A DNA stretch of 64,000 bases. Source: Pseudopyrenochaeta lycopersici. Its lineage: Eukaryota; Ascomycota; Dothideomycetes; Pleosporales; Pseudopyrenochaetaceae. The number at the start of each line of letters is the position of its first letter. Position 1 is the first letter of the stretch. Made by a program: the position numbers and the translations under genes. Below are positions 1-64,000 of this stretch, piece by piece. A model generated the notes under the pieces. It was not told the DNA's origin, did not search any database, and saw only the letters and a program-made list of their open reading frames with translations. The stretch is from assembly GCA_003313425.1 (NCBI GenBank), contig NHZP01000011.1, forward strand, positions 434,001 through 498,000. The letters are read 5' to 3'.

Positions 1-1480
1 CTGTCGCATTCCCGGCAATCTGTTCTTGCTGCCCCTTCCCATTCCAGACATTGAGTGGTATATCAGTTTCTGGAAACCCAGGGATTGGTCGAAATGCATT
101 GCCATTCAGTTTGGCCTCAGTTTCGAAAGGCTCAAATCTCCCTCCAGTGACCTGGCCCAATTCGAACAGACTCTGAGCACGTGAATCTCCCAGAGGTTTG
201 CCACCTGCCTCCCTTCGTTCCGCAAACATATTGATAACGTCTGGGCCACGCCGGACTTCTTGCTCACTAGAGATCCTTGCTACATTCTCTGGGATTGCGA
301 GGACTGAGTCGTATTCCGCCTTGAACCTCGCAGTAATTGCAGATATTTTCTCTAGCCTCCTCTGTATTTTCTTTGCTTTCCATTGTTCTTTCAATATCCT
401 TCTATTCTCACGCCTCATCACTGGGTCGTCAAGCTTGACGCCGTGCTCAGCCTGCCATTGTTCGATGCGCTGTTTTTGTTGTTTGAAGCGCTCCCTTGCT
501 GGTCCAGTGAGCTTTGGTAGCTGTTGCACATTCCAGTGTATGTTGCGCCTGTCGAACTTTCGCCATGTAATACTTGCGGCAGTGCGCGCTTCCGCAATAG
601 CTTCTCGAGGCGAAGAACTGTACCTCTCTTTCGAGAAATTGGGACTTACCTCCACATCGTTTTCGGATTCCTTTATTGGCACTATGTCACTTTCTATAGT
701 ATGATTGTATGAACCTGATCTGTCATGGTCATGCATGTGTTGTTCCTTCAGGCGGAGAGGACAGAGCTCCAGTTGGCAAGCGCCGTGATCTGTGATGCTC
801 GGTGGCAGGCTCACCTCTGGGTGAGGTACATCGAGTGTGTGTTTGTACCTGCATCTGAGCGTTCTATTGTTCCTTTGGCTGGGCCTACAATAGCCCTTAT
901 GGTACCAATGCCAGCAGATTAAACCTGGATTGCTCTGGGTGCGAAAGCGATTCGGAGCATCGAGAGAGTGAGACACAAAGGAACTGGGGTGGTAGTACGC
1001 TCCAGACAAGGTTCTTGACATCTTTTTTGGCCGTACAGGTAAGTCTTCGTCTTCAGGGAAGCTGTCGAAAGCTGTTGTTGGCCGTGTGGGGATGTTTTGC
1101 GAAGGGTCTACATGAAGCGCTACAGGCTCTGCACAGTCGGCGGCACGTCCAGGAGCCGCAATTTCTTTGACGCCCCAGTGATTGACAGGGTGTTTGCGCT
1201 GCATGATAGACACAAATTTGTTTGGGTCTCGTGTTAGCTCTCGGTTCTTCCGCTTTCCTCTGCCGGCACGACTCCTTGGTGAAGCTAAAGGTCGTCGCCT
1301 GCCCAGTGTACCCAAATGACTGAGCGACAAGAGTGGCTCATCGCCTGTTTCTGAAGCAGGAGGCGGGGAAGGACCTTTGGATACGTCGAGATACTCTAGG
1401 CTCTCTGAAGCAGGTGGCGTAGCGGCCAGAACTGACGGGGAAGGCCCCATGGTGGTGTTTTGCTGTGTGACTTCATCCAT
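1..1480 (-). CDS. CCCH-type zinc finger protein, 3' end off the window
   Basis: One uninterrupted minus-strand frame opens at the ATG at 1480 and stays open to base 1 (493 codons, no stop), so the C-terminus lies outside the window. Residues 189-214 fit a CCCH zinc finger (C189-X8-C198-X11-C210-X3-H214), a fold that usually binds RNA. A second short Cys stretch (GACQLELC) follows about 25 residues later. The first 180 residues are rich in Pro, Ser and Arg and look disordered, with a basic patch (SRAGRGKRKNR, about 70-80) that could be a nuclear signal. The second half is strongly charged with a probable coiled coil (RRENRRILKEQWKAKK). The ATG was chosen because the upstream sequence soon meets stops in this frame. 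The finger class is inferred from spacing alone; the precise family is not recognised. Confidence 0.72.
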   Translation of the reverse strand, partial: MDEVTQQNTTMGPSPSVLAATPPASESLEYLDVSKGPSPPPASETGDEPLLSLSHLGTLGRRRPLASPRSRAGRGKRKNRELTRDPNKFVSIMQRKHPVNHWGVKEIAAPGRAADCAEPVALHVDPSQNIPTRPTTAFDSFPEDEDLPVRPKKMSRTLSGAYYHPSSFVSHSLDAPNRFRTQSNPGLICWHWYHKGYCRPSQRNNRTLRCRYKHTLDVPHPEVSLPPSITDHGACQLELCPLRLKEQHMHDHDRSGSYNHTIESDIVPIKESENDVEVSPNFSKERYSSSPREAIAEARTAASITWRKFDRRNIHWNVQQLPKLTGPARERFKQQKQRIEQWQAEHGVKLDDPVMRRENRRILKEQWKAKKIQRRLEKISAITARFKAEYDSVLAIPENVARISSEQEVRRGPDVINMFAERREAGGKPLGDSRAQSLFELGQVTGGRFEPFETEAKLNGNAFRPIPGFPETDIPLNVWNGKGQQEQIAGNAT

Positions 1481-2220
1481 TGTACCTATTTCGTCTAGTA
1501 GCCTTCCCCACTTATCATAGGAAGTCAAAAGCGAGAGGTAAGATAAGTTGTCGAAGGCTCCCAAGAAATAGGAGGAAACTGGTGGAGATTTTAGATACGA
1601 CGGGAAGAAGGTCTTTAAGTAGGCGCTTTTTCTTTGCAAGTCGCCTTCACTGCAACTTCGTGGTCTTCAACTTCACTCTCAGACTCGAAAGACTTATATT
1701 CAATGTGGGACGTCTTAGCGCCAATGAATTCATAACACAAGGTTGATACCCATCTTCACCAGCACTGATTTCGGATCCAGTATCGAAATCGTTGTTGTGG
1801 TTCCTCAAATTAAGCTCGACGACCGCAGCCTCAGAAAGAGCAAAGTATTCTATGCCAGATGGCTGAATTTTAGCTCCGGGGATTGAGTACTAAGAGGTGT
1901 TCTCGATTGAGGTTCGGCATTTGGTGAAAGCGCAGAAGGAAAGGTTTTCATATCCCTCGTCGCTTGCAAATGTATTGCAACGGAATTTCTATTCTTCAGC
2001 GCTAGCTGACAGTGACAAAACTAGACTTATGACCAGTGCTTGCTCGGAATAAAGTGAGAAATGACGTCGCTCCGGTCCGCATAGTAGTGACGCTAGGTCC
2101 GCTGTGTCATACTTTCGACCCCAAATATGAAAGGCTGACACGAGTTCTTCGATAACCACTACCAGCCATGTTTCTCAATCATAGAAGATAAGAATTTACA
2201 AAAGAATCAAGATCTCACCA
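1481..2220. other. Intergenic region, nothing recognised
   Basis: This 740-bp stretch lies between the 5' end of the zinc finger gene and the 3' end of the MpaB-like gene, both on the minus strand. It should hold the promoter and leader of the first and the 3' UTR of the second. Only short incidental frames are present, and no RNA gene or repeat was seen. Confidence 0.6.
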
Positions 2221-3718
2221 CTACCACATCCTTCCTAAAATGTTCGATGCAACCTTCAACGACATCCAGGTCCCTAGCCCTAGAATGCTGATGAATACGC
2301 CTAATGCCCTAAGGTTTCTCATCTCTATACTCGAAGCTTTCAACTTCCTCTCACCAATATCTCCCAGATTGGTCAAAGTATCGTACTGCGGTACGTATTT
2401 GAAGTCGAAAGTCGTTTCTATGCCACCGAGTCCCCACTTCGCCTTAACAATGACATTCCAGAATATCTCTTTGGCTCGCTCGATACGCCGGGCATCGAGC
2501 GATGGAAAGAGGCGATAGAAGTTGCAATAGAATATAAAGAACAGACACTGGCCTGCCATGAGGGACCAATAGTATGCCGATACACGCTTGAGGCCAAGGC
2601 TGTCACAAAGATCGTTGCCGTTCAGCCAACGCGCACTGGCTGTGAGCATGTCAGCGGAGACGTAAGTTGGCGGTTCCTCCTTGAGCGCGTAAATGATATT
2701 GTTAGCCATGGTCTTTGACATATTGGAAGGATTGACCTCGTGAAACAAAAGTGATTCCATGATGGCCTTTGATTTGGCTTGTGTCGAAAACCACTCATCC
2801 GGTGTGCCCATAAGGTATGCGATATAGCGCCACAGAGCAAGATAGTCTTCGATCTCTTGCTGGCGGAGAAAGATGCCCTGACGGGGGAAGCTCAGCCATA
2901 TCAAAGTCGAAGAAAAGGTCCCAATGGTGGCAATCTGGTCGAGATCATTGATAGGTATACCCCATTCGTCTAACTTGAAGTAGCTCGGCCGTTGCTCTGC
3001 TAGCTTCGTGATCCGTTGGCGTACAGCGGCGTGCAGGAGTCGGACACGTATTGATGAAGCGAAGCCTTCTCCGCCAGGTTTTATGCCCTCTAATGATCGC
3101 GTACACTGAAGGATGTGCTGAGTTGTCTCGAAGAGCCTTCCTCTTGCCACCTTAGTGCTGAAACCGCCAGTACGAGCTAGGGTTTCCACGACTCGCGCTG
3201 CGCCCATGCCACCAAGAAGTGATTGGAAGGTGAGACCAGTCAAAGCTGGTCCTCCATATCGGTAGAACACGTTTTGTCCTCTCTCGATTTGCTCCCAATC
3301 TACCCAATCAGGAATAGTGTTCACTTGCTTCCAAAGCTCAGCAAGCTTAGTATCAGACGCTTGGTGTGCTTCAAGTAGAGCATATAGGTCTCGTCGAGGT
3401 ATAGGAAGAGTCTCTTTCTTTTCTTCGTCCGTACCAGTGACTGAAGATGGTATCGGCCGGTGGTCTTGGTTTCTCGGCAACGCTGCCTTCTTCGGTGGCG
3501 AAATAGTGTTAAGTCTATCCAGACACTGCTCTGCTAGGATATCATATGTATGCTTCAGAGGCTCCATCTGTTCGGGGGTAAGATGATCACTCGTCCATTC
3601 AAATTCATAGCCCCAACACCTGAAGTAAGTTAGTATCATTACCGAAAATGGTCATCCACATTGGGCCATACAGTTTAGTGTTCTCCGTACGCCTGCGAAA
3701 TGGATTTGGCCAAGCCAT
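2221..3718 (-). CDS. MpaB-like ER-bound oxygenase (DUF2236 / rubber oxygenase catalytic domain)
   Basis: The model has two exons, 3718-3672 and 3619-2221, encoding about 481 residues. The 52-nt intron (3620-3671) has donor GTATGG and a perfect TACTAAC branch point, and joining it restores frame from the ATG at 3718. The protein matches the DUF2236 family, which includes the fungal oxygenase MpaB of mycophenolic acid synthesis and bacterial latex-clearing proteins. Recognisable parts are the RYGGPALTGLTFQSLLGGMG segment, the long helical core, and the stretch FPRQGIFLRQQEIEDYLALW. A C-terminal hydrophobic helix (LGVFISILGLGTWMSL) suggests membrane attachment. Family members use haem to cleave carbon-carbon double bonds, but the substrate here is unknown. 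No secondary-metabolism genes surround it, so a role in a biosynthetic cluster is not supported. Confidence 0.82.
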
Positions 3719-4125
3719 GACTGCTCAAAGCGATATGAAAAGCAATGAAACAAAATATCGACAATACTAAGAGATAAGGCCGGAGAAGATCAAGAAATCG
3801 TCTTTTGCATTAGTATATAGAGACTATACCGTCATATGATACCGAGGCGCTTGGGCCATGTGAGGGGGTCCACATCCATGTTGCCGCTTTCGATTCGAGA
3901 TTTGCGATCAATGTTTCTCTTCTTCACTATGGACGAAGATCGGGAAGCTATATAAGCTGGCGTCTGGGGTTAGATATGAGATAGTGCGAAAAGCCGTTGA
4001 AAGGTGATGTCACCATTCAGGGTAACTGTGGCTTGGTCGCTCTTCCGCTTGTGGCGCCAAAAGTCCGTGCGCCAAGTTTCTCGAAAGTTGGGATGGAAGC
4101 TCCTTTCTTACGGTTTCCATAAACC
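3719..4125. promoter_or_regulatory. Divergent promoter region between the MpaB-like gene and RRG9
   Basis: About 400 bp separate two genes transcribed away from each other, so both promoters must lie here. A TATA-like run (ctatataag) sits near 3949-3957. No other element was recognised. Confidence 0.5.
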
Positions 4126-4866
4126 ATGAATTGCCATAGTTGTGCCCGAAAGACACTGAGTCTATTCATCTGCTCTTTAACAAATGTAAAGCCGGTCTTC
4201 ACCCCGCACCGGGCTCTTTTCAAACCCTCGCAATCTTTGCGATCCTTCTCTGCCGTACGCCGGTATGAACGAGCTCCTACGCGGACACCCAGGGCCCTGC
4301 AAAATGGCGCCTTCGAAGAACTCGCTACTGAGGAGAGTGAAGAGAGAGATGAACGTCCCTCATGGCAAGCACAAAAGGCAGCAGTGAAGGAAAAACTGGG
4401 AGGAGAGGCCTGGAACCCGCGCAAAAAGCTCTCACCAGATACCATGGAAGGCATACGCCACCTCCACGCAACCCAGCCCGCTAAATTTACCACTCCCGTA
4501 CTCGCAGATCACTTCAAAGTCTCACCAGAAGCGATCCGCCGCATACTGAAGAGCAAGTGGCGGCCCTCAGACGAAGAGCATGAGGCGAGAATGCATAGGT
4601 GGGACAAGAGAGGCGAGAGGATATGGTCAAATTTAGTCGAGATGGGGGTAAAGCCGCCGAAACGATGGAGAGATATGGGTGTAGGACGGGCACAGAATGG
4701 AGAGAGACCGAGATGGAAGTCAAGGAAACGAAATCAGGTCGATGTTCGGGACAGCGTGAGCGAAGAGTTCCAGGACTATATCCCGAATGATGACATTATA
4801 CCCACTGTGGATGGAAAGGGGAATTCAAGGCCGGCGGCCAACGTTCCACTGTCAGAAAGACTATAG
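4126..4866 (+). CDS. RRG9: Required for respiratory growth protein 9 (Rrg9/neugrin family), mitochondrial
   Basis: A single-exon frame of 246 codons. The N-terminus is rich in Arg, Ser and Leu with few acids, as in a mitochondrial presequence. The conserved Rrg9/neugrin core spans about residues 95-150: WNPRKKLSPDTMEGIR, then the helix-turn-helix-like segment LADHFKVSPEAIRRILKSKW. The rest of the C-terminus is basic then acidic and poorly conserved. Yeast Rrg9 is needed for mitochondrial genome maintenance and respiratory growth; vertebrate neugrin acts in mitochondrial ribosomal RNA metabolism. The length is normal for fungal members. The start is the first in-frame ATG and supplies the presequence, which supports it. 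Assignment rests on the core motif and is fairly secure; the molecular role in this fungus is inferred from homologues. Confidence 0.85.
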   Translation: MNCHSCARKTLSLFICSLTNVKPVFTPHRALFKPSQSLRSFSAVRRYERAPTRTPRALQNGAFEELATEESEERDERPSWQAQKAAVKEKLGGEAWNPRKKLSPDTMEGIRHLHATQPAKFTTPVLADHFKVSPEAIRRILKSKWRPSDEEHEARMHRWDKRGERIWSNLVEMGVKPPKRWRDMGVGRAQNGERPRWKSRKRNQVDVRDSVSEEFQDYIPNDDIIPTVDGKGNSRPAANVPLSERL

Positions 4867-6218
4867 TGCCCAAATGGCTCAAGTACTCATTTTCGGCACG
4901 GTGTGGAGAACACTGATGTTCGCAAACTATGCAAAAGTCCTAATATGCGTTTCTAAGTGACATGGTGCTGTTCCAGAGTTGCTGCTATCAGGGAGGAGAA
5001 CCAGAACCGATTGGTGCTATTGAGATCCCCGCCTAGAGAGGCCGCCTAAGCACCACGTGCTGCGATATCATCGCCAGAGGAATATTATGCCTTGAAGAAT
5101 GTAGCTGCATCAGCATTCATGGTCCGCTTATGCAACCAAAGCGTGAACATCATCATTAGTTTATCCGCATTCAGACAAAAATGATACCGCGGAATTCATC
5201 GCAATGAAGGCGCATCACTCTGTCTCAGTCCGTTCACTTCATTCTAGCATAAAGCCATCAATGTTTCCAAATCAATCATGCCACCGGTCGTGTTGCCACT
5301 CAGGTACAACCGTGTTGAATCTATCAATCACCAAACAAAGCTTAGAAAAGCTCGTATTCCTCTCCTCGGTGCCACAACGGTGCCAGCCGTGCGCGCCGTA
5401 CCTTCTCTCCGCACGTCATCCTGTATGTATTGGCTCCACTGGGAATACGAATATGGGGGGCCGTATTTGCTGGCCTCATCTCACGATCGTACCAGCACTT
5501 TCCGTTCTTTTCTTCCCGTTCTTGCACGAGGCTCTTTACTAAACATAAGCATTAGATAATCAACTAGTGTTGTGAGACGATCACCATTCCTCCCTTCGCC
5601 ACGAGGAGAATGGGAAATCGTGTCCGCCGTTGTCATTGTCGCCTCGATTCTTTTGAATTAAGGAGGCTGCGTCAACCAAATTCCTTCATGGGAAGGTGGG
5701 CGTACGAAAAATTGCCCATTCGAGGCTCAGGCCATATGTGCAGCTCCTACAACGCCTCTAAACTATGGATTCTTGCTCAAAGGCTATTCACAATGATCGG
5801 AACAAACGAGAAGAAGATCAGTTTGGATATTTGAGCAATATTCGGGAGGCTTGCTTCTATTAGCTCGTTTACACTACATGAATCGATTTTACGCAACCTT
5901 TCTTAAAAGCCACGACTAGGAGTGTCGTGAAATCTATATGTTGCTGATGCCGATCTTTCTATATATAACGTTCGGTCCCTGGATGCGGGTTGAAAGGGCG
6001 AATCAGCATGGGAAGCTTGACAAGGATCATGGCTACTGATGCCGGTTGGGGCAAGTCGGATTGCACGATGATGAGCCTCGTATTCTGGTTGCTCTGAGCA
6101 TATAAAGTGAAGGCGATGGAAGTTTGAAATGCTCCATCCCAACACCAGCATCACATCTCGCTTGAGCAATTAACACTCGCTGAATTCCACAGTCGCTTCC
6201 CACAAGGTCGATACCACA
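4867..6218. other. Intergenic region with TATA-like boxes near its right end
   Basis: This 1.35-kb gap contains only short frames with no recognisable protein. Near its right end lie AT-rich boxes at 5961-5968 and 6100-6107 that suit the promoter of the secreted-protein gene starting at 6219. The remainder shows no repeat or RNA gene that I can recognise. Confidence 0.55.
6100..6107 (+). promoter_or_regulatory. TATA box of the small secreted protein gene
   Basis: The string atataaag lies 112 bp upstream of the ATG at 6219, a usual distance for a fungal TATA element with a short leader. A strong TATA element is typical of sharply induced genes. Identification is by sequence and position only. 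Confidence 0.5.
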
Positions 6219-6876
6219 ATGCAGTTCACCACCGCCATCGCCACCGCCATCCTGGCCTTCAGCAGCTCTGCTATTGCAGCCCCTCTTGAGACCCGACAAG
6301 CGGCCCTTGAGGACTGGAAGGTCACCGGCGTGGCCGCCAATACTCCCTCGGGACGTCCTGGATCATATCCTTGGGCGACTATCACTGCAAGCGTGACTGA
6401 TCCTAATGAGATCAACCTGGGTCCCGCGGAGTCAGATGGCACCGATGTTATCGTTCCAGCAGGAAGCCAAGGTATCGTAAGTATCTCCCACTCTCTTTCA
6501 TAAATCCTCCCAGCTCCCTATGTTGGATTCTCTTACAGCCAGCTAATCGATATGGCAGAACTGCCAGGCCAAGTGGTTTACAAAGGGGGAGTCTCCTCTC
6601 GGCCGCACCTGGGCCTGTGATCCGGTCGAGGGCGGCTACTGGACAATGACAGTCCTTGAAGGCAGCAATGGTTTCGCGACCACGGATTTCAAGCTGAAAT
6701 TCAGGCATGTGGCGGATGTTCTTTACCATGGTCGCCAGTACACTGCCTCTTTCACGGCGGAGGGTACCTTCAAGGTCGGCGATAATATGGCCGGCCAGTG
6801 TGGCGGAAGCGGTGTTTGCGGATGGGGATTGGCCCCGGGAAAGAACCCAGTCTTGATTGCTCCTACGAAGCTCTAG
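6219..6876 (+). CDS. Small secreted protein, possible Alt a 1-like fold
   Basis: Two exons (6219-6476, 6559-6876) encode 191 residues; the 82-nt intron has GTAAGT and GGCAG ends. The N-terminus is a clear signal peptide (MQFTTAIATAILAFSSSAIA) followed by APLETRQ, close to the start of the Alternaria allergen Alt a 1. The mature part has four cysteines: two early (NCQAKW, TWACDP) and two late (GQCGGSGVCGW), separated by alternating hydrophobic strands. Alt a 1 and related AA1-like proteins are secreted beta-barrel proteins, and some act on plants during infection. The resemblance is in start, cysteine order and strand pattern, not strong identity, so the family call is an inference. Secretion is well supported. 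No neighbour suggests a partner. Confidence 0.8.
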
Positions 6877-8018
6877 AAGGCTTCCTGTTGCTTAGTGAAG
6901 TCGAAAGACGGATCTCAAGACCAGCTTGATAATAGCTATGGCCGACTGACGATGAAAAGCCCTTGAACGATAAGCACATAATAATAAAGACATGAGAATC
7001 AAACTCAATTTGCGCCCCTATGTGATTGAATGCTAAAACTTTTGCTGCATCTTTTGTCCTTAGACACGAAGCTCGTGCGCCTGACAACGGACTGTTGGAC
7101 CTCGTCTCCAAAGGCAGCAATCCTGTAGGCAAAAGGACATGTTTAAATTTTAACATACTTAGGCGTTAAGTCGACTTCATGCTGCAGCACTGTCCACGGC
7201 ACGTTTGACTCTGTCACATCTATTTTGGCCCTTAAAAGAGGCTTTTGCTTGGTTTGTGACTCTTTCTAAGTATTGCAAGGCTATGCGCGGACAACCCTTC
7301 CAGCTTCATTGGCGCCATTGTCAGTGAAGAGATAGTTGTGTGTTTCCGTCTACTGTTCTGCGATATGGTTTCTATGAGCCATTTCACTCATTATCAACGT
7401 TGAGGCCTAGAACAGTGTAAATACAAAAGCTGCCGTTTTCAATGGTGATAGTGGCAAAGAGTTTTCCCGCATTGCAGGACAGTGATAAGTGCTATGTTTG
7501 GATAGTTATGCATTGAAGTTTGAGTTACGAATGGTCACCGGAAGGTTCCGGTGAGCCTCGGATGGGCTGCCGTGCTCAAACCTCAGCATCGCGGCTGCCG
7601 TCAATTGCCGCGTGCGGCCGCCAACAGCCATCAGCATCCACGGCTTCGTCTCAAAGCAGCCTGCTACTGCGATATCGCGCCAATTCTGGAGCAGTAGAGC
7701 ACCGAGAATTTGTTACATTTCCGGAGTTGTTGTGCTGATCGGGTGTGTTATCCCCGCAATTGAGCTCCAGCCTTGGCATCGTCACAAGCTAGAAGCTCCC
7801 CTCCGCCGAACCTGGGTCTGTGGTTCACCATTCACAGCAGCCGGCCTAGCCTGCATCAGTCGGTAGACAAAGATCCTCGGTCCAGCCTCAGTATGGGTGA
7901 CGTCTGCATCATAAATATTATCTACCGGCCGCCCAGCCCTCACCTCCGCACATATACATCATCGCATCCCTCACTTACCTCTCCTTGAACTTACAAACAT
8001 TCATCAATCATATTCACA
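6877..8018. other. Intergenic region, malate synthase promoter at right
   Basis: This 1.14-kb gap sits between the 3' end of the secreted-protein gene and malate synthase. The final 100 bp are pyrimidine-rich with a short cytosine/thymine leader before the ATG, as in strongly expressed fungal genes. No coding frame, repeat or RNA gene was recognised. Confidence 0.5.
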
Positions 8019-9798
8019 ATGGCCGCCAATCCGGATACCATTCTACGAGAAGTTAACATCCTCGGCGATTTGAACGACAAGAACCGCCACATTCTCAGCA
8101 AAGATGCTGCTGTCTTTCTTGCTCTTCTCCACCGCACATTCAATGAGCGCCGGAAAGCTCTCCTCCAGCGACGAGTGATTCGACAAGCCGAGCTTGACAA
8201 GGGTAATCTCCTAGACTTCCTCCCAGAGACAAAGCACATTCGCGAGAATGATGCATGGAGAGGAGCACCGCCAGCTCCTGGTCTCGTTGACAGGCGAGTG
8301 GAGATCACAGGACCAACAGACCGTAAGATGGTTGTCAACGCCTTGAACTCTGATGTCTGGACTTATATGGCCGACTTCGAGGGTGAGTATCTCACCAAGG
8401 ATGGAATCATTGGGAAACTGACATTTTGAAGACTCAACTGCACCAACATGGGACAACATGATTAACGGCCAGCTCAACCTTTACGATGCTATCCGCCGGC
8501 AAGTCGATTTCAAGCAGGGCGAGAAGGAATACAAGCTCCGCACTGACCGAACTCTGCCTACCCTCATTGCACGTGCTCGAGGCTGGCACCTTGAGGAGAA
8601 GCACTTCACCGTCGATGGAGAGCCAATCTCGGGCAGCTTGTTCGACTTTGGCCTGTACTTCTTCAACAATGCACATGAGCTCGTTAAGCGCGGAGCTGGA
8701 CCATACTTCTATCTGCCTAAGATGGAGTCTCATCTTGAGGCTAGGTTGTGGAACGATGCTTTCAATTTGGCCCAGGATTACATTGGCATGAAGCGTGGCA
8801 CTATCCGAGGCACCGTTCTGATTGAAACCATTACAGCTGCTTTCGAGATGGATGAGGTACGACGAGTTTCGAATGTTGATAACTGCACATGCTAACCCTA
8901 CATTAGATCATCTATGAGCTCCGTGATCATTCTTCTGGCCTCAACTGCGGCCGATGGGACTATATCTTCAGCACTATCAAGCGTTTCCGTCAAAACCCCA
9001 ACTTCGTCCTTCCCGATCGAGACTCCGTCACCATGACGTCTCCATTTATGGATGCTTATGTCAAGCTGCTCATTAAGACATGCCACAGACGAGGTGTACA
9101 CGCCATGGGCGGCATGGCTGCTCAAATTCCCATCAAGAATGACCAACAGGCGAACGATGCCGCTATGGCCAAGGTTCGCTCCGACAAGCTCCGCGAGGTG
9201 CGCGCTGGTCATGATGGAACCTGGGTCGCCCATCCTGCACTCGCAGCTATCGCATCTGAGATCTTCAACGAGCATATGCCTACACCCAACCAAATGCACA
9301 TCCGTCGAGAGGATGTTCACATCACCGCTAATGATTTGCTCAACATGAACGTACCTGGTAAGGTCACCGAGGACGGTATCCGCAAGAACCTCGACATTGG
9401 CCTCAGCTACATGGAGGCCTGGGTCCGTGGTGTCGGTTGTGTCCCCATCAACTATCTCATGGAGGATGCTGCTACCGCCGAGGTATCGCGGAGTCAGCTT
9501 TGGCAATGGTCTAGACATAACGTCGAGACTGCCGAGGGAAAGAAGGTCACCAAGGACTATGCTCTCAAGTTGCTGAATGAGCAGGCGGCGAAGCTGGGAG
9601 AGAAGGCACCAAAGGGAAACAAGTTCCATCTGGCTGCGAAGTACTTTGAGAGTCAGGTCACTGGCGAGGACTATGCCGAGTTCCTCACATCGTAAGTACT
9701 CAATCCCACAATTGTTGGACAATGACTAACAGATGATCAGATTGCTTTACAATGAGATCACGAATGTAGGTCCACCCAAAGGAGCTTCGAAATTGTAG
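8019..9798 (+). CDS. MLS1: Malate synthase, peroxisomal (glyoxylate cycle)
   Basis: Four exons (8019-8382, 8432-8856, 8907-9691, 9741-9798) give 543 residues, the normal length of fungal malate synthase. The enzyme condenses glyoxylate and acetyl-CoA to malate, letting the cell grow on acetate or fatty acids. Family landmarks are [17 protein letters not shown] and the following [12 protein letters not shown], the [18 protein letters not shown] block, and GLNCGRWDY. The short last exon ends in Ser-Lys-Leu, a type 1 peroxisomal targeting signal, which confirms the splice at 9691/9741. All introns are 49-50 nt. In ascomycetes this gene is usually induced by acetate through a FacB-type regulator; I did not identify its site. 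Glyoxylate from the hydroxyproline cluster at 44870-62779 could feed this enzyme, but the two loci are 35 kb apart. Confidence 0.97.
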
Positions 9799-10193
9799 AA
9801 TCGTCGCACCATGACACTTTCATATCCATTTCCATGACTTAAGGGAGTCCGGAATTCTGTAATTTTACAAATATCCAAGGCGCCATCAGGCTAGCCTGTA
9901 AGCAAAAAATAAAAGTGCTTGAATAATCCAATCCACGCTGCTGCAATAATTATGCGTCAACATGTGAACAGTAGCTGACCTATACCTCGTGCAGGTTGGA
10001 GCACCCGTTGCGGCCGCGAAGCTCTAGAAGGATGTGTGCCGAGGTTGGCTCGAGGATCCGAGCGTATGGTCCCGCGTGCTGTGAAAGCATGCGGAGAAGC
10101 TTTATGACATGACATGTGAAAGGCTGTAAGAGGAATAGGAACACGAAGAAACGAAGCTACTGCATGCATGGGTTAAGCTATTGCTTGGGTTCT

Positions 10194-10214
10194 GGCATTT
10201 GGCATTTGGCATTT
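10194..10214. repeat. Three tandem copies of GGCATTT
   Basis: The 7-bp unit ggcattt occurs three times in a row. It lies about 190 bp left of the long inverted repeat. It is a simple microrepeat with no visible function. Confidence 0.9.
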
Positions 10215-10400
10215 GTAATGTACTAGCATTCCTTGCCTGTACTTTATTGTGTTATTCAGTACACTGTTTGATTTTGGAAGACATTACAAATGAAAGATTT
10301 CGCTCGTTAGCCTTTACTATGATCTGTAACGAGTTGAATATTCTCTAAGCTGGTCTCAATCCTCATCCTAGCGGCGTGATCAGCATGAATGAAATAACAC

Positions 10401-10470
10401 CTTTAGGCCTGGGCGATAAAGGTCTATGAGTAGACACGACTCATAGACCTTTTATGGCCCAGGCCTAAAG
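10401..10470. repeat. Near-perfect 30-bp inverted repeat (hairpin)
   Basis: The left arm is 10401-10430 and the right arm 10440-10470, separated by 9 bp. The reverse complement of the right arm matches the left arm except for one substitution and one extra A. Transcribed from either strand it would fold into a stable hairpin of about 30 base pairs. It lies between the 3' ends of two convergent genes, 300 bp from the stop of eS8. It could be a folded 3' element, a small-RNA source or a miniature transposon remnant; the sequence alone does not decide. Confidence 0.9.
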
Positions 10471-10766
10471 AGATATGGTACATATGGGGTCGCGAATGCC
10501 TACCTCAGATATATATTTGCCAATAGGTAACTCTTGGGGAAGTGTGCATGTTCGGCACATAGTCTTCGATATGCAAGACGACAGACATAAAGCAAGTTGC
10601 ACATCACTTAACGTTGGAGAATCCATGATTCATAGCTCGTGGTATCTAGAGAAGTGGCGATATCACGCCGAGTGCATTCAGTGCCCTGCGACTATGCAGA
10701 CCAGATACATGACTAAACACCCGTTTTGACCTGACCAATGCACCGAAGAAGCCGTAAATATCACAC

Positions 10767-11475
10767 CTACTTCCTGAGGAGACGCTGGTAGAAAGCGAGC
10801 TCCTCACCCTCAAGGACGTAACCATCACAGCGACCGCTCTGGCCGGGGCGGGAGGCAACGACGGCGTACAGACGACCGGCCTCGAACTGCTTCTCAACAG
10901 CGTTCTCAATCTTGCCAGATGTCTTCAAGCGCTCGCTCTGCTTCTTGACAACTGCGTTGGACTTCTTCTTGTCCTCCTCCTTCTCACCGGCCTTGGCCTG
11001 CCTCCTGCGGCCGAGGGAGACACCGTAGTGGGCCTCGTACCATTGTCGGAAGGGAGCCGCATCAATCTGGACGACGGCGGAGCGGGTCAGGGTGTTCGTT
11101 CGGACAAGCTCGTTGTTGGAGGGATGGTAGACGACACCAATGACACGGGTCCTCTTGGCGATGCCCTCAGAGCCCCAAGAGAAGTTGCCGGCTTCGAGAC
11201 GCAGAGCACGGAACTTGCGGTTGCCGCCACGAGTGCGGACAAGATGGACACGCTTAGCGCCAATACGGGTATTGGCAGGCTGGCGGCCCTTCTCGAAAGC
11301 CCTAAAGCCATGTTAGACATGACTTTGGAAGCGATCGGGTTATGCATACCTCTTCTTGCGGTAGTATGCCCTCTTCGCACCGGAAGCGGAGCGCTTGTGG
11401 CGAGAGTCACGAGAGATACTGATAGCAGTTAGTTGCTGCCATTGAGATGTGGGAGGGGAAAGATAGATACCCCAT
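10767..11475 (-). CDS. RPS8: 40S ribosomal protein eS8 (RPS8)
   Basis: Three coding exons, 11475-11471 (only five coding bases, ATGGG), 11418-11350 and 11301-10767, encode 202 residues, the usual fungal eS8 length. The start MGISRDSRHKRSASG and the following AYYRKKRAFEKGRQPANT and GGNRKFRALRLEAGNFSW are diagnostic for eS8 of the small ribosomal subunit. The protein ends in YQRLLRK. Introns are 52 nt (11419-11470) and 48 nt (11302-11349). A further intron in the 5' UTR is likely at about 11499-11757 (donor GTACGC, branch GGCTAAC, acceptor GGACAG), which is common in fungal ribosomal protein genes. The tiny first coding exon would be missed by simple frame searches. Confidence 0.96.
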
Positions 11476-12367
11476 GATTGCGGTTGGTCAGAAGACTGCT
11501 GTCCACAATCAAGTTAGCCAGTGCTCGTCCATTGATGCCCGTCGAAGCTGCAGCATCGCCTCGAGACCACCTGCGCGAAGCCTCCACTCTCCTCTGCCAT
11601 GGGTAGAACGTGTTTGCGTCGGCCGCCTGATGTGCTCGCTGCGTCGAAACGTTCTTTGGATATGTGCAGATGGAGGTTGATGGTCCGTCGGACGGTCTCG
11701 ATGAACGCAATGCTGAACAGTCTTCGATCGGGCCGTAATTCGATTGTGCAAGCGTACCTGTCGTATCTTCTGTTGCAATCTGTGTTGTCGTGGGGTTAGT
11801 AGAGCGTGTGTTGGTTGTAAAGTTCGGTGAGGAGGGACATTTTCGAGTGCGCGGCCTTGGCACGCTAAAATAATTAAGCGAGCGAGAGAGCCCAGCAGCG
11901 TCGCGCCTTGCACTTCTGCTTGACGAGATCTCAGGATCTACCATTTGATTTACATGCCGCGATAGATTATTGTTTATCAATACACCTCGTGGCAATCTCT
12001 CCTGCTCAATCCACGCTACGATATTAGATGTTTGAATCTAGCGTCCTGGACACAGCATGAGAGCAATGGGCCCTACAGCCTGACCCGAGGCGTCTGGGCG
12101 CTCAACAGCAGGAGGTGGATTACTCCACGCTTCAGTGGCCTGTTACCTATCTTATGGGCTGAATTCCAGTCTTGGTCGCTCCATCAGGTGGAAGACAGGC
12201 AGATGCGGACGGCAGCAACAGCCTCTCTTCCTACCGAGCCGCCTTCCCACTGCTGTACAACTTCAATGTTGCACGCCGATTCAACGGCTTTGCCCATGTG
12301 TTCCTTCCATTGCTTGCTCCGATTCCAGCAGTGCATCGCTTACGGCAGAACCGGGAAGGAATAGCAG
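11476..12367. other. eS8 leader, probable 5' UTR intron and promoter
   Basis: The first part (to about 11830) is read as the leader of the minus-strand eS8 gene, including a likely 259-nt UTR intron at 11499-11757. Beyond it lies the promoter. Long frames on both strands here have no recognisable domain and are treated as incidental. Confidence 0.5.
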
Positions 12368-13113
12368 TCACTTGTATGTACGAGGAATAGATCCTGCTTT
12401 GGAACCATCAGCATAAAAACAACAGAATATGTGGAGCAGAGTCTGCATTTCCACCGTGTGGCATCCAGAAGAAAAGCTCAAGGGATATTGCTTGAGGAAC
12501 AAGGTGGCATCTCCAGACCTGTTCGTTGTAAAGCGTGCTCGACCAGGACCAACATGGCAACGATAGTGTTCTCGGACGTGCTCTGCATTATCCAAAACAA
12601 ATCGTGCGATGTTCGCGAAAGCCAGTACCATAAACGGGCCGCAGGCAAATGCGCATGACCGTGCCGCATCGCCGACCGAATGCAAACGAAGCTCACCAAT
12701 TTGCGACTCTCCGCCTCGAGAGATAGCGTACGGCAAGCCCATGGCAGGAGGATTCCAGCCGAAAGCCAACAATGCAAGGGAAATGCACTGGAATATCTAG
12801 AAGCACCCAAAAGTAATCCTCCACAAAAGTGTACGACGTATTCCAAATCCTGCGCACGAGGATCATTGGCAGAGTTGTACCGGTTGAATGTCACCGACCC
12901 GGTGCGGACCGGCGCAACCGCCCACCAACACACAGCGCTGTACACGAGAGCCACATCATCACCGGGTGGCACTTTCAAGAGAACAACAGCCCATTGAATT
13001 TCTTCCTTAGACACAACCAGATCCTGGTCAGGCAAAGGCCAATTTTTTCCGCCAAGTTTTATCAGGGTTGGAAGCGGACGAAGGCGTTGAAGAGACGGAT
13101 CAACTTGCAACAT
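12368..13113 (-). CDS. Hypothetical protein, weakly supported
   Basis: I do not recognise this protein. A minus-strand frame from an ATG at 13113 runs into a second frame if a 47-nt intron (12788-12834, donor GTACAC, acceptor TCCAG) is removed, giving about 232 residues. The joined sequence reads plausibly: an N-terminal part with VSKEEIQWAVVLLKVPPGDD, and after the splice ISLALLAFGWNPPAMGLPYA, GDAARSCAFACGPFMVLAFA and CHVGPGRARFTTNRSGDA. Hydrophobic stretches hint at membrane association. The splice is phase-0 and has no strong branch point. No RNA or homology evidence was available, so this may be a real lineage-specific gene, a decaying one, or chance. Confidence 0.4.
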
Positions 13114-13751
13114 GTATTATAGGCTGATAAAATGACAATCCAATGTTGAACAACATTCTAGGGATCCAACATCAGACAAACTTGCCATGCACAAAATAAT
13201 TCCGATGGACTTGGCATTGACTTGGTTCTAATACCTGCGGATACGTTCTTGTTACCTGGTGTCAGGTTCTTACCAGAAACCGGCGCAATAGATATTTGCT
13301 CAGCTACATAAGCTCTTTTAGTCTTGCCGCCAGGCGTGGTAGTAACAGGGTATAGTGTTCGCTAAGGCGGCCAAAAGAGGCTGGTCTTTGGTAAACACCC
13401 ACCTGACGTATCAAGCCGTGTTCCATCCTCGGATACAATTTATCCACTGCAGCACTGGGCCACCTCCACATTCGGACCTTTCCAATCGGCACGGCGATCA
13501 CCCTAGGATCTATGGCAACTTAATAAACAGCAATATAAGTAAATGCTATAAACCACGGTTCTCGACCATTTTCCTGTCTTCAGCCGGTGTCGCGGTATGA
13601 GGAGAATAAGGAGAATTCGAGTTCAATCTCTTTGATTGCTTGTCCATGGCCCGGCACCTGATCCTCTAGGTTGGGTCGCTGCTCCAACTTGTGGTAAGAT
13701 TCCATGTCTCCTTCATCCTGATCGTCGAACCTGCTGCGTCATGTGCTGTTG
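13114..13751. other. Intergenic region, promoter of surface protein gene
   Basis: The gap between two divergent genes contains no recognisable coding sequence, repeat or RNA. It should hold both promoters. Confidence 0.5.
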
Positions 13752-15413
13752 ATGTGGTCTTCTTTGTACATCATGTTCATCATACATTCTGAAGCCGACA
13801 GACGGGCATATCCACTTTCCTTATGTCATATTCTGTGTCTTTGCGCAACATGGATACGGCTTGCTTCTGCGCAACCTGGAGCGGGTATGCAATTAACATT
13901 CGCACTTCGCGTAACTTTCTTCTGTCCTCTGTACTAACCTAAAGTTAGCTGTAGGCGATTATGTTTGCTTGTCGTGTCCTTCGGAGGGTCTGGGAAATGT
14001 GTCTTTAGCACCGAGTAAGTCGACAAACCTTGCGGCGAGGAACCTTTGACTGATGATGGCGGGTATCGCTTATTAGGAGCCAACATCATTTTATCAACAC
14101 ACGCACAATCTCTGGCCGATCCTACTATTCTTGTACCATCAGAATCTCTTCCAACGAGTTGGATCCCACCACTACCTAGCCATATACCTGTATCGTCTTC
14201 TTCGCCTGTTTCAATACCTTCACCGCCGGCACCGTCGAAAGAAGTTTCCCTGATACCTACCTTCCCACCCGAGCCTGGGCTTTTTCCTTCAGGGCCAAAA
14301 ATAACGGATGTGACTTTAGTTATTAGCTCTACCCAAAGGAATGCATCAAACACCCCGGTGATGACATCAACGGAAGAGGGCCTCAAACCAATACCACCAG
14401 CAGAAACACAAGTAGGAGACCCTAATGGCCACCATGAAATCACAGAACCAAATTTTACTGCCACGAAACCTTGCAGAGGATGTCAACCGGTTATCGAGAT
14501 TACTGCCAGCGGTTGGGTGGACAGTCCAGCTGAGGAACAGAAGGTGACAACAGAGCAGCCGGTCAAAGCGACTATACCTGCTGGCAATTCTCCCGTTGTT
14601 ATTAGTCAAGATTCGACAGGGGACAACTTTGTGATTGGAGGCTCTACTACTCTCACACCAGGCCAAACCATTACTATAGATGACACACCTATCGTGGTGC
14701 AAACCTCAGCCGGTAGGCCTGAAGTCATTATTGGCTCTACAACCATTCCGCTGCAGCCAAATGAAGTGGGGCCAGAGATAACCGGTGCACCCGTTCCGCT
14801 TGCGCCAGCTCTCACCATCGGTACACAAACCATAACCGCAAACGCGCATACACAGTACATCGTTGGCGATCAGACTCTGACTCCAGGCGGGCCAGCACTC
14901 ACTGTCTCAGGAACAACAATATCTCTCGCCCCCTCCGCAACCGCCCTTGTTATCGACGGTGAGACATCGTCTATCAAACCATCCCTCGGTGTCATCTATA
15001 CCACCGAGGTGCCAGCAGCACTCACTTTCAACAACCACGTCTACACAACCAATCGTGCAGGCTACATTGTCATGGGTCCTGGCTCAACCCTCATTCCCGG
15101 CGGGAGTCCGATCACTGTGTCCGGTACAACGTTAAGTCTTGAGCACAGTGGAACGGTAGTCGTAGTGCAAGGTACTACGAGTATGCTGCAGCCTGTCACA
15201 ACAGTGGTGACGTTGACAAGATCACTAGGCGCTGGAGGCGTTGGTGGTGGAGTTGCAGGGGCGACAAGCGGGGACAGGTTGGCGTATCCGACGCAAAAAC
15301 CATTCTCTGGCTGTAATACGATCAGGCCTGGGTTCACAGCAACGGATGCCTGGGTCGGAGGACTACTAATGTTGGTCTTATTGGGATTTGGCCGCCTTGC
15401 CGTTCGGCTATGA
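13752..15413 (+). CDS. Repeat-rich extracellular/cell-surface protein
   Basis: Three exons (13752-13884, 13955-14014, 14077-15413) encode about 509 residues. The first exon supplies a secretion signal ending ATWIRLASA, and the second a short Cys pair (VCLSCP); both introns (70 and 62 nt) keep frame. The middle is Pro/Ser/Thr-rich. From about residue 220 comes a set of degenerate beta-type repeats built on a pattern like LTPGG-x-ITVSGT-x-ISL-x-PS with VV-x-G-T-S after it, at least four copies. The C-terminus ends in a hydrophobic helix (VGGLLMLVLLGFG), either a membrane anchor or a GPI-addition signal. Such repeats are common in fungal wall or adhesin-like proteins of unknown function. The exact ATG is uncertain: 13773 is an alternative in the same frame. 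Confidence 0.78.
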
Positions 15414-16090
15414 AAAGGAATAGAGATATTGGCTGTTGGCTGCATGACTTCTTGTACATTCACGATATATACCCATTGGGCGGCGTTTTATGCGGATTTA
15501 GGGCTGAATCCAGGGAATTGCTACGATATAACTACGTACGAGTAAGATAATTCAATAGGAAGCCGATCTTTACTCTTCTGCGAGATCGGAGCAAGGATGT
15601 GACTAGTCTTCCCGACGTTTGCACATCAGCACGGCAAACACAGACATCGTTCCCCTGTCCGAGAGTCGGAGTAACCCGAGTGAGAAATTGTGCTAGCAAA
15701 TATGTTGTAATTGATCTCTGGAAGTCACAAGTCAAGCAGCTGAAGACAGATGATGCAAAGTTTGAGTATTATGATATTAGGTGGTAGTAAGGCATTATAT
15801 CTAATGGTATCCCATGATCGCCCAGAAACGAAACTAAAAAAGAAAAGAATTCTCAGAAACGAATCAAAAAAAAAAAATCTAAAACTCCAAGTCGTAAAGA
15901 TGCTTTCGCTTCGAGGATCAACCAGAAGCAAAGATTGGTATATGGCTTTAAAAACGTCCCAAGTTCTCTCTCTTTTCATTTCAAAGAAAAAATAATTCCC
16001 AAATGGCCCAAAGAAAAGCTCGCTTTCCGGTTTTTTTTTATATGCACAATGTTTTCGTAAGAGTGTTCGTTCCGTTTTCCCATATTTGAT
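15414..16090. other. Intergenic region, A-rich, between convergent genes
   Basis: The region holds the 3' ends of two convergent genes and A/T-rich runs around 15830-16050. No gene, RNA or long repeat was recognised. Confidence 0.55.
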
Positions 16091-16540
16091 TTATTTGGCT
16101 CCAATGTTGTAGGTGTGGGCATAGGCAGCGTTGACGCTCCTGTGGTGCTCAACGGCCTTGTTCTTGAGTGCCTTCCAGACCTTGGTGTAGTTGCGGGGAG
16201 CCTGGGGCTCCTCCTCGTGCCTCTCGTGCTCAGCGCTGACTCGTGGGGTGGAGACAGTGGAGCTGGAGCGGGAGGAGGTGGTGGAGACGCCTGGGGAGTA
16301 GAAGACAGAGTAGGCCTCGTTCATCTCTTGGTGGTGCTTCTTGATTGCCTTCCAGGCCTTGGAGGCGTTGGTTGGGGCCTTCTTCTGCTCTTCCTGAGGC
16401 ATGGCAATGGAGTTGTTGCGGGATGGCTCAGCAGATGGAGAGATGGAAGAGCGGGGGGAGTAGTAGGTGCTGTAGGCAGCGTTCAGGCTCTCGTGGTGTG
16501 CCTTTGCGTGGGCAGAGACGGAGGATAGGAAGGATGGCAT
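16091..16540 (-). CDS. Small protein with three WKA-K-HH-NxAY repeats
   Basis: A single exon of 149 codons. I do not recognise a named family. The protein is built around a motif seen three times: [15 protein letters not shown] (15-29), [23 protein letters not shown] (61-83) and [25 protein letters not shown] (120-144). The spacers are rich in Ser and Pro with charged stretches. The repeats share Trp-Lys-Ala, a His-His pair, Asn and Ala-Tyr, and look like amphipathic helices. There is no signal peptide or membrane segment. The 5' flank is rich in simple pyrimidine/purine tracts typical of a long fungal leader. It could be a stress- or development-related structural protein, but nothing in the sequence proves this. 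Confidence 0.78.
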
Positions 16541-17813
16541 TTTGATGGTGGTGATGTTGAAAGTTGAAGAGGTGGATTGATCGAATTGGTGATATCGATG
16601 TTTAGATTCGAAGATGGTAGTAGTCTTTGAAGTCTTGCTTGCTGTTGCTTGATTGAATGCTTTGCTGTTTGATGCATTTTCCGTAGGCTACCCACCCATC
16701 CCTTTATACTACCTGCCCAACAACCCCAGGTATCCTATGACACCTGCCAAGCATCACCAGTCACATCGTCAACATGCTCAAGTCATCCAAAATTTTATTA
16801 AGCACGCCTTGCACATGTCCACCCTCCAACTCGCAACAAGGAATCGGCAATCGACATGGAGGGCGCTGATTGGCTGCGGGGCTGACAAACCCACAACATT
16901 TTGTCAGCGAACCCCCTCACGGTGCGTTTTGGGGTCTGTGCACGAGAATTATGACACCTGAGGCTGATGGGAGTGCCACGCCCTACGATTTCCCGAAGGC
17001 GCGCCCTGGGCGGTTTCCCGACGGCGGCTAATTTTGGTGTGACTTTTGTTGGTGCACGTGTGTGTCAGGTCACACGCTGGGTTTTCAACAATTGCCGTTT
17101 AGTGTTAGAAGACTGCCTTTGGAGGTTTGGCGGTGGAAAACTCTGTTATTGGCTGTTACGGCAGCCTCTTTTCCGTTGGTTGGTTGCCCGTCGGTAGCCG
17201 CAGATTCTTCGGCGCTTTGTTTCGCGAAGGTATGCTAGAATTTGCTGTCGCATCGGAAGTGGATGTTTGTACGTAAATCTGGAGTACTTTTATTCATGTT
17301 GTCCGTTAATTGTTAGAAGACTGCCTTTGGAGGCATAGGTGAGCAAAATTTGCTTTGATGAGTGTTTGATCTCGCGATCGCGACTGGATGGCCACGCGCT
17401 GTCGTGCTATTGAGTGCGTAATTATGTCACTGAAAACAGGAATTTCTTTAATACGGTGAGTCTAGACGGTGTCTCAGCAACAATGGCGAAAGGTTTGATG
17501 CAAATTTGATGGTTTCTGACGTGTTGGAGAAGATTTCTCCACACCACAGGCAACAAAGAGACTGGAGAATCTTTGGGTTGCCCAATGCTGCTCCTGTCAG
17601 GTCTTTCTGGTACACGTTCAACTCTCCCAGGCCCGTTCACCGGAACCTAGATATCTCGATTGTGTTTTCTACCCTTTTTTCTCGTCGATACAACAGCCAT
17701 CTTGATCGATAGCACGAAGCGCAAGTATAGTCTTGAGTGAGAAACCACAGCTTTCAGGGTCTCTGCCCCCAAAGTCTTTGTGACGCTCACAGTTCACCCT
17801 TATCCATTGCCAA
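16541..17813. other. Intergenic region with a 23-bp direct repeat pair
   Basis: The 1.27-kb gap includes the leader and promoter of the triple-repeat protein. A 23-bp sequence occurs twice, at 17103-17125 and 17311-17333. No coding frame with recognisable content was found. Confidence 0.55.
17103..17333. repeat. Direct repeat pair (23 bp, copies 208 bp apart)
   Basis: The sequence tgttagaagactgcctttgg plus agg is identical at 17103-17125 and 17311-17333, and similarity extends a few bases upstream (ccgtt before both). Two exact copies of this length are unlikely by chance in a 1.3-kb gap. It may reflect a local duplication or a mobile remnant. Confidence 0.85.
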
Positions 17814-18839
17814 CTAAGCACTCCACCTCATAAACCCAAAAATGGTATTGATCAATACTCCCATCACAACAGCCACTTGCCTCCGTCTTGTCCAAACCCC
17901 GTCTTCCCTAAATCCCCAGACTAAACTTCCTAGTGGCCAGAAGAAGCCCGTCATATAACCCCACAACATATCGTCTAGCCCGCCTTCCTCGACCGCAAAC
18001 CCCGCGCCCCACCCAGCGTCCCCTGTGCCAGTGCCGTCTGAGCCGGCTAGGGATGATGACGGGTCGTTGGCGGAGCTGTCGAGCCAGCGGTCTTCGAGGA
18101 CGCGCATTTGCTGCGGTGTGGGCATAGTATCGGGCGTATGAGTGAATGAGAGGTTGGTCTGGAAATGGGAGCGCAAGGAGGCTACCTCGGCCGGGGTAAA
18201 GCCTGCGGAGAGGAGGCGGTCGAAGCCTTGTGCTTGCGGTACATGTGCTGTGGTGGTGGAGCTTCGTCGTCGACGGGCATCATCGTTATTTATCGTGCTG
18301 GTACTGGTGCGACGACGAGAGGGTGAAGTTTGCGAAGATTCGTACTGCGATTTGAGAGAGATCTCGGTATTCTGGGCGAGTGTGGCCTCACTGTCGAGTT
18401 CTGCAGCAGACAGCGCATCGCCCAGTGAACAATGTATATAGTACTTGTTTGCCTCAGCGGGTATCTCGATCGCTATGCCACACTCAGCGGTGGGCATCTC
18501 CTTCAACGGTTGCTTCCCCTTGCTCTTGCTTCCTGGCCCATGTTCATTTTCGATATTCGTACCACCAGACGGCGGCAAAGGCGGCAACCGCGGTGGCGGA
18601 GGTAACTTCAAGCTGGTTGACAATGGAGCGGTGTCTGGGAGGACTTTCCCCGCATATATCAATCGTAGGCGCGCTGCGGCATGATCAGGCGGCAGGTTCT
18701 GGCGAAGAAGCTGCTTCAGCGAGAGGGTCGTGGTCGTTCTAGGATGGCGGATGAATATCGGGAGGTCCTCTATTGAAGCCGTGAAGCGTATGATTAGGTA
18801 GATCAGCTGCTCTGGAAGAGCTGTCGCGTTCGCGGCCAT
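17814..18839 (-). CDS. dsc3: Dsc E3 ubiquitin ligase complex subunit 3 (Dsc3)
   Basis: A single exon of 341 codons. Residues about 14-80 form the ubiquitin-like domain of Dsc3 (DUF2407 N-terminal), with IRFTASIEDLPIFI and LRLIYAGKVLPDTAPL. The C-terminal Dsc3 domain begins near FDRLLSAGFTPAEVASLRSH and includes the acidic/Trp segment before two membrane helices (MLWGYMTGFFWPLGSLVWGF and VAVVMGVLINTIFGFMRW). The linker is Ser/Arg-rich. In fission yeast and Aspergillus the Golgi Dsc complex ubiquitylates membrane proteins and is needed for cleavage of the SREBP sterol/hypoxia regulator. The order of domains and length match the family, so the call is secure. It shares a 325-bp divergent promoter with the Dabb gene. 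Confidence 0.92.
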   Translation of the reverse strand: MAANATALPEQLIYLIIRFTASIEDLPIFIRHPRTTTTLSLKQLLRQNLPPDHAAARLRLIYAGKVLPDTAPLSTSLKLPPPPRLPPLPPSGGTNIENEHGPGSKSKGKQPLKEMPTAECGIAIEIPAEANKYYIHCSLGDALSAAELDSEATLAQNTEISLKSQYESSQTSPSRRRTSTSTINNDDARRRRSSTTTAHVPQAQGFDRLLSAGFTPAEVASLRSHFQTNLSFTHTPDTMPTPQQMRVLEDRWLDSSANDPSSSLAGSDGTGTGDAGWGAGFAVEEGGLDDMLWGYMTGFFWPLGSLVWGFREDGVWTRRRQVAVVMGVLINTIFGFMRWSA

Positions 18840-19164
18840 GCTGGAGATTGTAGAGGACTGTAGAGCTCAGAGGAGGTTCAGAAGGGTTAGTGAATAAGCG
18901 ACTCTTTGTAACTGATAGGGTCGCAATAAGTCATGGTGATTACAGGAAGACTATGGGTGGTATCATCTGAACATTATCATGTAGTGCGCTTTGGGTTTGG
19001 TCGTCAGTCTGGTGCGATTGACGGTACGCGGGAGCTCCGAGCTTAGCTCGCGTTCTGAGGTTATACATCCGAAAGCCGACCCACCACTCATCCTCGACAC
19101 CTACCACCTCCTCGACAGAACTCTTTAAGGATCAATTACAATTACTGGGTTCTTACCAGTAGCC
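18840..19164. promoter_or_regulatory. Divergent promoter, dsc3 and Dabb gene
   Basis: A 325-bp region separates two genes transcribed away from each other. No specific element was recognised. Confidence 0.5.
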
Positions 19165-19614
19165 ATGGCTATCGTTCATATTGTGTTATTCGAATGGAAG
19201 TCTACAGCAACGCAGGAGCAAATTGAAGAAGTAAAGCTTGCGCCTTCGTCATATCATACATTCTCTATTATATCTAACAATATACAGGTATGCAAGAGCA
19301 TGTTAGCTCTTGAGCAGAAATGCATTCATCCAACCTCCCAGCAACCCTACATCAAATCCTTCACAGGAGGGCGAAATAACAGCCCAGAAGGCCATGCTGT
19401 ATGTCTCAACCACCCCAGTCACTCATGCTTGGTCTTTGAGATCTAATTTCTTGTTCAGGGTGCGTTCACTCATGGTTTTGTCGTTGAGTTTGAAAGTGCA
19501 GAGGATCGGGATTACTATGTGAACAAAGATCCGGCGCATCAGGAGTTCATAAAAGTTGCTGGAGAAATGGCGCAGGGCGTGAAGGTGCTGGACTACGAGC
19601 CAGGGAGATTGTAG
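19165..19614 (+). CDS. Stress-responsive A/B barrel (Dabb) domain protein
   Basis: Three exons (19165-19230, 19288-19398, 19459-19614) encode 110 residues; introns are 57 and 60 nt, the first with a TCTAAC branch. The start MAIVHIVLFEWKSTATQEQIEE, the central SFTGGRNNSPEGHA and the GAFTHGFVVEFESAEDRDYYVNKDPAH block are typical of the Dabb family of small dimeric ferredoxin-like barrels. Family members include plant stress proteins and some polyketide cyclases, but most fungal ones have no assigned reaction. The final VLDYEPG is also usual. The three-exon model rebuilds the full domain, which argues strongly for it. Expression or substrate cannot be deduced. Confidence 0.9.
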
Positions 19615-19765
19615 TAAACTGAGTCTAGTGTGAAGAGGGAGGAGCAGTCGGATGCCATTCATAAGTCCCGGTAATGCTTTGCCAGGTGTGCCGAAGTTGA
19701 TCGCCGGGAATGCAATGCCAGAATATGCCGAATCGTCTATCGTAACTGTACAAGCTGTGAAGGTA

Positions 19766-20553
19766 TCATGATACACTGAATGACTCTCCACATCCGCATT
19801 GGTCGGCTGGATTCTCGTTAGCTCTGATTTCTATTTGGTTTCGGGGCTTGACGTACTGATATTCGGATTCTTGAAGATGAATCGTTCATTCAGCTTATCC
19901 TCCAGCCAATCCATCTCACTCCCAATGATATTGAGCAGCGCTTTATTGTCAATCAACACCTTCACACCATCTTGCTCGACCTGCTCATCCAACAAGCTGG
20001 GCTTGTCTACATACTCCAAATGATACGCCAGTCCAGAGCAGCCCTTCGCCTTGGTCCCGATTCTGATGAGCTTTGGTTCTGGTAGTTCGAGCAGTTCTCG
20101 CAGATGGGCTACAGCGGATTTGGAGAGCTTTATGGTAGCTTTCCGAGGCCCGAAGTTGTAGCGGCGTGGCCGCAGAGGTTTGCCGGATGCTGGTTGGGGC
20201 TTTTGAGCTTCGCCCTCTGGTATGCTTATTGGCGATTGTTCGTGTTTCGAAGCAGTACTTTTCTCTTGCGGAGATGATCGTGGGGACATGGAGCTATTTG
20301 CCTCGGTTGCAGAGCCAGCTATTGATGTCTCTGGAACTTCAGCATTGCGTGGTGGCGGTTCTGGAAACAACGACGTAGGCTGGTAGGCGGTCGCAGTCTG
20401 CATCTGTCGCTTTGAAGACTGTCGGATGTGTATCGATGACGAGAAGCCCCGTAGACATTGTGGGCATCTGCGGGGGATGGGTGCTGGAGCGGCGAATCGC
20501 AGGAAGGTCGAGGTCGAGCGCGCGAGTGCCCCAGTCGTGCGCGGTAGAGACAT
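19766..20553 (-). CDS. ISA1: Mitochondrial iron-sulfur assembly protein Isa1 (A-type scaffold)
   Basis: Two exons (20553-19857, 19806-19766) encode 245 residues. Isa1 works with Isa2 in mitochondria to make [4Fe-4S] clusters for aconitase-type and radical-SAM enzymes. The three ligand cysteines of A-type proteins are present: Cys172 in KGCSGLAYHLEY, and Cys236 and Cys238 in QCGCGESF at the C-terminus. The last two are encoded only by the 41-nt second exon, which proves the 50-nt intron (19807-19856): unspliced translation would end early and lose them. The first 130 residues are an Arg/Ser-rich mitochondrial presequence and a low-complexity linker. The gene converges with the Dabb gene, with a 151-bp spacer. 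Confidence 0.95.
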
Positions 20554-20998
20554 GGTTGCAGTATCAAGGAATCATAAAAGAATCGAAGATGTTGCGGCAG
20601 AAAAACACGGAAGCGCGTGCGTTGTTAAGGTGAATGGCGAGGGACAGGTGATTGTCACTGAATTCGCGAAGGCTATGTCATCCGCGGCAGGTCCCGGCAC
20701 GGAGCGCCATTACCAAGCAAACGTCTATGATTGGCTGCTCATCAAAGTGGGCACTTCTTGCAAGTCTCCAATCTCACACGAGATTGATTGGGGATTGAAT
20801 GAGTGCCATGATGAATTGTGTCTTGACTTTTATGCATGTGACCATTCATTCAGTACCCGTCATTGTTCGCCGTGCGCCAACTGTCCCCACAACACAAGCA
20901 TACCTATGCAGTGCCCCTTCCAATGTGCATATCCAGTCTATTCCTCAACACCCAACACTCGCTCGCCTCACTCATATAGCACAGTTCAGTGCATCCAC
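20554..20998. other. Intergenic region, ISA1 promoter
   Basis: This 445-bp stretch lies upstream of ISA1 and downstream of the agmatinase-like gene. Frames here are short and have no recognised content. Confidence 0.5.
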
Positions 20999-22619
20999 CT
21001 ACAGCTCGATTGTCTCCTGCTTGCCAGAACCCAACGCGCTTAGAGGTCCCTTCTTGACCATCAATGTCATGACCTCAAACAGGACGTCCTGCAGCTTGTC
21101 AGCATTAATCGAGCAGTGTTCTTGGGCTACTCACAGCAGCAGCCATGGTGGTCAGCTCGGCATTCGTATCATAAGCGGGAGCAACCTCAACGATATCTGT
21201 AGCGATGAGGTTGATACCCTCAAGACCGCGAATGATGGTGCGGAGCTCGCGTGTGGTCCAACCTCCAGTCTCTGGGGTACCAGTAGCGGGTGCAACTAAT
21301 CACTTGTGTCAGTCAAACTCATTTCCGATTTCCGATCATCGCAACTTACAAGCCGGGTCAAGAGTATCAATATCAATACTCAGATACACAGGCTTCGTGG
21401 TACCAACCCTGTCCTTGATCTTCTTGATGATACCATCGGTACCAATCTTATCAATCTCTCGAGCTTCGACAATCTCAAAGCCACAATAGCCATCATTCTC
21501 GTAATCCGAGGGTCCAGACAGCGTCGTGCGGATGCCAGCGTGGATGTTGGAGTCATTGGCGAGGAGCCCTTCTTGGGACGCATGGAAAAAGTAGGTACCG
21601 TGGTTGACGCTGGCTTGCTCGCTGGGGGCGCCGCCAAAGACCTTGGGCTTCCATGTGTCTCTGATTGTACTGTTAGTTCTGGCTAGCTACTCAAGCGGAT
21701 TAAACTTACAGATGGCTGTCGAAATGGATGACGCTGACCGGGCCATATTCACTATATTCAAAATGAGTCGTACTATTCATGCGCCTGTGGCTGGAATGCT
21801 CACCGGTTGATCGAACGCAGGAGAGGAAGTGTGATAGTGTGATCACCTCCGAGAGTAATGAGGCGCGGAAGAGTCCTGCCTTTTTTCGAAGGACCCGGCT
21901 TATCAGCATGCGTGAATGGAGCGCGGCTCAAGAGGAGGTTGTGTCCCTCTTCGATCTGCTGGAGCGCGTAGGCATTGTCGTAGCTACAAAAAAGTTTCAG
22001 CACCTTCAATATCCTGTGGAAGATTAAATGTCTTACGAAGTAACGGGAATGTCTCCACAATCGATGACCTTTGCCCAAGAGTTGAAAGGGTTTGCCTGGA
22101 GTGGCACATTGTAGCCGCCACTAAATCCGATTTTGCGTGAGCCTTTGAAAGCCAAAAGTAAGCATGCGACTGCTTGAAGGAAACATACTAAAGATTGAGC
22201 CGGCGAGAACCTTGTCTAATGCCACTAGGCCCAAAGCGAGCACCAGGGCGGTATGAAGTGCCAGTGTCGAATGGGGCACCTAAAGATGTGTCAAAAATGG
22301 ATGGCCCTGTATGTTACAGGGCTCGTACCAATAAATGCAATGTCGTACTTCACGTCATGGCTAGAGAGACACGGGTGGTACTTTAGGCGACCAAATGTGG
22401 AGATGCCCGAGAAAATGGAATCTGCCTGTTTCGAGATCAATTGCTTTTCCAGAGCTATCACTTGGAAAGTAAAAGTCTGACCTGAGTTCCTCCATCGCCT
22501 GGAAGTGTGTTGTACCACAGGCCTTCGTGTGGACCCTCCAATGGCTCCTGGTCGTGGTCATGGTTGCCATGAGCCGCTACAGCGGCTGCAAAGCTCAGAA
22601 GTGCAGAAGAAAGCTTCAT
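20999..22619 (-). CDS. Secreted agmatinase-like ureohydrolase
   Basis: Nine exons encode 397 residues: 22619-22482, 22425-22329, 22279-22189, 22120-22037, 21983-21804, 21751-21710, 21660-21350, 21295-21135 and 21088-20999. All eight introns are 46-68 nt and phase-consistent. The ureohydrolase fold binds two Mn ions through GGDH ([11 protein letters not shown]), a D-x-H-x-D motif (here FDSHLD, Ser replacing the usual Ala) and DIDTLDP; all metal ligands are present. The family removes urea from agmatine, arginine or guanidino acids. The protein begins with a signal peptide ([18 protein letters not shown]) and a His/Asp-rich segment, so it should enter the secretory path, unlike arginase. The substrate is not fixed by sequence; guanidinobutyrate or agmatine are possible. 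The complete set of motifs makes pseudogene status unlikely. Confidence 0.92.
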
Positions 22620-23746
22620 TGTAGCAAATCTTGAAGCTGAGATAAAAGCGACAAGAAACAATGCTGGACACGAGAAAAACAGGAACGCGGGAAGTTGCGG
22701 TTTATAGCTGTGGAAGCTCAAATCCCTCTGTATCAGCCTGCCTCTTGACCAGCTGCTGTTAGGTAAACAGCTTGGAGCTACCCTTGTCCGTCATGTCATA
22801 TGCAGGTGTAGCTCTACACTGCCTCAAATCGGTTAGAGGCCCTCCGTGAGCTCTCGAATTCGGTATCAGTTGGCATGGTTAGTCAAGTCCCGGTATTCCC
22901 AGATTGCAAAGGTTTACGGTTCTCCGTTGAAGTCAAAGAGCAGGTGGTCTTCAATGGCTTTAAGGCTCTACACCTGCCCATTTGGAACACCTTGATGGCT
23001 TCTCCAACCCAACTAATCCTGTCTTATGGTCCCCTCAAAGCGAACAGAGCATTCAACGGGCGTCACTGGCGGATGTGGAGCCAACCCCGCCATGTGTTAT
23101 GACGGCGCCACGGCCGAGAAAAGACGGAGACTGACCAATGATAACAGGCATAGACGATGCCGTAACTGCGAAATTCAGCATCTTGGATCTCTTGGTATCG
23201 GCCTTATCTGAAGCGGGACAAGATCCATAGAAGCTGCAGACTTATGCAGGCAGTGAGCTTCCGATGCAGCTCTTACGTATAGCCAATGATGATTGCACTA
23301 CGTAAGGCTGTTTCAAGCAGTAGAGAACTGATGTGAACTGGTTAAAGAGCTGGGTTCGGAGTTTGCCCTTGTACATTGGTTCGACAAGACATGATCTTGC
23401 GCAATAAGCGGTCAGGAAGTGATGCTTGGTCGATGCGTGCCCAAGATAAGGCAGACAGTTGGCTACTCTAAGATGCGTCTGTATTACATGTGGTCGACGA
23501 GCCATTTGGACCGAAGCGTGGGGTAAGAACACGGAACCGTACTTGTGGGTAGGGGAAGTGAGGTTCAGATACACAACCAGGGTCTGGATAATGCTGGCAC
23601 TAGTGGCGAGCCTTAAACCGTTTTGGGTAATTCTTAACACGCCGTGCATGAGTGCACCGGGATGCTATCTATCTCTATTTACTTATATTTCTAAGACCCT
23701 TTGCTAATGCGCTAAAAGATGCCCATCGCAACGCAATTGGCACGTC
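22620..23746. other. Intergenic region, nothing recognised
   Basis: This 1.13-kb gap holds the promoter of the agmatinase-like gene at its left and the 3' flank of the MATE gene at its right. I found no coding sequence, repeat or RNA gene. Confidence 0.5.
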
Positions 23747-25369
23747 TTAGTTGTACACAGCATTTGGTGCAACTTCCTCTGATACGCCCAGCTCTGCTCG
23801 ATCATCGGAATCCATCCGCTCAAAAGCCTTCTTGACTTGAAAGTCCCAGTTACTCCACGCAACAATGGCCCACTCTGCGAAGCCCACAATGTACAGCGCT
23901 ATGCATTGGCCAACCCAGAGGCCTCCCAGACCCCAGCCATGGAAGGCAAGCCAGACTCCGAGAGGTAGCGCTCCACAGTAGTAGCTAACGATGTTCACGG
24001 TTGCACCAATGTGCTGTCTGCCCATTCCCCTCAGAGCACCACCGCAACTGCCGTTGAGTCCATCCGCAATCTGAAACAATGCGACGTACGGCATCACCTG
24101 CGCAGTTAGCTTGATGACCTCAATATCGTCATTGAAAATTTTCGCATAGAAGTCCTTGACCCCCATAAGAACCGCCAAGACAAGCACACCCAGAACCATA
24201 CTCAAGACGGCTGCCGTGTTCGCAGCTCTTGCGGCACCTTTCGCATTGCGTGCTCCTAGGAGGTTGCCGACGCGTGAGGAAGTAGCAACTCCAACACCGA
24301 ACGGTATAGTGTTCATGACTTGGTCTGTGGTCATAATCACACTCTGCGCGGCTAATGGGATGGTTCCGAGCTTTCCAGCTACCAGTGCGACAATTTCAAA
24401 TGCCCACCATTCTGTCCCAACATGTATTACTCCGAGGAAAGCTAGGCGTGCAAATACTCCCATATTCTGCAGGCATTTGCGGTTCCACCCTCCCCAGCAC
24501 TCCCACCCGTCTACAAAGCGGGCGTAGGCCAGGAGGAGCAGGAATGATGCCCAGTATGCAATACCGGTAGCGAGAGGTGCACCCAGAAGCCCCATGTTCA
24601 AAGTATATACGAAGAGGTAGTTCAGACCGGCGCTCAAGGGAGAGGTGATCAGAAGGACGTAAGTTCCAGGCCGCATAATTTCTATTAGTGTAAGTAAATG
24701 GAAATTTACCGTTAGGCGATTCAACGTACCTTGAGCTTGTAAATATTTCTTGAGAGCCTCGAAATAAACGTAGCCAATGCCACCGGGGGCAAGAACAGAC
24801 AAAAATTTGGCCGAGTCGCGCGCAATGTAATCTTCCTGCCCAAGTGCTTTAAACAGTGGCTCGGAGCAGAACCACATGATGGCAACTGGAATATAGAACA
24901 GCATGAGAACAACGAAAGACCGCTGCAGAATGACACCAAGGTCATGGCGATTTTTGCTGCCAGTGAAGCTCGCAGATGCGAGTGTGTCAATGGCTGTTGT
25001 GCCTCCAAGAGCAATAAGCCAACCAGTGGCCATTGCGAACATGTAGGAGAAGGCAGCCGTTGCTAGAGCCTCTGGAGATAAGCGTCCTACGATAAGGACA
25101 GAGACTGTCTGCAAGGAGTTCTGAAGCGCATAGGCTAGAACAACTGGCAATGACCCCTTAAAAAGAATCCAGAATTCTTGCAAGACCAGTTTGTATTGAG
25201 ATGCAGATCCATCTTCAAGTTCGTACGTCTCGCCAGTGGACCATTCTTCATGTACGGAGGGTGGTAGGAGTGATGTCCGCTCGTGAGGAGTTGTGTCTGC
25301 TTCATCTGCCTTCGACATCCTGAGGAACTTAGGTAACCAAGACCGTGATTTGACCGTGTCGTTATCCAT
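23747..25369 (-). CDS. MATE-family multidrug/toxin efflux transporter
   Basis: Two exons (25369-24730, 24681-23747) encode 524 residues. The 48-nt intron (24682-24729) contains no stop and is a multiple of three, so the frame reads straight through it; splicing is supported by GTACGT, a CTAAT branch/acceptor context and by restoring the conserved QAQ-EIMRPG junction. Twelve hydrophobic segments follow a charged N-terminal tail with an ERTSLLPP motif typical of fungal vacuolar or plasma membrane MATE proteins. MATE hallmarks include LQNSLQTVSVLIVGRLSP, GGTTAIDTLASASFTGS, and GVGVATSSRVGNLLGARN. Yeast Erc1 is the best-known relative and confers ethionine resistance. Transport is driven by proton or sodium gradients; the substrate here is unknown. 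Confidence 0.93.
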   Translation of the reverse strand: MDNDTVKSRSWLPKFLRMSKADEADTTPHERTSLLPPSVHEEWSTGETYELEDGSASQYKLVLQEFWILFKGSLPVVLAYALQNSLQTVSVLIVGRLSPEALATAAFSYMFAMATGWLIALGGTTAIDTLASASFTGSKNRHDLGVILQRSFVVLMLFYIPVAIMWFCSEPLFKALGQEDYIARDSAKFLSVLAPGGIGYVYFEALKKYLQAQGTLNRLTVNFHLLTLIEIMRPGTYVLLITSPLSAGLNYLFVYTLNMGLLGAPLATGIAYWASFLLLLAYARFVDGWECWGGWNRKCLQNMGVFARLAFLGVIHVGTEWWAFEIVALVAGKLGTIPLAAQSVIMTTDQVMNTIPFGVGVATSSRVGNLLGARNAKGAARAANTAAVLSMVLGVLVLAVLMGVKDFYAKIFNDDIEVIKLTAQVMPYVALFQIADGLNGSCGGALRGMGRQHIGATVNIVSYYCGALPLGVWLAFHGWGLGGLWVGQCIALYIVGFAEWAIVAWSNWDFQVKKAFERMDSDDRAELGVSEEVAPNAVYN

Positions 25370-26526
25370 ATCTGCGCATTCGAGGAAAAGGATGAGAGAT
25401 AGTTGGAAATCGGCCTATTCCCGGACTTTAAAACCTCAGGGTGTATGTATGTATTTGAGGGCCATGAGATAAGAAAGGAAAGTAGGGAACATGCTGTGCG
25501 TGAGTAGTTCGACACGCAAGAGAGTGGACTGTCTGATAGAGAGGGATGACAGTACGAATAACGATACACCAAAAAAAAAAACGGCTTGTAGCCGGCGTAG
25601 TCCCGGAGCACGCAGCCTACCATGGACAGCGAATACATGCAACCAGCATGGATGGAGCAGCTTGCATGTAGCTGTAGACCTAATTGAGAACGGGACGTCA
25701 AGCGTATCGGTGACTGGATGCAGGCGCTGCTGTAGTCTTATCGACCTGCATTTATCTCTCTTGACTAAGGCCTTTCGGTAAGTTTTACGTGACATGACTT
25801 GTTCCGTAAGAGCGGATAAGTCCAATCAGCGGATCAGGAGCTTGCGTTAATGCCAGCGTTGTGGATCGACCGTCCGACATCCGTTCAGCCAATGCGAGTC
25901 CCACGCGTATGGATGGTAGAAGCAATGACTACGTATTCAATATAGGATTTTGAGCAGTATATGCAGGTGAGAGGCGTTGTGCAAAGATACGAATTGTTTG
26001 GGATTTTGCGAGTCAGTTTAGCGAGTGTGCCGTCTTGAAGATGCTAACGCTTTTCTCAGAATCGGCCGCCCAGATAACGAACTAACAGCAACGAAGATCT
26101 TATGTCTTTTCGATTATTGTGCTTAGTACAGCAGGATGCTGACCAACCACTTAGGACGAATTGGCGGAGGGCAAAGGCGGACGCAACGCAGAGTGCCTGA
26201 GCACGTAATGGCGCCGATTGGTGGAATACATAAGGAGAAGAACCAGCCAATTAGTATAGCAGATAAAGGAGCTCCTATGGTTATGGAAAAGCCCGACCTC
26301 GCAATGGTTGTGAGCACATGCGCTCGAGATGTGGGATCTGAAGGACGGAGTACGTCCATGCACGTGTTCACGTGTCAGGCTCGCACCCGCGTAATAAAAA
26401 CCGACCCACCCGGTTGCAGTAGTTTGAGAGCCTCATGATCCCCGCGTAGTCATAAAGACGCTTTCGCCGACTTCCTTCCTTCATTATTCTCCTTAAAAAT
26501 AAATCTTGGCGTGAGTTGCATCCAAG
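25370..26526. other. Divergent intergenic region, nothing recognised
   Basis: This 1.16-kb gap lies between divergent genes and must hold both promoters. It includes an 11-A run near 25571 but no recognisable gene or larger repeat. Confidence 0.5.
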
Positions 26527-27738
26527 ATGTGCCAGCTCGTCTTCGCAGACGATGGCCCTGGTCCCGTCCTTGGAGTCGCCGCGCCGCCGGCACGACTAGA
26601 ATGGGCTATGCCTGTAGATCTCGCTGAACTTGGGGCCGCTCTTGAAGCCTATGCAGACACGCAAGAGCAGATTCAGGCCCTGCGGCTGTGTCATAGGTTC
26701 GGGCTCCTCTCGAAGCTTTCACAAATCCCTCAGGAGCTCCTTGATCGTATAATCAGCTATATCCTGCAATGGCAAACAGACCAAAATCGCCTCAAATGGA
26801 CGCAGGCAGCTAAGTGTTTCCGAGGCAATTGTACTCTGGCGGAACATTTGAGACTGGCGAGTTTTGCAGATGATCCGGACTGGGGGTTTTTATGTCACGA
26901 ACACTACGCGAGTCCTGCCAATGTTGCCAAAACCCTCGCAACGCTTAATCATTACAGTGCAAACCGTGAGGAGCACGGCCGGACGACCTCAATTGAAGAT
27001 CGCAATGATTCCTCTGACTTCTTCCCATGGGAATTCCTAGAGACTTTGAATAGTCATCATGGCGATCTACAGGAAGCTATGATACTTCGTATCTGTCTCT
27101 GCAATGAATCCACGAGCTTTTCTCAACTAAATAAGGTTCGTCAAATTTGCCGTACCTTGCTCAAAGCTAATGCCACGAAAAGCTCCTTGAAAGTCTTTGT
27201 GGCCTCACTGCCATATTCACTACGGAAGTGTTTCAACCAGCTTTGACCCAAGCCTTATTTCGTCATACGTATGATATAGAAGATAGGTTTCGTGATTGCG
27301 ACATTCATTGCTACCTGGTCCCCAAGCACGCGCCTCGGTCCAGGCTTGATGCGAACAGATTTTCGTTGGCACAAGCAATAGATGCATCTTCGATCGCTTT
27401 TTCAGAGTCTTTACAACAAAGATTTGCCAGAGCGAGGACGATCCTCCAGCTCAGGCCTCATTACAACATATCAAACTTCCAGGCAGTCATTGATGCAACA
27501 CGGAAAGAGAGGGCTTATGAGCGAACCCTCCTTAAAGCGGTGATGAAGGCCAGAAGCGAAGGAAAAGCGAAGATGGAACTAGAGAGGGTTTTGAACACGT
27601 TGGATGAAAGTAAGTGATTGGCATGCTCGGTACATGGGATCTTGAAGACTAACTTCTGCGTCATTAGAGCTTGATCGTCAGCCCTGGCCTCAGCTTATGA
27701 TCATCCCTGCTTCCTCAGCAGCGACTCCCACGCATTAG
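26527..27738 (+). CDS. F-box-like hypothetical protein
   Basis: Three exons (26527-27135, 27183-27609, 27668-27738) encode about 368 residues. The two longest frames overlap in different phases; a 47-nt intron (GTTCGT, AGCTAATG branch, AAAAG) joins them without a frameshift, and a 58-nt intron with GTAAGT and GACTAAC leads to a short last exon. Residues about 62-77 (LSQIPQELLDRIISYI) fit the start of an F-box, the domain that links substrate receptors to Skp1 in SCF ubiquitin ligases. The rest has no known domain; the C-terminal third is helical and charged (RKERAYERTLLKAVMKARSEGKAK). Many fungi carry large families of such proteins. The first donor, GTTCGT, is weak, so that junction is the least certain. 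Confidence 0.65.
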
Positions 27739-28727
27739 GAGCTTCCTTGCAACTAAACAACGGTCATGCCAATTTATGGACGAAAGCCTAGGATATGTGA
27801 AAGCATACGTGAATGCCTTAGTCACATGCACATTTGTGAATATCTGCAGTCTACAACCCCACAAATGGCCCGCAATAAGCATTAAGCCACACCTTATTCG
27901 CACCTTCCCACTGTGCGTTGGCGGTACTGACGTCAAAAGGTCACGTACTACCAACGAGAGATATTGAATGACTAAGTGTGCGAAGCATGTGCTGTGTCGC
28001 ATCGGATCAGTTGCCCAGGATGGAATCGGGAGAGACATGTACTCGAGACTTGAGATAAATTTTGTATATTTAGTGGTTGATCGACGGCCGTGTGGACTGA
28101 GCTGGCGAAGCTAATGAGCGGGGTGTAATCCCTGACCCTGGAGTTTATGTGAGGCGGTCACCCGATCTCTAGCGAATGCTACATACTCTACTTTTTTTAG
28201 TATACCCTCCAGAATACCTCGAAGACCCTTGGTCCGATTTCGATACATGTAACACAAGATGGGCATACTAGGTGCTGGGCCAGTAGCAACACTTGGGCCT
28301 GGCTGGTTGTTATATACTTTTTTTTTTGACTATCATTATATATGCAAGGATCAAGAACACTGCAATGAGAAGCGACCATTCGCAGCAACTTCAAATGATG
28401 GCAGCAAGAAATGAATGAGGGGTATATTCTTGAAAGATATTAACGAAGGTAATAATTGAAATGCCATAAATACAGAGTGCGGCGTTCATAGTCATAAATT
28501 GTGAGGTTATTAAAGCCTCCAAATTTTTTCTGTCAAAGAGAAACCGTTAATGTTGAAGGCGGTATAAGTTATAGAGTGCGTAAATGAACACTCATCAAGC
28601 GAAGGTCGGGAAAGTCGTAAGCCCTTCGTAGGTTCTGTGAAGTCTGAAGTATCCGGGTTGACCCGATATATCGAGTTGGTGTTTGCGTGATCCACCTGGG
28701 TGGTCAGGATTCCGAGGTCAAGCGCTT
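27739..28727. other. Intergenic region between convergent genes
   Basis: The 1-kb gap contains A/T-rich stretches and short T runs near 28190 and 28318-28328. No gene, RNA or long repeat was recognised. Confidence 0.5.
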
Positions 28728-29827
28728 CTAAGCAGCCTGTGCAGCAGCGACTAGGACATCAATCCCCGCCATGTGACTCCCTGTGTTCGAATTGCTGCTC
28801 CCGCCCTGCCATCGATCTGTGATTACACCGTTGTTAACTTTCGGCTGCGACCAAGCCGACTGGGCGTTCCTGGTCAAGAAGTCCTTGAAGCTCTGCTGCG
28901 GCTCGTTTTCATGAAGAGATGATAATCCCCTCACGAAGCAACCTTTGAACATAGCGCCTTGCACGTCCAATGGGCCACTGACTGGCTCTGTCAAAATGCC
29001 GTTCTCGCTGAGCCGCGACATCGCCGCATTGGCGATGTTGTACGCATGGCCGATGGGTCCACCATCTGACTTTGCTTTTGCAAGTTCGGACAGACCAGCA
29101 AGTATAACACCTTGGTTGTATGTAAACGTGGTTTTGCCATCATTTTTACAGGTTGTCTTGTCGATGCCATCGTTGACGAGCCCGTTGGCATTAATGACGC
29201 CAGACCTCCAAAACCAATCCCACTCCATCTGCGCCCAGTTTACATAATTCTGCTTTTCTGCGCCTTGGACTCGATTCGCTAGACTGGCTGCGACCGCTAG
29301 AAACAGCTCGTTGGCTATAGCAGCAATGGATTGGTGCTGCTTGTTCCACCAAATCCCGCCATTGCAAGGCGTATTCCAGCCTCCGGTCATGTCTTCAAAC
29401 AAATCTTTCGCAGTGCTAAGATACTTTGTATCACGAGTCAAGTCATATGCGGCAATCCAGCCCATAGCCCACCAACCCATGTCGTCGTAGTAATCATTTT
29501 TCCAGGCTCTTGCGTTAAGTTGATTACCAGACTTTGCGTATGTGTTGGAAATGATGGCGACGGCTGTTGGCCTGAAGGAACTATCTTGAATGCCGAAGCG
29601 GGCAAGTGTTTCAATCATATTTCCCGACTCCCACCATAGATTGTTCCTAAGTATGGCTTAATGACGTAGTAGTGAAAGAAGTTCGCGATTACATACCATA
29701 GCCCAGTGTTGGTGTTGTACCATTTGTCCTGCAATGTTTTTATGGCTGTATTCGCGTCATCTGCAAATGCGGCATAGACGGGACTAAGAGAAAGGAGAGG
29801 AAGGAAGAGCGATGAGAGGTGCTTCAT
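28728..29827 (-). CDS. Secreted GH76 alpha-1,6-mannanase-like glycoside hydrolase
   Basis: Two exons (29827-29697, 29646-28728) encode 349 residues; the 50-nt intron has GTATGT and CTTAG ends. A signal peptide (MKHLSSLFLPLLSLSPVYA) is followed by a complete glycoside hydrolase family 76 domain. The adjacent catalytic aspartates are visible at about residues 98-99 in KNDYYDDMGWWAMGW. Other family marks are CNGGIWWNKQHQS, the WDWFWRSGVIN segment and TFTYNQGVILAGL. GH76 enzymes cleave alpha-1,6-mannan backbones, either to degrade yeast mannan or, in the Dfg5/Dcw1 group, to link GPI proteins to the wall. No GPI-addition tail is seen here (it ends VLVAAAQAA), which favours a soluble, secreted mannan-degrading enzyme. 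Confidence 0.93.
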
Positions 29828-31821
29828 TGTATGAAATTGTATGGGTATTATCGTTCAACTTTGTGAGGAATAGCTTTAAGAGCTGCTTGTACTACAACAA
29901 CAATAGAGGAGTGAAAACAACGGGTGCCCTCCGCTTTATGTTTCTACAGAGCGCTACGATCATGACAGAACGAAACACAGCCAGGGGTCTAAGGCAGCTC
30001 ATCCCAGAAAGTGATTCAGTCTCCAGTTATTGACATGTGTGAGATGGAGAGTAGCATTGACAGTGCTCACAACGCCCAGATTTTCGAGCAAGTACCATGT
30101 ACAAACACACCGGTAACAAGCAATCAACTTACCTATCGCGACCCTATCCTGCATAGACACGCCCCTGCTTACCTATCCCTGCTGGTAGTTTTAGGGCTCG
30201 TGGCACGGCCAGCAGGGCGGGCTCGCGGCTAGTGAGGCATGGGGGATCATGCGAGCGGTGATCTTTGGCGACTCGATTGTAGCGGTGGCGGCCTGTTCCG
30301 ACAGAAGATGATGCCTTTCGGTACTATGTAGCGGTAAACGAAATGAAGGTCGTTGGGGCCTGAAAAACGTGGACCCTATCGCATGCGACGACGCAGACGC
30401 TCTGGAGGAAGGGTTCCTTGGTGGAGTCTGTTCTGAAACACAGGGGACCGATGTCGAGGAAAGTCATTGGTACGGGAAATTCTGTTGACGATCTTTGATT
30501 GGCAGCAGTTTTTTGCGGGCCGGAAAATCAATTCGTCTCAGCACAAATTAGGCAGAGATTAGTATAGTTTAGGAACGTTTTTAACGTGGCTTGTGAAAGT
30601 TCCAACTGTTTCCAAAAGCTGAGTGAGGGTGCCTGAATGTCAAGTCGTCAGCGAGGGAAAGAAGAATATTGCCAAGATGCAATGAGACTGCGCATAGGGC
30701 GAATGGATGCAGTGAGAATGTAAAATCAGGAAGATCACCTGTGCAAACCTTCAACAGGGGCACTCTGGTCTACAGGCTAGGGCGTAGCAACTACAACCGC
30801 CTAGGTTGCTTTTGGAGGTTTTGAGAATGCGTCTCATCAACGGTTACCCAGATGCGTAACGGTAGTTCCATTATGCTTGCTGGAGTCAATATCGGCATAG
30901 CAACAGTGTCAGCTTTGTGGGCGTTGTTTAGTTGCTAACATAGGCGTATGACTGCGACTGGTCTGCTGAGTTGATAGCATGGGGAAGGTCAAAGATCCCA
31001 GTTGTCATACTAGGCCGGCTGCGCAGCCTAGAAATAGAAAGTAGTATGTTGCTGCGTATCGTCTTTCCGTGTATAGAGAGCGGTGCTTACCACTGTCGCA
31101 CTTGAGGTCTCCTCTACTTTTGAGCCAGGGTATGACAGTGGTTAGAAGGAGTCATTTGGCGAGGCTGATCGCAAGCTTGGAATACCCAAGGATGTGCCTC
31201 ATGATAACGTGACTTCTTACTGCGAAGCCGCGCTTATCTTGATGGCCGTATTGTAGGCTTGCCCCATCGTCGATGACATAAAGGTGGATTGGTTGCGACA
31301 ATTCTCAAACTTGCTTTTGTATGAGGAAGAATGATAGTCACGCCAAGCGCTGTGACGAAAGTTGATGTTATTGAGAAACATTCGGCATGCGATCTGAAGC
31401 TGTGGCGAGATTTGCGAAGAGCGAGCGGACAGCTGTTACGCAATACCTAATTCCTGTTCGTGTTAGCCTGTGTCCCCGTGCTCTCATGCCACGTTGAGCG
31501 TTGGAACGTGCCGCGGACAAGTCGCCATTGATACCGTTGGGGCAATGACGCGAGTCACGTGTTGCGTGACTTCTTCGCGCTCCTGGCTACGTCAGTGGGA
31601 TACTCCTCCTCCCCCACCTTCCTCGAATATCTTGAACAGCGGGGCGTTGTCCATTTGTGTGGGCGTCTAGAACAAGAATTACCATCCAGCCGTTGCGAGA
31701 TGACGCGATTGCCATGGCAAAGGCGCGAATCCCATCAATCATGCCCACAATTACCCATATTATGCAGTGATCTACCCAATCGTGGCGAAGTGTGGCTGCT
31801 ACGCCTGCGAGAAGCCGCTGT

Positions 31822-31857
31822 ACATCCTGGCAAGAAGGCTCTCACATCCTGGCAAGA
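31822..31857. repeat. 14-bp direct repeat, 22-bp period, in HSP12-type promoter
   Basis: The string acatcctggcaaga occurs at 31822-31835 and again at 31844-31857. The 22-bp offset is about two turns of DNA. It lies 250-290 bp upstream of the ATG at 32110 and may be a paired factor-binding site. Confidence 0.6.
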
Positions 31858-31990
31858 GCGCATGTGAAGGAGCTTACAATCTGCCATTACTGGCGTCCAT
31901 ACGCGAGTACACCATCGCAGCTGCTGCTTGTGAGACATGACGTACAAATTTCGTAGCACATCACGGAAGGTGGCTCTGGCCTGGCAGAGG

Positions 31991-31997
31991 TATATAA
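31991..31997 (+). promoter_or_regulatory. TATA box of the HSP12-like gene
   Basis: The string tatataa sits 119 bp upstream of the ATG at 32110, as expected for a strongly inducible stress gene with a short leader. Confidence 0.6.
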
Positions 31998-32109
31998 TTC
32001 AGCTCTGGTAGTCGCATCTTTTGTCCATCATCACAAACAAACTCCAGCACTCAGCCCAACTACAAAACACTTTCAAACTAAACTTTCAACCAACCTACCA
32101 ACAGTCAAC

Positions 32110-32526
32110 ATGTCTGATCTCGGCCGCAAGGGACTTGGTGAGCAGGCTCAGGAGAAGAGTAAGCACTCATAAACACAAACATCTTGAATGAGGTACTAAT
32201 TGTATACCAGTCACTCCTGACTCTCAGAAGTCTACCCTCGATAAGGCCGGCGAGTCTCTTTCCGGAGCTGGCGACCGTATTGCTGGAGCCGTTCAGCCTG
32301 GTACGTCTCCTTGCCTTATCCTGTACTATTTCTTTGACAATGAGCTAATTCTTTCACAGAGGGCCAGAAGTCCACCAGCCAGAAGCTTGGTGACGCGACC
32401 CGTTCCGGCGGTGACAATGCGTCTCAGCAAGGCCAGGGCATTATGGGCTCTGTCCAAGAGAGTCTCGGCAATGCTGGCCAGGCTGTCTCCGACACCTTCA
32501 ACCAGGCTACCGGCCAGAAGAAATAA
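32110..32526 (+). CDS. HSP12: HSP9/HSP12-type small stress protein
   Basis: Three exons (32110-32158, 32211-32300, 32360-32526) encode 101 residues; introns of 52 and 59 nt have GTAAGC/CCAG and GTACGT/ACAG ends. The start MSDLGRKGLGEQAQEKITPDSQKS is the signature of the Hsp9/Hsp12 (White colony protein WH11) family, followed by Gly/Gln/Ser-rich segments such as AGESLSGAGDRIAG and QQGQGIMGSVQ. Yeast Hsp12 is a small intrinsically disordered protein that folds into helices on membranes and protects them during heat, osmotic and stationary-phase stress. The TATA box 119 bp upstream fits stress induction. Length and repeats agree with filamentous fungal members. Confidence 0.94.
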
Positions 32527-32988
32527 TTCTCTACGCAACACCTTTCATAACACTGAGAGCGAACCTTGGAGGAGATGAGGACACCATTGGCGAGAGCCGT
32601 GTATCACTATACCCTAATGACGAATAAATGAACAAAGATTCCGAAAATTGTGGATCGCACTATGCCGTGATGTGTGCATTTTCTGCTCGCCTTATGCTGT
32701 GCCATTTGTTACTTGGCTCATTGTTCGTGGGAATCCCATTTTTGGATGAGACTCGCGACGTCGTCTATCGTTGTATCACGCCTTGTCGCTCGATCGATCG
32801 ATCACCGTTTGACAAGTCGCCATTGTTTCTGTAGTGAACTAAAAGATATTTTAAGTGCAGGTTGAGATCTGGCCGTAGCGGATGATACAGCTCCATCATG
32901 CACCGAGCACGTCTACAGAGCATGAGTGTGGTGACGATTGAAAGCGAGGTGAAGCATCATGTCGTACTTTGCCATTTGCTGCAAGAGT
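32527..32988. other. 3' flanks of two convergent genes
   Basis: This 462-bp region separates the 3' ends of the HSP12-like gene and the WBP11-like gene. No feature other than presumed UTRs was recognised. Confidence 0.5.
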
Positions 32989-33957
32989 CTAGAGATCTTC
33001 ATCCTCGACTTCCTCGATCTCGACATGCCTGAGCTTGTTCTCCGCCACCGCTGCCTCATCATCTATGCCCCGTATCTTTCCTTTCAGTTCAGCAGCCATC
33101 ATATCGTATTGAGCTTCCTGCACCATAGCTTCTGTAGCATTCTCAGCAGCTTCCTTCGCTGATGTACCCTGCGCCTTCAAGAATGCCTCAAGCTCTTCGT
33201 TCACCTCTGCAACAGGTTCATCACTTATTTCCCCTTTTGCCTTCGTCTTCCCATCTATATACCCCTCTTCTTGGAGCTTGTCAAACTCTTCGGGTTCTAG
33301 TAGGCGACCCTCGCCCTTTGCTAACTTTATCTTTTGCGCAACCGATGCGGGCATGAACTTTGTCGCTTCCTTTAGGAAGTTGCGGACTTCAGGCGCGGCT
33401 TCGTAGACAATGGTTGGCTTCTTGGGCTCGGAAGGTAATTCTTCGGCTTCAGCATGCGGTTGTCGTTGGTTTCGTTGTCGTGGAATTGGCGGGGGCGTGT
33501 CGCGCGGCATGGGAATGTGTCGTACATCGTCATCAGTATCACTACTATCTTCTTCTTTCCGCTGTCCGTCTCTTGTCCGTTTGCCTAGTACACCACCTCT
33601 CCCGCCTCGACCACCTCTGAAGTCTCCCCTTTCACTCCTCTCTCCTCTGCTATCATCATCAAACCGTCTTTCTTGCTTGAAAACAGGTGCCTTGTCGCCA
33701 AGTGCTGCCCTGGCCTTGTTGACCGCCGCAAGGTCCTTCTCCAGCTCCTGGAGCCGTTGTCGCTCATGTGGTCGTATGCTCCCGTTTTGATCTAGTTCCT
33801 TGAGGCTGTCAATGTCGCGCTGTATGCGATTGGGGTTTCGACGCGCAAGCTTTTCGTTGCGCTGGGTTTGGAGGGTCGCTTTTTGTTTGCGGATTTGTTT
33901 TGCCTTTTCGGCCTTTTTAGCCTCCTGAACAGGGTTGTAATTCTTCTCTTTAGGCAT
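32989..33957 (-). CDS. WBP11-like splicing factor
   Basis: A single exon of 322 codons. Residues 1-80 form the Wbp11 domain: the start MPKEKNYNPVQEAKKAEKAKQ and the segment NEKLARRNPNRIQRDIDSLKELDQNG are typical. An Arg/Gly-rich stretch (FRGGRGGRGG) follows, then short proline runs (DTPPPIPRQ) that can bind WW domains. The C-terminal half is acidic and helical, with VRNFLKEATKFMPASVAQ conserved in fungal homologues. Animal WBP11 is a nuclear protein associated with the late spliceosome. This fungal form has far fewer PPGPPP motifs than the animal one. The role in splicing is inferred from the family. It is divergent from the orphan gene at 34189, with 231 bp between starts. Confidence 0.88.
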   Translation of the reverse strand: MPKEKNYNPVQEAKKAEKAKQIRKQKATLQTQRNEKLARRNPNRIQRDIDSLKELDQNGSIRPHERQRLQELEKDLAAVNKARAALGDKAPVFKQERRFDDDSRGERSERGDFRGGRGGRGGVLGKRTRDGQRKEEDSSDTDDDVRHIPMPRDTPPPIPRQRNQRQPHAEAEELPSEPKKPTIVYEAAPEVRNFLKEATKFMPASVAQKIKLAKGEGRLLEPEEFDKLQEEGYIDGKTKAKGEISDEPVAEVNEELEAFLKAQGTSAKEAAENATEAMVQEAQYDMMAAELKGKIRGIDDEAAVAENKLRHVEIEEVEDEDL

Positions 33958-34188
33958 GGTGGGTGCGCGATATTCGTTTTTCGGGCTACAAGGCTGCGGC
34001 GATGAAGTGAAACTCGATCTGGCGGATTTCGAGATTTAGGACTGACGTACTGGTAGGCCTGTGCTGAAGCTTTTGACGCGCCGGAAACTTGACGCGACTG
34101 CTCCCTGGAAAAAATAGTAAATTCGACTCAACCACAATTAGTCGACTGGGTTTATTCTAATCTCGAATAACTATAAGCGACTTGCGCA

Positions 34189-35354
34189 ATGTTTGTTCCT
34201 CGAGCTCTCCGGCTCAAGGGTGTTCACGAGCCGCAGCGGTCGAAGGCAGCGAAGACCCCTTCACAACAGCCACCAGATCAAATGGACACTAGGAATGAAG
34301 ATGCACTTGTGGAGGCAATGGAGAAGACACATACAACGTCTCCTGTTCAGTCAGAACAAGTTGATTCCAAAGCCATGAAGCGTGGTCCAAGGTTTATGAC
34401 CAAGCCTATCACATCTGAATATATTGCTCAGCTTGCAGCTGGTATCGAATTGATCTTTACCGATTATGCGCACCAGGAGCAGTCACGAATGAAGTGGCTC
34501 CAAGATCATCACCGAACAGTAGATGGAGAGGAGAGGTGTATATGAGCCCAATTTGTATTTTAAGAGTCGTTGCTGATGATAATCCAGTCATTCACCTCAC
34601 AGCTATCCTCACGCATCCGAACATCTCTTCAATGAAACCTGAAGCCTCTCAAGTTCTCCTCCAGGAAGCACTCCAAGCTCATCCCTCTAATATCCTCGAA
34701 TGCTCACAGAATGGCTACTACGTCCGCCGCAAGCCCTCTTCATACCCACCTCTATTCCTCCCCAATAATTCATTCGAAATGGTCGATGACGATGGCCTCA
34801 GTTTCTGGGACCAGCGTACCATCTATGTCGAGCCTCATCTGCGCAATCTCTGCCAGACACCCGCGAAAGTGGCATACTGGCTAGCAAAGTACGGGCAGTT
34901 AAGACCGAAATGGCTGCCGGTACAGGCAGTGCACATGCTTTGGAATAGTTGTGCCTTCGTGGTACTGAGCGGGAGTGTTATGCATGATAATACCTGGCGG
35001 AAATGGAGAGCAACTAGTCGGCCAGAGGATTGGAAGATCATGACCAAGGTTGAACATACACGGCGTACTTCCGAATATGTGGCATTGCTCGAAAAACAGA
35101 ACCCGAAAGGAATGCGCAAGGCTAAAATTAGTAATTGCGAGCTTCCAGCGATTGCGCGACCTGCAGCTCTACCTATGAACATGATAATTGTTCCAGAGTA
35201 TTCTGAACAGCCTCGAGACAAGAAAAGACGTAGAAAGCGAAAAGCCAACAAATCTGGTCAACTCGCTGACAATATTGAGACAAATGCAGACAACATCACA
35301 TCAGAAGGATTGGAAAATGATGCTGATGAACCAAGCAGAAAGCGTCGAAGCTGA
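34189..35354 (+). CDS. Conserved-looking hypothetical protein with basic tail
   Basis: Two exons (34189-34537, 34588-35354) encode 371 residues. The 50-nt intron (GTATAT donor, GCTGATG branch, CCAG) joins the two overlapping frames in phase and yields EERFIHLTAILTHPNI at the junction. I do not recognise the family. The start MFVPRALRLKG is basic and hydrophobic and could be a mitochondrial presequence. The body has a globular look, with GPRFMTKPITSEYIAQLAAG, FWDQRTIYVEPHLRNLC and LWNSCAFVVLSGSVMHDNTW. The tail carries a strong basic cluster (KKRRRKRKANK), a nuclear or RNA-binding signal, then an acidic stretch. The two signals point to different compartments, so location is open. Confidence 0.75.
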
Positions 35355-35827
35355 GGCATGAATGAGATCATCAGAGAGCATGGTACCCAGCGACTGACTC
35401 ACAGCGCAACGACAACTTGTCTACATGTCCTCACAAAGCGATATTGCAGTGGACCTTATTGCACTACCTATTGCATGTTGTTTTACCAAACCGTTGGGGA
35501 GAATTGAAGCTTAGCACTGTGCTCTCGTTCTAGTCCCGAATTACCCCGCTTACTCGCCGTCGCTGAGTTGTAAAAATTACCGAAAGCCACCGACAACATG
35601 GAGGCCCACCTCCAAGCAATATCATGTGGGCCGAGGAACCTAGACACCGCAAGAGGGGATTACCGCGGTGCCAGTTTCGACTTCCTTATATATGGATTCA
35701 CTTTAATAGGGTATTTGCTCGGAGTTATCGTCGATCTATCTGCCATCAATACTTCGCCTGTAGCTTGCTATCATCTGCCACTTCGGCCCAATCCCGCAAC
35801 AGCACTCGACTATACTAAAAAATCAAG
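35355..35827. other. Intergenic region, promoter of acyl-CoA ligase gene
   Basis: This 473-bp region lies between two plus-strand genes. No specific element was recognised. Confidence 0.5.
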
Positions 35828-37703
35828 ATGACAACCATAGTTGAAAAAACGCCCGCCGGCACCATCTATCGCGCCGCAAAGACATATCCGGTCCCAGATG
35901 TTGACATTCTGACACTTCTTTTTGGTAAGTCTACTCTCCTCAAATATATGTCGTTCAGCATTCAAAAGTGCCAAAAAAAGGCCACGTGATAACGCGACGA
36001 CGCCGCGCCTATCTTATCATATTGACTCTCGACAGACTCAGAAAATAGCTTGGCGAAGCCAGACACACCTATTCATATTTCAGCAGTTGACCCTAGTCTT
36101 GTTTTGACCACCTCACGAGCACGCGACCTAACTCAAGCAACTTCAGCAGCTCTTCGCAAGCACTTCGGCATCGGTGCCCAAGGAGCAGGAAAAGACATAT
36201 GTTCTGTCATATCAACAGGGCACTATCTACTACCAGTCCTCTCATACGGCATCATAGGCGCCGGTGGGGTCTTTTCTGCCGCATCAGCTGCAAGCACAGC
36301 TACTGAACTCAGCAAACAAATACAAGGTGCTCAATCGAAGATATTAATCACTGTCGAAGCCACAAAAGAGACTGCTGTCAAGGCAGCGGAAGAAGCGGGC
36401 TGGGGCGCGAATGGCGGTGGACGAGTTCTATTGATGAGCGTGGGCAAAGAGTGGTCGTTAAAAGCTATCCAGAATAATGGACAGTTAGGTCAGAACTTGA
36501 TTCACCAGAGTGACAAGCTGCCATGGCCGAAGATTACAGATCCGCAAGAGTTGGAAAACAGCCTGGTGGTTCTCATCTACAGCTCTGGAACGACTGGTTT
36601 ACCGAAAGGTGTGTATGGCGCTATCATCACTATACAATTGTAAGATTTGGTGCTCACCGTTTATAGGAGTAAAACTCTCTCATCGAAATCTCGTAGCAGA
36701 AGCAGTCATCCCTGGTGATATGTTCAAGGCCTGGATTGCCGAGTCACGACCAAACTTCGAATACCGAACCCTTGCACATCTGCCTACTGCCCATATTGCT
36801 GGAATTCAAGGCTACCTAATCAACCCCTTCTATATGGGAGGTCCTGTGTACTGGTTACCACGCTTCGATTTTGCACAATTTCTCGAATACAATGCCAAAT
36901 ACAAGATTACATTTTTCTTTACGGTCCCACCAATCTACCTCCTGATCGCCAAATCACCTGCGGTGACCGATCAATTCAAAACCCTTGAAGTGGCGATTTC
37001 GGGTGCTGCACCACTCGGTAAGGAATTACAGCATGCGGCCAGTCAGAAGTTGGGTGGTCCTGAATGTTTCATCAGCCAAACATGGGGTCTCTCGGAAACC
37101 ACAGGCAGCGCAACAGTGATGCCAGTGGGCATGAACGACGACACTGGTTCGGTGTCTCCATTGATTCCTAATATGATTGCCCGTCTTGTTGACGATGACG
37201 GGAAAGATGTCGAGCCCGGCAAACCTGGTGAGGTACTCGTCAAAGGTCCCGTCGTGTGCAAGGGGTACTACGAGAACGAGGCTGCGAATCGTGAGTCCTT
37301 CACTGGAGACTGGTTTCACACAGGTGACATTGCAGAATTTCGCAATGGTCTATTCTATATCGTTGATCGGAAGAAGGAACTCATCAAATACAAAGGGCTG
37401 CAAGTCGCGCCTGCGGAACTTGAAGCCTTGCTCCTCAGCCATGAAGATATCCTAGACGCAGCAGTTATTGGCGTAGATACAGATGACGGCACAAATGAAG
37501 TCCCACGAGCCTACGTTGTTGCGGACGCAAAGAAGATCAGTGGACAGCAAATCATAGATTTCGTCAAGAAGAACGTTGCGAGCCACAAACAATTACGAGG
37601 TGGTGTAGTATATTTAGATGCGATCCCCAAGTCTCCTGCAGGAAAGATCTTGAGGAAAGACTTGAGGGCACTAGCGAAGAAGGAGCAGGGCGCAAAGTTG
37701 TGA
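35828..37703 (+). CDS. 4-coumarate-CoA ligase-like acyl-CoA synthetase, probably peroxisomal
   Basis: Three exons (35828-35924, 36036-36608, 36667-37703) encode 568 residues, the usual size of the 4CL-like branch of ANL adenylating enzymes. The enzyme activates a carboxylic acid as an acyl-AMP and transfers it to CoA. The AMP-binding P-loop YSSGTTGLPKG spans the second intron, the later motif is SQTWGLSETTG, the hinge GDWFHTGD follows, and the catalytic lysine motif is PKSPAGKILRK. The first 111-nt intron is longer than average. The C-terminus ends Ala-Lys-Leu, an accepted variant of the type 1 peroxisomal signal. Substrates could be phenylpropanoid or medium-chain acids; the sequence does not choose. 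No secondary-metabolism partner lies next to it. Confidence 0.93.
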
Positions 37704-38426
37704 ACGTGGGGGTCTGTACATTGACTATCCTAGTATCTTTGTTGCACGCAAGTCGGAAGCGATTGAACCCCTCTCCGAAAGATTAGCGATGATGAGGTGA
37801 CGAAACAATATGAATGGTTCAATGCACCTCATCCAACAAATTTCCGCAAGAACTCTATTGGAGCACTGCCTGAACACACTCTCTATCAGGCCATCGCAAG
37901 ATCCACGCGTTCCTTGACGAGGCTCGCAATTTTATCGCCGAGAATAATCCCACTACCGTCATTGCATAAATCATTTTTACATCGATGCCCCAGTCACTAA
38001 TCACCCCGGAATCCACATCGAGGTACCTACCCGATGCTTTGTGGGCAGGCGGAGAAAGGCCCGAAAGCCGTTAAGAGCAACGTGGCTCAATGGGGCCTGG
38101 TGAACGGGTCAGTCCTTGCGGAGCCTCGAACTAGTAAATTCCCCCGCACGCTACACCTGAGAAGTCCTGTCGTCCGTTAGCAAAAACATCGCTGCATCTA
38201 GGTAACGATGTCATAGATCTGCCAATTCTGCAGGGGAAAAGTAAAAATGGGATCTGCCTAGGTACCCAAGTGGCGGTAGATTAACAAGTGGGCTATGTTA
38301 ACTAAATGTTATAAGAAAGGCCGTGAAGTATGTTTTACTTTAAAGTTTCGGAATTTCACGACGTTTACTCAGGTAGTAGTAAGGGTTTCAGACAGGAAAC
38401 CTCAATATCATATATCAATTATCAAT
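37704..38426. other. Intergenic region, promoter of HbpS-like gene
   Basis: This 723-bp region between two plus-strand genes has no recognisable coding content. Its last 120 bp are A/T-rich and probably contain the promoter. Confidence 0.5.
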
Positions 38427-38930
38427 ATGAAGCTCTCACTATCCTTCCTCGCGCTCCTCCCAGCGGCAGTCTTCGCGCAAGCCAATTCGAGCAACACACC
38501 CAATCAACGCTCTTATATATCCTCCTCACAAGCGCAAACTCTCATAAAAGCAGCCGTCGCAAACGCCACAGCCATTAATGTCCCGCAGAATATCGCCGTA
38601 GTCGACCCCTCAGGCTTGCTCGTCGCTTTCCTTCGCATGGACAACGCATACTTAGGCTCCATCGACATCTCTATAAAGAAGGCACGAACAGCTGTACTCT
38701 TCAACGGAATACCATCGGGAGGTCTGTACGATGCTGTGCAACCGGGAGCCCCGTTGTACGGAGTTGAGCAAACAAATGGAGGTTTGGTTGTATTTGGGGG
38801 TGGGTTTCCGATTTATTGGGATGGGCAATTGATTGGTGGAGTCGGGGCAAGTGGAGGTTCGGTTTCTGAGGACATTCAAGTCGCAACGGCGGGTGTGCTG
38901 GGATTGGGTGCAAGCACGAGTGCGTCGTAG
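38427..38930 (+). CDS. Secreted HbpS/GlcG-like (DUF336) protein
   Basis: The ATG at 38427 gives a 167-residue protein in one exon; the frame is open further upstream, but this start supplies a clean signal peptide (MKLSLSFLALLPAAVFA). The rest is a complete HbpS/GlcG domain: SSQAQTLIKAAVANATAI, VAVVDPSGLLVAFLRMD-like core, then KKARTAVLF and the Gly-rich end FGGGFPIYWDGQLIGGVGAS. Bacterial relatives bind haem (HbpS) or lie in glycolate operons (GlcG); the fungal secreted versions have no proven role. The domain is of normal length. A haem- or small-molecule-binding extracellular function is possible but inferred. Confidence 0.9.
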   Translation: MKLSLSFLALLPAAVFAQANSSNTPNQRSYISSSQAQTLIKAAVANATAINVPQNIAVVDPSGLLVAFLRMDNAYLGSIDISIKKARTAVLFNGIPSGGLYDAVQPGAPLYGVEQTNGGLVVFGGGFPIYWDGQLIGGVGASGGSVSEDIQVATAGVLGLGASTSAS

Positions 38931-39168
38931 TGAAGATAATGGAAGGATTTCGTGGTAGTCAGTTAAGAGAGGTCTGACGATTAAAATACCAGCCAACAAG
39001 AGGTATTTGCATTCACTGTACATACTTACTAGAACACCCACCACCAAATAGTTGTCATAATAGAAAATGAAATTTAAAATTCCCGGCTTTCTTTTGGATG
39101 TGGTGGTGTCCTAGGGGAGGTGTGCTGAACGGCGCTCAATGAGCGTTCTTTATCATGCCAGTAAACGT

Positions 39169-39207
<39 letters not shown>

Positions 39208-39260
39208 AGGGAGGGAAGTGTTTCATTGAGGTTCTTATGAAAACGCCATTGTCCCCGCAA
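38931..39260. other. Convergent 3' flanks with GA microsatellite
   Basis: This 330-bp region lies between the 3' ends of the HbpS-like and DUF3632 genes. It contains a (GA)n/(GGGA)n microsatellite, listed separately. Confidence 0.6.
39172..39216. repeat. (GA)n then (GGGA)n microsatellite
   Basis: An unbroken run of alternating A and G (39172-39200) passes into GGGA units (39201-39216). It sits just 3' of the DUF3632 gene stop. Such purine tracts vary in length between strains. Confidence 0.95.
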
Positions 39261-40230
39261 TTAGACCATCTTTTGCTTGCGAATATGCTCGAATGTCTCT
39301 GCACGCTCCATACCCTGGACGGCATCCTTCACAATGCTTCTCGTCTGTTCCTTCACACTCTCCAGATTGCCAATCTCAAAAAATCGCTCTTTCCAAAATG
39401 ACCACCTATCTTTACTGAACTCGGGCTTACCCTTCCACAGCTTTCCTCCCCTCGCCGGATTACCCTGCTTCGGATCTGTAGGCGTGAGATCTTGTTCTCT
39501 CTCGAATAACTTGTGCCCCGTGCCGATAACCCACGCTGTGGCAGCTGGCAAATAAGCATCTAATTTTTGCGCTGCGGTGGCATCTTTGTCGTCTTCATGA
39601 GGAGTTTCAAGCGCTTCGCGCATAGTCCAGATGGCAAAGATGGACAAGTCTTCGAATCCTTGAGCTGTGATAAGGGCGAAGAAATGGTTCACATTGGCCC
39701 AAGCCTCGACTTCGATGTCGAAGAAGCCGTTTTGGGTTGCTATTGGCTGGTCGTTGTACGCTTCACGGCACGCCATCGATAAATCTGTCATAGAGTGGTA
39801 GAGATAGTTGTACTGTTCACTTCCGGGTATCGAATGATTCTTGAATGCGGCGACTATTTCGATGACTATATTGTGCTTGTGTAGGTCATGGTGTGAGATT
39901 CGTCTTGCTGAGTGGATAATGCTGTACCATAGGTCCATAAAGTCAATGTCGTCCAGTTTGCTTGCAACTATCTTTTCGTCGATGGGACTGAATATTTTTG
40001 ACGATAATTCGTCAAGAACAATTTTTCTTTCCAAATAGTCCTGAATAGTGGAATAGACGGCACTGTCATCGTGTGGGCGAAACCAGCCTCTAATTTTCGC
40101 TATTTGGTCGATCTTCTCGCCCTCATCCTGTGAGCTAGATAAGACTTCTTTGATCTTTCGATTTTGTTCCTTCAAGACATCAGGTATGGAAATTAATAAC
40201 GATGGCAGTACTTACTGCAGTACCAGACAT
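39261..40230 (-). CDS. DUF3632-type fungal protein of unknown function
   Basis: Two exons, a 15-base first exon (40230-40216, MSGTA) and 40169-39261, encode 307 residues. The 46-nt intron has GTAAGT, a CCTGATG branch and TTGAAG. The protein is all-helical and resembles the fungal DUF3632 family: SVYSTIQDYLER-like N-terminal helix, LWYSIIHSARRISHHDLHKH, the Trp-rich ANVNHFFALITAQGFEDLSIFAIW segment, and RWSFWKERF near the C-terminus. No catalytic motif, signal or membrane helix is present. Members are widespread in ascomycetes and uncharacterised. The family name is recalled from its pattern and should be checked by a profile search. Confidence 0.82.
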
Positions 40231-42175
40231 ATTGCTCTTGTATGTCTGAAATTCTCGTGATGTGCAAGGTGTAAAAAACCGAAACGTGGTCTGGGGATAA
40301 GGTGTAGTGATATCATAGGTCGTGATTCGTCGGCCAACCCCGCGTTCACGTGTGTGCGGATCAAAGCCAATTGGAGCAACTGCGCAACGTACCTTCCTGT
40401 TCCACCACCCTGTCCGCAAGGTATTTCCATGCCTTAACATGGAGGCTTTGAGGAATCCAAAATCTGTATCGGTCAATGTACCAGCTTTTTATCTGCCGTC
40501 ATGATCCGGAACCGGTCTCTTGAGGTCCCTTTTAGGTGGAAATTCCAGCGGTCATCAAACGATTCGATCGGGAGAGCCCAAATATATTCAGGTTCACAGC
40601 CCCTGCTTACAAAGCGGTCCTCAAGTATGCGGTAAAGTAGACAAGCGGCAACTGATCTGCCATTGACTAGGGTCCCGGATAACATCAAACGTCTACAGCG
40701 TCGTGATGGTCGTGCAAACAGTTCAATCATTCCTCTGACAGAGCATCTTAAGACATCTGAGAGAGCCTAAGAAGTTCTCCGATATAAGACCTCTCGAACT
40801 TTGACGCTTTCTCGGCGGTCCGTCCTTTGCACTGAGCTGGAAAGTTTTTACGCTCTACCTTTCGCACGCTGTTTGAAAGATACCGGCAGAGTCATTGTTG
40901 TGGTTTATATGATTGGCATTTCTACAGCCCTATGTCCCCGTGTACAGCGAATTAGGCAGTGTACTTGGTGGCTATTGGTCTCGGGTCCTAATAGGGAGCT
41001 TTGTCGCGGGCATGGTGATATAATTTGTTGTGACGGGAGCTAAGCTGTAGATCTTTCGTGTAAGGTCTGAGTTTGCTGTACCACCGGCAACTGCCTACCT
41101 TGTATTGGACGAAACGGGCTGAATTTCGATCCTAATGCAACAACAATAGCTTGTAAGACTACTATTCCTGGGGTTTCATGCACCATCATCGAGGGATTTA
41201 CTATAGCTGCTGGTCTATAGCTGCTGGGAAGGCGAGATGGAAGCTTCGGAACTATCATTATGTTCATGGTGTTTCAGATTTGTAACTGAAACCGAGATTG
41301 GCGAAAGTGAGCAGTCACGTCTTGATGCGAAGCAGAAGACTATTCTCTTGCCTCTAAGAATTGAAGGAGTTATAGCCGCGACACATCTGCATCACAGCGC
41401 CGGGCTTACGAGATGCTGGGTCACTGTTGCAGTCCAGTAGCTTCAATACAGCATGAATACAGTTTCTCTGGCTTTGGAGAGTAGCGAGGCGAAAGAGTTT
41501 CGGACTTCCAATGCCTTCTGTAACCATTTTACGGATTTTGGTTACAGTTTGTCATGTTGAAAAAAGAGACAGTCGTACGACATGGCAAGAGATTGTTGTC
41601 CAAGAATAGTTGCGAATGATGCACCATATAATCCCCAAGCGGGTAGGATTTGGGTGAGAGTGAGGCAACCAACGATGATGATTCAGAGCAACTTTGATGA
41701 AGTCGTGCTTATCACTGACAATTACGAGGGGCTGAGCGGTGAGAATTTACTGAGGGAGTCCAATCCTTCTCATAGATTTAAAGGACGACTACGATGTGGA
41801 ATGTGCCTGGAGAAGACGTTGGAGACGCTCCACCCTTTGAAGACTTGGAGCTCGGAGCTAGATGATGACAGCAAAAGGCTCGGCTGATAGTCGGACTGTT
41901 ACCCTTCATAAGGATTGGGTCTAATGACGGTGCGTGATAGTAGTCAAATATAAGTTGCAACGAGATGCATCACATCGTAATGAGAATGAAGTTGGTTACT
42001 TTGCATGCTGGAACAAGTGTGGTGTTGTCAAGGTGGAAGGTGCACAGCCACAGTGGCTCAACGCCAAGGGCGGCCCTAGCGGCTCGCCCGCACACAAGTT
42101 CGCGACTTCTTCAATATTCACCGAACGACGACAACCCACGACTAACAACACAGGTATTGCGCCAACACCGCCAAC
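40231..42175. other. Divergent intergenic region, nothing recognised
   Basis: This 1.9-kb gap separates divergent genes. Only short frames are present and none has recognisable content. The final 80 bp resemble a ribosomal-protein leader. No tRNA, repeat family or transposon was seen. Confidence 0.5.
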
Positions 42176-42994
42176 ATGCGTACCTACGACGATTCCTTCA
42201 GCGGTCAGAAGATCTACCCCGGCAAGGTGCGTTCCGCCGTCTCTCCACGTCGCCATGTCCTCCGCCAGATATCAATATTCCCGTATCCCGCCACGGCGAC
42301 ACACCCCAGGCGGAGGACATTAGCAACGGCACAGTTAGACGAACAGTCGCTGACAGGATATATAGGGCAAGCTTTACATCCGTGGCGACAGCAAGATCTT
42401 CCGCTTCCAGAATGGCAAGACCGAGTCCCTTTTCCTCCAGCGCAAGAACCCTCGCAAGATCTCTTGGACAACCCTTTACCGAAGGATGCACAAGAAGGGT
42501 ATCTCTGAGGTTAGTACCCGCAATTGCACATACCTTTTGTTCACGGAGCATTGAAGCAAGGCGTGGGCTATGACATCAGGGGCAATTATGAGAGCGCATG
42601 TAGAGCAGCAGTAGTGCAGCCGCCGCCGCCATCTTAACCTTGCTTCCACTCTACACATCAATCTTTTAATAGTAAAGATCCAGCGCTAACGACTGTCACT
42701 TAACAGGAAGTTGCCAAGAAGCGAACTCGCCGCACAGTTAAGCACCAGCGTGCCATCGTCGGTGCCTCGCTCGATGTAATCAAGGAGCGCCGTTCTCAGC
42801 GCCCCGAGGCCCGCGCTGCCGCTCGCAGCGCCGCCATCAAGGAGGGCAAGGAGGCGAAGGCTGCCGCTGAGTCCAAGAAGAAGGCCGAGAAGGCAAAGAA
42901 CGCATCCAGCGCCGCACGAGGCCAGGCCGGCAAGATCCAGAGCAAGCAGGGTGCCAAGGGCTCAGCACCAAAGGTGCAGGCAAGGACTCGTTAA
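42176..42994 (+). CDS. RPL24: 60S ribosomal protein eL24 (RPL24)
   Basis: Three exons (42176-42226, 42366-42509, 42707-42994) encode 160 residues. The sequence is diagnostic for eL24 of the large subunit: [17 protein letters not shown] in exon 1, [18 protein letters not shown] and [20 protein letters not shown] in exon 2, and the Lys/Arg/Ala-rich tail [19 protein letters not shown] in exon 3. The introns are long for this window, 139 and 197 nt, which is usual in highly expressed fungal ribosomal protein genes. I looked in the 197-nt intron for C/D-box snoRNA motifs and saw no convincing pair. The start has a good Kozak-like context (aacATGcg). Confidence 0.96.
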
Positions 42995-44869
42995 GTGGAT
43001 TGATGGCTGTGCATGGTCGGGGTTCTGACGGTTTTTCGGGGTGACTCGGTGTTCCTTTACTATCTCTGACCTTCTCCGATAAGCGCGGGAAGACGGAATG
43101 AATGGAATGGCATCATGGCTTACATCTTTCTGGACCGGTGTGCCGGACGCTGTCCATCTTAGGGTCTGGCGCCATAGGGCAAATGCAATACCATGTCCTC
43201 ACGATTATGACGACGCTCGCTTGTGTGTACATTGTGCCAGGCGGCCTTGTACATCGCCCTACTACAGACTGAGCTTTGATGCGTAGGGGACTAGTTGAGA
43301 AGCATGCTTCGATTCAGCAGTAGACGTATCATCACTCACCCTGATATCATTACACTCACAGGACACTGAAGTTTGAAATACCCTGCGAATGAGCTACACT
43401 GATATTCATATCGAAGTGTATGTGTGAGTGAGTGTACAAGATGCCAGATACCAACTCTGTGTTTGCAAATGCTTTCAATTGGCCAGTAATTAGCCTTTAC
43501 ACTCTTCTACACAACTACAGCAGCCCATATTAGCTTGAATATTCCATGACACAACACTTCATCTTACCACGTAGACGCCCTTCCGCCAGTGAAATTGTTT
43601 CTTCAGTCCTCTAGATGGGGATCTTGCGCACGACTCAGTCCTACACCTGGGTGTCTTCCATCAGAATTAGAATTAATTATGTACGCTGTCGAAAGCCACC
43701 TCGACTGAGGATAGCTCTACAAACTATCCTCTGCATTCTGTTGTCTTTTTACGTCTTCCTTCCTCGAATAACATCGTTTTCTAAGTGTCAATGAAGACTT
43801 TTAGGGTCCCGTTCTTGGTCTATAGCTTTAGAGCCTTGCATCTCGGATATCGGCCAGATTGCGGTGTCAATATGTATTGTCAAGTGGCGTGTGAGATGAA
43901 TTTTTGCTTGCAGTGGGATGGGATTGCTGGGAGGTGGACTATCAAAACGAGAAGACTGGAGAGGGATAGGAGTACTGCGCTGTAGTCTATTGAACCACTA
44001 TGGATGCTTCTCCTTTCCACGATGTTTATCTAGACTTTTCGTCTTCTTGATGGTTTGAACGCTGTCTGGCCGAGAACCAAGACATCGTCAAAGAAATCAT
44101 GGACAGTGAACCGAATCAGAACAATGACTTAAACTAATATAAGTCAAGTATATTCCAACTGTCCCATCCCCCATAAATGTGTGAAGATACTTCCAATACT
44201 CCTGTTGCAAGCCTTGGCCGAGCCATGATAGTTCGTCTTCACCACTACGCAGACCCATCTATTCCAACAAACTAAACACAACGCTTGAATTCTTCTGTAG
44301 CGAAGTCAAGACGCGTTGGTCATTCAAAGCTGGATCTTTGTCACAAGATGAGAAAGAATTAGAGCTGGGACTAGTGCAGCCGATGCTCGGCTCAACTCCC
44401 GTCTTACACAAGTCCAACTTACCCGATACCAGGACCGATTGGCCGGAATGAGGCCAGTCACGTTACCATAACTTTGCCGTGTTAGGAGAAGCTCTATGAT
44501 TACTTAAGACAGCGGGAACGCACCCGTCTGACAGCGTGGAGTGCGGACTAGATTAGTTCGATGATGCCCGGCAGCTGAATCACGTGCCAACGCGTCCACA
44601 TTACATCACAACCATTTACGTATACTTTTGTGTAGGGCAGTATATTCATTACGGTCGGGAAAAAGTGTCTATGTAACTCCAATTACCTGTTTCCCAACAT
44701 TGAACGACGCGAAAAATGCCTTTGCGAAAAGAATACTCCAAGAAAGGAATGAGCAACCTTCTAAATGCATCGTGATCCCAGCAAAAAGGCGCATACTTTT
44801 CTCATTATAACATAATCGTAGAACACGCTTGATCGACTCTGCCATTACAGCGCAGCTTCAGCGAAATGC
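42995..44869. other. Intergenic region left of the hydroxyproline cluster
   Basis: This 1.88-kb gap lies between the 3' ends of eL24 and P5C dehydrogenase. It contains only short frames, none recognisable. It forms the left border of the catabolic cluster. Confidence 0.5.
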
Positions 44870-46663
44870 TTATTTGTTGGAAGGATATAGGTATTCAGAG
44901 ACGGGGAAGAACTCTTCCTTGATGAGACGTGGGCTGGTGAAGCGGAACATGGGGTTGGAGGAGCCGGCCTTGTCGTTGGTGCCACTTGCTCGGCTTCCAC
45001 CAAAGCTTTGCTGACCAATGAGGGCGGCAGTGGTCTTGCAGTCTGGCCATGGATTAGTAACTTGATTAAAACAGATATTATGAATAGACTTACTGATGTA
45101 GAAGTTGCCAGCAGAGTAGCGGAGGGCATCCTCTGCCTCGCGGATGGCCGCGCGGGAGTTGGCGAAGACGGAGCCTGTTAGGGCAAAGTTGCCACCAGCT
45201 TGGTCGACCTTTTCGAGAATCTGGCTCCATTGTGCGTCAGGGTAGACATGGATGGCAAGCACCGGGCCGAAGATCTCGTAGTTGAAGAGCTTGTGGTCCG
45301 GCGAGTCGGCAAGGTAGACGGTCGGCTGGACATAGTAGCCCTCAGAGTCATCGTAGGTGCCGCCAACCAGGAGCTTGAGCGAAGGGTCCTTGTTGCTCTC
45401 ATCGATGACGTTCTTGATCTTTTCGAATGAACGGCTGTGGATGACCGGGCCCATGAATGCTGCAAGGTCCTCGTGAGGGTTGCCCTGGGTGATTCCCTTG
45501 ACATCCTGAACCAAGGCATCAATGAACTCCTTGGACCGAGACTCTGGGAGATAGAGACGGGACGTCGCAGAGCACTTCTGTCCCTGGTACTCGAACGAGC
45601 CTCGAATGGTGTGTTTGACTGCAGAGGGAATGTCGGCCGAGGGGTGGATGAGAGTGAAGTTCTTGCCGCTAGTCTCACCAACCATACGAGGGAACTCGCG
45701 GTAGGTGCTGTTGCCAATGCCCTGACCAATTCGAGCACAGAGCGAGCGGAAGACGTCCGAGGAACCGACAAAGTTGAGACCGGCGAAGTCGCGGTGGTTG
45801 AAAACAACATCATTGATCTCTTCGGGCTCGCCAGGTACAAACTGGATGACATCCGGAGGCAGGCCAGCCTCAAGAAGAATCTTGTAGACAATGGTGCTGG
45901 CGTAGATGTTGGAGGGAGACGGCTTCCAGAGAACCACGTTGCCCATGATTGCAGGTCCAGAAACCAAGTTTCCGCCAATGGCAGTGAAATTGAAGGGTGA
46001 AACAGCATAGACAAAGCCTTCTACGGGGCGATAGTCGAGGCGAGACCACATGCCATCGGTGCCTCGCTCGGGCTGTTTCTCGAGAATCTCGGCGGCGTAG
46101 TTGCAGTTCAGGCGGAAAAAGTCGGCCAATTCAGCAGCAGCATCTACCTCGCCCTGCCAGATGTTCTTGCCCTGGCCAAGCATGGTCGCGGCAATGAGCT
46201 CGTATCGGTACTTGGTGGAAACAAGCTCTGCGGCCTTGAGGAAGATGGCTGCTCGATCGACAAAGGGCGTGTTCTCCCATGACTTTTTGGCCTTGAGGGC
46301 CGATTCAATGGCAGTGGAGACCTGCTCCTTGGTGGCGAGCGGGTAGCTCGTGAAGGTGGTTTTGTTGTCTGCTGGCAATGGCTGATCCCATGCCTTTGCG
46401 ACTTGCTGTGATTTGCCATTGAAGAGAATCTCGCTCTGGAGAGGGATCTGTGACTTCATGCGCTTGAGGGTAGCCTCCAGCTGTGTGCGTTCGGGCGAGC
46501 CCTTCTCGTAGGTGGGGTTTGGCTCATTTCGTGCATCAGGTAACCTGAAAGGCACAGTCGCTTTTGTGCGAAGCTGGGGCTGGAGAAAGGCACATCGCTG
46601 TGCATTCAGCATTGGCCGCCGGACGCCTCGAGGGAGCTGTGCAAGAGTGCGAATGCCCGACAT
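44870..46663 (-). CDS. PUT2: Delta-1-pyrroline-5-carboxylate dehydrogenase, mitochondrial (cluster gene 1)
   Basis: Two exons (46663-45094, 45042-44870) encode 580 residues. The 51-nt intron (45043-45093, GTAAGT, TTACTAAT branch, GCCAG) is a multiple of three without a stop, so a frame search reads through it; removing it restores NFYINCKTTAALIGQQSFGG, the expected family block. The enzyme oxidises glutamate semialdehyde to glutamate, and in animals also 4-hydroxyglutamate semialdehyde from hydroxyproline. The ALDH glutamate (Glu330, VGETSGKN) and nucleophile (Cys364, GQKCSATSRL) are present, as is SPFNFTAIGGNL. The start is a mitochondrial presequence. The gene is divergent from the aldolase gene, sharing a 354-bp promoter with a CGG-N8-CCG site. 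Confidence 0.97.
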   Translation of the reverse strand: MSGIRTLAQLPRGVRRPMLNAQRCAFLQPQLRTKATVPFRLPDARNEPNPTYEKGSPERTQLEATLKRMKSQIPLQSEILFNGKSQQVAKAWDQPLPADNKTTFTSYPLATKEQVSTAIESALKAKKSWENTPFVDRAAIFLKAAELVSTKYRYELIAATMLGQGKNIWQGEVDAAAELADFFRLNCNYAAEILEKQPERGTDGMWSRLDYRPVEGFVYAVSPFNFTAIGGNLVSGPAIMGNVVLWKPSPSNIYASTIVYKILLEAGLPPDVIQFVPGEPEEINDVVFNHRDFAGLNFVGSSDVFRSLCARIGQGIGNSTYREFPRMVGETSGKNFTLIHPSADIPSAVKHTIRGSFEYQGQKCSATSRLYLPESRSKEFIDALVQDVKGITQGNPHEDLAAFMGPVIHSRSFEKIKNVIDESNKDPSLKLLVGGTYDDSEGYYVQPTVYLADSPDHKLFNYEIFGPVLAIHVYPDAQWSQILEKVDQAGGNFALTGSVFANSRAAIREAEDALRYSAGNFYISKSIHNICFNQVTNPWPDCKTTAALIGQQSFGGSRASGTNDKAGSSNPMFRFTSPRLIKEEFFPVSEYLYPSNK

Positions 46664-47017
46664 GATTAGGTGTGTGAGGGGTACTGAGGGGTCGAAGCAG
46701 CTGGTGCAGAAGAGAAGACCATCACCGCAGAGCGCCTGCTAAGTAGTCTCGTCGAAGAACGTGGGGCCGCATGAGGCCAACGGGTTCTGAACCGACAGCA
46801 ACGCGTCACAGGCTCCTTGGAGCGATTGTAGTGAACCGCGAACAGCCGCCGCAAGGCAGCGTGCAGCGAGCCATGGGTGGACGCGTGATGGGCATTGCGA
46901 AGCCGGAGCAGCAGACGTGCAACGGGAGCACAGCCGACCTCACGAGAAAACGTGACTTTGTATCCGACAGGAGAGACGAGTAGAGACGGATAAGTAGGGG
47001 AGGGCAAGCCTGTGGCT
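46664..47017. promoter_or_regulatory. Shared divergent promoter of P5C dehydrogenase and aldolase genes
   Basis: This 354-bp region separates two start codons pointing away from each other, so the first and fourth enzymatic steps after the dehydrogenase can be co-regulated. It holds one CGG-N8-CCG palindrome at 46781-46794. Confidence 0.75.
46781..46794. promoter_or_regulatory. CGG-N8-CCG inverted repeat, site 1 (P5CDH/aldolase)
   Basis: The string cgggttctgaaccg has CGG and CCG ends eight bases apart and a palindromic centre (GGTTC-T-GAACC). It lies 117 bp from the P5CDH start and 223 bp from the aldolase start. It is a candidate site for the Zn2Cys6 regulator encoded at 53455. Confidence 0.65.
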
Positions 47018-48106
47018 ATGGTCGCAGAACTGCAGAATCGGCTTCAAGAACGGCAGCGAATTACTTCTAGAATGTCTCAAGTTCCTCCACGCGGCGTCTG
47101 GTGCCCAGCGGTCACCTTTTTCAATCCAGAAACGGACACGCTGGATCTCGAGGCCCAGTCGCGTTACTTTTCCTACCTCTCGACTACTGGCCTCGCAGGT
47201 CTCGTGATCTTGGGCACAAATGCGGAAACATTCCTGCTTACGCGAGAGGAACGCAAGACGCTGGTCGCAGCCGCCCGACGAGCGGTAGGCCCGTCTTTCC
47301 CCCTCATGGCTGGAGTAGGAGGGCACTCGACGGCACAGGTAAGAATTAGCGACTATGACTTCGGCTATCCTCGTTTAGCGAGCTAATCGGATCCCTCGTA
47401 GGTTCTGGAGCATATTGCGGACGCTACGGATGCCGGTGCGAATTCCGTGCTCGTGCTCCCGCCTGCTTACTTTGGACCCGCCACAACACCACAGGTTCTC
47501 GACAACTTTTTCGGGCAAGTGGCCCAGCGCAGCCAGCTTCCGATTGTCATCTACAATTTTCCGGGCGTCTGCAATGGCGTCGATCTCGACTCGGGATTCA
47601 TCACGCGCATGGCACAGCGCCACTCCAACATCGTGGGCGTGAAGCTAACATGCGGCTCCGTTGCGAAGATTACTCGATTGGCAGCCGTTCTCCCCAAGGA
47701 ACGCTTTGCAGTCTTCGGCGGCCAGTCGGATTTCATCATCGGCGGCCTGAGCTCTGGTTCCTCAGGGTGCATTGCGGCGTTCGCAAATGTCTTCCCCAAA
47801 ACCATTAGTCGCATATACACCCTGTATCAACAAGGCAAGACAGATGAGGCTCTCGCCCTGCATCAGAAAGCCGCGCTCGCCGAACAACCTATCAAAGCAG
47901 GTATCGCTGCCACCAAATATGCCGCAGCCATCCATAGCGCCACAGATGCTGGCATCAAGGATGCCGCCTCCAAGCTGAAGCCCCGTAGGCCATACGTCGA
48001 GCCGCCAAGCCCTGTCAAAGAGCAGGTCCAGTCGACAATGGCGGAGGTAGCCAAGATCGAGCGAAGCTTGCCAGTGGTCAACAAGCCCATTACCGCCAAG
48101 ATTTGA
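47018..48106 (+). CDS. 4-hydroxy-2-oxoglutarate aldolase-like protein, DHDPS superfamily (cluster gene 2)
   Basis: Two exons (47018-47338, 47402-48106) encode 341 residues; the 63-nt intron has GTAAGA, an AGCTAATC branch and CGTAG. The protein is a class I aldolase of the DapA/DHDPS fold. The Schiff-base lysine is Lys188 (IVGVKLTCG), the partner tyrosine Tyr158 (VIYNFPG), and GTNAE (66-70) stands in the substrate-carboxylate loop. The family includes dihydrodipicolinate synthase, sugar-acid aldolases and mitochondrial HOGA1, which splits 4-hydroxy-2-oxoglutarate to pyruvate and glyoxylate. Lysine synthesis in fungi uses aminoadipate, so a DHDPS role is excluded. Location beside P5CDH, transaminase and PRODH makes the HOGA reaction the best inference. 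A sugar-acid aldolase is the alternative. No clear mitochondrial signal is seen. Confidence 0.88.
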
Positions 48107-48739
48107 GCCTGTGCTTATCGTTTGCATTTTGCGTGCTGTGAGGCATTAGAGGGTGAATTGTGGCATATAGACTATCTTCAATATACACTATTATCTTATC
48201 AAAAGTGGAAAATCAGCGATCGGCGTTTGCGACCGGCGTTCTAGAGTACTCTTTTCTCGCGGTCGTCGTACTCACCCAGCCACACAGTACTCGGAGGTAT
48301 GCGATGACAAGACAGATCTGCTTTGCTTTTTCGGACACGCATCACCAGCAAGTGCAGCAAATTGATACCGTGAAGCAGAATCTCCACTCGCTTGGGCTAC
48401 CCCAGACCGTTCAGAACGTCAGAGGCTTCTACCACGTGGGGCCAGACTTCCATGCACCACCGCATTCCGTGCCGATGGTGAAGGCCGGCGGATCGGGCAC
48501 GCTGCCGTCACACCAGATACGCTCGGCCCTCGCAACTTTGCGGGGAAAGCGACCCAGACCCCAGGGAAGACCCGACTCTAAGGTCCGTAACACTACTAGC
48601 GCTATCACTCCAATCCCAAACTGCTTAAAAGTACGACGGTAGCCCCTATCCATGGGTTCGGGATCAACGAGTCCATCAACTCTTTCATCTACTCCTCTCC
48701 ATTCACCTTCAAATTGTTTGCCATTTTGCCATCTCCAAC
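48107..48739. promoter_or_regulatory. Promoter region of the cluster permease
   Basis: This 633-bp gap follows the aldolase and precedes the permease. It contains the CGG-N8-CCG site at 48494-48507 and further CGG cores (48217-48234 region, spaced nine). A frame of 160 codons here has no recognisable content and is treated as chance. Confidence 0.6.
48494..48507. promoter_or_regulatory. CGG-N8-CCG inverted repeat, site 2 (permease)
   Basis: The string cgggcacgctgccg has CGG and CCG eight bases apart. It lies 232 bp upstream of the permease ATG at 48740. Confidence 0.6.
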
Positions 48740-50585
48740 ATGATGGACGGCATCAAGTACGACGAGAAGACCGCCGAAGTCTCTTCGGACGGTGTCTATC
48801 GCAATGAGACCAACGAGATTGTTGGCCATGTCGACAACGTCGATCAACTTCGTCGACACTTGGGCAATCGACAAGTCCAGTTGATTGCCATTGGTGGTTC
48901 CATTGGCACTGCTACCTTCGTCTCTATCGCCAACGGTCTGGTCAAGGGTGGTCCTGGAAGCTTGCTTCTGGCTTACACCCTCTACAGCTGCATGCTCGGC
49001 TTGGTCAACAACTCAATGGCCGAGATGGCTTCCTACATGCCCGTTTCTGGTGGATTCATCCGCATGGCTGGCCACTGGGTTGACGAGGCGCTCGGTTTCT
49101 GGGTTGGCTGGAACTTCTTCCTCTATGAGGCGATTCTCATTCCCTTCGAAATCTCGGCACTCAACCTCGTCCTGACGTTCTGGAGCGATAAGATTCCCGT
49201 CGCAGCTGTCGTTGGCATCTGCATCGTTTTGTACTTGTAAGTTTCATCACTAGGATCGAGACTTTGGCAAAGTCACTAACAGATTGTTTGCAGCTTGATC
49301 AACGCATTCGTCGTGAAGTGGTACGGAGAGGCAGAATTCTGGCTCGCGCTCGGAAAAGTCTTCCTCATTTTGATTGTGTTTTCATTCACTTTCATTACCA
49401 TGGTTGGCGGAAACCCGAAGAAGGACGCGTACGGCTTCCGATACTGGAAAAGTGAGTTCGCACAAACGATGTTCACGTGAGTCACAGACTGACTGTTTAT
49501 TAGATCCCGGAGCTTTTGCTGAATACCTCACAACTGGTGATCTCGGCCGATTTGAAGGTTTCCTAGGTTGCTTGTGGAGCGCCTCCTTCACAGTTGTCGG
49601 CCCCGAGTATCTGTCCATGCTTTCCGGAGAGGTCAAGCTCCCCAGGCGCTACCTCAAGGCCGCTTTCAAGGTTACATACGCTCGTTTTGCCTTCTTCTTC
49701 ATTGGCTCTGCGCTGTGTGTCGGAATCGTCATTCCCTACAACGAGAAGACTCTCCTCGACATCATGAGCGGCAACTCTGAGGGCGCCGGAACCGCATCAG
49801 CTTCACCATACGTTATTGCCATGAGGCATCTGGGTATCAACGGTCTACCGCATTTGACCAACGCGCTGCTGTGCACTTCCATCTTCTCCGCTGGCAACGC
49901 CTACGCATACTACGGAACTCGTTCGCTCTACAGTCTGGCGCTTGAAGGCCATGCTCCCAAATTCCTTAAGAAGTGCACAAAGGCCGGTGTCCCCATCTTC
50001 TGCCTGTGCATTACCATGGTCTTCCCATTCCTAGGCTTCCTCAATGTTTCCAGTAGCACCGCCAAAGTCCTCAGCTGGTTCATCAACATCATCACAGCCG
50101 CTCAGGTCATCAATTACATCGGTAAGAATCAATCTCCAAACTGCTTGCGAAATATGCGCTGACCTCATCTCCCAGTCATTTGCATCACATACATCTTCTT
50201 CCACCGCGCTTGCAAGGCACAGGGTCTTGATCGACGCACTCTGCCATACTATGCCTACTTCCAGCCTTACACCACATGGATTGCTATGATCTTCCTCATT
50301 TTCGTTGTTACCTGCTACGGATACACCACCTTCCTCCCGGGTAACTTCACCGCCGACACATTCCTCACCTACTACATGATGGTGCTCGTCGCGCCCGTCT
50401 TGTTTTTCGGATGGAAGCTCTTCAAGCGCACAAAATTCGTCAAGCCCCTTGAGTGTGATCTTGTGTGGCAGGGACCAGTCATTGATGCGTACGAGGCGTC
50501 TTATAATGAGCCAGCTGTGGGTTTCTGGACAGAAATTGGCCAAATGTTTGGCTTCCGCAGGAACAAGAAAGTTGACAAGGCTTAA
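48740..50585 (+). CDS. Amino-acid permease of the proline/YAT type (cluster gene 3)
   Basis: Four exons (48740-49236, 49294-49451, 49504-50121, 50176-50585) encode 560 residues; introns are 57, 52 and 54 nt. It is a twelve-helix member of the fungal amino-acid permease (YAT/APC) family. Landmarks are RQVQLIAIGGSIGTATFVSI in helix 1, the NNSMAEMASYMPVSGGFIRMAGHWVD-type loop, GPEYLSMLSGEVKLPRRYL, and GNAYAYYGTRSLYSLALEGHAP. The family includes the proline permeases PrnB of Aspergillus and Put4 of yeast. It uses the proton gradient for uptake across the plasma membrane. Placement inside a proline/hydroxyproline gene cluster suggests it imports these imino acids, but sequence alone does not set specificity. 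Confidence 0.95.
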
Positions 50586-51222
50586 ATCAAGCTTATGATG
50601 TAACAACTCAGCCAGCGAGAGTTGGATAGCGACGAAATGCTTGCTAAGGATAGATGCCCTGATAGATGCTGAGCAATTTTTTAGATGGGCTGGGTTGTCT
50701 TTGTTCATATTTATTTACATACTGTCACTTTGAATACCCATTCTGTTCTCTCTGCAATGAACTCTTCAATGTCCTTTGAGTGAATTTCAGAACCATCTCA
50801 CGGGCTACAAAGTCCGCCAAAGTGCTTTTCCTCAAAATACCATGATACACAGCCGTACCACAACATTCCAACATACTGCACCAATATTGGCTAATGCAGC
50901 GGAAAAGCACGATGACGCCCCTCAACAGAGAACCCCAGTTCCTGTCGCGTAGTTGCCGGATCGTGACGGCACGAGAGCATGCAGGCGTTGTGGCAGACCC
51001 GATGCTGTGGGTCTGTCACAGGCATTCTCTGCAGCGACAGTCGGCATCGTTCCCGGGTGCGAACCATAATTATGCTGCACGTGCTTTGTAGCGGACTGCA
51101 TGCTATGAGGGACCGAGTGTACATAGATATCTGGGAAGAAGTGGTGCATTGCCACAAGAAAGCCAGAGCCATTTCCAATCTCCTCCCATACCATCCACCG
51201 ACTACCATCTTGAACCTACAAC
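50586..51222. promoter_or_regulatory. Promoter region of the cluster aspartate aminotransferase
   Basis: This 637-bp gap holds the 3' flank of the permease gene and the promoter of the transaminase, with the CGG-N8-CCG site at 51042-51055. Confidence 0.6.
51042..51055. promoter_or_regulatory. CGG-N8-CCG inverted repeat, site 3 (aminotransferase)
   Basis: The string cggcatcgttcccg has CGG and CCG eight bases apart. It lies 167 bp upstream of the ATG at 51223. Confidence 0.6.
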
Positions 51223-52548
51223 ATGTTCTTCCACGATGTCCCCCAAGGCCCTCCTGATCCAGTCTACACCCTCAAGAACGCAGTCGATGCAGATAAATCG
51301 CCTGAGAAAGTCGATCTAGGCGTCGGCGTGTACAGAAACGAGCAAGCGCAGTACAATGAACTTGGGGCTATCCGGGAAGCAAAGACAATACTTACCAAGA
51401 AAGAGCTTGGGCATGACTACGAGGTTACGACAGGAGATGCCGCGTTCGTTAAGAATGCTGCAAGCGTGTTGTTTGGAAGAGATAGCAGAGCTATACGTTC
51501 ATCACAGGTCACATCCGTGCAAGCAATCTCTGGGACAGGATCCATTCACCTTGCAGCGTTATTCTTGAGCCGCTGTGCCTCGTTCAAGGGGAAGAAAGTG
51601 TACATTGGAACACCAGCGTGGGGCAACTACGAACCGCTCTTCAACCTCGTCGGTCTTGAAGTCGTAAAATACAAGTACTACGATGCAACAAAAGGCAGTG
51701 TCGATTTCGCCTCCGTTCTCGACGCAGTGTCCAAAGCGCCAGAGGGAAGCATCTTTGTCCTGCAAGGATGTTGTCACAATCCCTCGGGCGCAGATCTCAA
51801 ACAAGACCAATGGCGCGAGCTTGCAAAAGCTATGAAGCCGAAACAACTGTTCCCGTTCTTCGATATGGCGTACCAGGGACTCGGCGCGAGTCTGGAAGAC
51901 GATGCATACGGGCTAAGACACTTTGTAGAGCACGGCTACGAACTGCTTGCGTGCCAGTCGTTTTCGAAGAACTTTGGCCTATACGGCGAGAGGTGCGGGG
52001 TCCTTCATGTTGTCAGTGAGAACGAGAAGGTTGCCGCAAATGTCTATGACCAATTGAGGTGTTTGATCCGTTGGGAATTCTCCTCATCTCCAGCATACGG
52101 GTCGCGATTAGTGAATACAATTCTTGAAAGCGAGCAGCTTACAGCCAAGTGGTAGGATAGTCGTCTTCTGTAGGTGTAGCGAAACTGACTTCAGTTCAGG
52201 ACGGACGAATTGATCATCATGCGACAGCGCTTAGTTGGCCTACGAAGAGCGCTATATAGCGAATTGGTAGAGGAGCGCAAGGTAAGATGCAACATCCTTC
52301 TACCATCAGATGCTAAGACCTCCCAGACACCAGGAGATTGGAGCGCAATTCTATCATCAACAGGACTCTTCTGCTTCTTGCCCTTGACGCCGCAACAAGT
52401 GGCGATTCTCGCGACCCAGTATCACATCTACATGCTGCCGAGCGGGCGCATCAACGTTTCAGGGATGAATCAATCAAACATCAAACGCATAGCTTCGTCG
52501 ATCGACGAGGTCGTGAGGGGCAATGGTACTATCTCGGCGCATCTGTGA
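51223..52548 (+). CDS. Aspartate aminotransferase (cluster gene 4)
   Basis: Three exons (51223-52151, 52200-52281, 52327-52548) encode 410 residues, the normal length of class I aspartate aminotransferase. The second intron is only 45 nt, in frame and without a stop (GTAAGA, TGCTAAG branch, CCCAG). The PLP lysine is Lys249 (CQSFSKNFGLYGER, with the following phosphate-binding Arg257). Other landmarks are VDLGVGVYRNE, CHNPSG (184-189) and DMAYQG (214-219). The enzyme moves amino groups between aspartate, glutamate and their oxo-acids; in animals it also converts 4-hydroxyglutamate to 4-hydroxy-2-oxoglutarate. No mitochondrial presequence is visible, so it may be cytosolic. Clustered beside P5CDH and the aldolase, it supplies the missing middle step of hydroxyproline breakdown. 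Confidence 0.96.
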
Positions 52549-52769
52549 GCGCAAGCTCGGGCAAAAGGCGTATCTTGGGGGTGAGGCGCAATTCGAGACT
52601 GTCACCACAGGGTTACAGTGATGGCTTCATTAGTAGACAAAGATCAACCCACAAATGATAACACTCGACACCTCGCTTCCAGCAGTCTAACCGATACTCT
52701 TATCCGATAGCAAAAGCCAAGGCTCGCAAAATCGCGCAGTTGTGTAGATCATACTGAGCTGTACGAGGC

Positions 52770-52783
52770 CGGCAAGCGACCCG
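52770..52783. promoter_or_regulatory. CGG-N8-CCG inverted repeat, site 4 (regulator gene)
   Basis: The string cggcaagcgacccg has CGG and CCG eight bases apart, 671 bp upstream of the regulator ATG. With site 5 it suggests autoregulation. Confidence 0.55.
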
Positions 52784-52813
52784 TAGGCGACTCGGTCGGA
52801 CCCAGACCATCAT

Positions 52814-52827
52814 CGGGCGGCGTCCCG
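52814..52827. promoter_or_regulatory. CGG-N8-CCG inverted repeat, site 5 (regulator gene)
   Basis: The string cgggcggcgtcccg has CGG and CCG eight bases apart, 44 bp right of site 4 (about four helical turns), 627 bp upstream of the regulator ATG. Confidence 0.55.
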
Positions 52828-53454
52828 GTCCCCTTGATACGCTCTGATACGCTCTGTTGCTTCCGCTTGACTCCATGTGGGATAAGAGTCCACGGGACCC
52901 ATAGTTCATGAGACCCATAGTTTTCGAGACGATAACACGCGAGATGTATCGTGTTCGCGATTACTATCATGCGCTGATAGACATCAACGCGACGCAAAGC
53001 CCGGAGGTGGGCGCAAGCCTCAGCTATCGAATCAATGAGACCTGCGTAGGTCGAGACAGAGAAGCCGTCTGAGAGTGATTGTTTTTAATGCTCCCCGCAG
53101 CGAGGTATTATCAACAATGCGCAGTATACCCTTGAGGATGTCCAAGAAGAGAAGCAATGGCGAGAAGTAACTAATCATCCGCGCGGAAACAACTAGGGTT
53201 GCCAGAGGTGCCAAGTGCGTTTACGTGATGGCCTTGCGTCTCCACAGATTCCCCGCATGCAGCGACCTCGCACGGCCCACAATCGAACTTTGGGAATCAG
53301 TTGGGCGGAAAGGGTCGGATTACCATACGCGATTATGCCTCAATCGTTTTTTTCTTCGTAACTGACAACTTTGTGAATCAATCTGCTGTGTGCCCTCAAG
53401 TAGTGGCATACTGAACATAATATCCAACAAATCGTAGGCAAGCTCTACGTAGCG

Positions 53455-55956
53455 ATGGCAACGTCCAACGACCACCGGAAAGTGACTAAGCGATCTTCCA
53501 ACGCGTACGCCCAAGTCTGTCCGACATTCAATTTTGACATTGACATTCGCAAACAGTTGCTCGCGATGCCGAAGACAAAAGATCAAATGCTCGGGCCAAC
53601 AACCATGCTCAAACTGCGGCAGACGGAACTTGACGTGCATTTTCGATGACCGAGACAACAAAATTCTGGTGACTCAAGGGTATGAGCAGGCACACCTTTG
53701 AAGGTACTTATGGTTCCTGATACCACTCAGATACCTCTCCGACTTGCAGGCAAAAGTCGCCCGGTTAGAGCAAAACTCAGAAAGAGCCTCAAGTGCACCG
53801 GCGGCTCGACCATCAGAACAGCATGCACCAGAGCGTGCTGACAGGGAGGTTTCACCAGAAGGTGAAGACCAAAGGCAACCAGCGAATCAATTCAGTCCTA
53901 GCGGAACGAGAGAAAGTTCGCCTAGAAGCAGACAGGCGGATCCTGATGGAGCGAATCTGATGAATCCGCTGCTTGAGTCGCCATCAAAGTTTATGTCATC
54001 TTCTTCTGGAAGGTCATGTGAGTTCAGATATGAAGACTTAAAGGACTGTGACTGACCATTCAGTTTACCTTGGCACTTCCTCAAACTGGTCCTTCCATGG
54101 ACAAATCCTCAATCTGGTTCACGAGCACATCCACAAGTCACCACTGCCTGGCGCAGACTTGTTGTTCGATGGCTCGGCGTATGACCTTCCCTGGGACGGA
54201 ACTCGAAGTCTACCAGACTCAAGCGGCCCTATTATTCCAAGTATTGACTACGCTATTTTTCTAATCAACGCTGTCAAATTCCATTGCGCCCAGTTGGTGC
54301 ACTTGTTTGATGAAGATGAGTTCAATGCTAATCTACATGCATTTTACTCCAACTCAGAAAACGGAGCGTGGAAAGAGAGTATGTGGTACATCCACTTCCT
54401 TCTAATCATTGCCTTCGGCAAGACATTTGTTCAGCACAAACATCACAACCCGAGACCACCTGGTGCCGACTTCTTCGTCCAAGCACTCCAGCTTCTACCT
54501 GATACCAACCGTCTTTGCCGAGAACCAGTCACCGCAGTCGAAATCCTGTGCTGCATAGCGCTGTACTTGCAAGCGTTAGACTCGCGAAATGCGGCGCATG
54601 TAACAGTACTACTTTCTTCTCCTTAGCAGTTTTTGTTAATAGCTAAATTTGGACAGATAGGTCAAGCGATGCGAATAGCATTAGCCCAAGGAATGCACAC
54701 AGACATGCCAGTCGAGAATCTAGGAGATCCACTCGTTCAGCGTTGTCGAAAAATATGGTGGACAGTTTACATTCTCGACCGACAAATGACCTCATTGATG
54801 GGTCTGCCTCAGTCCATTCGAGATGACGATATCTCCTGTCAGTTGCCGGTATTCTCTGGCTCAGCTCAGCGAGCAGCAGCACTCAACATGCAGATCAAGC
54901 TTGCCCGGATATACGCTGAGATTGCGAGAAGTATGTTGAACAGCTCCTGTGGCTCTATTGGTTATTATGCTGACATTCAACTTCAATAGCTGTATATGGA
55001 GTCAAAGGGCGACTTCGCAAAAAGTTTGTTGTTAGTATAAAGACGGTGTTGGACGGGCTTGTATCGTTAGCAGAGGAACTTCGACAAGGATTTCCTCTGC
55101 ATGCCGATGAGCGGTTTGGCGGTATCTCAAGGATGCCAGCGCACTTACATCTGCTTTATTATCAGGTAAGGTGCACAGCGTCTCCTCCCACGTCTGTCAT
55201 GACTAACGTAACCTCGTAGACCATTGTTGTTGTCACAAGGCCTCTATTATTCTGCTGCTTGAAGAAGATCTTTGAATCTCCCCGCGAAGTACAACCCCTG
55301 ATCTCATCGAAGAAGATCCGACAATTACTGCACATGTCTCTAGAAGCTTCACAGAAGATTCTGAACATTCTAGAGAGCTTGCAAGATCAAGGCTTGCTTG
55401 GTACAGTTTTCAATTCGCCATTTGAGCGTCCAATGCTAATACTAGCATAGAAACGTTTCTGCCATGGGATCTCGACTCTCTGTTTGTGTCAACGATGGTG
55501 CTCATACTCACGCGATTCGTCGACTACAGCCTTATGGACAACCAAGCATCGTGGCTCGATAAAGCCTACGCCTTCCTCGAAACTATGATATCGAGTGGTA
55601 ATCGCATCGCAGCGTTCCGCGTAATCGAGCTGCGCAAACTCGATGAAATGTTGACAGAGTATACACTCAATCAACATCGACCGTCAACCACTTCCCCGCC
55701 CATGAATGGGCCGGGTCTTGTTATGCAACGCACACTCTCGTTCCCAGAAGGCTACCACTCAACAGCAGGGTTGTTGCATGTAGATGACATGCCACCGCCG
55801 CCTTATACTGGATTAAGTGATGAGGGGAGTGGGTTCGGCGATGATTTGACCGCTGAGCAGATTCTCGCGGTTGCTGAGTCAATGGATATAGAAGGCACGG
55901 ATTGGTTGTCTTTTGCCGCTCTAGATAACTACCAAATGGTGGATCCCAGCATGTAG
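53455..55956 (+). CDS. Zn2Cys6 transcription factor, probable cluster regulator (cluster gene 5)
   Basis: Eight exons encode 710 residues: 53455-53504, 53557-53679, 53731-54017, 54064-54599, 54657-54930, 54990-55165, 55220-55400 and 55451-55956. The first 52-nt intron splits the zinc cluster, which after splicing is C18-X2-C21-X6-C28-X5-C34-X2-C37-X6-C44 (ACSRCRRQKIKCSG). A coiled-coil dimerisation stretch follows (YLSDLQAKVARLEQ), then a low-complexity Ser/Pro/Glu linker, and a fungal-specific transcription factor domain with IGQAMRIALAQGMH and CRKIWWTVYILDRQMTSLMGLP. The acidic C-terminus (DEGSGFGDDLTAEQIL) may activate. Zn2Cys6 dimers bind paired CGG triplets; yeast Put3 uses CGG-N10-CCG. 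The recurrent CGG-N8-CCG in this cluster is its likely target. Confidence 0.93.
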
Positions 55957-56086
55957 AACCAATGAATCAACAAGAGGAGGAATTGTACAACAATTTTACG
56001 ATTATGAAGTAATAATTAATGACTGTCAGAGTAGCTTTTCTTCAAAATCTATGTCTAATATGTACGCCATTTATATGCAAATTTAA

Positions 56087-57468
56087 TTACAGCTTCGACT
56101 TCGTAGGCTCCTCATTCTGTATATCACGCAGCTCTCTGACATCACCTATTCGCCAACTAACATCATCATCAAACGTCTCACCCTTCGCCTTTGGTTTTGG
56201 TATTCTCCATCGCCATCTTGAGATACTCTGCTTGCCATCAGCCTCGTTGAGCAGGTTGTCAACCCAGCGGCCAACGATGGGGAACATCTTGAAACCGTGG
56301 CCGGAGTCGCCCGTGAGGATCATGACCGAGGAGGACGTCTCGGGTACGTAGTCGACGACGAAGTCCGAGTCGGCGGTATCTGCGAACCAACATATGAACT
56401 TCTCCACCAACGGCCGGTCGGCGAGATATGGCAATGTTTGTCGGAGGAGTTCGCGCATCTTTCTCTCATCTTCCTTGGGCACGAAGCGGATCACATCCTC
56501 GGGCGCTTCAGACACGCCCGTGGATGGGTTGGTGTTGATGTAGCCACCGCCCATAGGACACAACTTGAGCAGGTTCGTCTTTGGATCCGGCTCGAAGAAG
56601 AAGCCAAGATCGCGGGCGTATGTCACGGGGATTCCGCGAAGCGCTGCAGTCTCGTCGTCGGTGAGGCGGACGTGTGCAACTGACCATGACTTGGCCGAGA
56701 CTTCTGTACCAATATTCGGCACAATCTTGTGAGCTGCAGCTCCGACGGCAACGACGACGAGCTTTGCTGCATGGAACCTCCCAGCTTTCGTCTTTACACC
56801 TACGCTCTTTCGCGCGTGCCCGCTCCCTTCGTACACAATCTCCTGGATGCTTCCAAGCTTCTCTCCGAGAAAGAAGCGGACGCCGTTCTTCCTCGCTTCA
56901 CGATAGATTCCCCTGAGCGCGTTCGCTGAATGCACATACCCATCATACTTGCACACATAGCCTTTCCAACCAGGCATTTCGCCAGTAAACTGCCATGCAC
57001 CAGCGACGTTGCGGATGTCCTCTGGACCGGAGATTGTATGCAGAAAGGGCTTCATCTCTGGGTGCTTTGCTGCTGCTGCTTGAAACCTGCGCATGGTGTC
57101 CGCTGCTTTTTGAGGCGCAGCGCCAGAAACGCAATTTAAGAAGCCGACACGATGGAAGTATGGTGCAAAGAGTGGAGTTTGCCAAGCGTGTGTTGCTTCC
57201 TACATCGTTCCAATTAGACAATTTGTAGATGCCGACGTCTTGTATGGCTCACACGTACAACTGCAAGGTTTGTGTAGAAATCGTCCTCATATTCAGCGCG
57301 CATGATCTTGTTCAGATCGTTCGCAGCTGACCATCGCGACGGTATTTCCTCGTCTCTCTCAAACACTGTAATGTCTGTATATCCCTTGTTGGAGAGTTCG
57401 AGAGCAGTGGAGAGGCCAAACGCTCCCCCGCCAATAATGGCAATTGGATCACTTTTCGAGATGCCCAT
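56087..57468 (-). CDS. Covalent-flavin amine oxidase of the sarcosine/fructosyl-amino-acid oxidase family, peroxisomal (cluster gene 6)
   Basis: Two exons (57468-57259, 57199-56087) encode 440 residues; the 59-nt intron has GTACGT, a TCTAATTG branch and TGTAG. The FAD-binding motif is at 12-18 (IGGGAFGLSTALEL). Cys340 in FICWFADTADSDF aligns with the cysteine that bonds FAD in monomeric sarcosine oxidase and fungal amadoriases. The C-terminus ends Ser-Lys-Leu, so the enzyme should be peroxisomal, near catalase, which fits peroxide production. Relatives oxidise sarcosine, L-pipecolate, L-proline or fructosyl amino acids. Within this cluster a cyclic imino acid or N-substituted (hydroxy)proline is a reasonable guess, but the substrate is unproven. 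It converges with the regulator gene, with 130 bp between. Confidence 0.92.
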
Positions 57469-57640
57469 TTTAGCGAATGTAGGAGGTCGAATGGAAGATG
57501 AAAGGGTTGTGGGTGCGATGTAGTCTGAGCTTCTTTGGAAGGCGTGGAGACGTATTTACGCGCATCTGCATCTTGACAATCCCGAACGCCGATTTTACTG
57601 TCTATGGTATCCAGACACAAGTTACATCATGTCATGGGTA

Positions 57641-57654
57641 CGGGATGCTGTCCG
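57641..57654. promoter_or_regulatory. CGG-N8-CCG inverted repeat, site 6 (amine oxidase)
   Basis: The string cgggatgctgtccg has CGG and CCG eight bases apart, 172 bp upstream of the amine oxidase ATG at 57468 (minus strand). Confidence 0.6.
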
Positions 57655-57846
57655 AACGAGTCTCGTGAACACCCCACGGTCGACCATCTTGAGCGTTATC
57701 GGAATATCGGAATGCCCCACCACAAGCGCGGCAGTGAACATTCTAGCGCCCTTTGGTCAAAAAGCTCCTACACACCAACACTAAGCATGCATCGCTAGCG
57801 ATGCCGAGTGGCTCGCGTTCAGTCAGATAATCTAGGCCTACATGCT

Positions 57847-57860
57847 CGGCAGCCCTCCCG
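57847..57860. promoter_or_regulatory. CGG-N8-CCG inverted repeat, site 7 (carrier-like gene)
   Basis: The string cggcagccctcccg has CGG and CCG eight bases apart, 305 bp upstream of the carrier-like gene ATG at 58166. Confidence 0.6.
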
Positions 57861-58165
57861 CGTGGTTGCTGGCCCCAGTCGTTCGTACTTACCCACTCGG
57901 GTATGCGTGAACGAACAGGCATGTATCCAATGTGGGATGGCCGAAGGAAAGCGTTGATTGACATGGTATCGATGCCCAAATGCATGTGCCTAATGACTTC
58001 TGGCCTGACAGATTGGGGAGAGGCAAATGACTCAAGTCGGAAGAGCCGCGATGTACGGACATCCGTGCATCTGTTCTAGTTGTCCCTGGGGCGCAGCGAA
58101 GTTCAGACTACGCTGGCGTCGCCAAATACTCGCGTTGTGTGTTCCAACTTACGAACAACTCCGCC

Positions 58166-59123
58166 ATGACACAACAACTTCAGTCTAGTCGTTTTCATGG
58201 AGACTGGACAAGTAGCAAATTACCAGGAGTACTGGCAGGAGATATTGCTGCTGCGACTATATCGGCAACCGCAATCAGCCCGGTCATCACAGCTATAGAC
58301 AGGTTGGTGTGACCAGTTCTACAAAATGAACCCTTCAAATTAACGACTCCACAGGGCTGTTGTTGAGAATGCCGCTTCAAGGAATCGACCGTTACTTTCA
58401 ACACTAAAGACTCATATTCTGTGTTCGTTTCGGCATCCTCGACTCTTTTTCGCAGCGAAACCATTCTTCTACGTATGGACTTTGTATGCAGCGACATACA
58501 CCACTGCAAATGGAGTCGAAAGCGTTGCTAAAGCATTCACTTCGAATGCAGAGCAAATGCTAGTCAGCTCCATCACTTTTCTTTCGACATGCCTGGTGAA
58601 TGTTCCGTTGGGAGTGTGGAAGGATGTCCGCTTCGTACAGCTTTATGGACGACCTACTGGAAACAGCCCTGTAGTCAACACACCGACAACTACGAAGCCG
58701 CCAACACCTCAAGTGCAACCTCCTCCGGTTCAAGCAGCCAGGTTTCCAAGGATAGTTGGCGCAACCTTCCTCTTCCGCGACGCTATTACCATCTTTGGAT
58801 CTATCAACTTACCACCAATGTTGACGTCTTCGATACCCGACACCATGTTCTCAAATCCAGCAATTAAAATGGCTGCGTTGCAAATTTTTACTCCAGTGCT
58901 CTCTCAGGTCGTTGCAACGCCGGTCCACCTTCTCGGTCTCGACTTGTACAGCAATCCCCATAGTCAGAGTTCAGAGCGGGCGTCAAGGATAAGAAGGAGT
59001 CTAGGTCCAACAACTGCAATGAGATGTGCCAGAATTATACCAGCTTTCGGTGTTGGGTTGGTCATGAACACGGGATTGCGAGAGTACTTTCATAGAAAGG
59101 CGGCAGTAGCGACTCCTGAGTAA
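58166..59123 (+). CDS. Mitochondrial-carrier-like membrane protein of unknown substrate (cluster gene 7)
   Basis: Two exons (58166-58302, 58355-59123) encode 301 residues; the 52-nt intron has GTTGGT and CACAG ends and keeps frame. The protein has several hydrophobic helices arranged in three loose repeats, each with a Pro and a charged residue near a helix end: ISPVITAIDRA, VNVPLGVWKDVRF and VATPVHLLGLDLY. This spacing and the total length recall mitochondrial carrier proteins, though the strict P-x-D/E-x-x-K/R motif is degenerate. A Pro/Thr-rich loop (TPTTTKPPTPQVQPPP) interrupts the second half. No signal peptide is present. In a cluster whose enzymes are mitochondrial it could move an imino acid or pathway intermediate across the inner membrane; this is inference. 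I cannot name the family with certainty. Confidence 0.8.
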
Positions 59124-59814
59124 ATCATTCAAGTCGCAGTTTTGCATATTCGGGATCAGCGGAGTTTTGGGTAGAAACGGTATATAAAACGGCATTGGTA
59201 GCATTATACAGTGTGTTTGGTAAATCAGAATATACATTTTGTAGGCAAAGCCTCAAGCCAATCACCTCTAATTTCCATCTACATCGCAAAATATCACACG
59301 CAAAGTAAAAGCTTATGTTGAACATCTGATGTTCCAGATGGAAACAGTATGCCCCTATCCGAACGCTTCACAGCCACAAGGCCGATATCGTAGCTAGATA
59401 GCCCGATTCAAAGCGCCTGACAACTAACCCCGCATTAGTGAGCTTCTAGAAGTAGATTTGGGTCATTATTGGGTAATTCGCATGATCCATTGGGCTTCCT
59501 ACAGCTTATCGTGTTTCGTAGCGGCGGAAGTGGCCACTACTAGCTACAGAAAGGGACTTATTTTGCGAATCGGTAGGGTGTCCGGGTTACGGTACATCGA
59601 TGCGAAAGTCACGAGGGCAGTGACGCCCCACGTTCTCGATCCAGGAGCGGGGTCATGGAATACATGATAGATTGATGGCAAGATAAGGATATTTATTTGG
59701 AAAGTAGTTGAGCAGTAACTACACACTCCTGATCATACTGCTCTTCAACCTCGATACTACTCCACTGCTTCTTCAGTTATCAGTAATCTCATCTTGACTA
59801 CACTGAGAGTTATC
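59124..59814. promoter_or_regulatory. Promoter region of the cluster dehydrogenase
   Basis: This 691-bp gap precedes the dehydrogenase gene and contains the CGG-N8-CCG site at 59571-59584. No coding content was recognised. Confidence 0.6.
59571..59584. promoter_or_regulatory. CGG-N8-CCG inverted repeat, site 8 (dehydrogenase)
   Basis: The string cggtagggtgtccg has CGG and CCG eight bases apart, 230 bp upstream of the ATG at 59815. Confidence 0.6.
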
Positions 59815-61282
59815 ATGCTTCAACCCCGATTCGGTGGCACGACATTACGATGCGTGGCAAGCAGGAAGGGTGTCAGTGGTGGCTTCAACACATTTGAAGT
59901 TCGGTTGTCTTCGACAACTGCAGTCCCACGAGGGAAGACAGAAACAACGCAGATACCAACCCAAACACTCGCACAGCATCCATTGTCAGCCATGCCAACT
60001 GGTATGCTCCTGCGATCACTCTTTGTCGCTACAGTCTCTTCCAACAAGTTTCTCTTAATACCATCACTGCACCTCCTCTCATTTTTCTCAAAGCCAAACC
60101 GAAGCTATCTCTTCAATGTCGACCGGAACCCTGTGCTTAAGGCAATCTTGAAGCGGACGCTGTACAATCAATTTTGTGCCGGAGAGACGGAGCGGGAAAC
60201 GAAAATGTGTGTAAAACAGCTGAAGGACCTTGGGTTCAAGGGCGTTATTCTCACATACGCGAAAGAGATGGTCTTTGATCACAAGTCTAAATCCGCAAAC
60301 CTTCACGCTTCAGAAACGTCCCAAGAGAAGGCTGCGTTGGTACATGACAACGACATTGATGCTTGGCGAGTTGGGACTCTAAAGACTGTTGATCTCATCT
60401 CCGAGGGTGATATCCTTGCCCTAAAGTATGTCTGCACATTAATCCAGAAACGGAGCACGATACTAAAGCTTTTGCAGAACAACCGGCGGTGGTCCGGCAG
60501 TTACAGATGCCTTTTGTAAAGGAGAATTGCCACCCCAGCAAATGCTCGATGCTCTGGACGAAATTGCCGTCAAGTGCAAAGAACGTGGTATTCAAATTAT
60601 CGTCGACGCCGAGTCTCAGCACTGGCAGAAGGGAATCGGACGCACCACTCTTGAGCTGATGCGCAAGTTCAACCGCGATGGAAAAGCAGTCATTTATAAT
60701 ACCTATCAAGCATATCTCAAAAGCACCCCTGCAGTTCTCGCAAGTCACCTCGCTGAGGCGCAGAAGGACGGATTCACGCTGGGCCTGAAGCTTGTCCGAG
60801 GCGCGTACATACTTTCTGATGACCGATCCTTGATTCACGATACGAAGGAGGATACGGATAACGCTTACAACGGCATTGCACAAGGCGCGCTCCGCCAACA
60901 CATTGGCGATTTTGGTGCTTCCGGTCCATCCGCGCGCCCCTTCCCATCCGTTAATCTCTTCCTCGCCAGCCACAACCGTGAAAGCGTTCTTTCAGCAAAC
61001 AAGCTCCACCGCCAGAGGACAGAAGCTGGTCTTCCTACAGTCCCGGTTGCGTATGGTCAGCTTCACGGTATGTCGGACGAGGTCAGCTTTTCATTGTTGG
61101 CGGAGAAGAGCGACAACGAGCTGCCGCCTGAGGTTTTCAAGTGCTCAACCTGGGGAAGTATGGGAGAGTGCGTGGGATATTTGCTGCGAAGGGCTGTCGA
61201 AAACCGTGACGCGGTTTTGAGGACAAAGGATGAGTTTGCAGCGCTGAGAGCGGAGACTCGGAGGAGGTTCTTTTCTGCATGA
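59815..61282 (+). CDS. PUT1: Proline / hydroxyproline dehydrogenase, mitochondrial (cluster gene 8)
   Basis: Two exons (59815-60425, 60478-61282) encode 471 residues; the 52-nt intron has GTATGT, TACTAAAG and TGCAG. The first 45 residues form a mitochondrial presequence. The FAD-dependent PRODH barrel follows, with RGIQIIVDAESQHWQ, NTYQAYLKSTPAVL, LGLKLVRGAYI and the substrate-binding arginines in GYLLRRAVENRDAV (Arg441, Arg442). It oxidises proline to pyrroline-5-carboxylate and passes electrons to quinone. In the C-terminal helix, canonical enzymes read K-Y-x-P-[YW]-G, whereas this one reads K-C-S-T-W-G, with Cys426 at the Tyr position. Animal hydroxyproline dehydrogenase has Ser there. The upstream ATG gives the best presequence; an in-frame TTG precedes it. 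Confidence 0.95.
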
Positions 61283-61815
61283 TTCTTTTTGCATAATTCT
61301 ATGAGCATGAGCGGACTGTAATGCATCTTCCCCAAAGCCTATGATCGTTCTTTAGATATCAATAGACGTTCTCCAAACCTAATGGTCGTGGAAGTGTTGA
61401 TCAGCCGTGTGTTAACATCTGTATCGAGAAGTCGCGAAGCGCGTATGTGCAATAGCTCCCCCGCATGCAAGTAAGCGGTTAGGCTCGGTTTTAACATCGT
61501 CATATCTGCGCTGTGATGCAACTGACCATGTGGATGGGTATGCAGGCGGATCTAGCCTCCGTAGTCGCTCCTATAATACTCCAATCAGACTAAGTGGGGA
61601 CGGATCTCCTTCCGAGACCACTATCCCTCCATCGCTGGCGAAGTCAACACAACGCCAATTGAAGATACACTCAACATTACCACCAACAAATTCCGACGTT
61701 CTCATTACTCATTACTCTACGATATTTCAACAATCTGAAGAAGTGGCCGCCTGTTGGCTTGAGCACACAGTTCTTTAGATTGCTGTTCATATATTGATCA
61801 ACCCCAAAAGCAAAA
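61283..61815. promoter_or_regulatory. Promoter region of the cluster P5C reductase
   Basis: This 533-bp gap separates two plus-strand genes and contains the CGG-N8-CCG site at 61601-61614. No coding content was recognised. Confidence 0.6.
61601..61614. promoter_or_regulatory. CGG-N8-CCG inverted repeat, site 9 (P5C reductase)
   Basis: The string cggatctccttccg has CGG and CCG eight bases apart, 201 bp upstream of the ATG at 61816. Confidence 0.6.
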
Positions 61816-62779
61816 ATGCCTGGCCAAAGCCTTTGCATTCTGGGCTGTGGTAAGTTCCAATGAAGCTGGAAATGTGATCTGAAACCTGACAATTATGCAA
61901 GGTAACCTTGGAACCCCAATCTTGAAGAGTTTGATCAACGCGTCTGGTGCCCCCCAGGCAGCTCAATTCGACAAATTCATCGCCTGCGTGCACAGCGAAA
62001 AGTCCGAAAAGAGACTGAGCGATCTTTTCCTTGAACATAAAGAGTCAGGTAGACTAGTTATTTCAAGAGGCGACAACGTCAAAGCCGCACAGGATTCTGA
62101 CATCGTAATTCTCGGTGTCGACCCATCTGATGTCGAAACCACGCTCAAGCAAGATGGCCTCGCCCACGCGTTGAGGGGGAAACTACTCATCAGCGTAGCG
62201 GCAGGTTGGCCACGGGAAAATCTTGAGAGACTTATTTCCGCAAATGACTCCGCAAAGGAAGAAGAGAGAATATGGGTCCTACGCACACTTCCCAACGTAG
62301 CAGCCCAAGTATCCCAATCCATGACTGCAATCGAAGACCCAGCCCCAGGCTTCCCAGCAAAATATATGGAAATCGCCGACTCAATCTTCTCCCAAGTTGG
62401 ACAGGCCGTGCACATTGCCCCCCGCCTGATGAACGCTACCACGGCCGTCGGGGGCTCTACACCTGCCTTCTGGGCCATCATCTGCGACGCCTTCATTGAT
62501 GCGGCAGTCGCGGTAGGTCTACCGAGAGACATTGCCCAAGCGCAAATTTACCAGAGTATGAGGGGCACTGCGGAGATGCTCCAGAGTGGGATCCATCCGG
62601 GGGTTTTGCGAGACCAGGGAACGAGCCCGGAGGGGTGCACGATTGGAGGCATTATGGTCATGGAGGAGGCTGGTGTGAGGGGGGCTCTGGGAAAGGCATT
62701 GAGAGAGGCGGTGACGATTGCGAGGTTGATGGGGAGTGGGAAGGAGGACTTACATGTCAATGATACTCGACAGTCCTAG
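61816..62779 (+). CDS. Pyrroline-5-carboxylate reductase family protein (cluster gene 9)
   Basis: Two exons (61816-61849, 61902-62779) encode 303 residues; the 52-nt intron (GTAAGT, CCTGACAA branch, GCAAG) splits the dinucleotide-binding motif LCILGCGNLGTPIL, which is complete only after splicing. Other P5CR landmarks are the SVAAGW strand, VLRTLPNVAAQVSQSMTAI, and the C-terminal signature running from GGSTPAFWAIICDAF through SPEGCTIGGIMVMEE. The family reduces pyrroline-5-carboxylate to proline with NAD(P)H; animal forms can also reduce the 3-hydroxy analogue to hydroxyproline. Finding a reductase in a breakdown cluster is unusual. It may recycle an intermediate or handle a different ring compound. 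The gene is probably a paralogue of the housekeeping enzyme. Confidence 0.94.
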
Positions 62780-63141
62780 GGATATTGAATCATCAAAGTT
62801 ATGCGAGTCTTCTGGCGACAGTGGCTCTAATAACAGGTCGTTATTTCAACAATTGACCTGATTCTAATGATTTCTGCCCACATTAAGCATCTCCCATTGC
62901 ATTTAGGGCTGGCTTCCAAAGCTCGGCGATCACTGATTCCAACCACAATTCTTCGGATTATGAGCAATGCCTGTTGTTGTGAAGTTCCCGGTGCTAATCA
63001 ATTGCCAGTTGCGGGACCATCCAAACCAAGCGCCTGTCTACCTCTGATATTCATTTCACATAATCAGAAACTGAACAAACTCTGGAGTATAATGTCGGAG
63101 AGAAACAGCTCGATGGTCCAAGAGCTTTCCACTGCTGGTTT
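62780..63141. other. 3' flanks of two convergent genes
   Basis: This 362-bp gap closes the cluster on the right. Only short frames are present. Confidence 0.5.
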
Positions 63142-64000
63142 CTACACGATTTCGATGCCTTCAAGCCAAGCATGGTCCAATGCCTGGCGAGCTGTAAACC
63201 GTTTGGAGGGATCCAGACAGGTTAACCCTAGAACTAAGTCTTTGAACGTCGAGTCAATATTTGCCCACTCTGAAAACGGCACATATGGGATATGATCTGC
63301 AGCTCGCTCTTCCCAAAGCATACCAAGAACCTCGCAATTTACCTCCTCATCACCAACATGCTTCATTAGTCCATTTAACCCTTCTTTGTCTCCAAAATAT
63401 GAGACCTGGCGCTGCAGGCGGATAAACTGAGGCAGTGCGCCTTTCGCTTGGTGTAGTTGGAAATCATCATCAGGTCCTAGTATGACCTGCCCGAGCATAG
63501 CGTAGACACACTCGTAATGTCAGCAATAGAAATTCTCTACCTAGAGTTGACACTTACCACCAGTCCAAATGAGTATAAATCAGATGGTTTATTAAGCTCT
63601 CCCTTAAAGTGCCCCTCGGGGCTGCGCCAATTATCATTGCCGGCCAGCACCCCTTTGATACATCTCGGCTTCGGGAGATGAGCTGCATTCTCAAGGTCGG
63701 AGATCTGCACCTGGTCGACTACGATATCTTGGTCAACATAGTGGTAATTAACCAAAATGTTATCGGGCTTCACGTCTAGGGACTGTTATTAGTTATCGTC
63801 AACTTGTAAAGCATGGGCTAAATGCCGTTTAGCATACCTAAGTGGACGATGTCACGATCGTGCAATTCAAGAATTCCTTGTAAACTGGTTTTAAGAATTT
63901 GCTTTCGAGCTCGAACTGAGATATGTTCCTTGACCAGGCTCATGAAGTCATTGACCAGATATTTGTATACAAATATCCGCTGAGCTGGGATAGTATCCAA
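63142..64000 (-). CDS. Protein kinase domain protein, 5' end off the window
   Basis: Three exons are visible (64000-63838, 63775-63558, 63510-63142), giving the last 249 residues; the start is outside the window. Introns are 62 and 47 nt. The C-lobe of a Ser/Thr kinase is clear: the catalytic loop reads IVHLDVKPDNILVNY (HLD for the usual HRD), the magnesium segment reads VQISDLENAA (DLE for DFG), then NWRSPEGHF in the APE position and KPSDLYSFGLV for helix F. The final CLDPSKRFTARQALDHAWL is a standard C-terminal kinase motif. The catalytic Asp, Lys and Asn are present, so activity is possible despite the altered motifs. Such degenerate-looking kinases form an expanded fungal group with unknown targets. 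Confidence 0.85.

Follow-up and report, generated by a model that had tools for sequence, protein, structure and literature searches.

Nine adjacent genes in the window (the whole 64-kb stretch of DNA analysed here) probably form a single cluster for the catabolism of trans-4-hydroxy-L-proline, and possibly of proline too, by a route that would lead from mitochondria to peroxisomes under the control of a Zn2Cys6 factor. Our gene models reproduced exactly the limits that an earlier note had given for these genes; no tRNA gene was found within the window. The genes and the repeats in their promoters are as follows.

44870..62779, nine-gene cluster, from the P5CDH stop to the P5CR stop; GT-AG introns, open frames
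44870..46663, minus strand, P5CDH-family aldehyde dehydrogenase, 580 aa, one intron (45043-45093); Pfam Aldedh; yeast Put2 (4oe4), 568 bits
46781..46936, unstranded, two CGG-N8-CCG (46781, 46923), divergent P5CDH/aldolase promoter
47018..48106, plus strand, DHDPS-family class I aldolase, 341 aa, C-terminus AKI (PTS1-like); Pfam DHDPS on both exons; 3QFE, 473.7 bits
48494..48507, unstranded, CGG-N8-CCG, permease upstream region
48740..50585, plus strand, PrnB-like amino acid permease, 560 aa, three introns; Pfam AA_permease
51042..51055, unstranded, CGG-N8-CCG, aminotransferase upstream region
51223..52548, plus strand, aspartate-aminotransferase-family enzyme (AAT), 410 aa, C-terminus AHL (PTS1 consensus); Pfam Aminotran_1_2; alignment to 1ama
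52770..52827, unstranded, two CGG-N8-CCG (52770, 52814), Zn2Cys6 gene upstream region
53455..55956, plus strand, Zn2Cys6 transcription factor, 710 aa, seven introns; Zn_clus 39.2 bits, Fungal_trans 62 bits
56087..57468 (56090 without the stop codon), minus strand, FAD amine oxidase, MSOX/fructosyl amine oxidase family, 440 aa, C-terminus SKL; Pfam DAO; 3djd, 220.5 bits
57641..57860, unstranded, two CGG-N8-CCG (57641, 57847), divergent amine oxidase/carrier promoter
58166..59123, plus strand, carrier-like protein, 301 aa; gene model
59571..59584, unstranded, CGG-N8-CCG, ProDH upstream region
59815..61282, plus strand, proline-dehydrogenase-family enzyme (ProDH), 471 aa; Pfam Pro_dh
61601..61614, unstranded, CGG-N8-CCG, P5CR upstream region
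61816..62779, plus strand, pyrroline-5-carboxylate reductase (P5CR), 303 aa; TIGR00112, 213 bits (cut-off 196.75); P5CR_dimer

Pfam bore out the families claimed earlier for eight of the nine genes (Aldedh, DHDPS, AA_permease, Aminotran_1_2, Zn_clus with Fungal_trans, DAO, Pro_dh and P5CR_dimer). The exception is the carrier-like gene, whose product matches no Pfam family even at E 10 and whose second exon gave no usable fold in a single-sequence structure prediction (mean pLDDT 37.4); its label goes back to degenerate motifs, spotted by eye, that we take to be carrier-like. The amine oxidase had been called peroxisomal, and its C-terminus is indeed SKL. The plain hydroxyproline route assigns this enzyme no role. 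Linked within the cluster are the prn-type gene set (ProDH, P5CDH, PrnB-type permease and Zn2Cys6 factor) and all four enzyme classes of the animal-type pathway (ProDH family, P5CDH, AspAT and DHDPS-superfamily aldolase); no hydroxyproline 2-epimerase (PF05544) was found among the nine genes. Paralogues of the ProDH, P5CDH and P5CR are encoded elsewhere in the genome, as is a close permease, the nearest paralogue being on contig C15 (65-74% in two pieces).

All seven promoter-bearing intergenic regions contain the CGG-N8-CCG inverted repeat, at 10 sites in total, a level reached in none of 3000 shuffles; when the best of 48 pattern classes was taken in 300 shuffles, six regions were attained once and seven never. 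The repeat was absent from stretches of about 1 kb upstream of three paralogues. Further copies lie downstream of the P5CDH gene (two, where there is no recognised gene) and within coding sequence (two), and no exact 8- to 10-mer is common to at least four of the promoters. The repeat is of the Zn2Cys6-dimer type and constitutes a putative regulator site; we infer that the cluster's own factor binds it, and the genes seem to be under one common genetic switch.

Elsewhere in the fungi, homologues of the aldolase, the AAT and the ProDH share 22 contigs among the matches listed, with all three present on 8 of them. This co-occurrence, taken together with a spaced CGG/CCG repeat in every promoter region, argues that the cluster is more than a chance neighbourhood. 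One Fusarium AAT homologue is joined to an aldolase of the unrelated HpcH/HpaI class, and this case, along with the linkage of the three enzymes and the common putative regulator site, strengthens the hydroxyproline reading. Alternaria, Bipolaris, Pyrenophora and Parastagonospora have close homologues of the cluster-type ProDH; none of these four names stands in our aldolase and AAT lists (the best 120 of 1759 and of 4824 hits, respectively, with many unnamed rows). That both enzymes are missing for some Pleosporaceae is only suggestive of their joint action, because the lists are confined to the best 120 matches, many of them unnamed, and because there are exceptions within them: Didymella and Boeremia have AAT rows and no named aldolase row, and Curvularia clavata has an aldolase row and no AAT row.

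The aldolase had been described as HOGA-type, a label that does not amount to an assignment by sequence. Its score against human HOGA1 (3s5o) is 92.4 bits, lower than against several bacterial DHDPS enzymes; within the superfamily 6t3t scores 118.2, 3pb0 101.6 and 1o5k 99.7 bits. By sequence, then, HOGA1 is not its nearest relative in the DHDPS superfamily, and HOGA1 orthology is not indicated. The closest solved relative in the PDB is 3QFE (473.7 bits across 313 residues), presumably from Coccidioides, which is titled "putative dihydrodipicolinate synthase family protein", a name without an assigned function. Within its own genome the nearest paralogue, on contig C5, is 61% identical and five others 27-41%; fungal sugar-acid aldolases of the GaaC/LGA1 type presumably act on L-threo-3-deoxy-hexulosonate or a similar substrate. 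We propose the cluster enzyme as a candidate 4-hydroxy-2-oxoglutarate aldolase. The AAT, aligned to 1ama, retains the lysine and both arginines that we take to serve the dicarboxylate site. For the AAT group an active-site signature was considered (IRWEFSSSPAYG, with WEFSSSPAYG in 73 of the best 120 AAT matches); it was discarded, since a paralogue on contig C13 has the related RSEISNPPAYG.

The ProDH-family enzyme, for which a PDB search gave no match at E 0.001, is the proposed hydroxyproline (perhaps also proline) dehydrogenase. A second ProDH, on contig C14 and 35% identical, lacks two residues that we take to be catalytic, so the cluster enzyme may be the main proline enzyme of this fungus. 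The position of PutA Tyr540, which presumably favours proline and is presumably Ser in PRODH2, was also considered as a guide to substrate; by eye it is Cys in both paralogues and does not discriminate. A P5CR domain is carried by 20 of 120 ProDH rows. A true bifunctional enzyme was rejected: the junctions vary and 15 of the 20 are without the YLLRR stretch, and we therefore regard these rows as merged models of neighbouring genes, which in the window are separated by 533 bp. The genome's second P5CDH, on contig C7, is nearer to yeast Put2 than the cluster enzyme (474.8 versus 421.5 bits).

The N-termini of the ProDH and P5CDH are basic, and the aldolase and AAT look peroxisomal by their sequence. 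PTS1-like ends are found in 37 of 48 close aldolase homologues and in 14 of 18 close AATs (full-length, at least 62% identity, with P0170, which ends in PRL, scored as not PTS1-like), compared with none of the 120 listed ProDHs and a background of 0.4%; the extended pattern was picked after the ends had been inspected. In the wider sets of listed matches a strict PTS1 is present in only 29 of the 120 aldolases; for full-length AATs the figure is 17 of 86. The vertebrate pathway has four steps, catalysed by a ProDH-family enzyme, P5CDH, AspAT and HOGA aldolase, all mitochondrial (PMC8779045). The fungal cluster resembles it (PRODH2, P5CDH, AspAT, HOGA1) in the four enzyme types and their logical order, and differs in that its genes are clustered and probably co-regulated, its aldolase belongs to another subgroup of the superfamily, and its aldolase and AAT have peroxisomal-type (AKI, AHL) rather than mitochondrial ends. 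The earlier designation "animal route" thus holds for the enzyme types and not, as far as sequence goes, for the all-mitochondrial location; the hydroxyproline pathway itself emerges as the best reading, with more support than before and with three corrections, which concern the HOGA label, a possible role in proline use and the compartments.

The substrates and compartments that we infer would give the following scheme. Hydroxyproline would be taken up by the PrnB-like permease and oxidised in the mitochondrion, by the ProDH-family enzyme to 3-hydroxy-P5C and by P5CDH to 4-hydroxyglutamate, which would be transferred to the peroxisome; there the AAT would convert it to 4-hydroxy-2-oxoglutarate and the DHDPS-family aldolase would split this into pyruvate and glyoxylate, the end products on the best reading. 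P5CR might return surplus hydroxy-P5C to hydroxyproline, and the Zn2Cys6 factor would act via CGG-N8-CCG in every cluster promoter.

It is conceivable, though unlikely, that the locus is a prn-like proline-utilisation cluster in which ProDH, P5CDH, permease and regulator serve the breakdown of proline and the AAT and aldolase, with a task in another process, are mere neighbours. The prn cluster of A. nidulans has these same four gene kinds (PMC5983819); the present cluster adds an aldolase, AAT, P5CR, amine oxidase and carrier-like gene, its divergent promoter is P5CDH/aldolase rather than ProDH/permease, and the seven promoter regions scanned contain no PrnA-type sites (CCGG-N-CCGG or CCGG-N6/7-CCGG). 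The occurrence of the cluster-type ProDH in genera not named in the aldolase and AAT lists fits a proline function and suggests that this enzyme may also serve proline, and of the genome's two ProDHs it has the more usual active site, given the residue roles assumed above. Yet the breakdown of proline needs no aldolase, a Put2-like P5CDH already exists elsewhere in the genome, the aldolase and AAT promoters carry CGG-N8-CCG too, and both genes co-occur with ProDH on contigs of other fungi.

Still less probable is that the same enzyme types serve here to degrade a different 4-substituted imino acid or glutamate (e.g. 4-methylproline or 4-methyleneglutamate). The sequences do not fix the C4 substituent, the PDB offers no close relative of the aldolase with a characterised function, and the amine oxidase would be left over in the plain route; however, retro-aldol cleavage requires a 4-hydroxy group, and no other such substrate is nearly as common as hydroxyproline. 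The bacterial pathway comprises an epimerase, D-hydroxyproline oxidase, Pyr4H2C deaminase (DHDPS superfamily) and, last, KGSA dehydrogenase (an ALDH), whereas the nine genes include no epimerase/racemase and their ALDH is of P5CDH type. That trans-4-hydroxyproline is degraded by such a route encoded elsewhere in the genome, leaving the cluster to another task, is highly improbable. Proline-racemase-family (PF05544) matches number three, on contigs C2, C8 and C78 only, and a C44 locus combines a DHDPS-family gene, ALDH, amino acid permease and Zn2Cys6 factor; but of the three the two proteins scored, those on C2 and C8, find their best models among the trans-3-hydroxyproline dehydratases and stay below every cut-off, that for 4-hydroxyproline epimerase included, the C44 ALDH is best to betaine-aldehyde models, under the cut-off, and C2, C8 and C44 are separate contigs. 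We judged this candidate route weak.

Hydroxyproline is abundant in collagen and in plant wall proteins, and it can serve A. fumigatus as a nitrogen source (PMC2526178). Our search of the open-access literature found no fungal genes named for its breakdown and no such fungal cluster. The hydroxyproline cluster proposed here supplies candidate enzymes for each step, a candidate regulator and a candidate site. We tentatively extend it to filamentous ascomycetes at large, as a dedicated regulon that a cluster-encoded Zn2Cys6 factor would control via CGG-N8-CCG, with a two-organelle route, in which the carrier-like protein perhaps hands 4-hydroxyglutamate to the peroxisomes, N-modified hydroxyproline would enter through the peroxisomal amine oxidase, and Fusarium may have replaced the aldolase by one of an unrelated class; this extension could well prove wrong in part, because it joins several steps and its targeting is based on a PTS1 pattern chosen post hoc. 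The predicted compartments bear on how glyoxylate is kept from the cytosol, a question at the heart of human primary hyperoxaluria (PMC8779045): if the two-organelle route is true, this toxic product would be formed only beside the enzymes that use it.

In the 62.7-Mb genome whose contig C11 carries the window at 434001-498000, nine gene models built by hand (GT-AG introns of 45-63 bp) fill exactly the span 44870-62779 for which the earlier note had proposed a cluster for trans-4-hydroxy-L-proline catabolism, and Pfam bears out the families it had named for eight of the nine genes. Their order is:

P5C dehydrogenase (P5CDH), minus strand
DHDPS-family aldolase, plus strand
permease, plus strand
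aspartate-aminotransferase-family enzyme (AAT), plus strand
Zn2Cys6 factor, plus strand
amine oxidase, minus strand
carrier-like protein, plus strand
proline-dehydrogenase-family enzyme (ProDH), plus strand
P5C reductase (P5CR), plus strand

The cluster is flanked on one side by a ribosomal protein gene (~42.2-43.0 kb of the window), which by eye we take to be eL24, and on the other, after 63.1 kb, by a weak protein kinase match (23.8 bits, under the cut-off of 31.7). Ordinary fungal genes lie upstream: an MpaB-like oxygenase (2224-3651), a Dsc3 ubiquitin ligase subunit (17817-18866), a MatE transporter (23750-25414), a GH76 gene (28731-29657) and an AMP-binding enzyme (36501-37700).

A scan for paired CGG triplets, in three arrangements and 16 spacings, covered the seven intergenic regions (4451 bp) that contain one or more start codons. 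One class, CGG-N8-CCG, stood out: it is present in all seven, with 10 sites there and 18 in the whole window, and CGG-Nx-CCG with any other spacing of 4-12 gave 0-2 sites in the same regions. None of 3000 dinucleotide-preserving shuffles (mean 0.89 sites, maximum 6; at most 4 regions) reached 10 sites or 7 regions; when the best of the 48 classes was taken in 300 shuffles, 6 regions were reached once, 5 in 15 shuffles and 7 in none. Background was 13 sites in 75,902 bp of fetched paralogue regions, and the repeat was absent from ~1 kb upstream of the ProDH on contig C14, the P5CDH on C7 (start estimated) and the permease on C15, as well as from two promoter regions on C44. Against a shared cluster element count two sites inside coding sequence (47434 and 62511) and two others (44388 and 44513), 3' of P5CDH and before the ribosomal protein gene, where no gene was recognised and a small gene or transcript was possibly missed. 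PrnA-type repeats were not found in the seven cluster promoter regions. We regard CGG-N8-CCG as a candidate regulator element common to the cluster promoters. Because the divergent region shared by the amine oxidase and carrier-like genes holds two sites, both are probably members of the putative regulon.

Conservation of the arrangement was judged from the best 120 of 1759 aldolase, 120 of 4824 AAT and 120 of 1188 ProDH hits, homologues being counted as sharing a contig when their longest contigs had exactly equal size. The nearest aldolases among those 120 come from Pyrenochaeta, Cucurbitaria and Neocucurbitaria, which points to a pleosporalean ascomycete as the most likely bearer of the cluster. 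At least 22 contigs are common to at least two of these lists (aldolase-AAT 14, aldolase-ProDH 13, AAT-ProDH 11), though many are megabase-sized, so that co-occurrence there is weak evidence; eight are below 384 kb, three of these being 30-51 kb. At least eight occur in all three lists (Cucurbitaria, Aaosphaeria, Kalmusia, Zopfia, Karstenula, Ophiobolus, Plenodomus tracheiphilus and Byssothecium). Locus-tag spacing says more on linkage, if tags are numbered along the contig. In the window the AAT lies two genes from the aldolase and the ProDH four from the AAT; the same spacings recur in Paraconiothyrium (aldolase 003064, ProDH 003070; spacing 6) and Paraphaeosphaeria (AAT 002787, ProDH 002791; spacing 4), Kalmusia has 2 and 5 (001802, 001804, 001809), and the order differs in Diaporthe australafricana (aldolase 005424, AAT 005418).

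A P5CR domain shares a model with ProDH in 20 of the 120 ProDH rows (best 120 of 1188; within table rows P0251-P0341). We rejected a real fusion protein, since 15 of the 20 lack the YLLRR motif and the junctions vary, as in merged neighbouring genes; on this reading ProDH and P5CR are adjacent in many genomes. Such public models, which often excise the conserved C-terminus of ProDH, probably reflect an annotation error made repeatedly. In a single case among the 120 AAT rows (best 120 of 4824), the Fusarium oxysporum protein P0196, an HpcH/HpaI aldolase domain precedes the aminotransferase. Because separate full-length AATs exist in that species (P0176), this too is probably a merged model, and an HpcH/HpaI aldolase gene probably adjoins the AAT gene there. 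This family splits 4-hydroxy-2-oxo acids into pyruvate and an aldehyde, the same reaction that we propose for the cluster's DHDPS-type aldolase.

The cluster AAT, aldolase and amine oxidase end in AHL, AKI and SKL, which resemble peroxisomal (PTS1) signals. The extended pattern [SAC][KRHN][LMI], picked after the C-termini had been seen, ends 37 of the 48 closest aldolases (76-95% identity; 16 of them strict [SAC][KRH][LM]), 14 of 18 full-length AATs of at least 62% identity (12 strict) and none of the 120 ProDHs (best 120 of 1188), against a background of 0.4% for such triplets. Over the whole listed sets the strict form ends 29/120 aldolases, 17/120 AATs (17/86 full-length) and 0/120 ProDHs; most of the distant aldolases (71-75%) lack a PTS1-like end, although some in that range end in SRL, and none was seen in the five DHDPS paralogues of this genome (of eight loci) read to the C-terminus. 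The ProDH and P5CDH N-termini are basic in composition (5 R/K, 0-1 D/E in 30 residues). In vertebrates all four pathway enzymes are mitochondrial, according to passages of PMC8779045, whereas the cluster AAT and aldolase instead bear PTS1-like ends.

Sequence comparison does not bear out the HOGA-type label that the earlier note gave the aldolase: human HOGA1 gave 92.4 bits and was outscored by YagE and several bacterial DHDPS, whereas the solved member of its subgroup, 3QFE, with no function assigned, gave 473.7 bits. GTNAE marks the subgroup (119/120 rows; best 120 of 1759), and the nearest paralogue, on C5, is 61% identical. Table names such as '4-hydroxy-2-oxoglutarate aldolase' look automatic in origin; the assignment of that activity rests on gene context. 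Among solved structures the amine oxidase comes closest to fructosyl amine oxidases (220.5 bits); fructosyl peptide oxidases follow, with sarcosine oxidase a distant match. N-methyl-hydroxyproline as its substrate is a guess.

A cluster-like locus on C44 (1767-9812 of the fetched stretch L038, which is C44:112001-121999, running on into L039 317-1240) sets side by side a Zn2Cys6 factor, an FMN-dependent dehydrogenase, the DHDPS-family gene of top DHDPS score in the genome, an aldehyde dehydrogenase and an amino acid permease; a long (tac/act)n run (L039 4747-5096) produces spurious polyT/polyY open frames. Proline-racemase-family genes occur on C2 (L046 1354-2520) and C8 (L047 1477-2685). Both score best against models of trans-3-hydroxyproline dehydratases without reaching the cut-offs. 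In the C2 protein, Ser (SGANT) takes the usual place of the first catalytic Cys.

Paralogues exist for P5CDH (C7; 57% and 54% identity in two pieces), P5CR (C26, 36%), AAT (C13 45%, C48 37%, C19 37-42%) and the permease, the nearest of further PrnB-like permeases lying on C15 (65-74%). Over the same 370-372-residue stretch yeast Put2 scores 474.8 bits with the C7 P5CDH and 421.5 with the cluster enzyme, the former being the nearer by alignment. The comparison is less clear-cut for ProDH. Its second copy, on C14, is 35% identical; aligned by eye, it has GAEEE and FLLRR instead of the cluster's DAESQ and YLLRR, two substitutions at positions that we take to be catalytic. Of the two, the active site in the cluster ProDH is thus the more typical; this enzyme may serve both proline and hydroxyproline. 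Next to the C14 gene (L003 5472-7021) are a Zn2Cys6-like regulator and, judged by eye, a gene similar to cystathionine gamma-synthase.

In published work, hydroxyproline as nitrogen source gave slow growth of A. fumigatus (PMC2526178), and A. niger cultures showed a fall in hydroxyproline from hydrolysed collagen (PMC12333218). Yeast put1 and put2 are complemented by Prodh and P5Cdh of C. parasitica (PMC3767830), and the layout of the prn cluster is described (PMC5983819). Searches of an open-access library turned up no fungal hydroxyproline gene cluster among their listings. What had been observed in the sequence stands. The hydroxyproline interpretation is probably correct in essence and is strengthened by regulatory, comparative and targeting evidence. 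The HOGA label and the resemblance to the animal pathway have to be qualified. The cluster is known chemistry in a new arrangement.
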